From: Vicinamibacteria bacterium
GTDB lineage: Bacteria; Acidobacteriota; Vicinamibacteria; Fen-336
Direction of reading: 5' to 3'
Length of the DNA: 47,742 bases
Assembly: GCA_023701125.1 (NCBI GenBank)
Contig: JAMPXO010000028.1
Coordinates: forward strand, 1 to 47,742
Shown here: positions 1 to 47,742 of the stretch, in pieces
Position numbering within the stretch: position 1 is the stretch's first letter
How the letters are laid out: every line of letters starts with the position of its first letter
Notes under the pieces: generated by a model
Told to the model about the DNA's origin: nothing
Databases searched by the model: none
What the model saw: the letters and a program-made list of their open reading frames with translations, nothing else
Made by a program: the position numbers and the translations under genes

Positions 1-1421
1 GACGCGCAGGCCGCGTCGAGCGCGGCGACGACGCGCTCGTCGGTCGCGTCGGGGGCGCCGCAGCGCAGGTTCTCGCCGACGCTGGTCGAGAACAGGAACG
101 GCTCCTGCTCGACGACGCCGACCTGGCGCCGGAACCAGACGGGCTCGAGTTCGCCGATCGCGACGCCGTCGAGGCGGATCGTGCCAGCGGTCGGCTCGTA
201 GAAGCGCAGCAGCAACCGCGCCAGCGTCGACTTGCCCGCGCCCGAGGGGCCGACCAGCGCCACCAGCTCGCCCGGCGCCAGCTCCAGGTCGACGCCGCGC
301 AGCACGGCGGCGGCGGGCCGCGTGGGGTAGGCGAACGCGACCGCCTCGAAGCGGACCCGGCCGTCGACCCGCGGAATCGTCGTCCGGCCGGGGGCCACGA
401 CCCGCGGGGCGTCGATCACCTCGAACAGCCGTTCCGCGGCGCCGGCGACCCGGGCGCACTCGGCGCCGAAGCTGACCAGGTCGCCGAAACAGCTCGCCAC
501 CAGCTCGGCATACAGGATGAAGGCGACCAGCAGGCCCGGCGAGAGGTCACCCTGCCCGACCAGCCGCGCGCCCGCCCAGATGACCGTGATCAGGGCGACG
601 TCGCCGAGCAGCTTTGCCGCCGCATCGAGTGCCGCACCAGCCGCGACCCGCTGCCGACCCAGCACCAGCGCCCGCTCCAGCGCGTCGCGGTAGCGCCCCG
701 CCTCGGCGGCCTCGGCCGAGAAGGCGCGCACCGTGCGGATGCCCGACAGCGCCTCGTCCGCCACCTGCTGCGAGGCGCCGAACGCGTCCTGGGCGCTGCG
801 CGAGTAGCGGCGGATGCGGCGCGCCGCCAGCCGGAAGGCGAGCGCCAGCGGCGCGCCGGCCACGACCACCAGCGCGGTGAGCGCGGGCGACGTCCAGAGC
901 AGCACCGCCACGCCGCCGATCACGCACACGGCGTCGCGCACCGCGCCCTCGAGATCGCGCCCCAGCGCGTCGTGGACGAGTTCGGCATCCGCCCCCAGCC
1001 GGCCGCCCAGCTCCGCGCTCGAGCGGCGGTCGAAGAACGTGATGTCCTGCTCCAGCAGGCGGCCGAACAGTCGCAGCCGCAGCGCGCCGACGATGCGCAG
1101 GGCGGCGCTCTCGAAGGCATGGCCGCGGAAGTACGTGCCGACGGCACGCAATGCCGCCGCCGCCGCCATCAGCAGCGCCGCGTGGTCCACTCGCCCGGGC
1201 GCCAACGCCTCGTCGATCGCCACCCGCACGAACTGCGGATAGAGCAGGGTGGCCGCCGTGGAGACCAGGATCCAGGTGGTGCCGAAGGCGTACGCGGCGC
1301 GCTCGCGTGCGGCCAGGCGCAGCAGCGCCGTCAGCGCCTCGCGGAAGGAGCCCGCCGCCGCGCCGGCGCTCAGGCGCGCTCGACGATCTCCGGCCGGTAG
1401 CCGGACCGCCAGATCCGCCAC
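1..1421 (-). CDS. ABC exporter, fused permease-ATPase (MsbA-like), 3' end outside window
   Basis: The reverse strand reads as one continuous frame from about 1421 to base 1: a transmembrane domain (first helix around [19 protein letters not shown], later [12 protein letters not shown]) followed by a nucleotide-binding domain with Walker [10 protein letters not shown] and a Q-loop region ([19 protein letters not shown]). The window ends before the LSGGQ signature, so the C-terminus is missing. This fold exports lipids, glycolipids or peptides across the inner membrane. The first non-CTG start in frame is GTG at 1421, which overlaps the end of the licD-like gene by 52 bases; the exact start is uncertain. 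It is the last visible gene of a minus-strand operon with a GT-C glycosyltransferase and a LicD protein, so export of a surface glycolipid is a reasonable inference. Confidence 0.85.
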
Positions 1422-2113
1422 GCCTCGCGCCAGAAGTCGACGCACAACACGCAGGGGACCTTGTGCGGGAAGAAGCACCACTTGTGCAGCCGGTATGTCA
1501 GGTAGCGCTTGCGCAGGAAGCGCTCCGGGTCGTTGGGGCAGGGCAGCAGCGCGCCCTCGAAGCGGATCTGCCACAGCGGCTCCACCCACGCCGTGGGGAA
1601 GTCGTCGAACCAGGCGTCGTGGTAGCGGCGGATGCCGCGGCGGAGCTCGGGTTCGCCGTGCACGAGCAGGCCGTCGCGCTCGATCCACGGCTCGACGTCG
1701 ACGGTCAGCCCGCGATGGAAGATCGCGGTGCGGTTCAGGTTGAGCTCGATCCCGTGCCGCGCCAGCTCGTCGGCGCAAGCTTCCAGCGCAGGGCGGTCCT
1801 CCGCGCGGAACGAGATGTCGCCGTCGTGGTCCCACGGCAGCATGCGGCCGCTGCGGACGGCGCCCAGCAGGTTGCCGTAGTCGAGCCAGTAGCGCACCGG
1901 GTGTTGGGAGACCACCTCGTGGAACGTGCGCACCATGAACGCGATACCCGCGCGGCGCTCCTCCGGCGTGATGCACGGGTCGAACAGGTGTGGCGTGCCG
2001 CGCAGGGCCGCGACCGTCGAGCTCAGCATCGACCACGCGAAGCGCAACGGGCGCCAGGCCAGCGCGGCGCCCAGGGCGGCAACGAGCACGATCGTCGTCG
2101 GCGTCATCTCCAT
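1370..2113 (-). CDS. LicD/fukutin-family phosphotransferase
   Basis: 247 residues. An N-terminal hydrophobic segment (about residues 7-20) is followed by the LicD signature [20 protein letters not shown] and then D95-H-D97-G-D99, the acidic metal-binding triad of this nucleotidyltransferase-like fold. Characterised LicD proteins move phosphocholine from CDP-choline onto sugars of teichoic acid or lipopolysaccharide. The ATG at 2113 is preceded by a TACAAT box (2132 to 2127). The gene overlaps the end of the upstream glycosyltransferase by 10 bases. With PEP mutase and two predicted cytidylyltransferases nearby, the transferred group could be aminoethylphosphonate from CMP-AEP, but that substrate is inferred, not seen. 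Confidence 0.88.
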
Positions 2114-3510
2114 GGTGAACCCGCGGATTGTAGGGCGCGCCGCCGCAGCCCGCGCAGGCCGTGCAGGGCCGCGAAGCCGTGGCCCAGCAGAATCGGGACG
2201 CCCGCGCCGTCCCACGGCAGGTACATCGCCGGCGCCACCGCCGTGTAGGTCGCCACCGTCCACGCCAGGTCGTCGTCGTCCGCCGCCAGCGCCAGCGGCA
2301 ACAGCAGCACCGGGTACCAGACCATGAACCAGCCGAGCGCCAGCGACTGGGTGAGCAGCAGGAACACGAGCGCTCCGTGGACTGCGTCGACCAGGCTGCG
2401 GGTGCGCCAGGCGAGCAGCGCGGCCAGCCCCGCGAGCGCCGGTGCGGCCAGCGCGGGCCAGGCCGCGGCGACGGCGTCGGCGCCGACTGCGCCGGCCGCG
2501 GCCCGCGCGACGAAGCGGGCGACCGCGGCCAGCGAGTTGGCGAGCTGATCGGGGGGGAACGGCAACGCCGCGAGCATCGAGCCGACGTCGAACGGGGCGC
2601 ACGCCACCGCCAGCGCGAGGACCATCGCCACCGCCGCCCCGACCGAGCGGCGCGGCGCGTGGCGCAGCAGGTGGACGAGATACAGGCCGAGCAGCGGCGC
2701 CACCAGGACCTTGACGAGGGCCCCGCCCGCGAGGCACAAGGCGGCGACGCGCTCGTGGCCGCGCCGCGCGAGGAGCAGGAACGCGAGTACGGCCGCCACG
2801 ACCAGCCCGTCGACGTGGGCCTGGCCGCTCACCTCCCACGCCAGCAGCGGATTCCAGGCCAGCAGCACGAAGCCTCGCGCGGCGCCCCCATCTCCGACCG
2901 CGGCACGGGCGGCCGGCACGGCGAGGCCGACGCAGAGCAGCCCGGTGAGCGCCATCACCGCCTTGAACGCGAGCGCGGCCGAGGCAACGTCTCCGCTGGC
3001 CACGGCCACTCGCGCCAGGGCGAGGGCGAGGGGTCCGTAGCGGCTCGGTGTGCTCGCCCAGGCCGGGTCCGCCGCGCTGCGGAACGGATCGTCCGCCGGC
3101 AGCGCCTCCGGGCCGGCGCGATAGGGATCGAGGCCCTGTTCGATCGCTCGCCCGTGAGCGAGCACGGACAACAGGTCGTTCGAGGTCAGCGGCATCGCCG
3201 GCGCCGCACACAAGTGGATCAGCAGCGCCTGGCCCAGCAGGCGCCGGTCGAGTGGCCCGCGCGCCGCGCGCAACGCGTGCAGGTAACAGGCCCCGGCGAG
3301 CGCGATGCCCGCGAACCAGGCGAGTTGAATCAGCGCCTCGGGCCAGGGCGCGAGCGTCGTCAGCGTGTCGAGGCGCCCGGCCAGCGCCGCGCGGGCCCCG
3401 GACGCCAGGGTCGCGAGCAGCAGGCCCGCGGCGATGCCCCAGCCGCCGGGCACGGCCACGGGTGGCGCCGCTTCGCCCTGCGGGTTCACGTCCTCGCCAG
3501 GGCGCGCCAT
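2104..3510 (-). CDS. GT-C/GT87-like membrane glycosyltransferase
   Basis: 468 residues with about ten or more hydrophobic helices. After the first helices comes the segment [19 protein letters not shown] followed by DPY, matching the acidic loop motif (ND...GR...G.nPY) of polyprenol-phosphate-dependent mannosyltransferases and other GT-C enzymes. The enzyme would add a sugar from a polyprenyl-phosphate donor on the periplasmic side. I start it at the ATG at 3510 because a TAAGAT -10 box ends 7 bases upstream; an ATG at 3519 lies inside that box. It heads the minus operon glycosyltransferase, LicD, ABC exporter and is divergent from the dehydratase-like gene. Confidence 0.75.
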
Positions 3511-3523
3511 CGCGGGCATCTTA
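3511..3523 (-). promoter_or_regulatory. -10 box of a leaderless minus-strand promoter
   Basis: TAAGAT (3523 to 3518) is followed by 7 bases and then the ATG at 3510. Transcription starting about 7 bases after the hexamer would begin at or next to the start codon. The box overlaps the oppositely directed TACAAT box by two bases. Confidence 0.55.
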
Positions 3524-3535
3524 CAATCGGCTGCC
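3522..3535 (+). promoter_or_regulatory. -10 box of a leaderless plus-strand promoter
   Basis: TACAAT at 3522-3527 is followed by 8 bases and the TTG start at 3536. No convincing -35 or ribosome binding site is visible. Confidence 0.55.
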
Positions 3536-4771
3536 TTGGCGCCCGCGGTCTTCGTCGGCGAACGTGTGCTCGACCCGCTGCGCGAGCCGGGGCTGCGCGA
3601 CCACTGCCCGACCTGGACGTTCCCGGTGCTGTCGCTCGCGGGGCTCGCCGACCTCGCGGCCGACTGGTGCGAGGAACTCGCCGGTCGACCGCTCAACGGC
3701 CTGTCGGACTTGCGGCCTGCCGGCTGGATCACGTTTGCGACGGGCCCGCGGCGACTGCGGGCGACGCTCCGGGCTCTCGAGGCCGGCGGCCTCGCGCTGG
3801 CCGTGGACGGGCTCGACGGCGTCGATGCGGCACTCTCCCCCTGGCGCCCGCTGGCCGCGGCGACGCTGTGGACGGAGCCGCGGGCCCGCGCCCGTTGGCG
3901 GCCGGCCCCGCTGCGCGGCGCGCAGGCTCAGCCCGACCCCTACGCCGCGGGCGAGCTGTTCCACGGGCCGTCGCTGCAGGTGCTGGGCCGGCAGTGGATC
4001 GGCGACGACGGCGCCGACGTGGAACTCGTCGGCAGTGCCGCGCACGCCACGTCGAGGCTGCGCCAGGACCTGCTCGACGGCGTCGCCCAGGCCGTGCCCG
4101 CCGCCGCGCTCGCGCGCTGGGGCGCCGCGGTCGAGCCGGGGCAGGCGGCGTTTCCGATCCGGCTCGCGGAGCTGGATCTGCGCGGCCCGGTGCCGCGCAC
4201 GAGCGACGCCCGCGCCGAACTGCGCTGGCTCGGTTTCGACGGCGGCGATCGCCGTCACCCACGCGTGCGCGCGCAGTTGCAGGCCGACGGCGCGGTCTTC
4301 ATGGAGCTGGAGCTGGTCTTCCGGTTGCTGCCGCTGGGCCCGCTCGGCGCGCTGTCGGCGCGCGAGCGGCGCGACTTCTGCCGCGACCGGCGGGCGGTGC
4401 CCGGGGCCGGGCTGTCGCGGGCCGCGGGCGCGCAGACTCGACTCGACCCGCGCGAGCTCGCCCGCTGCGACTGGCTGCCCGGCACCGTCGCCGCGCTCTA
4501 CGGCCTGCCGCCGGGCCCCGTGGACCCCCGCGGCGTGGTGGCCCGCGACCACGTGGCGCGCCGCTGCGGGCTCCATCCCTCCGCCGTGCGCCTGGCCGCC
4601 GACGGGGGTTTGGGGGCGGAGGAGCGTTTGCGACGGAGCCCCCATGGGACCGGCGACGGGTTCATCCCGGCGCCGGAACCCGACGGCGTGACCGCGTCGA
4701 CGCCCGGCGGCGAGCAGCGGCTCGTGATCCGCCGCGAGGGCCGCGAGTGGATCGCGGAGGACGCGAGCTAG
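3536..4771 (+). CDS. Polyketide-type dehydratase-like protein with C-terminal PPTase-like remnant
   Basis: 411 residues from TTG at 3536; the start is supported by the TACAAT box 8 bases upstream. I recognise a double-hotdog dehydratase pattern. The N-terminal half has a degenerate HxxxGxxxxP-like segment at H23 (DHCPTWTFPVLS). The C-terminal half has FHGPSLQ (142-148) and a DxxxQ motif D181-GVA-Q185. After SARERRDFCR a region resembling the AAKDAVR part of phosphopantetheinyl-transferase-like tails follows but lacks its lysine. It would dehydrate a 3-hydroxyacyl chain held on an acyl carrier protein, fitting the neighbouring ketosynthase and ACP genes. Its stop codon lies in a CTAG shared with the convergent ketosynthase. 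The last 60 codons contain a REP-like insertion. Activity is uncertain because the histidine motif is not canonical. Confidence 0.6.
   Translation: MAPAVFVGERVLDPLREPGLRDHCPTWTFPVLSLAGLADLAADWCEELAGRPLNGLSDLRPAGWITFATGPRRLRATLRALEAGGLALAVDGLDGVDAALSPWRPLAAATLWTEPRARARWRPAPLRGAQAQPDPYAAGELFHGPSLQVLGRQWIGDDGADVELVGSAAHATSRLRQDLLDGVAQAVPAAALARWGAAVEPGQAAFPIRLAELDLRGPVPRTSDARAELRWLGFDGGDRRHPRVRAQLQADGAVFMELELVFRLLPLGPLGALSARERRDFCRDRRAVPGAGLSRAAGAQTRLDPRELARCDWLPGTVAALYGLPPGPVDPRGVVARDHVARRCGLHPSAVRLAADGGLGAEERLRRSPHGTGDGFIPAPEPDGVTASTPGGEQRLVIRREGREWIAEDAS
4603..4681 (+). repeat. REP-like palindromic element inside the coding sequence
   Basis: GGGGGC (4612-4617) pairs with GCCCCC (4638-4643), and GGGTTC (4658-4663) pairs with GAACCC (4676-4681). 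The 19 bases 4603-4621 recur with one mismatch on the minus strand at 30920-30902. The translated insert (GGLGAEERLRRSPHGTGDG and following) is poor in hydrophobic residues and looks unlike the surrounding protein. Confidence 0.45.
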
Positions 4772-5985
4772 ACGGAGCGGACGGCCAGCACGGCGTTCAG
4801 GCCGCCGAACGCGAACGAGTTGGAGAGGGCGCAGCGCAGCTCGCGCGCGCGGCCCGCGTTGGGCGTGCAGTCGAGGTCGCAGGCCGGGTCCGGCGCCGTG
4901 TAGTTCAGCGTGGCCGGCACGAAGCCCGCGCGCAGCGCGAACACCGTCGCGGCCAGCTCGATCGCGCCGGCCGCGCCCAGGGTGTGGCCGTGAGCCGACT
5001 TGGTCGCGGAGATCGCGAGTCGGCGGGCGTGGGGACCGAACACGTCGTGCAGCGCCCGGGTCTCGCACGCGTCGTTGGTCGCGGTGCCGGTACCGTGGGC
5101 GTTGACGTGGTCGACTTCTTCGGGGCGCAGGCCGCCGTCGGCCAGCGCGGCGCGCATCGCCGCAGCCATGCCCGCCGGGTCGGGGTGGACGAGGTCGCCG
5201 GCGTCGGCCGTCGCGCCGAAGCCGACGATCTCCGCGAGCACCGTCGCGCCCCGCGCCCGGGCGACCTCCCACGCTTCCAGCACGAACACCCCGCCGCCCT
5301 CGCCCAGCACCATCCCGGTGCGGCCGCGCGAGAACGGGCGGCAGGTGTCGGTGGCCGTCACCCGCAGCGCCTCCCAGGCCCGCAGCGAGCCATAGGACAG
5401 CGGCGCCTCCGCGCCGCCCGCGAGCGCGACGTCGACCAGGCCCGCGCGGACCATCTGGAACGCCAGCCCGATCGCGTGGGTGGCCGAAGCGCAGGCGCTG
5501 GTCACCCCGAAGGCCGGGCCGCGGCAGCCGAAGTCGATGGCGATCTGGCTGGTCGCGGAGCTGGCCATCACCCGCGGCACGGTCAGCGGGTGCACGCGGG
5601 CGCCGTCGCGGTACAGCCCGAGCGCCTCGTCGTCGATCGTGCACTGACCGCCGCCGCCCGTGCCGATCAGGACCGCTGCCGACGACAGGGCCGCCGGGTC
5701 GACGCCGGCCTCGGCCACCGCCTCGCGCGCCGCGCCGAGGGCGAACTGGGCGAACGGGTCGAGCTGGGCCAGCCGCTTCTCGCCGAAGCGGGCCAGCGGG
5801 TCGAAGCCGGTGACCGGCGCCAGCACGGGCAGGCGCAGCGGTCCCGGATAGCGCGCCGGGTCGACGGCCACGATGCCGCCACGGCCCTCGTGCAGGGCCC
5901 GTTCGAGCTCGGCGATCGAGCCGCCGAGGCTCGACACGCAGCCGCGCCCGGTGAGGGCGACGCGGCGGCGGACGGCCTCAGCCAT
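4768..5985 (-). CDS. 3-oxoacyl-[acyl carrier protein] synthase, FabF-like
   Basis: 405 residues, the full length of the family. The Cys-His-His triad is visible: C165 in TSACASATHAIG, H297 in NAHGTGTATND and H334 in KSAHGHTLGAAGA. Such enzymes condense malonyl-ACP with an acyl primer in the cytoplasm. The start at 5985 overlaps the end of the ACP gene by 8 bases, so ketosynthase and ACP form one unit. A stand-alone condensing enzyme with its own ACP, a dehydratase-like neighbour and an acyltransferase points to a special acyl chain rather than bulk fatty acid synthesis. That role is an inference from context. Confidence 0.93.
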   Translation of the reverse strand: MAEAVRRRVALTGRGCVSSLGGSIAELERALHEGRGGIVAVDPARYPGPLRLPVLAPVTGFDPLARFGEKRLAQLDPFAQFALGAAREAVAEAGVDPAALSSAAVLIGTGGGGQCTIDDEALGLYRDGARVHPLTVPRVMASSATSQIAIDFGCRGPAFGVTSACASATHAIGLAFQMVRAGLVDVALAGGAEAPLSYGSLRAWEALRVTATDTCRPFSRGRTGMVLGEGGGVFVLEAWEVARARGATVLAEIVGFGATADAGDLVHPDPAGMAAAMRAALADGGLRPEEVDHVNAHGTGTATNDACETRALHDVFGPHARRLAISATKSAHGHTLGAAGAIELAATVFALRAGFVPATLNYTAPDPACDLDCTPNAGRARELRCALSNSFAFGGLNAVLAVRSV

Positions 5986-6244
5986 TCGAGGACGCGGCCA
6001 GGATCCCGCGGACCTTGGCCAGCACGTCTCCGACGGTCGCGAGCGGCTCGTCGCGTTCCATCGGCACCTCGATCTTGAACTCGTCCTCGATCTCGAAGAG
6101 CGCGTTCACGACGTCGAGGGAGGTGATCGCGAGCGACTCCAGTGTCGCGTCGGGTGCGAGCCGGGCGACGTCCACGTGGGCCCCGCGCGCGATCGCGGCC
6201 AGGATGCGGGTGTCGACGTCGTCGGCTTCGGGCGGGGAGGGCAT
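5978..6244 (-). CDS. Acyl carrier protein
   Basis: 88 residues, acidic, with the phosphopantetheine attachment serine at S42 in AITSLDVVNALFEIEDEF; the usual DSL is TSL here. The ATG at 6244 lies 15 bases after a TACACT box (6265 to 6260). The ketosynthase that follows overlaps by 8 bases. The protein carries the growing acyl chain for the adjacent condensing enzyme. Confidence 0.93.
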   Translation of the reverse strand: MPSPPEADDVDTRILAAIARGAHVDVARLAPDATLESLAITSLDVVNALFEIEDEFKIEVPMERDEPLATVGDVLAKVRGILAASSNG

Positions 6245-6259
6245 CGTTGTCGCCGCGGC

Positions 6260-6292
6260 AGTGTACGCCAGCGCTCCGCCCGGGAATACACT
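6260..6292. promoter_or_regulatory. Divergent promoter pair with mirrored -10 boxes
   Basis: AGTGTA at 6260-6265 is TACACT on the minus strand, serving the ACP gene. An identical TACACT at 6287-6292 serves the plus-strand glycosyltransferase, 9 bases before its ATG at 6302. The two boxes form an inverted repeat around 21 bases. Confidence 0.5.
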
Positions 6293-6301
6293 GCCTCCCC
6301 C

Positions 6302-7480
6302 ATGGCCCCGGCTTGGCAACCGCATCGCACGGCCTTGTTTGCCGCTGCCGCGCTGGCAGCCCTGTGCTTCGCCCGCGACGTCGGCTACGCACTCCAGACG
6401 CCGGGCACCGACCTGCAGGGTGCGCTCCTCGGCGCGCGGCTCTTCGTCCAGGGCCAGGACCCGTACTTCACGGCCGACGGCCGGCCCAGCTACGCGGTCA
6501 CGATCTCGCCGCTGCTGCTGCTCGCGCACGTCCCGCTGGCCTTCCTGCCCGAGGCCGCGGCCCGCGGGCTGCACCTGCTCGGCCAGTGGGCGGGCTGGCT
6601 GCTCGCGGTGGCGCTGCTGGCGGCAGGCGCGCCGCCGCGCGCGCGGAGCTGGACGTGGGGGGCCGGCCTGGCGCTGACGGCCGGACACGGCTTCGCGCTG
6701 CACGCCGAGCGCGGGCAGAAGTTCGTGGCGCTGGCGCTGCTGCTGTCCGCAGCGGTCGCCCTCGCGCGCCGACCCGCCCGCGTCGGCGCCGCCGGTGCGC
6801 TGGTCGGACTCGCGATCGCCGCCCGTCCCAGCGCCCTCGTCGCGCTGGCCGCGGCCTGGCGCGACCCGCGCCTGTTGCGCGCGGCGGCGCTGGGAGGCGC
6901 GGTCGCCATCGCTGCCACCAGCCTGCCGCAGGGTCCGGGCATCTGGTGGCGCTACGCACAGGCGATGGAGGCTCACGCGCGCATCCACCTCGGGGCCGAA
7001 CCCGTCGCATGGGGCCTGCACCCCGGCGAGGTCCCGGAAGCGGAGCGCCAGTTCAAGAACCTGCCGGTGGCGGACAGCTCGCTGCTGGAGCTGGGGCGGC
7101 GCCTCGGCGTGCGCATCCCCCCGCTCGCAATGGCCGCGCTCGCGCTCGGTTGTGCGGGGGCCGCGGCGGCCGCCGGCGCTCGGGCGACCGCGGGCGCGAT
7201 GGTGCTCGGCGTCGCCGGGATGGCGGTCGCCGATCTCTTCCTGCCGGCGCCCCGCTTCTCGTATGCGGACGTGCTGTGGGGGGTGCCGCTGCTCGGCCTG
7301 CTTTCCGCGCACGGGCCCGCGGCCCTGCGCGGTCTCCCCGGCGCGGCGATCGCCGTGGGCTTCGTGGTGACGCTGGTGCCAGGGGTCCACCCCGCGGCGC
7401 CGTGGTTCGCCGACGTGTTGCCGACCCTCGGCCTGGGAATCGTCGCCTGGCGGGCGGCGCGCGGCCCGGAGCAACGGTGA
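6302..7480 (+). CDS. GT87-type (DUF2029) polytopic glycosyltransferase
   Basis: 392 residues with about nine to ten hydrophobic helices. The first periplasmic loop has TDLQGALLGARLFVQGQDPY, the acidic and G.DPY signature of GT87/DUF2029 enzymes that use polyprenyl-phosphate sugars. ATG at 6302 follows TACACT by 9 bases. The stop overlaps the GTG of the next gene (GTGA at 7477-7480), so it is co-transcribed with the PlsC-like acyltransferase. Donor and acceptor are unknown. Confidence 0.75.
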   Translation: MAPAWQPHRTALFAAAALAALCFARDVGYALQTPGTDLQGALLGARLFVQGQDPYFTADGRPSYAVTISPLLLLAHVPLAFLPEAAARGLHLLGQWAGWLLAVALLAAGAPPRARSWTWGAGLALTAGHGFALHAERGQKFVALALLLSAAVALARRPARVGAAGALVGLAIAARPSALVALAAAWRDPRLLRAAALGGAVAIAATSLPQGPGIWWRYAQAMEAHARIHLGAEPVAWGLHPGEVPEAERQFKNLPVADSSLLELGRRLGVRIPPLAMAALALGCAGAAAAAGARATAGAMVLGVAGMAVADLFLPAPRFSYADVLWGVPLLGLLSAHGPAALRGLPGAAIAVGFVVTLVPGVHPAAPWFADVLPTLGLGIVAWRAARGPEQR

Positions 7481-8211
7481 CGGCGCTGCTCGAGCGCGCC
7501 CGCTCGGCCGCGCTGTGGGCCTGGGCCTTCACTCTCGTCGGCATCCTGGGCCCGGCCTATCTCGTCGCCGCCCGCTTCTCTCCCGCGCGCGCCCACGAGT
7601 GGGCGCGCCGCCTGTCGCGGGTCGGCCTGCGCGCCTTTGGCGTGCGCCTCGCCGTCGTCGATTGCGGCGGCCGACGCGTGGGCCGGCCGTGCGTCTATGT
7701 CGCCAACCACGTCAACCTGCTCGACCCGTTCGTCTTCGTGATGGCGATCGCGGAGCCGCTGCGGGCGATCGAGGTGGCGCCGCACTTCTCGTGGTGGGGC
7801 TGGGGCGCGCTGGTCCGGCAGGCGGGGCTGATCCCGATCGACTACACGACGACGGGCGGCATCGCGGGTGCCCTGCTGCAGGCGCGGCGCGAGCTGCGGG
7901 CGGGTTTCTCGATCGTGTTCCTGCCCGAGGGCACGCGCACGGTCGACGGCCGCATGAACCCGTTCCGGCCCGGCCCGTTCCTGCTCGCCCAGAAGGCCGG
8001 CGTCGACCTGGTGCCGATGGTCCAGGTCGGTGCATTCGCGGTCAACAACAAGGTCAGCGCCCGCGTCAGGCCCGGCCCGGTCACGCTCGCGCTGCTGCCG
8101 CCGGAGCGCCACGAGGCGATCGCCGGAGAGCGGCCGGACGACGTCGCTGCCCGAGTGCGAGCGCGGATGGAGGCCGCGATCGCGGCCCTCGAGCGTGGCG
8201 AGCGGCCCTGA
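7477..8211 (+). CDS. 1-acylglycerol-3-phosphate acyltransferase family (PlsC-like)
   Basis: 244 residues from a GTG overlapping the upstream stop. It shows the acyltransferase block I motif HX4D (H78-VNLL-D83) and block III FLPEGTR (148-154), plus an N-terminal hydrophobic segment (about 14-33). It would transfer an acyl chain from ACP or CoA to a lysophospholipid or another hydroxyl acceptor at the inner membrane. With the ACP and ketosynthase next door it may put a special acyl chain on a glycolipid. The stop codon is part of a perfect palindrome shared with the convergent gene. Confidence 0.88.
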   Translation: MTALLERARSAALWAWAFTLVGILGPAYLVAARFSPARAHEWARRLSRVGLRAFGVRLAVVDCGGRRVGRPCVYVANHVNLLDPFVFVMAIAEPLRAIEVAPHFSWWGWGALVRQAGLIPIDYTTTGGIAGALLQARRELRAGFSIVFLPEGTRTVDGRMNPFRPGPFLLAQKAGVDLVPMVQVGAFAVNNKVSARVRPGPVTLALLPPERHEAIAGERPDDVAARVRARMEAAIAALERGERP

Positions 8212-8227
8212 GCCGGAGCCGGCTCAG
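8208..8227. terminator. Palindrome holding both stop codons of convergent genes
   Basis: CTGAGCCGG (8208-8216) and CCGGCTCAG (8219-8227) are perfect inverted repeats separated by AG. TGA of the plus gene (8209-8211) and TGA of the minus gene (8226-8224) are symmetric within it. No T-run follows on either side, so a bidirectional terminator role is inferred. Confidence 0.5.
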
Positions 8228-9693
8228 CGCGCGGGCGACACCTCGAACGCCACGAACGACGCGTTCGCGAACGCCGGCCTGCGCTCGCGAGCCCAGTCGA
8301 TCCAGTCGGGGAAGTCGGCCTTGCGCGTGACCAGCAGCTCCACGCCGTGGGACCGCGCGAGCGCCTCGGCCTGGGGCCAGGCCCGGCCGGGGGTGAACAC
8401 CTCGCCGACCCGGGTCGCGAGCCGACGGGTGCCGGGAAAGGCGAGCAGCGAGGGTTGGCTGCCGGCCGCGACGCGCGCGCGGGACAGGCCCGCGAGCCAC
8501 CACGCCACGGGAAAGCCGTTGCGGTCCGCGTTGACGAACACGAGACCCGCGGGCGCACGGGCGGTGATCCAGTCGGCCGCCTGGACATAGGCGCCGTCGA
8601 CGACCCGCAGCCGCTCGAACTCCTGGTTGGCCTCCCGGTCGGCCGCGGCGAGGAAGTGCGCCGTCGCCACCAGCGCGACCGCGCACGCGAGTGCCGGCCG
8701 GTCGTGCCGCGCCAGTCGCTCGAGGCCGACGCCGCAGCCCAGCCCGGCGCCCGCGCACACGAGCGCCAGCATGCGGGGTTCGCCGGTGGCGAGGGTGGAC
8801 CACAAGCCGAGAGCCGTCATCGCACCCCCCGCGCACCACACGGCGCGAGCGCCGTCGCGCGGGCCGCGGTGCAACGCGTACAGGCCGACGGCCACCGCGG
8901 GCAGCAGGCGCCAGCCGGATTCGCCGAAGCCGGCCAGGCCCACGGCGTCGACGAACGACAGGTGCAGGGCGTTGATCGGCGGCGCGTAGCCCTGACTCCA
9001 CAGCGACACCGCGGTCGGCGCGAAGGCGAGCGCCGACGGCAGCCCGATTCGCAGCAGGACGCGGGCGGCACCGGGTTCCGGCCGTGGCAACACGGCGAGC
9101 GCGGCCAGCGCGCACAGCGTCCACAGGTAGTAGGCGTGGTGGCTGAGCGCCACGAAGACGAGGGCGATCGTCGCCCACCGGCGCGCCGCCGGTGCCCGCG
9201 TCTCGACCGCTCGCGCCGCGGCGCACAGTGCGACCAGGCCGAAGGCGACGCCGAAGTTCTGGGGGAAGCCCCCGTTGCACAGCCGGGACACGAGCGGGAA
9301 GGAGGCGCCGGCCTGGACGGCGGCCACGGTCGCGGCCCACGGGCGAACCCCGGCGAAGCCGACCAGCGCCACGTGCATGGCGACCATGAACAGGGCGATG
9401 CTGGCGACGCCCAGCAGCCGGGCCGACAGCAGACCGCCGATGGTCACGTCGCCCACGCCCATCAACAACGGGATCAGCGGCGGGTAGATGTGGGCCGAGT
9501 GCCCGGGGCCATCGGTGTCGGCGCCCAGCAGCATGCGTCCGAACAGCAGCCAGTTGCCGCCGTCGATGCCGGTGGGATAGGGGCCCTGGAGCACCCACAG
9601 GCGGCTCGCCACCAGCGCCACGCCGACGGCCGGCCACGCCAGGGCCGGGAGGCGCGCCAGCGCGCTGACGTTCGGCGGGGCTGCGATCGACAA
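8224..9693 (-). CDS. Polytopic membrane protein, GT-C glycosyltransferase-like
   Basis: 489 residues from TTG at 9693, chosen because a TATACT box ends 8 bases upstream. An upstream GTG-type start near 9744 would run into the divergent gene. It has about ten helices and, after the first, the loop GIDGGNWLLFGRMLLGADTD followed by YPPLIPLLM, like the acidic first loop of GT-C enzymes. A soluble C-terminal part (about 390-489) begins near ADWITARAPAGLVFV, as in PMT/ArnT-like proteins. Sugar donor and target cannot be told from sequence. Confidence 0.65.
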   Translation of the reverse strand: MSIAAPPNVSALARLPALAWPAVGVALVASRLWVLQGPYPTGIDGGNWLLFGRMLLGADTDGPGHSAHIYPPLIPLLMGVGDVTIGGLLSARLLGVASIALFMVAMHVALVGFAGVRPWAATVAAVQAGASFPLVSRLCNGGFPQNFGVAFGLVALCAAARAVETRAPAARRWATIALVFVALSHHAYYLWTLCALAALAVLPRPEPGAARVLLRIGLPSALAFAPTAVSLWSQGYAPPINALHLSFVDAVGLAGFGESGWRLLPAVAVGLYALHRGPRDGARAVWCAGGAMTALGLWSTLATGEPRMLALVCAGAGLGCGVGLERLARHDRPALACAVALVATAHFLAAADREANQEFERLRVVDGAYVQAADWITARAPAGLVFVNADRNGFPVAWWLAGLSRARVAAGSQPSLLAFPGTRRLATRVGEVFTPGRAWPQAEALARSHGVELLVTRKADFPDWIDWARERRPAFANASFVAFEVSPAR

Positions 9694-9709
9694 CGGGCGC
9701 CAGTATAGT
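9694..9709. promoter_or_regulatory. Overlapping divergent -10 boxes
   Basis: AGTATAGT at 9702-9709 gives TATACT on the minus strand (8 bases before the TTG at 9693) and TATAGT on the plus strand. For the plus gene (ATG 9743) a second TANNNT box, TAGCCT at 9724-9729, is closer. Confidence 0.5.
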
Positions 9710-9742
9710 CCGCGTCGCGGTGCTAGCCTGTCGGCGCCCGGC

Positions 9743-10945
9743 ATGCTCCACCCGCCTCACCGCCTCGACGTCTCGCTCGTTCAACTCGCGCGCGCCGCGG
9801 CCTTTCTCGGCTCGCGCGATGCAGCCGCCGCCGCGGCGGCGCTGGAGGCGCTGTGGGACCCCGCGGGGCGAGCGCTGGCTTGCCTGTCGGTGCGCTCGGG
9901 GTTCGATCTGCTGCTCGGCGCGCTGCGACTGCCGGCCGGCAGCGAGGTGCTGGCCTCGGCGCTCAACATCGACGACATGGGAGCGCTGGTCGCGGCCCAC
10001 GGCCTGCGGCTGGTGCCGCTCGACGTCGACCGCGACACGCTCGTGCCGCCGCCGGAGGAGCTGCGCCGCGCGCTGACGCCACGCGCCCGGCTGCTGCTGC
10101 TCGCGCAGCTCTTCGGCGGCCGCCACGACCTGTCGGAGCTGGCGCGGGTCGCGCACGAGCACGGCCTGCTGGTGGTCGAAGACGCGGCCCAGGCCTTCAC
10201 CGGCTTGCCCACCGAGAACCTGCCGGGCGTCGACGTGTCGCTGTGGAGCTTCGGCACGCTGAAGACGGCGACCGCGCTGGGCGGGGCGGTCGCCTGGGTG
10301 GCCGACCCCGCACTGCGGGCGCGGATGCGGGACCGGCAGGCCAGCTGGCCGCTGCAGCCGCGCGCTGCCTACGCGACGAAGCTGGCGCGCACGGCCGGGC
10401 TCGTCGTCGCCCAGCGCCCGCGCGTGTACGGCGCGCTCTCCGCGCTCGCCGGCGCCTGCGGGCTGTCGTTCGACGCCGCCGTGCGGCGGCTGACTCGCGG
10501 TTTCCCTGGCCGCGACCCGGCGCGGCTGCTCGCCGCGCTGCGGCAGCGCCCACCCGCGGCGATGCTGCGCTTCCTCGCTCACCGGCTGCGCCGCTTCGAC
10601 GCCCGCCGCCTGCAGTTGCGATCCGCGGCGGGTCAGCGCGTGCGGGAGGCGCTGGGCCGCCGCGCGATCGGCCCGCGCATGCAGCGGCAGACGAGCTGGC
10701 TGGTGGCGGCCCGCGAGCGCGTGCCCGACGAGTTGCGCGCCCCGCTGCGGGAGCGCGGGTTCGAGATCTCGGACGCGTCGAACGTCGTGGCGTTCGGCGG
10801 CGCCGAGGCGCGGCGACTGATCGACGGCATGGTCTACGTGCCGGCGTACCCGGAGATCGGCGACGCCGAACTGGCCGGGTTGTGCGCGACGCTCTCGTCG
10901 CCGCGAGCGGAAGCGGCGCTGGTGCCGGTGCCGGGCAGCGAGTAG
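9743..10945 (+). CDS. DegT/DnrJ/EryC1-family PLP aminotransferase
   Basis: 400 residues. The fold-type I pattern of the DegT group is visible: VVEDAAQAF around D147 (ring nitrogen contact) and SLWSFGTLKTATALGGAV with the PLP lysine at K174. DegT enzymes aminate nucleotide-linked keto-sugars or similar ketones. A C-terminal arginine-rich segment (about 230-330) is longer than usual. It sits divergent from a membrane glycosyltransferase and convergent with the GlpD-like gene, whose 3' end overlaps it by 112 bases on the other strand. The substrate is unknown; an amino-sugar or aminated lipid headgroup would fit the locus. Confidence 0.8.
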   Translation: MLHPPHRLDVSLVQLARAAAFLGSRDAAAAAAALEALWDPAGRALACLSVRSGFDLLLGALRLPAGSEVLASALNIDDMGALVAAHGLRLVPLDVDRDTLVPPPEELRRALTPRARLLLLAQLFGGRHDLSELARVAHEHGLLVVEDAAQAFTGLPTENLPGVDVSLWSFGTLKTATALGGAVAWVADPALRARMRDRQASWPLQPRAAYATKLARTAGLVVAQRPRVYGALSALAGACGLSFDAAVRRLTRGFPGRDPARLLAALRQRPPAAMLRFLAHRLRRFDARRLQLRSAAGQRVREALGRRAIGPRMQRQTSWLVAARERVPDELRAPLRERGFEISDASNVVAFGGAEARRLIDGMVYVPAYPEIGDAELAGLCATLSSPRAEAALVPVPGSE

Positions 10946-12501
10946 CGGGCGGCCCACAGCGCCAGGTAGTCCGCTTGTTCGCGGCGCCAGCGCGCGTCGT
11001 CCCAGCCCAGCTCCTCGGCGCACAACGCCTGGACCCGCGGCAGCGCGGCGCGCCCGCCGTCCGCCATCGACAGGCCGAGCCGCACCCGGCGCAGCAGCAG
11101 GTCGTCGAGGTGGACCACCGACTCCGCGCGCGCGGCGTGGCGCAGCTCGGCCCACGACATCGGCAGGCCCGCGATCGACTCCAGCTCGCCGGGCCGGGCG
11201 CACGCCGCCACCGCCGCGGCCTCGCCGCCGTAGCGCGCGACGAGCCGCGCCCAGGTGTCCACGCTGACCTCGCGCTCCGCCCCGGCCACGGGCGCGCCCG
11301 CCCCTGCCGCGGGGACCGGCGGTGCCGGTGACGGCAGCCTGCGCCGCGCCCGCGCCAGCACTTCGCGGGCGATGCGGCGGAACGTCGTCAGCTTGCCGCT
11401 GGCCACCGTCAGCAACCCGCGGTCGTCCCAGATGTGATGGGAGCGGGCCTCGTCGGACGGACGGGCACCCGTGCCCAGCACGCCGCGCACGCCGGCGAAC
11501 GTGGCGATCACGTCCGCCGGCCCGAGCCCGACCGAGGGCAGTTCGGCGGCGAGGCCCTCGAACAGGTAGTCGACCTCCTGCGGCGTGATCGCCGGCTCGT
11601 CCCCCAGCGGCAGTTCGTGGTCGAGGTCCGTGGTGCCGACCAGGCTGACGCCCTGCCACGGGATCGCATAGATCGGCCGCCGGTCCCGGACGTGGTGCAG
11701 GGCCACCGCCTGACCCAGGGGTAGCCGGGCCGCCGGGATCACGATGTGGCTGCCGCGCAGCGGCCGCAGCCGCTGCGGCGCGCCGAGGCCCGCGCGCAGC
11801 GCGTCGGCCTCGGCACCGGTCGCGCTGACGACGACGCGGGCGTGGAGGTCGCGCTGCGCTCCGCTGAGGCGATCGCGGAGCCGCGCTCCCCGGACCCGTC
11901 CGCCCGTCACCAGCACCTCGACCGCCTCGACCTGGTTGAGCGCGAGGCCGCCGGCGCGCCGGCCCTCCGCCAGCACCCGCAGCACCAGTCGCGCGTCGTC
12001 CGTCGCGGCGTCGTCGAATGCCACGGCCCCGACGAGGCCGGCGCCGGACAGGCCCGGCACCAGCGCCTGCGCCGCGGCCGGCGCGTGGAAGCGGTGGGTC
12101 CAGCGCCCGGTGCCGAGCGCGTAGATCGTCGAGGCGAACTCCAGCTCCCAGCGCAGCGTCGGCCGCGACGCCCGGGCCACCGCCACGAAGCGCAGCGGCA
12201 CCACCAGGCCGGCCAGCTCGCGCAGCAGGCGCTCGCGCTCGCGGACGGCCTCGAGCGTGGCGAACAGCCGTCCCTGGCGCAGGTAGCGCATGCCGCCGTG
12301 GACCAGCTTCGACGACCGGCTCGAGGTGCCCCAGGCGAAGTCGTGGCGCTCGACGAGGGCGACGCGGAAGCCGCGGCGCGCGGCCTCGGAGAACACGCCG
12401 GCGCCGACGATGCCACCGCCGATCACCAGCAGGTCGAGCGGGCCCTCGAGCTGGTCCCAGGCCGTGCGGCGGGCATCGTTCGCGGGCGGGCCCGGCGGCA
12501 T
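10834..12501 (-). CDS. FAD-dependent glycerol-3-phosphate dehydrogenase (GlpD-like)
   Basis: 555 residues. The N-terminus has the FAD-binding Rossmann motif VIGGGIVGAG (about 26-35) and then SSRSSKLVHGGMRYL, the GlpD family hallmark. The C-terminal part contains the DUF/HTH-like cap of this family. It oxidises sn-glycerol-3-phosphate to dihydroxyacetone phosphate and feeds electrons to quinones at the inner membrane. The ATG at 12501 lies 7 bases after a TAACGT box. The family homology ends near YLALWAARYSLP; the last roughly 35 residues are low-complexity and are read from the strand opposite the DegT gene, which looks like stop-codon loss. Confidence 0.9.
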   Translation of the reverse strand: MPPGPPANDARRTAWDQLEGPLDLLVIGGGIVGAGVFSEAARRGFRVALVERHDFAWGTSSRSSKLVHGGMRYLRQGRLFATLEAVRERERLLRELAGLVVPLRFVAVARASRPTLRWELEFASTIYALGTGRWTHRFHAPAAAQALVPGLSGAGLVGAVAFDDAATDDARLVLRVLAEGRRAGGLALNQVEAVEVLVTGGRVRGARLRDRLSGAQRDLHARVVVSATGAEADALRAGLGAPQRLRPLRGSHIVIPAARLPLGQAVALHHVRDRRPIYAIPWQGVSLVGTTDLDHELPLGDEPAITPQEVDYLFEGLAAELPSVGLGPADVIATFAGVRGVLGTGARPSDEARSHHIWDDRGLLTVASGKLTTFRRIAREVLARARRRLPSPAPPVPAAGAGAPVAGAEREVSVDTWARLVARYGGEAAAVAACARPGELESIAGLPMSWAELRHAARAESVVHLDDLLLRRVRLGLSMADGGRAALPRVQALCAEELGWDDARWRREQADYLALWAARYSLPGTGTSAASARGDESVAHNPASSASPISGYAGT

Positions 12502-12514
12502 CGCGCGGACGTTA
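12502..12514 (-). promoter_or_regulatory. -10 box of a leaderless minus-strand promoter
   Basis: TAACGT (12514 to 12509) lies 7 bases before the ATG at 12501 of the GlpD-like gene. Confidence 0.5.
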
Positions 12515-12545
12515 GCACGCGCCCTGCGGGGCGCCGGCGACCCGG

Positions 12546-12560
12546 TATCATCGGCGGCCC
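12546..12560 (+). promoter_or_regulatory. -10 box of a leaderless plus-strand promoter
   Basis: TATCAT at 12546-12551 lies 9 bases before the TTG at 12561 of the GT4 gene. No ribosome binding site is visible. Confidence 0.5.
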
Positions 12561-13664
12561 TTGAAGATCGCGCTGCTCTGCGACTGGTTCCTGCCCAAGG
12601 TCGGCGGCATCGAGCTCCACCTGAACGACCTCGCCCGTGGCCTCGCCGGCCGCGGCCACGACGTGCGGGTGCTCGCCACCTGCCCCGGCCCGGCGCAGGT
12701 CGACGGCATCGCGGTCGAGCGGCTGCCCGGGCTGCGGATGCCGCGCTGGGGATTCTCGCTGTGCGACGCGACCACGCGGGCGGCGCTGCTGGCGGCGATC
12801 GCGCGCCACGGCAGCGAGGTGGTCCACGCCCACGGAGGCACGTGGACGCCCGCCGGCTACGGCGGGGCGTGGTTGTGCCAGCGCCGCGGTGTGCCCACGG
12901 TGCTCACCGTCCACTCGGTGCTCGACGGGCTCGGGCCCGTGCTGCCGGCGCTGGCCGCGGTGATCGGCAGCGCGGGCTGGAACCTGACCTGGAGCGCCGT
13001 CGGCGAGGACGTCGCCCGCAGCCTGCGGCCCCACGTCGGCGGTCGCCCCGTGCGGTTGCTGCCGAACGCGGTCGACGACGCGTTCTGGCGGGCAGGCGCG
13101 GTGAGCGCGGCGCGCGGCGCAACCGTCGAGGTGGTGGCCGTGATGCGCCTCACCCGCCGCAAGCGTGGGAGCGAGCTGCTGCGCGCGTTCGCCCGTGCCC
13201 GGGCTGCGAGCCGGGTGCCGATCCGGCTCACCCTCGTCGGCGACGGCTTCGAGCGCGGGCGGCTGGAGACGCTGGCGCGGCGACTGGCGCTCGGCCCCTC
13301 TGCCCGGATCCTCGGCTTCCGCCCGCGGCCCGAGGTGCGCGACTTGCTGGCCTGCAGCGACGTCTTCGTGCTGCCCTCGACTCGCGAGTCGTTCGGGATC
13401 GCGGCGCTCGAGGCGCGCTGCGCGGGGCTGCCGGTCGTCACGTACCGGCGCAGCGGTGCCGCCCGCTTCCTCGAGCACGAGCGCTCGGCCCTGCTGGTCG
13501 ACGACGACGCGGGCCTGACCGCGGCCCTGGTCCGCCTCGCGGAGGACGGGGCCCTGCGGCAGCGGCTCCGCGCGCACAACACGACGGCGCCCAACCCCTA
13601 TCCCTGGCCGGCGGTGCTCGACGCCCACGAACAGGCCTACCGCGACGCGCTGGCCGGGCGCTAG
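12561..13664 (+). CDS. GT4-family glycosyltransferase (PimA/PimB-like fold)
   Basis: 367 residues from TTG at 12561, giving MKIALLCDWFLPKVGGIELH, the usual GT4 N-terminus with the glycine-rich loop. The retaining GT-B EX7E motif is E276-SFGIAAL-E284. VVHAHGG (about 87-93) and VVAVMRLTRRKR are family landmarks. It transfers a sugar from a nucleotide donor on the cytoplasmic side, typically onto a lipid acceptor. It precedes the phosphonate genes by 33 bases and may be co-regulated with them, although the PEP mutase has its own -10 box. Confidence 0.88.
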   Translation: MKIALLCDWFLPKVGGIELHLNDLARGLAGRGHDVRVLATCPGPAQVDGIAVERLPGLRMPRWGFSLCDATTRAALLAAIARHGSEVVHAHGGTWTPAGYGGAWLCQRRGVPTVLTVHSVLDGLGPVLPALAAVIGSAGWNLTWSAVGEDVARSLRPHVGGRPVRLLPNAVDDAFWRAGAVSAARGATVEVVAVMRLTRRKRGSELLRAFARARAASRVPIRLTLVGDGFERGRLETLARRLALGPSARILGFRPRPEVRDLLACSDVFVLPSTRESFGIAALEARCAGLPVVTYRRSGAARFLEHERSALLVDDDAGLTAALVRLAEDGALRQRLRAHNTTAPNPYPWPAVLDAHEQAYRDALAGR

Positions 13665-13683
13665 CGGCGTCCTGGTCGTGTGC

Positions 13684-13697
13684 TACCGTCGCGCGTC
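13684..13697 (+). promoter_or_regulatory. -10 box before the PEP mutase fusion gene
   Basis: TACCGT at 13684-13689 is 8 bases before the GTG at 13698. It supports that start over an in-frame CTG six codons upstream. Confidence 0.45.
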
Positions 13698-15311
13698 GTG
13701 AACGCGACCGCTGCCAGCAACGCCGGATCCAGGCTGCGCGCGCTGCTCGCCTCGCCGCGCTGCGAGATCCTGCTCGAGGCCCACAACGCGGTCTCCGCGC
13801 GCCTCGTCGAGGAGGCGGGCGTGCCCGGCGTGTGGGCCAGTTCGCTGACCCTGTCCTGCGCGGCCGGGCTGCGCGACAACGGCTCGCTGTCGAGCGACCA
13901 GGCGCTCGACGTGCTGGAGTCGATGACCGCGCGGGTTGCGGTGCCCGTGCTGTTCGACGGCGACACCGGGTACGGCGACTTCAGCCACTTCCAGACGCTC
14001 GTGCGCCGGCTGATCGCCCGGCGCGTCGCCGGCGTCTGCATCGAGGACAAGGCGTTCCCCAAGCGCAACTCCTTCCTGGCCGGCGAGCGCCAGGAACTGG
14101 CCGACCTCGACGAGTTCTGCGGCAAGCTGCGGGCCGGCCTCGATGCGCGCGGCGACCCATCGTTCGTGGTCGTCGCCCGGACCGAAGCGTTGATCACGGG
14201 GGCCGGTCTCGACGAGGCGCTGCGACGGGCCGAGGCATACGCCGACCAGGGCGTCGACGCCGTGCTCGTCCACTCCAAGGCGGGCACCTTCGGCGAACTG
14301 CAGGCGTTCATGGCCCGCTTCTCGCGGCGGGTCCCGGTCGTGTGCGTGCCGACCACCTACTACCAGACCCCGCCCGAGGCGTTCGATGCCGCCGGCGTGT
14401 CGCTCGCGCTGTGGGCGAACCACATGCTGCGGGCCTCCGTGCGGGCCATGCACGACGTCGCGGTGCGGATCGCGGCCGAGCGCGGCGGGCGCGCCGTCGA
14501 GGACGACGTCGCCCCGCTGTCGGAGCTGTTCCGGCTCTCGGACCAGCAGGCGTTCGAGGCCCAGGAGCGGCTGTACGCCGCGGGCCCGCAGCAGCGCGCG
14601 ATCGTGCTCGCGGCCAGCCGCGGCGACGGCTTCGACAGCCTGACCCGCGACCGTCCCAAGTGCATGCTGCCGGTCGCTGGCGTGCCGGTGCTCGATCGGC
14701 TGCTGACCCAGCTGCGGGCGGAGGGCGTGCGCGACCTGACCGTGGTGCGAGGCTACCGGCCCGAGGCCGTCGCCCCGGCCGGCGTGCGGCTCGTCACCAA
14801 CCCCGGCTGGGCGAGCAGTGGCGAGCTGCGTTCGCTGCACGCCGCGGTCGAGTCGCTGCACGGCGACGTGGTGGTGGCCTACGGCGACCTGGTGCTGCGT
14901 CGCCACGTGCTGCACGAACTGCTCGCCTGCGACGCACCGCTCTCGGTCGTGGTCGACGCCGCCCGCGGTTTCCTGGAGAGCGGCCGGGCGGCCGACCGGG
15001 TGCGCGTCTCCGGCCCGCCGCCGCGCCCGGGCGACGACGCGCCGCGCTTCCTGCGCGACGTCTCCGCCACGTTGCCCGACGACGGTTGCGAAGGCGAGTG
15101 GGTCGGCCTGCTGCGGGCGCGCGGGGCCGGCGCCGAGGCGCTGCGTGCGGCGCTCGAGGCGCTGCTGGCCGAGCCGGGCGGCGAGCAGCTGGCGATGGAC
15201 GCGCTGATGCGCCGCCTGCTGGCGCAGGGTCACGAGATCCGCGCCCTGCACGTGGACGGCGGCTGGGCCGATCTCGACACCCTGACCGACCTCGCGGCCG
15301 CCACGCCGTGA
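13698..15311 (+). CDS. aepX: Phosphoenolpyruvate phosphomutase fused to a nucleotidyltransferase
   Basis: 537 residues with two domains. Residues 15-290 are PEP mutase: D87-G-D89 binds metal and EDKAFPKRNS (116-125) is the diagnostic mutase motif that separates it from isocitrate lyase relatives. The enzyme turns PEP into phosphonopyruvate, forming the C-P bond. Residues 299-537 are an NTP-transferase domain with VLAASRGDGFDSLTRDRPKC (K321) and VVRGY, like phosphonate cytidylyltransferases; the first glycine-rich loop reads AASRGDG instead of AAGxGxR. Such fusions make CMP-activated aminoethylphosphonate for transfer to glycans or lipids. The next gene starts inside its stop codon. The mutase call is firm; the nucleotide specificity is inferred. 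Confidence 0.92.
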   Translation: MNATAASNAGSRLRALLASPRCEILLEAHNAVSARLVEEAGVPGVWASSLTLSCAAGLRDNGSLSSDQALDVLESMTARVAVPVLFDGDTGYGDFSHFQTLVRRLIARRVAGVCIEDKAFPKRNSFLAGERQELADLDEFCGKLRAGLDARGDPSFVVVARTEALITGAGLDEALRRAEAYADQGVDAVLVHSKAGTFGELQAFMARFSRRVPVVCVPTTYYQTPPEAFDAAGVSLALWANHMLRASVRAMHDVAVRIAAERGGRAVEDDVAPLSELFRLSDQQAFEAQERLYAAGPQQRAIVLAASRGDGFDSLTRDRPKCMLPVAGVPVLDRLLTQLRAEGVRDLTVVRGYRPEAVAPAGVRLVTNPGWASSGELRSLHAAVESLHGDVVVAYGDLVLRRHVLHELLACDAPLSVVVDAARGFLESGRAADRVRVSGPPPRPGDDAPRFLRDVSATLPDDGCEGEWVGLLRARGAGAEALRAALEALLAEPGGEQLAMDALMRRLLAQGHEIRALHVDGGWADLDTLTDLAAATP

Positions 15312-16468
15312 ACGCGGCGTTCACCCCGGAGCGGCTGCTCGAGGCGTTGCGCGCGGCCGGCGTGCGCGAGCTGGCCGGCGTGCCGTGCTCCATCCTCGAT
15401 CCGCTGCTCCGCGTCGCGGAGCAACGTGCCGAGGTCCGCTACGCGGCGTGCAGCGTCGAGGGCGAGGCGGTGGCCTTCGCCTGCGGAGCCTGGCTCGCCG
15501 GTGCGCGCGCTGCCGTGCTGTTGCAGAACTCCGGCCTCGGCAACACGGTCAACCCGCTGGCCTCACTGGCCCTGCCCTATCGGGTGCCGCTGCTGATCGT
15601 CGCCTCGTGGCGTGGCGAGCCGGGCCGCGAGGATGCCGTCCATCACGCCGCGATGGGCGCCGCCACGTTGCCGCTGCTCGCCGCCCTGGAGATCCCGCAC
15701 CTCGTGCTGCGTCCCGGCGCGTGCGACCTCGAGCCCGCGGTCGCCGCCCTCGCGGCCCGGGCCTGGGCCGAGCGCCGGCCGGTGGCGCTGGTCGTGCCGC
15801 GGGGCGCCCTCGCCGGTGCCGCCGCAGCCGCCCCCCAGCTCGGGGAGCGGCCGGCGGTGATCGCGGAGCCGCCCGTCCACTTCGGCGGCGGCCCCCGGCC
15901 GTCGCGGCGGGAGGCGGTCGCCGCCTTCGCGACCACGTTCGCCGGCGCGGCCGTGGTGTCGACCACGGGCTTCGCCTCGCGCGAGCTCGCCGACGCCGGC
16001 GTCCGCGCCTCGCACTTCTACATGCAGGGCTCGATGGGTTTCGCGCTGGCGATCGGGCTCGGTGTCGCCCGCGTCCGGCCAACCCGCGACGTGGCCGTGC
16101 TCGACGGCGACGGCGCGCTGCTGATGCGGCTCGGGAGCCTGGCCACGGTCGGGGCGCTGGCGCCGCCTCGGCTCGCCCACGTGGTGCTCGACAACGGTGC
16201 CTACGCATCGACCGGCGGCCAGCGCACGGTGGCGGCGAGCGTCGACTTCGCGGCGGCCGCCCTGGCCTGCGGCTACGGCGCCGCCGCCGATTGCGACGGC
16301 AGCGCCGGCCTGGCCGCCGCCCTCGCCTGGTCGCGCGAGCGGATGGGGCGCGGGCCCTCGCTGCTGCGACTGCGGATCACGGCCGCCGAAGGACCCGTGC
16401 GCGGGCGGCCGGAGGTGGCGCCCGAGGTGATCGCCGACGCCTTCCGCGGCTTCCTCGCCGCGGGCTGA
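15308..16468 (+). CDS. aepY: Phosphonopyruvate decarboxylase
   Basis: 386 residues, the family's usual length. GTG at 15308 overlaps the aepX stop (GTGA), so the two are translationally coupled. It is a thiamine diphosphate enzyme: the activating glutamate lies in SVEGEAVAFA (E51/E53), and the ThDP/Mg motif runs from GDG (267-269) to DNGAY (N296). It converts phosphonopyruvate to phosphonoacetaldehyde and drives the unfavourable mutase reaction. Cytoplasmic. Confidence 0.93.
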   Translation: MNAAFTPERLLEALRAAGVRELAGVPCSILDPLLRVAEQRAEVRYAACSVEGEAVAFACGAWLAGARAAVLLQNSGLGNTVNPLASLALPYRVPLLIVASWRGEPGREDAVHHAAMGAATLPLLAALEIPHLVLRPGACDLEPAVAALAARAWAERRPVALVVPRGALAGAAAAAPQLGERPAVIAEPPVHFGGGPRPSRREAVAAFATTFAGAAVVSTTGFASRELADAGVRASHFYMQGSMGFALAIGLGVARVRPTRDVAVLDGDGALLMRLGSLATVGALAPPRLAHVVLDNGAYASTGGQRTVAASVDFAAAALACGYGAAADCDGSAGLAAALAWSRERMGRGPSLLRLRITAAEGPVRGRPEVAPEVIADAFRGFLAAG

Positions 16469-16471
16469 GTC

Positions 16472-16996
16472 CTACTCGACCTCGATCTCCGCGATCCCGA
16501 TCAGGATCCCGAGCCAGGTCCGCGACTTGAGCCGCAACTGGCGGACCTCGCGGTCGTCGCGCGTGGCCAGCCTGAAGCGCCCCGCCGCGCGCTCGACCTT
16601 GAGCGGCAGCGCACGAAAGCTGCCGGTGATGCCGTTGTGCAGGTAGCGCAGCTCGAGGTCGCCGCCGCTCAGCGGGTCGCACGCGAGGCATGCCAGCAGG
16701 ATGGCGTCGCGGCCGTGGGCGCGGGCCATCGCCACCGGACCACGAGCCAGCTCGTCGACCGTCGTCGTCGTGCTGTCGACCCGGCTGCGGCGCACCACCG
16801 CGACGACGCGGCCCTGGCCGTCGTCGACCACGACCAGCTCGTGGACGAGGCCGTCCTCCGGCTCGCTGACGACGCGCACCAGGACCTGCTCGCGCCGCGG
16901 CCGGGCGGCCGGCTCGGCCGCACTCGCCGCAGAGGCCAGCAGCAGGCACGCGGCGATCGCAGCCCGGCCCGGCGACCCGAGGCTCGCCGTCAGCAA
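16472..16996 (-). CDS. Small exported protein of unknown function
   Basis: About 174 residues from TTG at 16996, which overlaps the end of the transaminase gene. A signal peptide is clear (hydrophobic AAIAACLLLASAASA, then AEPAARPRREQ). The mature part is beta-rich and ends in KSRTWLGILIGIAEIEVE. I do not recognise a family. Because the gene is the last of the decarboxylase/transaminase operon, a periplasmic role linked to the phosphonate product is possible, but nothing in the sequence shows it. Confidence 0.65.
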   Translation of the reverse strand: MLTASLGSPGRAAIAACLLLASAASAAEPAARPRREQVLVRVVSEPEDGLVHELVVVDDGQGRVVAVVRRSRVDSTTTTVDELARGPVAMARAHGRDAILLACLACDPLSGGDLELRYLHNGITGSFRALPLKVERAAGRFRLATRDDREVRQLRLKSRTWLGILIGIAEIEVE

Positions 16997-18120
16997 GGCG
17001 GCCGGCCGCGGGCGCGCTCGACCCACTCGCCCAGCGCGCCGAGGAAAGCGTCGATGTCCGGCTCGTGCAGGTCGCCCAGCACCGAGAGGCGGAAGCAGGG
17101 CGCGTGGCCAGGCTTGCCGGGGTAGATCGTGAAGCCGCGGGCGAGCAGTGCGTCGTGCAGGCGCTCGAAGTCGAACCACGGTGCCACGGGCGCACGCACC
17201 GCGAGCAGGATGCGGCTCTGGCGCGCCTCCGGCAGCAGCGGCTCGAAGCCCAGTCGACCGAGGCCCGCCAGCAACCGCCCGTGGCAGCGCTCGTAGCGTG
17301 CCTGACGCCCGGCGACGCCTTCGCACTCCAGCTCGACCAGCGCGGCCCGCAGCGCGGAAGCCACCTGCGGTGGAACCGTGAAGCGCGACTGGCCGGTCGC
17401 TTCCAGCGCTCGTGCCTCGGCCACCAGGTCGAGCGCCACGCTGCGCGGCCGGACGCCCGCCGCGTGTGCGAGCAGCGGCCGCGCCGCCACCACCAGCCCG
17501 AGCCCCGCCATGCCCTGCACGCACTTGTTCGACGACGACACGACGGCGTCGACCGCGCCCGGCCCGGGGCCCACCCGCAGCGGGCGAGCCCCGAAGCTCG
17601 ACATGGCGTCGACCAGCACGAACGCCCCTCGCCCGCGTGCCAGCGCCGCCAGCGCCGCCAGCGGGTTGAGCTCGCCGGTGCTCGTCTCGTGGTGGACGAA
17701 CGCGAGGTGTACGGCGCCGCCTGGCGCAGGGCGCGCCGCCTCCAGCGCCCGCTCGACGTCCACGAGGTCGACCGGTTGGCCCCAGCCACAGGCCACGACC
17801 GCGTGCGGCAGGCGCAGGGCCGCCGCGATCGCCGCCAGCCGCGCGCCGTAGTCGCCGTTGTCGACGACCAGCAGCCGGTCGCCGTCGCCGACGACGCGTC
17901 CGAGCAGCGCCTCGAGCGCCGTGGTGCCGTTGCCGGGCAGCGGCACGGCGACCGCCTCGTCGGCAGTGCCGCACAAGTCGACGAGGCGCGCGCGCACGTC
18001 CGCGTAGAGCTCGACGAACTCCGCCTCGCGCGGGCAGACGTCGGGGATGACGAGCGCACGCTTGACCGCCTCGGAGGTGGTCGCTGGTCCCGGGTTGAGC
18101 AGCACGCGGCGATCGGTCAT
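16990..18120 (-). CDS. 2-Aminoethylphosphonate:pyruvate transaminase-like (PhnW/AepZ)
   Basis: 376 residues, class V PLP aminotransferase. It begins LLNPGPATTSEAVKRAL, the PhnW-type N-terminus. The PLP lysine is K199 in VVSSSNKCVQG, and FVHHETSTGELNPL (141-154) matches the AEP transaminase group. Together with aepX and aepY it completes AEP synthesis by aminating phosphonoacetaldehyde. The ATG at 18120 overlaps the upstream nucleotidyltransferase stop (ATGA). Other class V members such as alanine-glyoxylate transaminase are alternatives, but the neighbours favour AEP. Confidence 0.85.
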   Translation of the reverse strand: MTDRRVLLNPGPATTSEAVKRALVIPDVCPREAEFVELYADVRARLVDLCGTADEAVAVPLPGNGTTALEALLGRVVGDGDRLLVVDNGDYGARLAAIAAALRLPHAVVACGWGQPVDLVDVERALEAARPAPGGAVHLAFVHHETSTGELNPLAALAALARGRGAFVLVDAMSSFGARPLRVGPGPGAVDAVVSSSNKCVQGMAGLGLVVAARPLLAHAAGVRPRSVALDLVAEARALEATGQSRFTVPPQVASALRAALVELECEGVAGRQARYERCHGRLLAGLGRLGFEPLLPEARQSRILLAVRAPVAPWFDFERLHDALLARGFTIYPGKPGHAPCFRLSVLGDLHEPDIDAFLGALGEWVERARGRPPC

Positions 18121-18866
18121 GCCCGCTCGATCGCGCGCAGCCGCGGCCACACCACCTCGCGGGCGCGGCGCAGGTGGGCTTCGTCGTCGATCTCGGCCCA
18201 GCACAGGTCGTCGACGCGGACCAGTCGCGGGGCCCGCGCGCGCGCCGCGAGGGGCAGGCCGTCCGTGTCGTAGCTCCAGCGGCCGTGCCCACCCTGCGCG
18301 CGCAGCGCCTCGTGCGCCCGAGCCAGCTCGCGGGCCAGTGGCGGCGACACGCGGCACACGCCGACCAGTTCGCCGTCGCGGCTGGCGAGCGCCGCCGGGT
18401 CCTTCGACAGTGCTCGGACGTAGCCGCCCGGGGCCTCGATCCAGACCTCGTCGCCCGCGCCCGTCGGGCCCGACGCCAGCACGGCGTCGGCGTCCGCGTC
18501 CGCGCACTCGCTCAGAGCGTCGAGCGCGCGCGCCTCGAACAGCACGTCGCTCTCGAGCAGCAGGAACGGTTCTTCGATGCCGGGCAGGGCGCAGGCCAGC
18601 GACGCCAGCGAGCCGGTGTCGGCGTAGTCGGGGTTGTGGACGAGGGCCACGTCCGGCTTGTCGAGGGCCCAGGCACGCCAGGCCTCGGCGCGGTGGCCGG
18701 TGACGACGACGATCCGCCTCACCCCCCGCTCGCGCAGCAGGCGCCGGCTGCGATCGGCCAGCGCCTCGGGACCGATCGCGAGCAGGCCCTTCGGCCCCCG
18801 GTCCCACGCGCCCCGCAGGCGCAGGCCGAGGCCCGCGCCCAGGATCACCGCGCAGGCGGGCGTCAT
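18117..18866 (-). CDS. Nucleotidyltransferase, PntC-like phosphonate cytidylyltransferase candidate
   Basis: 249 residues. The N-terminal nucleotide-binding motif is AVILGAGLGLRL, with PKGLL carrying the catalytic lysine, then IVVVTGHRAEAW and an ESDVLF metal-binding region. Proteins of this type activate phosphocholine or aminoethylphosphonate with CTP, and known PntC enzymes are often fused to an AEP transaminase. Here the two genes overlap by ATGA. It is the second such domain at this locus besides the one fused to PEP mutase. CTP and AEP as substrates are inferred. Confidence 0.8.
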   Translation of the reverse strand: MTPACAVILGAGLGLRLRGAWDRGPKGLLAIGPEALADRSRRLLRERGVRRIVVVTGHRAEAWRAWALDKPDVALVHNPDYADTGSLASLACALPGIEEPFLLLESDVLFEARALDALSECADADADAVLASGPTGAGDEVWIEAPGGYVRALSKDPAALASRDGELVGVCRVSPPLARELARAHEALRAQGGHGRWSYDTDGLPLAARARAPRLVRVDDLCWAEIDDEAHLRRAREVVWPRLRAIERA

Positions 18867-20293
18867 TCGCCGTTCGGTCTGCGCCCGGCGACCTCGTCCT
18901 GCAGGCGCTGCCACAGCGCCGCGACGTGCTCGCGCTCGGTGTCGGTCGCGCCGATCGAGATGCGGGCCATCCAGCGGCCGTCGAGCAGCGCCGGCGTCAG
19001 GTAGGCGAAGCCCGAGGCGTTGACGCGCCCGACCCAGCCCAGGGTGTGGCGGTCGAGCGCGTCGCCGTCGAGGCCGCCGGGCTCGTGGCGCACGCACAGC
19101 GTCTGCAGCCGGACCGCGTTGAGCACGCGCCAGCCCGGTGCCGCGGCGACCTGCTCCGCGAGCCAGCGTGCGTTGTCGAGGTCGCGCCGCAGCCGCGCCT
19201 GCAGCGCGTCGGTGCCCTGCTCGCGGATCAGCGCCCACAGCTTGAGCGCGCGGAAGCGGCGGCCGAGCGGGATGCCCCAGTCGCGGTAGTTCTTGACGCG
19301 GCCGTCGGCGGCCGTCTGCAGGTAGCTCGGGTTGGTGCTCATCACCCGCACCAGGTGCTGCGCGTCGCGCACGTAGTAGAGCGAGCAGTCGAAGGCGACG
19401 CCCAGCCACTTGTGCGGGTTCAGCACCAGCGAGTCGGCGCCCTCGATGCCGTCCCACAGCGGCCGACACTCGGGCAGGATCATCGCGGAGCCGGCCATCG
19501 CGGCGTCGACGTGGAACCACAGGCCGTGCTCGCGGGCGATCGCCGCGAGTGCGCCCAGCGGGTCGAAGGCCGTGGTCGCCGTGCTGCCGCAGGTGCCGAC
19601 GACGGCGCAGGGATGGCGCCCGGCGGCGCGATCCGCGTGCACCGCGGCCGTCAGTGCGTCGGGCCGCATCGCGAAGCGCCCGTCGACCGCGATCGTGCGC
19701 ACCTGCTCGCGACCGAAACCCGCCAGCAGCGCCGCCTTCTCGACCGAGCTGTGGGCCTGCGGCGAGGCGTAGACGACGAGCTGCTGCGGTGCGCCCTGCA
19801 GGCCGCCGCGCACCATCGCGTACTCGGTGGCCCGCTCGCGGGCGCAGACGAGGGCCACCAGCGTGCTCGACGACGCGGTGTCCTGGATCACGCCGCTCCA
19901 GGCGGGCGACAGGCCCAGCATCTGGCGCATCCAGTCGGTCGCCACCTCCTCGACCTCGGTCAGCGCCGGGCTGCTCTGCCACGACAGGCCGAGCACGCCG
20001 AGACCGGTCGAGAGGAAGTCGCCGAGCACCGAGGCCAGCGACCCGTTGCTCGGGAAGTAGCCGAAGAAGCGCGGGTGTTGCCAGTGGGAGAGGCCCGGCA
20101 GCAGCAGCCGGTCGAGGTCGGCGAGCAGCGCCTCGAACGGCTCTCCCTGCGCGGGCGGGGACGCGGGCAGCGCGGCCTTGATCGAGCCCGGCTCGACCCG
20201 GCTCATCACGGGCCGCGCCTCGGCCCCCGCGCGGTAGTCCGCGATCCAGTCGACGACGCGGTGGCCCAGGCGGCGGAACTCTTCGGGATTCAT
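18863..20293 (-). CDS. Group II PLP-dependent decarboxylase (AADC/DDC family)
   Basis: 476 residues. Family landmarks are SHWQHPRFFGYFP (69-81), QDTASSSTLVAL (137-148), HVDAAMAGSAMI (261-272) and the PLP lysine K295 in NPHKWLGVAFDCS. Members decarboxylate aromatic amino acids, but also other L-amino acids. Both ends overlap neighbours by ATGA, so it is made together with the cytidylyltransferase and AEP transaminase. In this setting phosphonoalanine, tryptophan or tyrosine are all conceivable substrates; the sequence alone does not decide. Confidence 0.9.
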   Translation of the reverse strand: MNPEEFRRLGHRVVDWIADYRAGAEARPVMSRVEPGSIKAALPASPPAQGEPFEALLADLDRLLLPGLSHWQHPRFFGYFPSNGSLASVLGDFLSTGLGVLGLSWQSSPALTEVEEVATDWMRQMLGLSPAWSGVIQDTASSSTLVALVCARERATEYAMVRGGLQGAPQQLVVYASPQAHSSVEKAALLAGFGREQVRTIAVDGRFAMRPDALTAAVHADRAAGRHPCAVVGTCGSTATTAFDPLGALAAIAREHGLWFHVDAAMAGSAMILPECRPLWDGIEGADSLVLNPHKWLGVAFDCSLYYVRDAQHLVRVMSTNPSYLQTAADGRVKNYRDWGIPLGRRFRALKLWALIREQGTDALQARLRRDLDNARWLAEQVAAAPGWRVLNAVRLQTLCVRHEPGGLDGDALDRHTLGWVGRVNASGFAYLTPALLDGRWMARISIGATDTEREHVAALWQRLQDEVAGRRPNGE

Positions 20294-21174
20294 GGGGCGC
20301 TCCGTTGCGAGGACCCGAGCCGGGCCGCGAGCGCGGCGGCCAGCAGGGCGATCGCGGCCAGCGCCACGCCGACCCTGGTCCGCGCCTGTGCCCACAGCGC
20401 CGGCAGCCGGCGCCGCTCTTCGACCTGCAGCCGGAAGGCCGGCCGCTCGAACAGGTCCTCGATCACGACCGAACCGATGCTGACGTGCGCGTCCTGCGTC
20501 ACCTCGACGACGCCCGCGGCGGGCGGGGGCCGTTGGCCGGATTCGGGGAGCGGGCTCACGTCCAGCGTGTAGCGCGACTGTCGGGTCAGCTTCTCCAGTT
20601 GCCAGGCGTCGACCAGGCGGGCCATCACCAGCGTGCCGCGCGGCTGGCCGTCGCCGCTGTTCGGGAGCACGGGCCGTGCGGCCACCAGCATCATCCCGCG
20701 CTCGCCCTGCAGCAGCCCGCCCTTGCGCCGCCCCGTGCGGGTCGCACGCACGGCGGGCGCCGCCAGTCGCCGTACGATCGACTCCGGCAGCGGCTCGTCG
20801 CGGTGACGGTCGAGGTCGAGCCAGCGGCCGTGCACGGGGTTCCCGGCCTCGTCCAGCAGCAGCACGCCGTGAACGCGCACCGGCGTGCCCGAGGCCGAGG
20901 GCAGGGCCCGTTCCGGGTAACCGGGGTCGCGCGTGCGCAGGTACTCCCAGGTCTCGTCCCAGGAGGCGTAGTCGCGGGCGGTGTCGCCGAGGTCTTCGAC
21001 CTCGTCGGCCAGCGCGGTCAGCACCCGATGGGTGGCGGCGCGGGTGTCGTCAGCCTCCAGCCTCTCCAGCTCCGGCTCGATCGCCTGGTCCAGCCAGGTC
21101 ACGGCTGTGGCCCCCGCCGCCGCGACGACGATCGCGGCCAGGAAAGCGCGCAGGACGGCCGGTGGCGCCCGCAT
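20290..21174 (-). CDS. Stand-alone CHASE4-domain membrane protein
   Basis: 294 residues. A transmembrane helix at about 9-28 is followed by an extracytoplasmic domain with ARDYASWDETWEYL (about 63-76), typical of CHASE4 sensors, and a second helix near the C-terminus (VGVALAAIALLAAALAARLG). No kinase, GGDEF or PAS domain follows; the protein stops after the second helix. It overlaps the decarboxylase gene by ATGA and begins the five-gene operon. The ATG at 21174 follows a TACCAT box by 8 bases. A ligand sensor without output domain may work through a partner, which I cannot identify. Confidence 0.75.
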   Translation of the reverse strand: MRAPPAVLRAFLAAIVVAAAGATAVTWLDQAIEPELERLEADDTRAATHRVLTALADEVEDLGDTARDYASWDETWEYLRTRDPGYPERALPSASGTPVRVHGVLLLDEAGNPVHGRWLDLDRHRDEPLPESIVRRLAAPAVRATRTGRRKGGLLQGERGMMLVAARPVLPNSGDGQPRGTLVMARLVDAWQLEKLTRQSRYTLDVSPLPESGQRPPPAAGVVEVTQDAHVSIGSVVIEDLFERPAFRLQVEERRRLPALWAQARTRVGVALAAIALLAAALAARLGSSQRSAP

Positions 21175-21188
21175 GGCTGGCGATGGTA
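21175..21188 (-). promoter_or_regulatory. -10 box of the CHASE4-decarboxylase-transaminase operon
   Basis: TACCAT (21188 to 21183) lies 8 bases before the ATG at 21174, consistent with a leaderless operon transcript. Confidence 0.5.
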
Positions 21189-21295
21189 GCGCGGGCCCCG
21201 GCGATTTCGACCGGGACGCGGGGATGGGCGACAATGAGGGGTTGCTGCCCAGCGCTGGAGCCTCGATGGGCGGCGAGAGGAGATCGTCCGCCCCG

Positions 21296-21781
21296 ATGGC
21301 CACAGAACCGCTCGTCAGCCCCGAACCGGTCGAGTTCAAGACCCTTTCGGCCACGCACCGGCTCAAGTCGTTGCGCCGCGTGGAGTTCCGCGACATCACC
21401 GCGCTCGTCGAGGACGCCGTCGCGCGCTCGGGCGTGCGCCACGGGACGGTCTCGGTCACCACTCGCCACACGACCACGGCGATCGTCGTCAACGAGCCCG
21501 AGCCGCTGCTACTGGAGGACGCCGCCGCGTTCCTGGAGAAGCTGGCGCCGGCCAGTGCCAACTGGGGCCACAACGACATGTCGCGCCGCCACGACGTGCC
21601 GCCGGACGAGAAGGCGAACGCCGACTCGCACCTGCGCGCGCTGCTGCTGGGCGCCTCCGAGACACTGCCGATCATCGACGGCCGGCTCTCGCTCGGCCGC
21701 TGGCAGCGGGTGCTGTTCCTGGAACTCGACGGCCCGCGCCGGCGCGAGTTCACGATCGTCTCGCTCGGCCTCGGCGGCTAG
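21296..21781 (+). CDS. YjbQ/UPF0047 family protein
   Basis: 161 residues. TTRHTTTAIVVNEPEPLLL (about 52-70) and the later NADSHLRALLLGAS with LGRWQRVLFLELDGPR are the conserved blocks of the YjbQ family, a small fold with thiamine-phosphate-synthase-like activity in some members but no agreed role. I use the ATG at 21296. An in-frame TTG at 21242, 6 bases after GACAAT (21230-21235), would add 18 residues and fits the leaderless pattern of this window, so the start is uncertain. Confidence 0.88.
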   Translation: MATEPLVSPEPVEFKTLSATHRLKSLRRVEFRDITALVEDAVARSGVRHGTVSVTTRHTTTAIVVNEPEPLLLEDAAAFLEKLAPASANWGHNDMSRRHDVPPDEKANADSHLRALLLGASETLPIIDGRLSLGRWQRVLFLELDGPRRREFTIVSLGLGG

Positions 21782-21783
21782 GA

Positions 21784-21805
21784 AAACCCGGCCGCGAACG
21801 CGGCC
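21784..21805 (-). terminator. Rho-independent terminator of the ArfB gene
   Basis: GGCCGC (21790-21795) and GCGGCC (21800-21805) form a 6-bp stem with a 4-base loop. On the minus strand it starts directly after the stop codon and is followed by GGGTTTTCC. Confidence 0.6.
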
Positions 21806-22240
21806 TCAGGCCTCTTCGTGGCGCTCGCGGGTGTTGCGCTCGCGCTTCTTGGCCCCGTCCTTCTTCTTCGACTTGAGCCGCCGCTCGTGCGCCGCCCGGG
21901 TCGGCAGCGTCGCGCGGCGCTCGGACGGCCGCACCAGCGCGCGGCCGATCAGCGCGCCCACCTTCTCGCGGGCGTCTTCGACGTTGCGCCACTGGTCGCG
22001 GCTGCGCTGGCTGGTGACGATCAGCCGGCCGCGGGCGTCGGTCTTGTTGCGCGCCATCGTCAGCAGCCGGCGGCGCGCCTCCTCCGGCAGCCCGGTGATG
22101 GCGGCGAGGTCGACGCGCAGCTCGACCTTCGAGGCAACCTTGTTGACGTTCTGCCCGCCGGGGCCCGAGGCGCGGGACGCCTTGACCGACATCGCGGCGG
22201 GGGCAACCACCACGGCACCGACCCGGATTTCTTCTGCCAT
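21806..22240 (-). CDS. arfB: Peptidyl-tRNA hydrolase ArfB (YaeJ) class I release factor-like
   Basis: 144 residues. The catalytic GGQ is at 28-30 in ASRASGPGGQNVNKVASKVE, followed by a basic C-terminal tail (RRLKSKKKDGAKKRERNTRE) that enters the mRNA channel of stalled ribosomes. It hydrolyses peptidyl-tRNA on non-stop complexes. The ATG at 22240 is placed by the promoter: TTGACA (22276 to 22271), 17 bases, TCATCT, 7 bases, ATG. A longer frame starting upstream would include the promoter. Confidence 0.93.
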   Translation of the reverse strand: MAEEIRVGAVVVAPAAMSVKASRASGPGGQNVNKVASKVELRVDLAAITGLPEEARRRLLTMARNKTDARGRLIVTSQRSRDQWRNVEDAREKVGALIGRALVRPSERRATLPTRAAHERRLKSKKKDGAKKRERNTRERHEEA

Positions 22241-22276
22241 GGAGAGAAGATGACCCCGGCCGGCGGAGCCTGTCAA
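22241..22276 (-). promoter_or_regulatory. Sigma-70-type leaderless promoter of arfB
   Basis: A perfect TTGACA (22276 to 22271) is separated by 17 bases from TCATCT (22253 to 22248), which is 7 bases before the ATG at 22240. Confidence 0.6.
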
Positions 22277-22289
22277 CGCGCGCGCGGCG

Positions 22290-23531
22290 CTAGACTGGCG
22301 GTTGGGCCTGCCCTCGTCCGCGCTGCTCGCGATAGCGCTGCAGCGCGACCTCCAGCAACTTCACGGAGGCGCGCAAGTCGTCGACGTTGAGCACGTATGC
22401 GATCCGCACCTCGTCCTTGCCCAGCCCCGGCGTCGCGTAGAAGCCGCTGGCCGGCGCCACCATCACGGTCGCGCCCTCGTGCGAGAAGTCCGACAGCAGC
22501 CAGGCCGCGAAGTCGTCGGTGTCGGCGACCGGCAGCCGTGCGACGAAGTAGAACGCCCCCTCGGGCTTGGCCAGGAACACGCCCGGGATGCGGCCGAGGC
22601 CCTCGAACAGCACGTCGCGCCGCTTCTGGTACTCGGCCTGCACGCCGGCGACGTACTCGGGGCCCACCTCGCTGGCGCCCAGCGCCACGAGCTGGGCGAG
22701 CCCCGGCGGCGAGAGCCGGCCCTGTGCCATGCGCAGCGCCGCGGAGTGCACGTCGGGATTGCGAGTGGCCAGGCAGCCGAGCCGGATGCCGCAGGCGCTG
22801 TAGCGCTTGGACAGGCTGTCGACCACGATCACGAAGTCGTCGCTGTCGGGCAACGACAGCGCGGAGGTCGCCACCCGGCCGTCGTAGACGAACTCGCGGT
22901 AGACCTCGTCCGAGATCAGGAACAGCCCGTGGCGGCGGCAGAACGCGCCGACGCGTTCGACCTCTTCACGGGTGTAGACGGTGCCCGTGGGGTTGCTCGG
23001 GTTGCACAGCAGGAAGACCCGGGTGCGGGGCGTGAGCACGGCCTCGAAGGCGGCGTCCGGCGGCAGGTGGAAGCCGTCTTCGCCGCGGGCCTTGACGGGC
23101 CGCAGCGTGACCCCGGCCAGGCCGGCGAACGAGTTGTAGTTCGTGTAGAAGGGCTCGACCAGGATCGCCTCGTCGCCCGCCTCGGTGCAGGCGAACAGCG
23201 CGAACAGCAGCGCCTCGCTGCCGCCCGTGGTGGCCAGCAACTGGTCGGGGCCGAGCGTGAAGCCGAGCTTCGCGTAGTAGGTCGACAGCGACGCCACGTA
23301 CTCCGGCGTGCCGCCCGAGGGCGAGTAGGCCAGCACGCGCTCCGCCTTGGCCAGCTTCTCGCGCATGCAGGCCGGCGTTTCGATGTCGGGCTGGCCGATG
23401 TTCAGGTGGTAGACGTGCACGCCGCGCGCCTTGGCGGCATCGGCGAGCGGCATCAGCCGGCGGATCGGCGAAGCCGGCATCTTGCGGGCGCGCTCGGAGA
23501 CGCGGGGGGCGGCAGCGGCAGTCGTGGACAT
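22290..23531 (-). CDS. Class I PLP aminotransferase (aspartate aminotransferase-like)
   Basis: 413 residues. Hallmarks are NIGQPDI (44-50), CNPSNPTGTVYT (176-187), ISDEVYREFVYDG (206-218) and the PLP lysine K242 in DSLSKRYSACGIRLG. It moves an amino group between an amino acid and a 2-oxo acid; the exact pair is not clear from sequence. A TAGAAT box (23562 to 23557) and an AGGAG (23547 to 23543), 11 bases before the ATG, give this gene a short ordinary leader, unlike many neighbours. Confidence 0.92.
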   Translation of the reverse strand: MSTTAAAAPRVSERARKMPASPIRRLMPLADAAKARGVHVYHLNIGQPDIETPACMREKLAKAERVLAYSPSGGTPEYVASLSTYYAKLGFTLGPDQLLATTGGSEALLFALFACTEAGDEAILVEPFYTNYNSFAGLAGVTLRPVKARGEDGFHLPPDAAFEAVLTPRTRVFLLCNPSNPTGTVYTREEVERVGAFCRRHGLFLISDEVYREFVYDGRVATSALSLPDSDDFVIVVDSLSKRYSACGIRLGCLATRNPDVHSAALRMAQGRLSPPGLAQLVALGASEVGPEYVAGVQAEYQKRRDVLFEGLGRIPGVFLAKPEGAFYFVARLPVADTDDFAAWLLSDFSHEGATVMVAPASGFYATPGLGKDEVRIAYVLNVDDLRASVKLLEVALQRYREQRGRGQAQPPV

Positions 23532-23584
23532 GCGCGTTCAGGCTCCTGTAGCGGTGATTCTACGCCGCGACCGTTGGCCCCGGG

Positions 23585-23596
23585 TACCATGCGCGG
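23585..23596 (+). promoter_or_regulatory. -10 box of a leaderless plus-strand promoter
   Basis: TACCAT at 23585-23590 lies 6 bases before the GTG at 23597. Confidence 0.5.
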
Positions 23597-23944
23597 GTGC
23601 CACTCTCCACCCCGGTCGTCGTCCTGGTCGCCCTCCTGCACGTGTGGTTCCTGGTGCTGGAGATGTTCCTGTGGCAGCAGCCGATCGGCCTGCGCACCTT
23701 CCGGATGAGCGCGCAGAAGGCGGCCGACTCGGCGGTGCTGGCGGCCAACCAGGGCCTGTACAACGGCTTCCTCGCCGCGGGCCTGCTGTGGGGCGCGGTC
23801 GCCCAGCGCATCGACGTGCAGGCCTTCTTCCTCGGCTGCGTGGTCGTCGCGGGGGTCTTCGGCGCGGTCACGGTCTCGCGCCGCATCCTCTACGTCCAGG
23901 CGGCGCCGGCGGCGCTGGGTCTGGGGCTGCTGGCACTCGCGTAA
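23597..23944 (+). CDS. DUF1304 family small membrane protein
   Basis: 115 residues with four hydrophobic helices. The conserved MFLW (22-25), the N-Q-G-L-Y-N-G-F-L-A stretch (about 51-60) and a late YVQ match the DUF1304 family. No function is established. The GTG start is supported by the TACCAT box 6 bases upstream. It is convergent with a membrane protein gene; the gap holds the palindrome CCGCCGGCGG (23945-23954). Confidence 0.85.
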   Translation: MPLSTPVVVLVALLHVWFLVLEMFLWQQPIGLRTFRMSAQKAADSAVLAANQGLYNGFLAAGLLWGAVAQRIDVQAFFLGCVVVAGVFGAVTVSRRILYVQAAPAALGLGLLALA

Positions 23945-23960
23945 CCGCCGGCGGGCTTCG

Positions 23961-24389
23961 TCAGCCTCGGCGGTCCTCGCGCACGAGCACCGCCGTGGCC
24001 GCGGTCAGCAGCGGGCCGAGCGCGCCCGCGCCGAGGCCGATCGCGATCCCCGCGAGCACGGCGCCGGGGCCGGCTCCGAGCGCGAGGCCCGCGCCCCAGC
24101 CGAGAGCGGAGGCCGCGACGAGCGCGAGATAGGGGGCGTGGAGCCAGCCGGCAGCGACGGCCAGCGGCACCCGCCACTCCTGCGCGTGCCGGCGCAGGCA
24201 CCACGCGCCGCCGGGCAGGCTGGACAGCACCAGCGCCGCCGCCTGCAGCCCGCGGCTCTCCGCGAGCACGGGGAACCAGGCTGCGACCACGGGGCCGGCC
24301 AGGCACAGCAGCGAGCCGAGGCTGAGCGCGTTGACGGAAGCGCCAACCAGGGCGTGGCCGAGTCGCGAGGCGAAAGCGGGCGTGGTCAC
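23961..24389 (-). CDS. Small integral membrane protein, unknown
   Basis: 142 residues from GTG at 24389, overlapping the histidine kinase stop (GTGA). Four hydrophobic helices are visible (for example ALSLGSLLCLAGPVVAAWF, YLALVAASALGWGAGLALG, VLAGIAIGLGAGALGPLL). I recognise no family. As the last gene of the sigma-54-controlled ATPase, permease, regulator and kinase operon, it may belong to the signal-transduction or transport unit. Confidence 0.65.
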   Translation of the reverse strand: MTTPAFASRLGHALVGASVNALSLGSLLCLAGPVVAAWFPVLAESRGLQAAALVLSSLPGGAWCLRRHAQEWRVPLAVAAGWLHAPYLALVAASALGWGAGLALGAGPGAVLAGIAIGLGAGALGPLLTAATAVLVREDRRG

Positions 24390-25723
24390 GAGACGGGCAG
24401 CCGCAGGCGGGCGACGCAGCCCGCGCGGTCCTTGCGGTTCTCGAGCGTCAGCGTGCCCTCGTGGGCCTCGGCGATCTGGCGGCACAAGACGAGGCCGATG
24501 CCCGAGCCCTGCGGCTTGGTGGTGAAGAAGGGCACGAACAGGTTGGCCGAGGGCGGCAGGCCCGGGCCTTCGTCCTCGACGAAGACCTCGAGCAGCCGCG
24601 AGCCGGGCAGCAGCCGCCAGCCGAGCCGGACGTGACCCGCGGTCTCCGCGACCGCGTCGACCGCGTTGCGCACGACGTTGATCAGCAACTGCTCGAGCTG
24701 GTCGGAGTCGGCGCGGATCGTCAGCTCCGGGCCCGCCACCAGCTCGACCTTCGCCCGCGTCTCGAGCCCCGCGACGCGGCGCAGCAGCGCGCTCAGCTCC
24801 AGCGGCTGCAACTGCGGCGCGGGCAGCCGCGCCAGCCGCGCGTAGGCGTCCATGAAGCGGGCCAGCGACTCGGCGCGTGCGCGGATCACGGCCAGCCCGC
24901 GCTTCGCGTCCTCCTCCCAGTCGTCGGCGCGGACGGGGCGCGACAGCAACGTCTCCAGGCTGCCGGCGATCGACTTGATCGGCGCCAGCGAGTTGTTCAA
25001 CTCGTGGCCCAGCACCCGAATCAGCCGCTGCCATGCCTGGCGCTCCTCGTCGCGCAGCGCGCGGGAGACGTTGGTGAGCACCAGCAACTGGTGGGGCCGG
25101 CCGCCCTCGCGGAAGCTGGTGCGGCGGATCTCGAAGCGGCCGGAGGCGCCGGGGAACGTGCGCTCGAGCACGATCGGCGTCTTCTCGATCAGCGCCTCCG
25201 ACAGCCCCAGCTCGGCGGCGGTGTGGCCGAGCAGGCGCTCCGCGGGTCGCGCCAGGATCCGCTCGCCGGCCTTGTTGACCAGCTTCAGCCGCTGCTCCTC
25301 GTCGAAGGTGAAGACCGCGACCTCGATCTCCTCCATGACCTTGCGCAGCAGCGCGGTCGCCTCCAGCGCGCCGAGCCGCTCCTCGCGCAGGGTGTCGGCG
25401 AGCAGGTTCAGCTCCAGCATCACCTGCGACAACGCGTCGTCGCCGCGCGAGCCGCGAGCGCGGAAGCTGAAGTCCTCTTCGCGCAGCGCGGCGAGCAGGT
25501 TGGACAACGTCTGCAAAGGGTGGGTGACCGCGCCGCGGGCGGCGCTGGCGAACGCCCACCACGCGCCGACGACGAGCAGGCCCAGCGTCCACTGCAGCCG
25601 CGACGAGTAGTCGCCGAAGAACAGCAGGCCCAGCGCCACGGCCACCGCCGGCGCGCCGCACAGCAGCGCCAGCAGCAGCACTCGCCGCTCGTGGTTCAGG
25701 AACCGGCGGCGACCCCGGGCCAC
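24386..25723 (-). CDS. Sensor histidine kinase of NtrB/NtrY type
   Basis: 445 residues. Two N-terminal helices (about 16-36 and 46-62) enclose a very short periplasmic loop, then a HAMP-like linker (about 65-118), a PAS domain (about 125-222), the phosphoacceptor H240 in RVLGHELNNSLAPIK and a HATPase domain with NVVRNAVDA, EDEGPGLP and GSGIGLVL. The near absence of a periplasmic domain suggests sensing within the membrane or through partner permeases. GTG at 25723 is 9 bases after the stop of the cognate NtrC-type regulator. It would phosphorylate D56 of that regulator. Confidence 0.92.
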   Translation of the reverse strand: MARGRRRFLNHERRVLLLALLCGAPAVAVALGLLFFGDYSSRLQWTLGLLVVGAWWAFASAARGAVTHPLQTLSNLLAALREEDFSFRARGSRGDDALSQVMLELNLLADTLREERLGALEATALLRKVMEEIEVAVFTFDEEQRLKLVNKAGERILARPAERLLGHTAAELGLSEALIEKTPIVLERTFPGASGRFEIRRTSFREGGRPHQLLVLTNVSRALRDEERQAWQRLIRVLGHELNNSLAPIKSIAGSLETLLSRPVRADDWEEDAKRGLAVIRARAESLARFMDAYARLARLPAPQLQPLELSALLRRVAGLETRAKVELVAGPELTIRADSDQLEQLLINVVRNAVDAVAETAGHVRLGWRLLPGSRLLEVFVEDEGPGLPPSANLFVPFFTTKPQGSGIGLVLCRQIAEAHEGTLTLENRKDRAGCVARLRLPVS

Positions 25724-25732
25724 GATCGGCGG

Positions 25733-27094
<1,362 letters not shown>

Positions 27095-27131
27095 GTCCCT
27101 CGGGGTCGTCGGGTCCGCCGGCATTATCGGT

Positions 27132-29570
27132 TCACTCGGCGGCCAGTGCTTCGGCCGGGTCGACCCGGCTCGCCCGCAGCGCCGGGGGCAGGCAGGCGGC
27201 CACCGCGGCCGCGAGCAGCAGGCCGGCCGCCAGCGCGAAGATCGCGGGGTCGGCGGCGCTGACCTCGAACAGCAGCGAGCGCACCAGCCGCGCCAGCACC
27301 GCAGCCGCGGCGAGTCCGGCGAGCACCCCGGCCGCCACTGGCGCGAGGCCGTCGCGCAGCACGAGCCCCAGCACGTCGGCGCGGCCGGCGCCGAGCGCCA
27401 GCCGCACGGCCAGCTCCCGCCGCCGCTCGGCCACGCTCCAGCCGACGACGCCGAAGATGCCGAGCGCCGCCAGCAGCAGCGCCAGCACCGCGAATCCGCC
27501 CGTGGCCTGGCTTCGGAAGCGGGCGCCGCCCTGGGCGTCGGCCACCAGCGCGCGCAGCGGCGCGACGTCGGTCACCGGTTGCAGCGGGTCGAGCGCGGCC
27601 ACAGCGGCCCGCAGTCGCGTGGCCAGCGCCTCGTGCGTCGCTTCGTCGCGGCCGCGGACGACGACGAACTGGACCGGAAAGGGCGACTGCTCGACCGGCA
27701 CGTAGAGGTCGAGTCGCACATCGGCGAGGCCGCGGTAGCGGCCGTCGGCCACCACGCCGATCACCTCGCTGAAGCGGAACGAGCCGTCCGGCGCCTTGCT
27801 GCCGACCGTCGCCAACCGCTGGCCGATCGCGTCCTGGCCAGGCCACAGCATGCGCGCCAGTCGTTCGCCCACGATCGCGACCAACGCGCCGTCCGCGCCG
27901 TCCCGCTCGCCGAAGTCGCGGCCGGCGCGCGGCGACAGGCCCATCGCCGGCAGGTAGCCGGGCGTCACCGGCATGTAGTTCACGATCGGGTTCTGCTGCG
28001 CCGCGGCTTCCGGCTGACCGGGCAGCAGGTACCAGCCGTCGATCCCGATCGGGCCCAGTTCGAGCGGTCGCAACAGCGTGGAGCCCGCGGCCGTGACGCC
28101 GGGCGCCGCGCGTAGCTGCGCCAGCAACTGGTGGTGGAAGCGCCGTCGGTCCTCGGGCTTCGGATGGCGCCATTCGTCCGGGCCGACGCGGGCGGTGAGC
28201 GCCTGGTCGGGACGGTAACCGAGCTCCTGCGCGGACAGGCGCAGGAAGCTCCTGACGACCAGGCCGGCAAGCGCCAGCACGACCACGGCGAAGGCCGCCT
28301 CGAGCCCGACCAGCACGCGCCGCGCCCGCACAGCCCGGGCCTCGGACGAGCTGCCGCGCGACTGCCCGCGCAGGCCGTCGACCGGGGCCTCGCGGGTCGC
28401 AGAGAGCGCGGGCCACAGTCCCGCGAGCAGGGCACTCGCGAAGGCCAGCGCCACCGCGAAAGCGGAGACGCGGCCGTCGATCGTGGCGCTGGCGAGGCCG
28501 GGCACGTCGACCGGGGCGAGGCCGATCAGCGCCGTCAGCGACAGGTGGGCGAGCCCCAGGCCGAGGCCCGTGCCGAGCGCGGCGACGACCAGCGTCTCGC
28601 ACAAGAGCAGACGCACGAGGCGGGCGCGGCTGGCGCCGAGCGCGGTGCGCACGACCAGCTCCCGGCGCCGGGCGAGGCCGTGGGCGACGAGCAGGCTGGC
28701 CACGTTCGAGCACGCGATCAGCAGTACCAGCGCCACCGCCGCGGCCAGCAGGCCGAGCGCCGGCCCGGCGTCGCCGACGAGGTGGTCGCGCAGCGGGGTG
28801 ACGACGGCGCTGCGCTTCTCCGTGCCACCACCGGTCGCGAGCGCGGCCTGGCGCGCGACCAGGCCGTCGAGTTCGGCGTCGGCGGCTTCGACCGTCGCCC
28901 CGGGCGCGAGCCGGGCGACGAGATGCAGCCAGCCCGTCGTACGCGCCTCGAGATACGCCGGTTGGGCGGGCACCAGCGGCGTCCACAGCTCCGCGCCTTT
29001 CGGGTACTCGAAGTCCGCGGGTGCGATGCCGATCACGCGGTAGCTCTCGCCGGAAAGCTCGACGCTGCGCCCGACCAGCCTCGGGTCGGCACCGAAGTGG
29101 TGGCGCCACGCGGCATCGGCGAGCACCAGCGTGCGCTCGGCGCCCGCGCGGTCGTGCCCGGGTTCGAAAGCCTTGCCCAACGCGGGCCGCACGCCCAGAA
29201 CGTCGAAGAAGCCGTGGCTGACCGCCGCGCCCTCGAGTCGCACGGGGCCGGACGCCGTCGCCAGCGTCAACGCCTCGGACAGCGTGTTGGGCATCGCGGC
29301 GACGGCGGCCAGCGTCTTCGCGTCGCGCGCGAGGTCGAGGTAGTCGGGGTAGCTGACCGGGCGCTGGGTCGCGCCGCGCTGGTCGTCCGTCTCGGTGACG
29401 AACACCAGTCGTCCTTCTTCGGCGAACGGCAGCGGCCGCAGCAGCACCGCGTCGACCGCGGCGAACAGCGCGCTGCCGAGGCCGATGCCGAGGGCCAGGG
29501 CCGACACTGCAAGCGCGCTGGTCGCGCCCGCGCGCCGCAAACGGCGCAGGCCGTGAGCGAGGTCCCGCAA
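27132..29570 (-). CDS. MacB/FtsX-type ABC permease (ADOP class)
   Basis: 812 residues from TTG at 29570, just after the ATPase stop. Layout: N-terminal helix (about residues 15-40), large MacB-type periplasmic domain, a set of three FtsX helices beginning near LGLLAAAVALVLLIACSNVAS, a second periplasmic domain and a last set of three helices. This duplicated architecture is that of acidobacterial duplicated orphan permeases. The protein probably couples ATP hydrolysis in the cytoplasm to movements of periplasmic domains, for export or lipoprotein handling. It pairs with the ATPase encoded directly upstream. Confidence 0.88.
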   Translation of the reverse strand: MRDLAHGLRRLRRAGATSALAVSALALGIGLGSALFAAVDAVLLRPLPFAEEGRLVFVTETDDQRGATQRPVSYPDYLDLARDAKTLAAVAAMPNTLSEALTLATASGPVRLEGAAVSHGFFDVLGVRPALGKAFEPGHDRAGAERTLVLADAAWRHHFGADPRLVGRSVELSGESYRVIGIAPADFEYPKGAELWTPLVPAQPAYLEARTTGWLHLVARLAPGATVEAADAELDGLVARQAALATGGGTEKRSAVVTPLRDHLVGDAGPALGLLAAAVALVLLIACSNVASLLVAHGLARRRELVVRTALGASRARLVRLLLCETLVVAALGTGLGLGLAHLSLTALIGLAPVDVPGLASATIDGRVSAFAVALAFASALLAGLWPALSATREAPVDGLRGQSRGSSSEARAVRARRVLVGLEAAFAVVVLALAGLVVRSFLRLSAQELGYRPDQALTARVGPDEWRHPKPEDRRRFHHQLLAQLRAAPGVTAAGSTLLRPLELGPIGIDGWYLLPGQPEAAAQQNPIVNYMPVTPGYLPAMGLSPRAGRDFGERDGADGALVAIVGERLARMLWPGQDAIGQRLATVGSKAPDGSFRFSEVIGVVADGRYRGLADVRLDLYVPVEQSPFPVQFVVVRGRDEATHEALATRLRAAVAALDPLQPVTDVAPLRALVADAQGGARFRSQATGGFAVLALLLAALGIFGVVGWSVAERRRELAVRLALGAGRADVLGLVLRDGLAPVAAGVLAGLAAAAVLARLVRSLLFEVSAADPAIFALAAGLLLAAAVAACLPPALRASRVDPAEALAAE

Positions 29571-29572
29571 CG

Positions 29573-30232
<660 letters not shown>

Positions 30233-30240
30233 GGCCACAG

Positions 30241-30260
30241 CCTATCCAAGAGCGATGCCA
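30241..30260 (-). promoter_or_regulatory. Sigma-54-like -24/-12 promoter, ATPase-permease-regulator operon
   Basis: On the minus strand TGGCATCGCTCTTGGA (30260 to 30245) has GG, 10 bases, GG in place of the consensus GG-N10-GC. Predicted start is about 30234, two bases before the ATG at 30232. The TTGGATAGG end is identical to that of the promoter before the Fis-type gene. Confidence 0.55.
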
Positions 30261-30317
30261 CGGGCACCTGATCACGCGCGCCCGTGCCCCCGTAGGGGAT
30301 TCGAGCGTCGGAGGGCC

Positions 30318-30332
30318 GTCCGCTCGCGGGAC
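30318..30332. promoter_or_regulatory. Dyad UAS1, candidate activator site
   Basis: GTCCGCTCGCGGGAC, an imperfect 15-bp dyad (GTCC-N7-GGAC) centred about 91 bases upstream of the predicted sigma-54 start at 30234. Confidence 0.5.
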
Positions 30333-30336
30333 GACC

Positions 30337-30351
30337 GTCCGTTCGTGGGAC
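30337..30351. promoter_or_regulatory. Dyad UAS2, candidate activator site
   Basis: GTCCGTTCGTGGGAC, same pattern as UAS1, centre-to-centre distance 19 bases, about 110 bases upstream of the predicted start. Confidence 0.5.
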
Positions 30352-30418
30352 GCGCCTATCCGCCCCCGGAACGGCTCGGCCGGGCGACGGAGGGGGCGGT
30401 GGCGCGGAAAGGGGCGGA

Positions 30419-30676
30419 CTAGTAGGCGGTCGAGTAGGTGGCCCGGACCGGCGCGTAGGCGGGCGGCGCCATCACGGTGGCCGGCAGCTCTTCGCGGCGC
30501 TGGATCAGGCCGAGGCGCTTCATCTTCTCGTGCAGCGTGGTCGGCAGCACGCCCAGGATCTTCGCGGCGCGGCGCTGGTTGCCGCCGCTCGCGGTGAGCG
30601 CCGAGAGGATCAGGTCCCGCTCGTACTCCGACATCAGCTCCTTGAGGCCCTTGCGCTCCTGGTTCGTGCCGATCAT
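30419..30676 (-). CDS. Small Fis-type DNA-binding protein
   Basis: 85 residues. A helical N-terminal part (ELMSEYERDLILSALTASGG) runs into a helix-turn-helix at about 33-57 (NQRRAAKILGVLPTTLHEKM), the HTH_8 fold found at the C-terminus of NtrC-family activators and in Fis. There is no receiver or AAA+ domain; a short tail rich in Pro, Ala and Tyr follows. GGGAG precedes the ATG at 30676 by 7 bases, so this transcript has a real leader (about 45 bases from the sigma-54-like start). Standing between two sigma-54 units with its own sigma-54-like promoter, it may modulate the same dyads. That role is inferred. Confidence 0.8.
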   Translation of the reverse strand: MIGTNQERKGLKELMSEYERDLILSALTASGGNQRRAAKILGVLPTTLHEKMKRLGLIQRREELPATVMAPPAYAPVRATYSTAY

Positions 30677-30727
30677 TTTGTTCTCCCGGTCTTCACGAGG
30701 TGCCCCCGCACCCCGATCGACAGGGTT

Positions 30728-30747
30728 CCTATCCAAGTCGCGTGCCG
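30728..30747 (-). promoter_or_regulatory. Sigma-54-like -24/-12 promoter of the Fis-type gene
   Basis: CGGCACGCGACTTGGA (30747 to 30732) on the minus strand, with GG-N10-GG spacing and predicted start near 30721. It matches the macA-side promoter at .GGCACG.GACTTG. Confidence 0.55.
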
Positions 30748-30824
30748 ACTCCCTGGATACGCACGATCGCCACGACTGGTGCGGGTTTGCGCGCCAGGAG
30801 CCGAGGTCGGACCGGGACCGCGCT

Positions 30825-30838
30825 GTCCGCTGGCGGAC
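30825..30838. promoter_or_regulatory. Dyad UAS3, candidate activator site
   Basis: GTCCGCTGGCGGAC, a perfect 14-bp palindrome centred about 111 bases upstream of the predicted start of the Fis-type gene. Confidence 0.5.
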
Positions 30839-30845
30839 GCCCGGT

Positions 30846-30860
30846 GTCCGGAGGCCGGAC
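30846..30860. promoter_or_regulatory. Dyad UAS4, candidate activator site
   Basis: GTCCGGAGGCCGGAC, a perfect dyad except for the central bases, 21-22 bases from UAS3 and about 132 bases upstream of the predicted start. Confidence 0.5.
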
Positions 30861-30901
30861 CTCGTTCACATTCCTTGACCATCGGGTTCCTACGGACGCG
30901 G

Positions 30902-30920
30902 CTCCGCCCCCAAAGCCCCG
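30902..30920 (-). repeat. Second copy of the 19-base repeat core
   Basis: CGGGGCTTTGGGGGCGGAG on the minus strand differs by one base from 4603-4621. It overlaps one arm of the terminator downstream of the TonB receptor gene. Confidence 0.4.
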
Positions 30921-30942
30921 GTCGGGTTCCCGTCCCGGGGCT
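30911..30942 (-). terminator. Terminator hairpin after the TonB receptor gene
   Basis: AGCCCCGG (30914-30921) and CCGGGGCT (30935-30942) form an 8-bp stem directly behind the stop codon. Only TTT follows on the minus strand, so it is a weak intrinsic terminator. Confidence 0.55.
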
Positions 30943-33264
30943 TCAGAAGACGAGCGTTGCTCCCGCCACCACGGCCCGCGTGGCCTGCGGGTAGAAGTAG
31001 CGCACGCCGGTCAGCGTCTCGCCGCCACCGCCGTCGCGGGCGAGGTAGGGGTAGCTGTAGCCCGATGGCCAGATCCGGTCGTCGTCGAGCAGGTTGGTGA
31101 CGTCGAGTGCGAGCCGCACCCGGCCGCCGGCCAGCGGGTAGCGCGCCGAAAAGTCCATCGTGAAGTGGCTGGGCACCTCGGTGACGGCGCTCGAGGTGTT
31201 GTCGAGGAACGCGCGCGACACCCAGCGCCCGCGCAGCCGCAGCTGCGTGCCATCCTTCGGCAGCCACTCGATCGACTGGTCCAGCACGACCGCCGGGGTC
31301 AGCAGTGGCTCGGTGTCGGCGAAGACCCGCGCCGTGGAGTCCGTCCAGTTGCCGGCCTCGTCGTAGACGTCGAGGACCTGGGTCCAGGAGCCGATCCGGT
31401 TCCAGGAGAGCGCCGCCAGCGAGCGCAACCGCAGCACGCGCGCGGGCCGGAACGTGGCGTCGACCTCGAGCCCGCGGCGGAAGCTCTGGTCGACGTTGGT
31501 GCGGATCGGGAAGCCGACCAGCGACAGTTCGCCCGTCTGCGCGATCTCGTCGCGGAACTCCATCGCGTACAGGTTGGCGGAGACCGACAGCCGCGGGCTC
31601 GACCAGGCCACGCCGGCCTCCAGATCCCACACCCGCTCCGGGCGCACCGCCTGCGTGTCGTAGGCGATCGACGGGTTGTCCTCGCCGGCGAACAGGTCGT
31701 TGCGGGTGGGCTCGCGGGTGGCGCGGGCGGCGGACGCGTACACCGTCAGCCCCGCGCGCGGTTCGAAGCGTCCGCCCATGCGGGCGTTGAAGAACGTCCA
31801 CGACACCGGCTCGATCGCCTGCGTACCTTCGTAGGAGAAGCGGGCGTGGCGCAGTTGCACGTCGCCGTGGGCTTGGCCGCGGCCGCGCGTCAGGGTGGCC
31901 TTGGCGAACGCGTTGCCCTCGCGCTTGAAGCCGGTGTTGGTGTAGAGCGCGGTGCCGCCCTGCTCGTTCGCGAAGTGCTCGCGGCGGAAGTCGCTGCCGT
32001 GTAGCCCGCCGTGGAGTGCCAGGCCCGGCGTCTCGTGATTGACCGTGAGCGTGGCGGCCAGCGCGTGGCCGTCGATGCCGATGTCGAGCAGCGTGTCCTT
32101 CGCGGCGGGGTCCGACCACAACGTCAGCGCGCCCTGGGCGCCCGAGTAATAGGCCTGGGCGTTGATCGAGCCGCCCTGGCCGAAGCCGGTCGTGTACTGG
32201 AGTTGGGCCAGGTCCTGGCCGAAGTCGTCCTTCTCCTCGGGCTGCATCACGTTGACGCGCGGGTTCTCGAGCAGCGCCGCTTCGTCGGGCGCGTAGTACG
32301 ACAGCTCCGAGCGCTCGCGGCCGCTGAAGCCCGAGAAGCGCAGCAGCGAGCGCGTGCCCTGGCGGGCCGTGTTCCAGAACAGCGAGCGCTGCACGATGCC
32401 GGAGTGGTCGCGGTAGCCGTCGGCTTCGCCGTAGGAGAAGCGGCCGCTGGCGCGCAGGCCGCCGGGCAGATCCCCGCTGTGGGCCGACAGTGCGCCGCGA
32501 GCGACGCCGAAGCTGCCGCCCGCCGCCTGCGCCTCGCCGCCGGCCTGGTCGGCGAGCCGGGTGGAGACGAAGCCGATCGCACCGCCAAAGGCCGGCGCGC
32601 CGACTGTCGAGGCGGCCACGCCGCGCTGGACCTGGGCCGAGTCGATCGCGCCCATGATGTCGGCGACGTTGGCGAAGAAGAAGGCCGACTCCTCGGGGTC
32701 GTTGAGCGGCACGCCGTCGAACGTGAAGTTGATCCGGCTCTGGCCGACGCCGCGCACGCTCAGGTACGAGTAGCCGCTGCCGCCGACGCCGGCCTCGGAG
32801 TACGCGGTCAGGCCGGGCACCGCCTGCTGCAGCGCCAGCGGCAGGTCCTGGCCGAAGCCGATCTCGGCGAGATCCGCGGCGTCGAGCTCGGTGCGGGTGA
32901 TCGGGGCCGCGTCCGCGGCGCGCAGCGCGCGCACCACGGTCTCCTCGGCGATCCCCGCGGGGGAGAGGGACAGCACGATATCCCGCGCCCCGGCCGCGAC
33001 GCCCGCGCGCTCGGCGCGGGCGAAGCCGGGGAAGCTCGCGCGCAGCGTGTGCCTGCCGGCGGGCAGGGCGAGCGTGAAGCGGCCCTCGGCATCCGCGTCC
33101 ACGCGCTGGCCGGTCTCGACGGCTTCGACGCGGGCGCCGGGCAGCCGCGCGCCGGAGACGTCCTCGACGTGGCCCGAAACGGCCGCATCGGCCGCGAACG
33201 CCGCGGGCGCGAGCCCCGCACACAGGATCAACGACAGCAAACGACTCGTCAGGGTCTCGGGCAT
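30943..33264 (-). CDS. TonB-dependent outer membrane receptor, probably for thiamine
   Basis: 773 residues. A signal peptide (1-24, ending PAAFA) is followed by a carboxypeptidase-regulatory-like domain (about 27-100), a plug domain (about 115-225; QDLPLALQQAVPGL and YSYLSVRGVGQSRINFTFDG) and a beta-barrel that ends in the terminal phenylalanine typical of outer membrane proteins. It imports a ligand using TonB energy. A TPP riboswitch in the leader indicates thiamine or a precursor as substrate; related TPP-controlled TonB receptors are known in other phyla. The ATG at 33264 has GAGG 7 bases upstream. The gene is enclosed by terminator hairpins, so it is its own transcription unit inside the transport island. 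Confidence 0.9.
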   Translation of the reverse strand: MPETLTSRLLSLILCAGLAPAAFAADAAVSGHVEDVSGARLPGARVEAVETGQRVDADAEGRFTLALPAGRHTLRASFPGFARAERAGVAAGARDIVLSLSPAGIAEETVVRALRAADAAPITRTELDAADLAEIGFGQDLPLALQQAVPGLTAYSEAGVGGSGYSYLSVRGVGQSRINFTFDGVPLNDPEESAFFFANVADIMGAIDSAQVQRGVAASTVGAPAFGGAIGFVSTRLADQAGGEAQAAGGSFGVARGALSAHSGDLPGGLRASGRFSYGEADGYRDHSGIVQRSLFWNTARQGTRSLLRFSGFSGRERSELSYYAPDEAALLENPRVNVMQPEEKDDFGQDLAQLQYTTGFGQGGSINAQAYYSGAQGALTLWSDPAAKDTLLDIGIDGHALAATLTVNHETPGLALHGGLHGSDFRREHFANEQGGTALYTNTGFKREGNAFAKATLTRGRGQAHGDVQLRHARFSYEGTQAIEPVSWTFFNARMGGRFEPRAGLTVYASAARATREPTRNDLFAGEDNPSIAYDTQAVRPERVWDLEAGVAWSSPRLSVSANLYAMEFRDEIAQTGELSLVGFPIRTNVDQSFRRGLEVDATFRPARVLRLRSLAALSWNRIGSWTQVLDVYDEAGNWTDSTARVFADTEPLLTPAVVLDQSIEWLPKDGTQLRLRGRWVSRAFLDNTSSAVTEVPSHFTMDFSARYPLAGGRVRLALDVTNLLDDDRIWPSGYSYPYLARDGGGGETLTGVRYFYPQATRAVVAGATLVF

Positions 33265-33270
33265 CGCGCT

Positions 33271-33293
33271 ACCTCGTTCAAAGAGGCCGCGCC
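33271..33293 (-). promoter_or_regulatory. Ribosome-site-sequestering hairpin of the riboswitch
   Basis: On the minus strand CCTC (33286 to 33283) can pair with the Shine-Dalgarno GAGG (33275 to 33272) around a TTTGAAC loop, and GCGC on one side pairs with GCGC before the ATG. This is a plausible translational expression platform. Confidence 0.5.
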
Positions 33294-33305
33294 ATCAGGG
33301 TCCAC

Positions 33306-33386
33306 GCCTTCCCTCCGCCGGTCTCAACCGGGTCAGGTTCAAAGGGTGTGATCTCAGGCCGTTCTTCGGCCACCCCTAGGCAACGA
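33306..33386 (-). ncRNA. TPP (thiamine pyrophosphate) riboswitch
   Basis: The minus strand shows the conserved THI-box blocks in order: CCTAGGGGTGGCC, then GGCCTGAGATCACACCC (containing the CTGAGA pyrimidine-sensing bulge), TTTGAACCTGACCCGGTT, GAGACCGGCGGAGGGAAGG. These correspond to the GGGGTGC, CTGAGA, ACCCTT, GAACCTGA and GCGNAGGGAA elements of the family. It lies about 40 bases before the start codon of the TonB receptor. Binding of TPP would lower expression of that receptor. Confidence 0.93.
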
Positions 33387-33398
33387 CTTCTCTAGCTT

Positions 33399-33418
33399 GC
33401 CGGCCTTCGGCCGCCGGC
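33399..33418 (-). terminator. Hairpin after the third tandem permease gene
   Basis: GCCGGCGGCCGAAGGCCGGC-type inverted repeat between the stop at 33431 and the riboswitch. No T-run follows, so termination strength is uncertain. Confidence 0.45.
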
Positions 33419-33430
33419 GTCAAGCCACGT

Positions 33431-35836
33431 TCAGTCCTCGCGCAGCGTGCGGGCCGGGTCGACCCGCGCGGCGGCTCGCGCGGGCAGCGCCGTCGCGGCC
33501 AGTGCCGTCGAACAGAGGGTCGCGATGGCCAGGAGCAGGGCCGCAGGGTCGAAGGCGCTCGTTCCTTGCAGGACGCTGGCGAGCAGGCGGCCACCGGCCG
33601 CGGCCAGCGCCAGCCCGAGCCCGAGGCCCACCGCGGTCAGCCGCGCGCCTTCGCCGAGCACCAGCCGCAGCACGTCGCGGGCGCTGGCCCCGAGCGCCAC
33701 GCGCACGCCGATCTCGCGCGAGCGGGAGCGCACCGACCAGGCGAGCAGGCCGTGCAGCGAGACCGCGCACAGCCCGAGCGCCGCCAGCGCGAACGTGAGC
33801 AGCACCGTCGCCGTGAAGCGCGGCCCGGCCATGGCCTGGGCCACGACGCGGTCCATCGGGGCGACGTCCGCCAGCGCCAGCTCCGGGTCGCCGGCCGCCA
33901 GCGCCGCGCGCAGCGCCGGCACCAGCGGCTCGAGTTCGCCTTCGCCGCGCACGACGAGGTCGAGGCGGCCGAAGGACCACTGCGGCAGCGGCACGTAGAT
34001 GTCGGGCCACAGCTCGCTCCAGCTTCGATAGCGCACGTCGCCGACGACACCGACGATCGTCCGCCACGGCTGCGGCGAGTGCGGGGGGCCGAACTTGATC
34101 CGGCGACCGACAGCGCCACCCGTCTTGAAAAAGCGCTTCGCCAGGCCCTCGCTGACGATCACCACCGGGGTCGCCGAGGCGTCGTCGCGGGCGTCGAAGT
34201 CGCGGCCCTCGCGCAACGGGATGCCCATCGTGCGGAAGTAGTCGGGGCTGATCGACTCGTGGTTGGAAGCGGGATTGCGGCGCTGAGCCTCCGCGTCCTG
34301 GCCCTCGACCGTGAAGGGGTAGTCCCAGCCGATCGGGTCGCGCAGCGGGCGCAGCAGCACGACGGCCGCGCCGGCCACACCGGGCAGCGCCCGCACCCGG
34401 TCGAGGAACGGGTTGACGAACGCCGCGCGGTCCGCGTGCGACGGATAACGTGCGCCGAGGTTGAGCCGCGCGGTCAGCACGCCCTCGGGCTGGAAGCCCG
34501 GCTCCAGCGCGGCGACCCGGGCGAAGGCCCGCGACACCAGCGCCGCGCCGCACAGCAGGGAGAGTGCGACCGCGACCTGGGCCACGACGACGGCCTGGCG
34601 CAGGCCGCGCGTGCGCGGGCCGCCAGCGGCACCGCGTGCGCCCTCGCGCAGCGCGTCGGCCGCCGGCGAAGCGAGCGCCGCCAGGCCCGGCAGCAGGCCG
34701 GCGGCGAGCGCCGCCAGCAGCGAGACGGTCAGGGCGAAGCCCAGCGCGCGCGCATCGACGGCGGCCGCCGCCAGCCGCGGGACGTCGGGCGGCGCGAGGG
34801 CGACCAGCAGGTCGAGCCCGAGATAGGCACAAGCGACCCCCAGCGCCCCGCCGGCCAACGCGACGACGAGGGCCTCGGCGAGCGCCTCGCGCAGCAGCCG
34901 GCCGCGCGGGGCGCCGAGCGCCAGCCGCACCGCCCGCTCGCGCCCGCGCAGGGCGCCACGCGCGAGCAGCAGCGCGGCCACGTTGGCGCAGGCGGCGAGC
35001 AGCACCAGCGCCACCGCCGCGGTAACCAGCCGCAGCGCGGGCCGGGTGTCGCCCCACACGGCCTGCGGCAGCGGCGTGGCGACGCCGCGCAGCCCGCCCT
35101 GGCGGTCGGGCCGGCTGCGGCCGAGGGTGCCGGTGAAGGTCTCGAGCTCGGCCCGCAGTCGAGCGAAGTCGCCGCTCTCGCGCAGGCGGCCGACGAACTT
35201 CAGGACCCGCAGCGCGGGCAGCTCGCGGCCGAGGCCGTCGGCCAGCGTGTAGACGTCGGCGCCGCGCGGCAGCGTGAGGTCGCCAGGCGCGATGCCGATC
35301 ACCGTCGCCGGCTCGCCGTCGAGCGTCAGCCGGGCGCCGATCACGCCCTCGTCCGCGCCGAACGCCCGACGCCAGTAGCCCTCGGACAGGACGACCACGG
35401 GCGCAGCTCCTTCAGCACCGTCGGCAGTCGTGAAGAGGCGGCCGCGGGCGGGCGCGAGGCCGACGACGTCGAAGAAGGCCGCGGATACTGCCGCGCCGTC
35501 GACCTGCGCGGGCTCGCCGCGGCCGGTCAGATTGAGGCGGAAGTGGGTCGCCGTCATCGCAGCCAGCCCCGAGACCTCCGTCAGTGCGCCGCGCCACTCG
35601 AGGAAGTCCTCCCAGGACAGCTCGACGACCGGGGTGCCCGCCCGCGTGTCGCGCTGCCAGAGCACCGCGAGCCGGTCCGCGTCGCGGAACGGCAGCGGTC
35701 GCAGCAGCACCAGGTCGGCGAACGAGAAGACGCCGGTGGTGAGGCCGACGCCGAGCCCCATCGTCACTACCGCCGCGGCGAACAGCCCGGGCGTGCGCAG
35801 CAGCGAGCGCAGCGCGAGGCGCAGGTCGTGCAGCAA
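33431..35836 (-). CDS. MacB/FtsX-type ABC permease (ADOP class), third tandem copy
   Basis: 801 residues from TTG at 35836, three bases after the upstream stop. N-terminal helix GLFAAAVVTMGLGVGLTTGVF, MacB-type periplasmic domain, FtsX helices from LVTAAVALVLLAACANVAAL, a second periplasmic domain and a final three-helix block (FALAALGLCAVSLHGLLAW). The copy differs clearly from its two upstream neighbours, so the triplication is old. No dedicated ATPase sits beside it; it probably shares the ATPase at 40737-41444. Confidence 0.88.
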   Translation of the reverse strand: MLHDLRLALRSLLRTPGLFAAAVVTMGLGVGLTTGVFSFADLVLLRPLPFRDADRLAVLWQRDTRAGTPVVELSWEDFLEWRGALTEVSGLAAMTATHFRLNLTGRGEPAQVDGAAVSAAFFDVVGLAPARGRLFTTADGAEGAAPVVVLSEGYWRRAFGADEGVIGARLTLDGEPATVIGIAPGDLTLPRGADVYTLADGLGRELPALRVLKFVGRLRESGDFARLRAELETFTGTLGRSRPDRQGGLRGVATPLPQAVWGDTRPALRLVTAAVALVLLAACANVAALLLARGALRGRERAVRLALGAPRGRLLREALAEALVVALAGGALGVACAYLGLDLLVALAPPDVPRLAAAAVDARALGFALTVSLLAALAAGLLPGLAALASPAADALREGARGAAGGPRTRGLRQAVVVAQVAVALSLLCGAALVSRAFARVAALEPGFQPEGVLTARLNLGARYPSHADRAAFVNPFLDRVRALPGVAGAAVVLLRPLRDPIGWDYPFTVEGQDAEAQRRNPASNHESISPDYFRTMGIPLREGRDFDARDDASATPVVIVSEGLAKRFFKTGGAVGRRIKFGPPHSPQPWRTIVGVVGDVRYRSWSELWPDIYVPLPQWSFGRLDLVVRGEGELEPLVPALRAALAAGDPELALADVAPMDRVVAQAMAGPRFTATVLLTFALAALGLCAVSLHGLLAWSVRSRSREIGVRVALGASARDVLRLVLGEGARLTAVGLGLGLALAAAGGRLLASVLQGTSAFDPAALLLAIATLCSTALAATALPARAAARVDPARTLRED

Positions 35837-35839
35837 CGG

Positions 35840-38245
35840 CTAGTCCAGGCGCAATGCGCGGACCGGGTCGAGGCGGGCGGCGCGCCAGGCGGGGATCGCA
35901 CTGGCGGTGAGCGCGATCGCGAACAGCAGCACGGCCGCGCCCGCGTAGCTGCCCGGGTCGGTCCACGCCACGCCGTACAGCACCTCCGTCATCGCCCACG
36001 CCGAGAGCACCGCCAGCGGGAAGCCGAGCACGACGCCGGTCGCCGCCAGCAGCGCGCCCTGGCCGGCGACCAGCCGCGCCAGGTCGCTGGCGCGCGCGCC
36101 CAGCGCCAGGCGCACGCCCAGCTCGCGCCGTCGCTCCTCGAGCAGGAACGCCAGCACCGCGTACACGCCCTGCACCGCGACCACCAGCCCGACGCCGGCG
36201 AACAGCAGCACCAGCAGCGCGCTGAAGCGCTCGCGCGCCGAGTGCTCCTCGACGCGACCGGCCATCGTGTAGGTGCGGGCGAGCGGGAGCTGCGGGTCGA
36301 CCCGCCACACGGCCTCCTGCAGCGCGCGCCGGAGCTGCGACGGGTCGCCCTCGGTGCGCACCAGCACGTTGCCCCATGCCTGCCAGTTCACGCGGCGCTG
36401 CTCGTAGGGCGTGAAGATCGTGCGGAAGTCGGGGGCGCCGAGGGTGATGCCGCGGACGTCCTCGACCACGCCGACGATGGTCATGGAGAACGGCGTCCCG
36501 TCGTGGAAGTCGCGGTAGGCGACGCGGGCGCCGAGCGGGCTCTGCGTGCCCCAGTAGGTGCGGGCGAAGCGCTCGTTGACGATCGCCACCGGCTCGCTGC
36601 CGGCGCGGTCGTCAGGCGTGAAGTTGCGGCCGGCCACGATCTTCGTCTGCATCAGGCCGAAGTAGTCGCCGTGCAACAGCCGCACGCGGGCCCCGGTCTG
36701 CGGCACCGGCCGCGCGGGCGGCGGGGTCTGGAACAGGACCGTGCCGCCGAGGCCGCCGCGGCGGTCGAGCGGGGCGGCGATCGCATAGGCCGCGGCCGTC
36801 ACCCCGGGCAGCGCGCGGGCCTCGTCGACCAGCGCGGCGATCGTGCGCGTCTGTTTCTCGCGATCCTCGCCGTAACGCGAGCGCGGCAGCGACAGCTCGC
36901 CGCCCAGCGTGCCGCGCGGCTCGAAGCCGAGGGCGACGCCGGAGAGCTCGCGGAAGCTCTGCAGCAGCACGCCGCCGCCGGCCAGCAGCACGAAGGCCAG
37001 CGCGACCTCGGCGACCACGATCAGGCCCAGCGCCCGGTGCTCGGCGGGGCGCACGCCCTTGCCCGCGCCCTTGAGGAACAGGCCGGGGTCGGAGCCGATC
37101 ACCTGCAGCGCCGGCACCAGGCTGAAGACCAGGCCGAGCAGCAGCGAAGCGCTAGCGCCGAAGGCGAAGACGCGGGCGTCGAGCACGACCGCGTCCTGGC
37201 GTGGCAGATCGGCCGGGGCCAGCGCGAGCAGGGCATCGAGCGAAGCCCACGCGCAGAACAGGCCGAGGCCGCCGCCGAGCAGCGCCAGCACCAGGCCCTC
37301 CGCCAGGATCTGGTTCAGCAGCCGCCGCCGGCCGGCGCCCAGTGCCAGTCGCACCGCGAACTCGTCGCGGCGCGCGGCCGAGCGCGCGAGCAGCAGGCTC
37401 GCCAGGTTGGCGCCGGAGACGACGACCACGACCAGCACGGCCGCCAGCAGCGCCAGCAGCACCGGCCGCACGCTGCCGGTCAGGAACTCGGTGGCCGCGA
37501 TCGGCACCACGAGCTTGCCGCGGTTGGAGCGCGGGTACTGCGCCTCCAGCGCGCGCGACACCGCCATCATCTCGGCCTGGGCGCGGGCCAGCGGCACGCC
37601 GGCCTTCAACCGGCCGATGGCGTCGAAGTTGTTGCTGCCGCGCTCGTGCACGAAGAACGGGGTGGCCGCGGCCGGCGCCATCCACAGGTCCACGTCGTCG
37701 CCGAAGAAGTCGAAGTCCGGGCCCATCACGCCGACGATCGTGGCGGGCTCGTCGGACAGCGTCAGCGAGCGGCCCAGCACGCCGCGATCGCCGCCGAAGC
37801 GGCGCTGCCAGAACGCGTGGCTCAGCACGGCGACGTGGGGCGCGCCGGGCTGGTCGTCTTCGTCGCGCAGAGGGCGGCCGAGTTGGGGGGCCGCCGTCAG
37901 CACGCGGAAGTACTCCGGCTCCACCACCGAGGCGGCGACGCGCACGGGCTCGCCGTCGCCGGTCAGGTCCAGCGTCCAGCTGCGCAGGAACAGCGCCATC
38001 GACTCGAACGACGGCGCGGCCGGGCGCCAGTCCTTGCCGTCCGGGATCGACACGTCGCCCTCGCGCGTCATCATCACCAGCCGCTCGGGCTCCGGGAACG
38101 GCAGCGGCTTCAGCAGCACGCCGTCGACGATGCTGAACACCGCCGTGCTGACGCCGACGCCCAGCGCCAGCGCCCCCACCGCCGCGGAGGCGAAGCCGGG
38201 ACTCTTGCGAAGCCGCCGCCAGGCGAGACCGAGGTCGCGCAACAT
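35840..38245 (-). CDS. MacB/FtsX-type ABC permease (ADOP class), second tandem copy
   Basis: 801 residues. ATG at 38245 with GGAGG 7-8 bases upstream is preferred over the adjacent GTG. The layout equals the other copies: first helix near SAAVGALALGVGVSTAVF, FtsX block from PVLLALLAAVLVVVVVSGAN, last block from LLVLLFAGVGLVVAVQGVYA. The RRRELGVRLALGA sequence after a helix is the typical cytoplasmic coupling element of FtsX proteins. It lies 15 bases after the first copy in the operon. Confidence 0.88.
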   Translation of the reverse strand: MLRDLGLAWRRLRKSPGFASAAVGALALGVGVSTAVFSIVDGVLLKPLPFPEPERLVMMTREGDVSIPDGKDWRPAAPSFESMALFLRSWTLDLTGDGEPVRVAASVVEPEYFRVLTAAPQLGRPLRDEDDQPGAPHVAVLSHAFWQRRFGGDRGVLGRSLTLSDEPATIVGVMGPDFDFFGDDVDLWMAPAAATPFFVHERGSNNFDAIGRLKAGVPLARAQAEMMAVSRALEAQYPRSNRGKLVVPIAATEFLTGSVRPVLLALLAAVLVVVVVSGANLASLLLARSAARRDEFAVRLALGAGRRRLLNQILAEGLVLALLGGGLGLFCAWASLDALLALAPADLPRQDAVVLDARVFAFGASASLLLGLVFSLVPALQVIGSDPGLFLKGAGKGVRPAEHRALGLIVVAEVALAFVLLAGGGVLLQSFRELSGVALGFEPRGTLGGELSLPRSRYGEDREKQTRTIAALVDEARALPGVTAAAYAIAAPLDRRGGLGGTVLFQTPPPARPVPQTGARVRLLHGDYFGLMQTKIVAGRNFTPDDRAGSEPVAIVNERFARTYWGTQSPLGARVAYRDFHDGTPFSMTIVGVVEDVRGITLGAPDFRTIFTPYEQRRVNWQAWGNVLVRTEGDPSQLRRALQEAVWRVDPQLPLARTYTMAGRVEEHSARERFSALLVLLFAGVGLVVAVQGVYAVLAFLLEERRRELGVRLALGARASDLARLVAGQGALLAATGVVLGFPLAVLSAWAMTEVLYGVAWTDPGSYAGAAVLLFAIALTASAIPAWRAARLDPVRALRLD

Positions 38246-38260
38246 CACGTTCCTCCGGAA

Positions 38261-40663
38261 TTACTCCGCGCGCAGCGCGGCGGCGGGATCGAGGGCGGCC
38301 GCCCGCCGCGCGGGCAGCCAGGCGGCGAAGGCCGACACGGCGACGAGCAGCACGGCGACCGCCGCCAGGGTCAGCGGTTCGGCCGGGGCGACGCCGAACA
38401 GCAGCGGCCGCAGCGCGCCCGAGAGCGCCAGCGCCAGCGCCAGCCCCGGCACCAGGCCGGCGAGGGCGAGCACGACGCCCTCGCGCACGACCAGCCGCAG
38501 CAGGTCGCGCGGCGCGGCGCCAATCGCCAGCCGCACGCCCAGCTCGGCGCGCCGGCGTTCCACTCCCCACGCCAGCACCGCGAACAGCCCGAGCGCCGCC
38601 AGCCCCGTCGCGACCAGCGCGAACGTCGCCAGCAGCGTGGTGTTGAAGCGCGGCAGCGCGCGGTCCTGGTGGACCAGGTCGGTCAGCGGCTGCCACCACG
38701 CGCCGGGCAACTCGGGGTCGAGCCCGCGCAGCACCTGGCGCAGCGCCGGCTGCAGGGGCCCCGCCTCGGCGTCGGGTCGCACGACGAAGCTCAGGTTGAA
38801 CACCGGCCGCGCCGCCAGCGGCACGTAGAAGTGCGGCCGCGGCGGCGCCGCCACGCCCTGGTGGCGCACGTCGCCGGCGATGCCGACGACTTCCAGCTCG
38901 ATGCCGCCGCCGGCCATGAAGCGGCGCCCCAGCGGGTCGCGCTCGCCCCAGAAGCGGCGCGCCATCGTCTCGCTGATCACGGCGGCGATCGGGCCCTCGG
39001 CCGTGCCGTCGCGGTCGTCGAAGTCGCGACCGCGCAGCAGCGGGATGCCGAGCGTGGCGAAGTACCGCGGCGACACCGAGTCGAGGCCCGCCACCTTGCG
39101 CTGGTCGGCGGGCGGCTCCGGTTCGTCGGCCAGCCGCAGGGCCGTGTCGTTGTAGATCCCCGCCAGCGGCACCGTGTGGACCGCGGCGGCGCTGCGCACG
39201 CCGGGCAGTGCGCGCAGGCGCGTGAGCGCGTCGTTCGCGAACTGGATCCGGAGCGGGCGCGTGTAACGGGTGTCGGGCAGGCGGACGCGGGCGGCGACCG
39301 CGCTCCCGGCGTCGAAGCCCGGCGAGGTCGCCGACAGCTTCTCGAAGCTGCGCAGCAGCAGGCCGGCAGCGGCCAGCAGCGCGAAGGCGAGCCCGACCTG
39401 GGCGACGACGAAGCCGCGCTGCGCGCGCCGCGCAGGATCGCCCGCGATGCGGGTGCCGGCGGCGAGCGGCGTGCGCGAGGCGAACAGCGCGGGGAACAGG
39501 CCGAAGCCGAGCGTGGTCAGCGCGGTCAGCCCCGCGCAGAAGGCGACCACCGAGGCGTCGGGCCGCAACTCGACCCACGGCGGCAGCGGGACCGGGGCGA
39601 ACGCGCGCAGCGCCTCCAGCCCGGCGGCGCCGAGGGCGAGGCCGAGCGCGCTGCCCGCCGTCGCCAGCACCAGGCTCTCGGTCAGCAACTGGCGCACCAG
39701 CCGTCCGCGGGTGGCGCCCAACGCGCTGCGGGTGCCGAGCTCGCGGGCGCGGCTGGCGGCGCGGGCCAGCAGCAGGTTGGCGACGTTGGCGCAGGCGATC
39801 AGCAGGATCAGCGCTACCGCACCCATCAGCACCAGCAGCGCCGCGCGATAGTCGCGGACCAGCTCCGCGTGGAGCGGGAACACGTCGGCCGTCCAGCCCT
39901 CGTTGGCCCGCGGGAAGCGCCGCGCCAGCTCGCCACCCACCCGCCGCATGTCGGCCCGCGCGGCCTCCAGCGTCACGCCGGGGGCGAGCCGCGCGACCAC
40001 CGGCAGGAACAGCGCGCCACGCTGCTGGCGATCCTCGGGCGAGGCCGTCAACGGCACCCACGCCTCGCTGTCGGCGGGCCAGGTGAAGGCCGGCGGTGCG
40101 ATGCCGATCACCGTGACCGGCCGCTCGTCGATCCGCACCGTGCGGCCGATGACGCCCGGGTCCGCGCCGAAGCGGGCGCGCCACAGCGCGTCGGAGAGCA
40201 CGATCACTTCCGGGTGCTCGCCCGCGTCTTCGCCCGCCGCGAAGCCGCGACCCATCGTGGGGCCGACGCCGAGCAGGTCGAAGTAGTTGGCCGACACGGT
40301 GGCGACGGTCAGCGCCTGCGGTTCGAGGGCCGAGGAGCCGCTGGCGCCGGCGAGCGCCATGCGCCGGGTGTCGACCCCCGCCATCGCCGTGAACGACTTC
40401 GACTCGCGGCGCCAGTCCTCGAAGTTGGGGATCGAGGTCACGTCGCGCTCGATGCCGCGCGCCGGGTGGGTCTGGTACACGAACACGAGCTGTTCGGGTG
40501 CGGGGAACGGCAGCGCGCGCAGCAGGAACGCCTGCACCGCCGTGAACACCGCGGTGTTGGCGCCGAGGCCGAGCCCGATCGCGACGATCGCGGTCAGCGC
40601 GAAGCCGGGGGCGCGGCGCAGGGAGCGCAGGGCGTGGCGGACGTCCGTCAGCAGCAGGTCCAT
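38261..40663 (-). CDS. MacB/FtsX-type ABC permease (ADOP class), first tandem copy
   Basis: 800 residues. I start at the ATG 40663 (MDLLLTDVRHALRSL), with GGGGAG about 11 bases upstream; an in-frame GTG at 40684 would swallow that site. N-terminal helix TAIVAIGLGLGANTAVF, FtsX block from VLMGAVALILLIACANVANL and the C-terminal block from TFALVATGLAALGLFAVLAW are clear. It follows the ATPase gene by 73 bases. Confidence 0.88.
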   Translation of the reverse strand: MDLLLTDVRHALRSLRRAPGFALTAIVAIGLGLGANTAVFTAVQAFLLRALPFPAPEQLVFVYQTHPARGIERDVTSIPNFEDWRRESKSFTAMAGVDTRRMALAGASGSSALEPQALTVATVSANYFDLLGVGPTMGRGFAAGEDAGEHPEVIVLSDALWRARFGADPGVIGRTVRIDERPVTVIGIAPPAFTWPADSEAWVPLTASPEDRQQRGALFLPVVARLAPGVTLEAARADMRRVGGELARRFPRANEGWTADVFPLHAELVRDYRAALLVLMGAVALILLIACANVANLLLARAASRARELGTRSALGATRGRLVRQLLTESLVLATAGSALGLALGAAGLEALRAFAPVPLPPWVELRPDASVVAFCAGLTALTTLGFGLFPALFASRTPLAAGTRIAGDPARRAQRGFVVAQVGLAFALLAAAGLLLRSFEKLSATSPGFDAGSAVAARVRLPDTRYTRPLRIQFANDALTRLRALPGVRSAAAVHTVPLAGIYNDTALRLADEPEPPADQRKVAGLDSVSPRYFATLGIPLLRGRDFDDRDGTAEGPIAAVISETMARRFWGERDPLGRRFMAGGGIELEVVGIAGDVRHQGVAAPPRPHFYVPLAARPVFNLSFVVRPDAEAGPLQPALRQVLRGLDPELPGAWWQPLTDLVHQDRALPRFNTTLLATFALVATGLAALGLFAVLAWGVERRRAELGVRLAIGAAPRDLLRLVVREGVVLALAGLVPGLALALALSGALRPLLFGVAPAEPLTLAAVAVLLVAVSAFAAWLPARRAAALDPAAALRAE

Positions 40664-40736
40664 GACGTGCGGCTCCCCTCGCACCCGCGGCGGCCCCCGC
40701 GCGCCGCGGGCGATCGGCCCGGAAGGACGACGACGA

Positions 40737-41444
<708 letters not shown>

Positions 41445-41464
41445 CGCTTCCTCGCTTCGCTTTG

Positions 41465-42721
41465 CTAATTGAGCCGGATGCGGTCGTGGGCGTCCCACGC
41501 CGAGGTGTCGGACAGGATCACGGTGTCGCCTTCGGCCAGGCCCTCGACCACCTCGACGGTGTTGACCGAGGCGCGGCCGAGCTTGACCTTGACGCGGCGC
41601 GCGTCGGAGGTGCCGGGGTCGAGCCGGAACAGGCCGACCGTGCTCTCGCCCTGGCCCTGGGCCGGGCGGCCGACGAACAGCACGTTGGTCAGTCGCTCCA
41701 GCTCGATCGTGCCGTCGACGGTGAGATCGGGCCGAGCGCCGCGCGGCAGCTCGCCGACCAGCGCCAGGTCGACGGTGACGGTGCCGTTCTGGACCGAGGG
41801 GTCGATGCGGGCGACCTTCGCCTCGATCACGCCGTTGCGGGTGTCGACTGCGGCCTTCTGGCCGATCTGCACGTCCTTGGCCTGGGTCTCCGGAATGCGC
41901 ACGACCGCCTTCAGCTTGTCGGGCTGGGCGACCCGCGCGAGGTTGGCGCCGGGCGTCACCCGCTGGCCGACCTCGACAGGGACGAGCTGCAGGATGCCGT
42001 CGAGGCCGGCCTTGACCCGGAGCGCCTCGACCTGCGAGCGCAGCAGCCGGGCGCTGGCGCGCGCCTGGTCGACCGCCGCTTCCTGCACCGCGAGCTGGGC
42101 GGCGACCGACTCGCCCGCGATCGCCAGCCGCTTCTGCTCGACGTTGTGGCGGTTCTCCAGCTCGCGGGCGGTGACCTCCGACAACTTGACCGTGATGTCG
42201 GCGACCAGGCCGTCCTTGTGCAACTGGGCGTCGGCATCGGCCCGCATGCGGGCCTGGCTGTACTCCGCCTGGATGCGGGCGGCCGCGGCTTCCTGGTCCA
42301 GGCGCTGGCTCTCGAGTCTCACCTTCAGCTCGACGTAACGCGCCTCGGCGGCCCGGAGTTCCGAATAAGTCTGCTGCGCCTGCAATTCCAGCTCGGGGTT
42401 CGACAGCTCGAGGATCACGCTGCCGGTGCGCACCTCGGTGCCGGGATGGATCACGATCCGCTCGACCCGGCCCTCGGACTGGGCGGGGATCCAGCGGATG
42501 TCCTCGGGCACCAGGGTGCCGAGGCCGCGCACCTCGCGCAGCATCTCGCCGCGCTTGACGGTGTCGGTCCACACGGTGGCGCGCTCGACCGACGGCGCGG
42601 CCGGCTCGAGCTGCGACAGGGCGATCGTGATCAACACCACGACGCCGACGGCGCCGGCCACGATCAGGCGCTGGCGCTTCTTCTTCTCTTCGATGACGCT
42701 GGCAGGGCGGGCGATGTCCAT
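41465..42721 (-). CDS. MacA/HlyD-type periplasmic membrane fusion protein
   Basis: 418 residues. A short cytoplasmic N-terminus and one helix (about 18-38, LIVAGAVGVVVLITIAL) anchor it in the inner membrane. Then come a barrel part, a long alpha-helical hairpin (about 110-230) rich in Ala, Gln, Arg and Glu, a lipoyl-like segment (GLDGILQLVPVEVGQRVTPG) and a C-terminal beta domain. It would link the permeases to an outer membrane factor, which is not encoded in this window. It is the first gene after the sigma-54-like promoter at 42758-42773. Confidence 0.92.
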   Translation of the reverse strand: MDIARPASVIEEKKKRQRLIVAGAVGVVVLITIALSQLEPAAPSVERATVWTDTVKRGEMLREVRGLGTLVPEDIRWIPAQSEGRVERIVIHPGTEVRTGSVILELSNPELELQAQQTYSELRAAEARYVELKVRLESQRLDQEAAAARIQAEYSQARMRADADAQLHKDGLVADITVKLSEVTARELENRHNVEQKRLAIAGESVAAQLAVQEAAVDQARASARLLRSQVEALRVKAGLDGILQLVPVEVGQRVTPGANLARVAQPDKLKAVVRIPETQAKDVQIGQKAAVDTRNGVIEAKVARIDPSVQNGTVTVDLALVGELPRGARPDLTVDGTIELERLTNVLFVGRPAQGQGESTVGLFRLDPGTSDARRVKVKLGRASVNTVEVVEGLAEGDTVILSDTSAWDAHDRIRLN

Positions 42722-42757
42722 GGCGATGCGCTCGTTGTCTCCTCGAGGGCCTCTTTA

Positions 42758-42773
42758 CACAAGTCACGTGCCA
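42758..42773 (-). promoter_or_regulatory. Sigma-54-like -24/-12 promoter of the macA-like operon
   Basis: TGGCACGTGACTTGTG (42773 to 42758) on the minus strand contains the full -24 consensus TGGCACG and the TTG of the -12 element at the correct spacing; the -12 C is T. Predicted start is about 42747. Confidence 0.65.
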
Positions 42774-42848
42774 CCCCCGGACGGACGGGGAATTCCTTGC
42801 GGGAGCGTGGTTTATGGCAGTCGCCCCGGGCCGGCCGGAATCACGGGT

Positions 42849-42863
42849 GTCCGTTTGCGGAAC
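42849..42863. promoter_or_regulatory. Dyad UAS5, candidate activator site
   Basis: GTCCGTTTGCGGAAC, a GTCCG...CGGAa-type dyad centred about 109 bases upstream of the predicted macA start, the same distance as UAS2 and UAS3 at the other two promoters. Confidence 0.45.
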
Positions 42864-42914
42864 AGCCGCATCCCACGCGCGGCGGGGTCCTGCCGGGGGT
42901 TGGCCGGCGCGGGC

Positions 42915-42948
42915 TTGACGTCGCCGCCGCGCCGCCTACCTTGTCGCA
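42915..42948 (+). promoter_or_regulatory. Sigma-70-type leaderless promoter
   Basis: TTGACG (42915-42920), 16 bases, TACCTT (42937-42942), 6 bases, ATG at 42949. It is the clearest complete leaderless promoter of the window. Confidence 0.65.
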
Positions 42949-43275
42949 ATGACCTCCCCGACTTCCGACGATGCCTCGCTGGCAATCCTGTTCTTCTCGC
43001 GGCTGACCGACGCGGCCGGCGACGACTACAAGGCGATGGACGCCGAGCTCGAGCGGCGGGTCCGCGACAACCCCGGCTTCGTGGCCGCCAAGAGCTTCAC
43101 GGCCGCCGACGGCGAGCGGCTGACCATCGTGTGGTGGCGGGACGAAGCCTCGCTGGCCGCCTGGCGCAACGACGAGCGTCACGCGCTGGCGCAGCGGACC
43201 GGGCGCGAGCGCTGGTACCAGGAGTACCGGACGGAGGTCACCCGGATCGTCCGCCGCAGCGCCTTCTCGCGCTAG
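42949..43275 (+). CDS. Antibiotic biosynthesis monooxygenase (ABM) domain protein
   Basis: 108 residues, a single ferredoxin-like ABM domain: LAILFFSRLTDAAGDDY at the start, a central GFVAAKSFTAADGERLTIVWWRD segment (in two strands) and AWRNDERHALAQRTGRERWY. Such proteins are small dimers; some oxidise aromatic substrates, others are heme-degrading or without known activity. It stands alone, divergent from the macA-like gene and convergent with the next one. Confidence 0.85.
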   Translation: MTSPTSDDASLAILFFSRLTDAAGDDYKAMDAELERRVRDNPGFVAAKSFTAADGERLTIVWWRDEASLAAWRNDERHALAQRTGRERWYQEYRTEVTRIVRRSAFSR

Positions 43276-43284
43276 CGCGTCGCC

Positions 43285-44088
43285 CTACTTCCAGGTCACC
43301 GACGCACGGTAGAGGTCGCCGTTCTGGGCGGTGACCGCGATGTCGAGCGACCACGCCTGCTCGGAGCCGCAGGTCTCCTTGACGGCCGCGATCAGCTCGC
43401 GCTGCCGGGAGGCCACCTCGTCGGCGACGATCAGCGGCAGCACGCCGCCGATCTTCTGCCCGGCGTCCTTGTGGACCGCGGTCACGCTCTTGACCTTGAC
43501 GGTCTTCTTGCCCTCGTTGATGAGGTAGATCTCCATCTGGTACTTGTCGCCGACCCGGACCCGTGAAGGCGAGAGCACGATCTCGAGCGAGGCCGGGTTC
43601 TCGGCCGCCTTCTTGACCGCGGCCACGGCGCTGGTGTCGAAGCCCTGCGCCGCGACGGCTCCGCCCTTGGCGTTCTCCGCCCGCGTCGGGCCGATCACGA
43701 ACTGGCGCCGCAGCGAGACGGCGCTGGCACTGGCGGCCGCGTTCTTCGGGTCGAGGCGCGCGGCCTGCTCGAAGAGCGACGCGGCGTCGTCGTAGCGGCC
43801 CGCCGCGAAGGCGGCCTCGGCCTCACGCACCATCGCCGCGGTGTCCACCGCGGGCGTCGCCGCCGCGCTCGGCTTCGGCTTCGGGCGGGCCGTCGGCGCG
43901 GGCGTCGCGGCCGGCGGCGTCGGCTCGGGCGTGGCCGGCGGTGCGGTCACCGGCGGGGCCGTGACCGGCGGCGCAGGCGGTGGCGGGGGCGGCGTCTGGC
44001 GGCCGGAGAAGACGAACCACACGCCGACCGCAACCGCGATCAGGCCCGCCAGGGCCAGCGGCACGCGCGAGGGTGCGGGCTTCGCCAT
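43285..44088 (-). CDS. Membrane-anchored proline-rich protein with TPR-like segment
   Basis: 267 residues. One N-terminal helix (about 9-28), a proline/threonine/alanine-rich linker (about 31-75), a TPR-like helix pair (AAMVREAEAAFAAGRYDDAA and ASLFEQAARLDPKNAAA) and a beta-rich C-terminal domain (SLEIVLSPSRVRVGDKYQME onward). Unlike many neighbours it has a proper leader: TACAAT (44124 to 44119) and GGAGG 6 bases before the ATG at 44088. The linker would span the periplasm or cell wall. Function is unknown. Confidence 0.75.
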   Translation of the reverse strand: MAKPAPSRVPLALAGLIAVAVGVWFVFSGRQTPPPPPPAPPVTAPPVTAPPATPEPTPPAATPAPTARPKPKPSAAATPAVDTAAMVREAEAAFAAGRYDDAASLFEQAARLDPKNAAASASAVSLRRQFVIGPTRAENAKGGAVAAQGFDTSAVAAVKKAAENPASLEIVLSPSRVRVGDKYQMEIYLINEGKKTVKVKSVTAVHKDAGQKIGGVLPLIVADEVASRQRELIAAVKETCGSEQAWSLDIAVTAQNGDLYRASVTWK

Positions 44089-44133
44089 CACTCACCTCCA
44101 ACCGGAAAGGAACACAGGATTGTACGCGCGGGA

Positions 44134-44490
44134 TCAGCGTTCGAGCGGGAAGGTCGACACGCCGAGGCGGTGGCCGTCGGGGTCGCAGAAGTAGAGCGTG
44201 TGCGCCGTTCGCCCGTGCACGATCGCACCGGCCGCGGCCAGCCGCGACTCCCAGCCGGCCAGGTCGTCGACCACGAATGCGAGCAGGTGCCCCGAGCCTG
44301 CTTCCGGCCCTTCGCCCGCCAGCCGTTTCTCGAGCATCAGCAGCAGGCCCTCGGCCTCCAGCCACACCGAGCGCAACGCACCGTCCGGGTCGTGATGGCG
44401 GGCGCGCTCGGTCAGCCCCAGCAGCCCCGCGTAGAAGCTGGCGGAGCGGGCCGGGTCGGCGACGCGCAGGGCGAGGTGGTGGGGGCGCAC
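44134..44490 (-). CDS. VOC (glyoxalase/bleomycin resistance) family protein
   Basis: 118 residues, two beta-alpha-beta-beta-beta modules: HHLALRVADPARSASFYAGL at the start and HLLAFVVDDLAGWESRLAAA in the middle, ending in YFCDPDGHRLGVSTF. The position after DPDGxxL that is usually the metal-binding Glu is Gly here, so a metal-dependent reaction is doubtful. The GTG at 44490 follows TAGACT (44503 to 44498) by 7 bases. Divergent from the YfhO-like gene. Confidence 0.8.
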   Translation of the reverse strand: MRPHHLALRVADPARSASFYAGLLGLTERARHHDPDGALRSVWLEAEGLLLMLEKRLAGEGPEAGSGHLLAFVVDDLAGWESRLAAAGAIVHGRTAHTLYFCDPDGHRLGVSTFPLER

Positions 44491-44518
44491 GGCCGGCAGT
44501 CTACAATCCGCGCTCACG
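44491..44518. promoter_or_regulatory. Overlapping divergent -10 boxes
   Basis: TAGACT on the minus strand (44503 to 44498) is 7 bases before the GTG at 44490, and TACAAT on the plus strand (44502-44507) is 11 bases before the ATG at 44519. They overlap by two bases, the same arrangement as at 3518-3527. Confidence 0.5.
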
Positions 44519-46822
44519 ATGAGCACGATGCGGGCCGGCGCGCTCGCCGCACTGGGGCTGCTCGCGGTGTCGGCGCTCGCCTTGCCAGGCACGGTCGTCG
44601 GCCGCGAGTTGTTCGAGCGCGACGTCGACCTGATGTGGGCCGCGCAGAACGCGGCCGTCGTCCGCGCGCTGGCGGACGGGGCCTGGCCGCTGTGGGACCC
44701 GCGCGCCGGATTCGGGCAGCCGCTGCTCGCCAACCCCAACGTGCAGGCGTTGTACCCGCCGGCGTGGCTCGCGATCTTGCTGCCGCCCGGCCTCGCCTAC
44801 GTGCTGCTGACCCACCTCCACCTGGTGTTCGCGGGCCTCGGTGTGCGCGCGCTGGCGCTGCGGCTCGGCCGCGGCCCGCACGCGGCGCTGCTGGCCGGGG
44901 CGCTGTTCGTCGCCGCCGGCCCCACGCTCTCGTTCGTCAACATGTGGAACCACCTGGCGGGCATCGCGTGGATGCCGTGGGTGCTGCTGCTCGCGGACCG
45001 CGCGTTGTGTGCTCCCACCCGCCACTCGGCGCTGACGTGGGGCGTGGCCGCCGCCGCGCAGGCGCTCGCCGGCTCGCCCGACCTGTGCCTGCTCACCCAC
45101 GGCATCACGCTCGGCCTGGTCCTGTTCCGGCTGCGGTGGTCGCCGAGCGTCGCCGCACCAGCCCGCCTCTCCGCGATCGGGCTCGCGGCGCTGGCGGCCG
45201 CGGCCCTGGCCGCAGCGCAGTGGCTGCCGAGCGCGGAGGTGATCGCCCGCTCCGAGCGCGGCGCGCTGCCGGCGCAGGCGCGGCTCTACTGGTCGCTGTC
45301 GCCCCAGGCACTCGCCCAGGTCGCGCTCCCCGTGCGCTTCGACGCGATCCCCGAGCTGGCCGGGGCCGAGGTCGTGGCGCCGCTGGCCGAGCTCTGGAAC
45401 CCGCTGCTCGGCTCGCTTCACGTGGGGCCGATCGCGCTGGCGCTGGCCGTGGCTGGGATGGCCGGCCGAGGCCGCGCACGCTTCGCGCTGCTGGCGCTGG
45501 CGTTGCTCGCGCTGGCGCTGGCGCTCGGGCGCCACACGCCGGCCTACGCGCTGGCCAGTGCCCTGTTCCCGCCGCTCGCGGCGTTGCGGCATCCGTCGAA
45601 GTTCGTGCTGGTGCTGCCGCTGGCCGTCGCCCTGCTCGCCGCCGCGGGCGCCGAGCGGATGGTCGCGGGCCACGTGCGCGCGTTCCGGGTCACGCTGGCC
45701 GTGCTCGCCGGGCTCGGCCTCGCGCTCGCCGCCGGCGCCTCCGTGGCGCCCGGGCTCGACGGCGCGCCGGCGTGGACCGCGCTGTTCGCGGCGGACCCGC
45801 TGGCCCTCGGCCTCGGCGCGACGCTCGCCCTCGTCGCGCTGGCCGCCAGCGCGCTTCCCGCGGGCCGTGCGGTGACCGCGGTGGCGGCCGTCGTCGCGAT
45901 GCTGGCCTTCAACGCGCCGACCAACGCGACCGCTCCCGCGGGCTTCGTCGCCGCGCGTCCGAAGAACGCCGCTGCGGTGCGGGCGCTGGGCGAGCGCGCG
46001 TACGTGTGGGACTACGGCGAGCAGGGGCGACTGGCGGTGCCCGGCTTGCCGGGCGCGCTGCTCGACGTGCCCTACGAGCCGCGAGCGCAGGCGCGGGTGC
46101 TGGCGCTGCGCGAGTACCTGCTGCCGCCGTCCGCCGGCCGCTGGGGGATCGCCGGCAGCTACGACCGCGACTTGATGGGCTTCTTCGACGCCCCGCAGCG
46201 CGCGGCGGTGATGGCGCTGCGCGCGGCCGAGGGCACCGAGCGCTACGCGCGCCTGCTGCAACGCGGTGCCGTCGAGGTCGTGGTCGCGCTGCACGCCCAC
46301 GACCACGCCGGCCTCGAGCCGCGCGGCGAGTTGCCTGGTTTCTTCCGCCGCACGGCTCACGCCTACAGGGTGCCGGACCCGTTGCCGCGCGCCTACGCGG
46401 TCGGCGGCGTGCGCGCCGTCGCCTCGGACGAGGAGGGTGTGGTCCTGCTGGGCGACGCAGGCTTCGAACCGCGCGCGGAGGTCGCGCTGGCCGCGGCGTC
46501 ACCGCGTCTCGCGCCGGCGGACTTCGTCCAGCGCGTGGCCGTCGTCGCCCGCCGCGCGGACGTGGTCGAGCTGGACGTCGAGCTCTCGCACCCGGGCCAC
46601 GTCGTGCTGCTCGAGGCGTGGGACCCGGGCTGGCGAGCGGAGGTCGACGGCGCGCCGGCGCCGGTGCTGCGCGCGAACGGCATCTTCCGCGCGGTGGCCG
46701 TGGCGGCGGGCCGACACCGGGTGACGATGCGCTACCGCCCGCGGGCGGCAACCGTGGGCCTCGCCGTGTCGCTGCTGACCGCGATCGGCCTCGTCGTCGC
46801 CTGGCGCACGTCGCGGCCGTGA
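44519..46822 (+). CDS. YfhO-family polytopic membrane protein
   Basis: 767 residues with about ten or more helices and a large soluble C-terminal region (about 490-735). The first periplasmic loop contains RDVDLMWAAQNAAVVRALADG and later WDPRAGFGQPLLANPNVQAL, a hallmark of the YfhO family, a GT-C-like group implicated in glycosylation of surface polymers in Gram-positives. The C-terminal part has DPLPRAYAVGGV and AWDPGWRAEVDG, also typical. The next gene overlaps its stop (GTGA). The acceptor is unknown. Confidence 0.8.
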   Translation: MSTMRAGALAALGLLAVSALALPGTVVGRELFERDVDLMWAAQNAAVVRALADGAWPLWDPRAGFGQPLLANPNVQALYPPAWLAILLPPGLAYVLLTHLHLVFAGLGVRALALRLGRGPHAALLAGALFVAAGPTLSFVNMWNHLAGIAWMPWVLLLADRALCAPTRHSALTWGVAAAAQALAGSPDLCLLTHGITLGLVLFRLRWSPSVAAPARLSAIGLAALAAAALAAAQWLPSAEVIARSERGALPAQARLYWSLSPQALAQVALPVRFDAIPELAGAEVVAPLAELWNPLLGSLHVGPIALALAVAGMAGRGRARFALLALALLALALALGRHTPAYALASALFPPLAALRHPSKFVLVLPLAVALLAAAGAERMVAGHVRAFRVTLAVLAGLGLALAAGASVAPGLDGAPAWTALFAADPLALGLGATLALVALAASALPAGRAVTAVAAVVAMLAFNAPTNATAPAGFVAARPKNAAAVRALGERAYVWDYGEQGRLAVPGLPGALLDVPYEPRAQARVLALREYLLPPSAGRWGIAGSYDRDLMGFFDAPQRAAVMALRAAEGTERYARLLQRGAVEVVVALHAHDHAGLEPRGELPGFFRRTAHAYRVPDPLPRAYAVGGVRAVASDEEGVVLLGDAGFEPRAEVALAAASPRLAPADFVQRVAVVARRADVVELDVELSHPGHVVLLEAWDPGWRAEVDGAPAPVLRANGIFRAVAVAAGRHRVTMRYRPRAATVGLAVSLLTAIGLVVAWRTSRP

Positions 46823-47730
46823 GCGCGGGCGCGCTCAACTCGGGCTTCACCTACGTCGAGCGGGTCGGGCCGGGCGACGCCGGACGCACGCTGCTCGAGC
46901 ACCTCGTGCGGCGCCACACCCACTCCGACGTGTCGACGTGGATGGCGCGGGTCGCCGCGGGCGAGGTCGACGTCGACGGGGCTGCGGCACGCCCCGACAC
47001 GCCGTTGCGGGCGGGCCAGCGGGTGACCTGGCGGCGGCCGCCGTGGGTCGAGCCGGCGGTGCCGTTGGAGTTCGCGGTGGTCTTCGAGGACGCCCACCTG
47101 CTCGCGATCGACAAGCCATCCGGCCTGCCCTCGGTGCCGGCGGGTGGCTTCCTCGAGCACACCGCGCTCCACCTGGTGCGCCGCACCCATCCCGCCGCCG
47201 CGCCGTTGCATCGACTCGGTCGCGGTACCTCCGGCCTGTTGCTGTTCGCCCTCTCCGATCGCGCCCGCCGCGCGCTGGCCGCCGACTGGCGCACCGGCCG
47301 CGTCCGCAAGGTCTATCGCGCGCTCGCGCAGGGCAGTCCGGACCGCGACGAGTGGTCGATCGACGCCCCGATCGGCCCGATCGAGCACCCGAGACTCGGC
47401 CACGTCCACGCCCGCAGCGCCGCCGGCCGCCCGGCGCTGTCCCACGTCCGCGTGCTCGAGCGACGAGCCGACGCGACCCTCGTCGAAGTCCGCATCGAGA
47501 CCGGCCGCCCGCACCAGATCCGCATCCACCTCGCCACGTCGGGCCACCCGCTGGTGGGCGATCCGCTCTACGCGGCGGGCGGCGGCCTGCGCAAGGAGCC
47601 GGCGCTGCCCGGCGCGGGCGGCTACCTGCTGCACGCCCACCAACTGACTTTCGACCACCCGGACACGCGAACGCGGCTGGAACTGGAAGCGCGACCGCCG
47701 GCACGACTGGAGCCAGCGGCGAAAGGCTGA
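46819..47730 (+). CDS. RluA-family pseudouridine synthase-like protein, catalytic Asp replaced
   Basis: 303 residues from GTG at 46819, overlapping the upstream stop. An S4-like N-terminal part (about 13-72) precedes the synthase domain: VVFEDAHLLAIDKPSGLP (88-105), HRLGRGTSGLLLF (131-143), RVRKVYRAL and RIETGRPHQIRIHLA. In active family members the second motif is HRLD; here the Asp is Gly134. Similar HRLGRGTSG sequences exist in a subgroup of the family as far as I recall, so this may be a distinct subgroup rather than a dead gene. Target RNA is unknown. Confidence 0.85.
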   Translation: MSAGALNSGFTYVERVGPGDAGRTLLEHLVRRHTHSDVSTWMARVAAGEVDVDGAAARPDTPLRAGQRVTWRRPPWVEPAVPLEFAVVFEDAHLLAIDKPSGLPSVPAGGFLEHTALHLVRRTHPAAAPLHRLGRGTSGLLLFALSDRARRALAADWRTGRVRKVYRALAQGSPDRDEWSIDAPIGPIEHPRLGHVHARSAAGRPALSHVRVLERRADATLVEVRIETGRPHQIRIHLATSGHPLVGDPLYAAGGGLRKEPALPGAGGYLLHAHQLTFDHPDTRTRLELEARPPARLEPAAKG

Positions 47731-47742
47731 CGCTAAGGTTCC

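Follow-up and report, generated by a model that had tools for sequence, protein, structure and literature searches.

What does a small set of acyl-chain genes do in the middle of a group of glycosyltransferase genes? The locus that raises this question comes from a Vicinamibacteria bacterium, and the window, by which we mean the whole stretch of DNA that was analyzed (47,742 nucleotides), is the whole of contig C155. We hold with middling confidence that these genes form a dedicated acyl-chain cassette within a cluster for a 2-aminoethylphosphonate (AEP) phosphonate glycolipid.

Gene content of the locus

We called 40 genes on the window and scanned all of them with Pfam, 10 per run, with E limits of 0.1, 0.01, 0.001, and 0.001 for the four batches. 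The initial annotation had described a dehydratase, a FabF-like ketosynthase (KS), an acyl carrier protein (ACP), and a PlsC-like acyltransferase, and all four genes were found where it had placed them, as judged from codon statistics and from family or homology matches. Glycosyltransferases indeed lie on both strands (GT87-type and GT4 on the plus strand, MptB-like on the minus strand), and the description of a small acyl-chain cassette amid glycosyltransferases was upheld. The features relevant here are as follows.

3 to 1421, minus strand: MsbA/TAP-type ABC exporter, truncated by the contig end (PF00664/PF00005; TIGR02204, 357 bits, cut-off 780)
1370 to 2113, minus strand: LicD-like phosphotransferase, candidate phosphonate attacher (PF04991, 57.7 bits; NF045866 Mf1, 35.9 bits, cut-off 225)
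2104 to 3519, minus strand: MptB-like polyprenol-phosphate-sugar-dependent glycosyltransferase (NF038066, 51.8 bits, cut-off 40)
3536 to 4771, plus strand: free-standing PKS-type dehydratase, 411 aa, TTG start, with H23 and D181
4768 to 5985, minus strand: FabF-like KS with a Cys-His-His-Lys active site, convergent with the dehydratase gene (4-bp overlap)
5978 to 6244, minus strand: ACP with an SLD phosphopantetheine site (PF00550, 32.5 bits, cut-off 20.8)
6302 to 7480, plus strand: GT87-type membrane glycosyltransferase, starting at ATG 6302 or, as called, at TTG 6335 (PF09594, 33.3 bits, cut-off 25)
7477 to 8211, plus strand: PlsC-like acyltransferase with NHVNLLD and FLPEGTR motifs, overlapping the GT87 gene by 4 bp (PF01553, 66.4 bits, cut-off 23)
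8224 to 9744, minus strand: multi-TM protein, possibly a GT-C glycosyltransferase, a label that is unproven because no Pfam or NCBIfam family matched
9743 to 10945, plus strand: DegT-type (sugar) aminotransferase (PF01041, 66 bits)
10834 to 12501, minus strand: FAD-dependent glycerol-3-phosphate dehydrogenase-like protein (PF01266, PF16901; NF008899, 224 bits, cut-off 360)
12561 to 13664, plus strand: GT4 glycosyltransferase (PF00534, 97 bits)
13698 to 15311, plus strand: PEP mutase (PepM) fused to a MobA-like nucleotidyltransferase (PF13714, PF12804; TIGR02320, 312 bits, slightly below the cut-off of 319.55), with the EDKxxxxxNS motif as EDKAFPKRNS
15308 to 16468, plus strand: phosphonopyruvate decarboxylase (Ppd) (TIGR03297, 331 bits, cut-off 312.5)
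16472 to 16996, minus strand: 174-aa protein with no family match
16990 to 18120, minus strand: AEP transaminase (NF010006, 308 bits, cut-off 296; TIGR03301, 354 bits, under 360.8)
18117 to 18866, minus strand: PntC-like nucleotidyltransferase (PF12804, 57 bits, cut-off 27)
18867 to 18890, no strand: junction, to the right of which (from 18886 or 18891) the window is syntenic with both congeners and to the left of which it differs (blastn, tblastn)

The phosphonate genes at 13.7 to 18.9 kb are the main context of the locus and were absent from the initial account. The four cassette genes are divided between the two strands and make up three or more transcription units; those for the KS and the ACP overlap by 8 bp and are therefore probably cotranscribed.

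A dehydratase of the DH4 type

The dehydratase frame has 480 open codons and encodes a DH domain alone, without other domains. A chance ORF was ruled out by codon statistics together with tblastn homology, which reached a Terriglobia Pfa-like protein at an E value of 3e-64 (40% identity, about 350 aa aligned); the Pfam score was 14.3 bits (PF14765), under the cut-off of 23.7. As a test of the claimed double-hotdog fold, the lack of which had been named beforehand as evidence against the claim, we built an AF2 model (pLDDT 78), and the fold was present. The model matched the MlnB DH (Foldseek E value, 1.2e-14) and PDB entries with Z up to 23.8, and all of the 50 listed matches were PKS DH domains, double-hotdog relatives of these, or PKS proteins that contain such domains. 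A profile match to CurH (E value, 2.8e-9) paired the His and the Asp; the catalytic Asp aligned with those of CurH, PksJ, and CurK and the His with those of CurH and CurK. In the PDB comparison, the row of the PpsC H959F structure, if ungapped, would assign the active His to model residue 22 instead of 23. According to its model, then, the dehydratase is a double hotdog with a catalytic His and Asp. H23 and D181 were invariant in all 13 rows of an alignment that used 12 of the 15 matching loci (L031, L035, and L036, all from Henriciella, were omitted as redundant), and the DH4-type His was kept in 42/42 rows, 40 of them distinct.

The canonical His motif of PKS dehydratases is HxxxGxxxxP, and the dehydratase departs from it: compared with CurH, its HCPTWTFPVLS carries W where G would stand and is one residue longer. 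The initial annotation had noted a DxxxQ motif, which is present (D181-Q185), and a "non-canonical" His motif, which is also present (H23-C-P-T-W-T-F-P-V-L-S) but is not odd within its family. Judged from the alignments, a His motif of the HxPTxTxPxLP type is the signature of the DH4-type domain family of Pfa3-like synthases, and the dehydratase is homologous to the DH4 domain of such synthases but stands free. In the giant protein of locus L022, KS and FabA-like domains come before the matching domain and an acyltransferase domain comes after it; this is the DH4-AGPAT order described for the myxobacterial Pfa3 (Minicystis rosea type PUFA synthase) in PMC6731297. We infer that the two belong to the same PKS-type domain family and that the conserved His would equal H2270 of Pfa3. 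In contrast to Pfa3 DH4, the window protein is separate, with 411 aa and without KS, CLF, or FabA domains, and has DxxxQ instead of DxxxH.

We found no other clear free-standing DH4 in the sampled genomes, where DH4 was otherwise part of very large PUFA-type synthases; the searches scored at most 5, 9, 6, or 7 first-look candidates per genome, depending on the search, and because these are few, such absences are weaker than those of a full scan. Matches in two congeners covered parts of residues 266 to 404 only, in the low-complexity C-terminal part, where the genome itself gives many alike, and for this reason they were not counted as relatives. A literature search not aimed at exactly these subjects found no published free-standing DH4 and no fatty acid synthase cassette in a phosphonate cluster.

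Ketosynthase, carrier protein, and acyltransferase

We then analyzed the KS (PF00109, E value of 5e-42; PF02801, E value of 5e-34). Among the family models compared, it scored highest against FabF, with 388 bits for TIGR03150, under the cut-off of 493.75; the genome's own housekeeping FabF scores 649. The two ketosynthases are 44.1% identical, and the ACP is 26% identical to the genome's own AcpP. Scores were 262 against PRK09116 (cut-off 470) and 223 against PRK09185 (cut-off 407), which we take to be models of arylpolyene-type ketosynthases. An arylpolyene-type KS is disfavored by these NCBIfam scores only, since the trees contained no arylpolyene sequence. The phylogeny against PUFA-type enzymes, which had been proposed as a check, ruled out a PUFA-type KS.

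The KS formed a long branch in an earlier tree, from which L069, with 264 aa, was dropped. In the final tree, composed of 15 of the 34 earlier rows, the genome's housekeeping FabF at full length, and 10 rows of the clade, it fell into an acidobacterial FabF-paralogue clade of 12 rows (support, 99/98). The 10 clade rows are ranks 2 to 11 by score, rank 1 being the query's own genome, and, having been picked as the highest scorers, are not a random sample. An ACP gene lies directly upstream of the KS gene in all 10 of the fetched loci, which by itself indicates no more than an origin in a pair of this kind, because housekeeping acpP-fabF has the same order. Three of these loci have a Lip_A_acyltrans gene directly after the KS gene, three have a convergent NAD-epimerase gene and an SPT/AONS-like gene, and the remaining four have no clear lipid-anchor gene within the fetched DNA; Pfam supported three acyltransferases, three PLP enzymes, and one epimerase. 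The loci beside Lip_A_acyltrans or SPT-like genes (L201 to L206) share KS clade and ACP-KS order with the window, and their fetched stretches contain no match to the window DH, PlsC, LicD, or phosphonate proteins.

The PlsC-like protein is 33% identical to its best match in relatives. Compared with the acyltransferase domain in the L022 giant protein, it gave an E value of only 0.006, which does not support a detached Pfa AGPAT, and it resembles ordinary PlsC at least as closely as it does the acyltransferase domains of Pfa proteins.

In its classes of genes (ACP, dehydratase, KS, and acyltransferase), the cassette resembles the rhizobial VLCFA cluster of the acpXL-lpxXL type, where, according to PMC11901934 and PMC5613085, such dedicated genes serve a surface glycolipid. 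It differs in having a PKS-type DH instead of FabZ, a PlsC-like enzyme instead of a lipid A acyltransferase, a single KS, the lack of a dehydrogenase, a layout over both strands, and adjoining phosphonate genes, and we do not claim membership by sequence. The initial annotation had found no ketoreductase (KR) or enoyl reductase (ER), and the Pfam scan of the 40 called genes, starting at the left contig end, listed no match to a KR, an ER, or a short-chain dehydrogenase either. Its conclusion that the cassette must borrow these steps is better put as plausible: the genome has, apart from the window, a FabD-FabG-AcpP-FabF cluster with a FabG-like gene, and in the gene lists consulted for acpXL-fabZXL-fabFXL-lpxXL in the two articles neither a KR nor an ER is named, whereas a dehydrogenase appears in most of them. 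Its other suggestion, that the cassette makes only a short modification, is conceivable.

The missing KR and ER and a dehydratase of the PKS rather than the FabZ type would also suit a KS, an ACP, and a DH whose product is a short acyl group, polyketide-like or unsaturated, that tailors the glycan or head group, not a membrane anchor; in the same family, L175 (genome G012) has KS, ACP, and SDR-type genes near a glycosyltransferase gene, as read from translations. We regard this as unlikely, given the PlsC-like acyltransferase in the set and the lipid-A-type acyltransferase or SPT-like genes beside 6/10 clade relatives.

The anchor could also contain ordinary fatty acids, the KS, ACP, and DH being unrelated or decaying neighbors brought in together. 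The DH is a long branch in the DH4-type tree, as the KS was in its own, so its function may be altered, and the stretches around the phylum's other PepM genes revealed no conserved co-occurrence. We consider this reading quite unlikely, as the active-site residues are intact in all four proteins (for the DH, the His and Asp), the frames are open with coding-like base use, and the genes are tightly packed or overlapping.

The genome's own PUFA synthase offers a further alternative. Contig C193 encodes a PfaD-like protein, PfaA (KS-MAT-4xACP-KR-PS-DH), and PfaC (two KS stretches, AT, and FabA domains); the KS-MAT-ACP-KR, CLF, FabA, and ER domain set of such a synthase is present there and not in the window. 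The lone DH4 might act in trans on this synthase, which lacks a DH4 and an AGPAT domain, and alter its product, which the PlsC would then transfer. C193 PfaC indeed gave no blastp match to the window DH or PlsC at E values up to 1, and PMC6731297 reports that insertion of a DH4 into a DH4-less Pfa3 changed the product and that H2270A reversed the change. We nevertheless think it improbable, because an ACP and a KS already belong to the cassette, the two congeners show KS-bearing frames as large as Pfa genes without any full-length match to DH4 in a whole-draft search, and the PlsC is not specifically close to Pfa domains.

Phosphonate genes, junction, and proposed pathway

The PepM-nucleotidyltransferase, Ppd, AEP transaminase, and PntC-like genes are, from their family matches, predicted to encode AEP synthesis. 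PF12804 matched both the PepM fusion and the PntC-like protein, with AEP as their putative substrate. The same PepM fusion, Ppd, AEP transaminase, PntC-like, LicD-like, and glycosyltransferase genes occur in PntC-type cell-surface AEP clusters, and PMC6697681 describes this gene logic for cell-surface phosphonates (AEP enzymes, nucleotidyltransferases, and LicD-like proteins). The window adds to it a dedicated ACP, KS, DH, and PlsC; that article nowhere uses the word "acyltransferase" in its main text. We found no other genome with the combination: 13 stretches (3 to 20 kb, three of them short contigs of 3 to 12 kb) around the phylum's other PepM genes gave no match to the window KS, ACP, DH, PlsC, LicD, or glycosyltransferases (tblastn E value, 1e-3). 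An SPT-like family match is absent from the window, and the genome has two AONS-like genes elsewhere that could equally be BioF or KBL; a phosphono-sphingolipid is a conceivable product.

The cassette lies within a stretch of at least 18.9 kb that was not found at the junction in congeners G001 and G002, which carry genes like each other's to its left. The DH and PepM were searched in both whole drafts and the other cluster genes in the 11 to 14 kb left of the junction; PepM gave E values of only 1e-5 and 2e-6, and KS and PlsC gave paralogues only. A clean island absent from the congeners is countered by another ACP-KS pair in G002 (L218:248-1834), about 12 kb from the junction and with a KS about 44% identical over 279 aa, and by a 32-aa piece of the ABC exporter that matches in L217. 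A PLP decarboxylase gene (18863 to 20293) was rejected as a cluster member, as both congeners have one beside other genes. Least probable of the alternatives is a misassembly of the draft genome that joined the left 18.9 kb from another organism: homology to both congeners does end at 18886 to 18891, with the congeners alike beyond, and the window is one entire contig, but the PLP decarboxylase and PntC-like genes overlap by 4 bp at the junction, GC is similar (0.74 to 0.78 on the left versus 0.71 to 0.77 on the right, in 2-kb steps), contamination is given as 1.15%, and even so the cluster would keep the genes that it has.

With the AEP enzymes, nucleotidyltransferases, and LicD-like gene sharing one stretch, we return to a cassette dedicated to an AEP glycolipid, which would work much as the rhizobial acpXL-lpxXL cluster does. 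The reactions, the borrowing of KR and ER, the order of steps, and the product are what we infer from the genes, catalytic residues, predicted fold, KS clade, and synteny break. The ACP would carry the chain, which the FabF-like KS would extend by C2 units taken from malonyl-ACP; the housekeeping FabG, whose gene lies elsewhere, would reduce the 3-keto group; and the DH4-type enzyme would remove water, after which either a putative housekeeping ER would reduce the enoyl group or the double bond would stay. Transfer of the chain by the PlsC-like enzyme would be to a glycerol- or sugar-containing acceptor, and MptB-, GT87-, and GT4-type enzymes would assemble the glycan. PepM, Ppd, and the transaminase would make AEP, which a nucleotidyltransferase would activate and the LicD-like enzyme attach, before the ABC exporter moves the product out. 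More tentatively, and with clearly less confidence, we propose a new phosphonolipid or phosphonoglycolipid pathway, in which a recently gained cluster would supply both the AEP head group and a special chain of its own, perhaps unsaturated or very long, the DH4 domain of a PUFA synthase having been recruited as a free-standing partner of a dedicated ACP-KS pair.

According to PMC6697681, little is known of the way in which bacteria attach phosphonates to lipids and glycans. A compact cluster that possibly encodes both head group and acyl chain would make this attachment testable in a laboratory host, and a DH4 that naturally stands free would be a convenient tool for studying the domain's effect on double bonds in PUFA synthases, where DH4 has been described inside very large proteins.

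Gene content of the window and its junction

The draft genome comprises 5.4 Mb, and the window is its entire contig C155. The phylum is most likely Acidobacteriota: when a search was centered on the genome of L022, a named Terriglobia MAG, it gave G895, in which both KS places agree with those of G007, a genome from the same family as the window. Codon-based calling gave 40 genes, which were all scanned against Pfam, 18 of them also against NCBIfam. The initial annotation had described lipid-chain genes among glycosyltransferase (GT) genes, and this observation was correct: family or homology matches identified a dehydratase (DH), a ketosynthase (KS), an ACP, and a PlsC together with an MptB-like GT and a GT87. 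The four lipid genes are as follows:

3536-4771, plus strand, DH
4768-5985, minus strand, KS
5978-6244, minus strand, ACP
7477-8211, plus strand, PlsC

According to the same scans, the order from the left is ABC exporter (cut), LicD-like, MptB-like GT, DH, KS, ACP, GT87, PlsC, a multi-TM protein without family, DegT, GlpD-like, GT4, PepM-NTP-transferase, Ppd, a 174-aa protein without assignment, AEP (2-aminoethylphosphonate) transaminase (AEPT), and PntC-like. A PLP decarboxylase gene and then unrelated genes follow on the right. Positions 27132-42721 hold four MacB/FtsX-type permeases of ∼800 aa each, a TonB-dependent receptor, ABC ATPases, and an HlyD-like protein; the permeases look similar to the duplicated orphan permeases of Acidobacteria.

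To the right of 18886-18891, the window is syntenic with both congeners (81 to 88% identity in the main blocks). The synteny stops at 18867-18891, within the PLP decarboxylase gene and close to its 3' end. To the left, the congeners carry genes that differ from those of the window and are alike between the two. DH and PepM were not found among the matches listed for the two congener drafts; the remaining cluster genes were compared within the 11 to 14 kb beside the junction. The synteny break and the missing DH and PepM matches suggest that the cluster is probably a gained or swapped island or, less likely, that it was joined to the contig during assembly. One congener (G002) has an unrelated-looking ACP-KS pair ∼12 kb from the end of synteny (L218:248-1834). 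A CHASE4-domain gene of the window (20290-21174; region 20294-21265) likewise lacked a counterpart in both congeners within the stretches compared.

A free-standing dehydratase, probably of the DH4 type

The DH matched the PS-DH Pfam model below threshold only. Its AF2 model (mean pLDDT, 78; residues 356-411 below 50) had polyketide synthase dehydratases as structural matches. Assuming no gap, the mutated H978 in the CurJ row and H996 in the CurK row map to model residue 23, whereas the PpsC row places the active His at residue 22. His23 and Asp181 are invariant in all 13 rows of an alignment of the DH with 12 relatives, and the His is kept in 42 of 42 rows (40 of them different), being located by pattern in 40 and by visual inspection in 2. 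DxxxQ occurs in the window DH alone, with DxxxH in the rest of the 37 rows where the Asp pattern was found. A profile search aligned the His motif with the CurH segment W-DHR-VYDTPVIP, and the unusual feature noticed initially thus comes down to one extra residue and a W for G.

Relatives in named genomes came from 15 loci; the frames that hold them measure 839 to 2738 codons, and contig ends truncate several of these. According to Pfam, two KS stretches and FabA-like domains precede the DH-matching domain in L022 (a Terriglobia locus with a Pfa-like giant protein) and L025, and an acyltransferase domain lies downstream of it in L022. In L033, the domain comes after KS, AT, and FabA-like domains and is itself without a Pfam match. 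The L022 order matches the DH4-AGPAT order given for Minicystis rosea Pfa3 in a study that also reports that mutation of H2270 in DH4 abolished the product effect of an inserted DH4 (PMC6731297). From this published description of M. rosea, we infer that the domain of the relatives is the same as Pfa3 DH4.

Among 59 other close relatives (60 genomes with the window's own), DH matches came from two, the congeners, and covered only the low-complexity C-terminal part. In the phylum sample (396 genomes), two further listed matches were close to full length (frames of 3311 and 2799 codons), and one more was a weak fragment. In the class sample (193 genomes), at least 8 genomes had matches among those listed, near full length in the window's genome, G424 (2799 codons), and G511 (1756 codons) and partial in the others. 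The phylum of L026 (282 genomes) gave at least 82 places in at least 76 genomes; six frames were shorter than 900 codons, and since none of the six matches starts more than 462 bases from the beginning of its contig, these frames may well be truncated. Thus, a second clear free-standing DH4 was not found among the candidates scored for each genome, a limited number, in these incomplete samples.

The ketosynthase and its ACP

The KS has the active-site Cys-His-His-Lys. It is 44.1% identical to the genome's own FabF and scores under the FabF equivalog cut-off, with the own FabF over it. A PUFA-type identity was rejected, as PUFA-type KSs lie far from it in trees. The phylum was searched with a profile of two sequences, the window KS and its G007 relative (same family), and ten places of the higher-scoring group were fetched (ranks 2 to 11, chosen by score). 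The window KS clusters with these loci (12 rows; support, 99/98; identity up to 53%). An ACP gene is immediately upstream of the KS gene in 10 of 10, although housekeeping acpP-fabF has the same order, in the own genome too. Lip_A_acyltrans follows the KS in three (L201, L203, and L205), an NAD-epimerase and an SPT/AONS-like gene adjoin it in three (L202, L204, and L206), and no clear lipid-anchor gene was seen in four. This recurring acidobacterial clade of FabF paralogues with an upstream ACP, beside lipid-anchoring enzymes, is possibly an unrecognized specialized acyl-chain module. In G012 (same family as the window), translations show KS, ACP, and SDR-type genes in the vicinity of two others, one for a glycosyltransferase and one that is polysaccharide-deacetylase-like (L175:4564-10463).

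Phosphonate genes and proposed function

PepM contains the motif EDKAFPKRNS and is fused to the NTP-transferase, and Ppd and AEPT each passed at least one curated cut-off. PepM-NTP-transferase fusions, PntC genes, and LicD-like neighbors are described for surface phosphonates (PMC6697681). PepM matches at an E value of 1e-40 or better occurred in 14 of 396 phylum genomes, the own included. The stretches flanking 13 of these PepM genes were compared with the window. The one from G028, a genome of the same class, has PepM, Ppd, AEPT, and PntC-like proteins in common with it, G380 shares PepM, Ppd, and AEPT, and G202 and G187 have PepM, Ppd, and NTP-transferase-like matches; the window's lipid genes, LicD, and GTs had no match in any of the 13. 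In G028, the phosphonate set is ∼7 kb from an AONS/SPT-like gene (L133:583-1695 and 8437-13147), a possible lead toward a phosphono-sphingolipid.

The initial annotation held that ketoreductase (KR) and enoyl reductase steps must be borrowed or that only a short modification is made. One cluster of the genome holds PlsX, FabD, FabG-like, AcpP, and FabF genes, and contig C193 encodes a separate PUFA-type synthase (L079:7138-15645 and L082:201-7016) with a PfaD-like protein. Its PfaA reads KS-MAT-4xACP-KR-PS-DH; its PfaC has two KS stretches, AT, and FabA domains and ends in a part that matched neither DH4 nor an acyltransferase. The FabG-like gene and the Pfa KR make a KR available. The earlier reading was thus right in part; the dehydratase identity, the KS clade, and the phosphonate context are new here. 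The rhizobial acpXL-lpxXL cluster, whose ACP, dehydratase, KS, and acyltransferase serve a surface lipid, offers a precedent for the enzyme set (PMC11901934, PMC5613085). By analogy, we propose that DH, KS, ACP, and PlsC would form an acyl cassette dedicated to a glycolipid that carries AEP, with all reactions and the product as predicted from the gene set.
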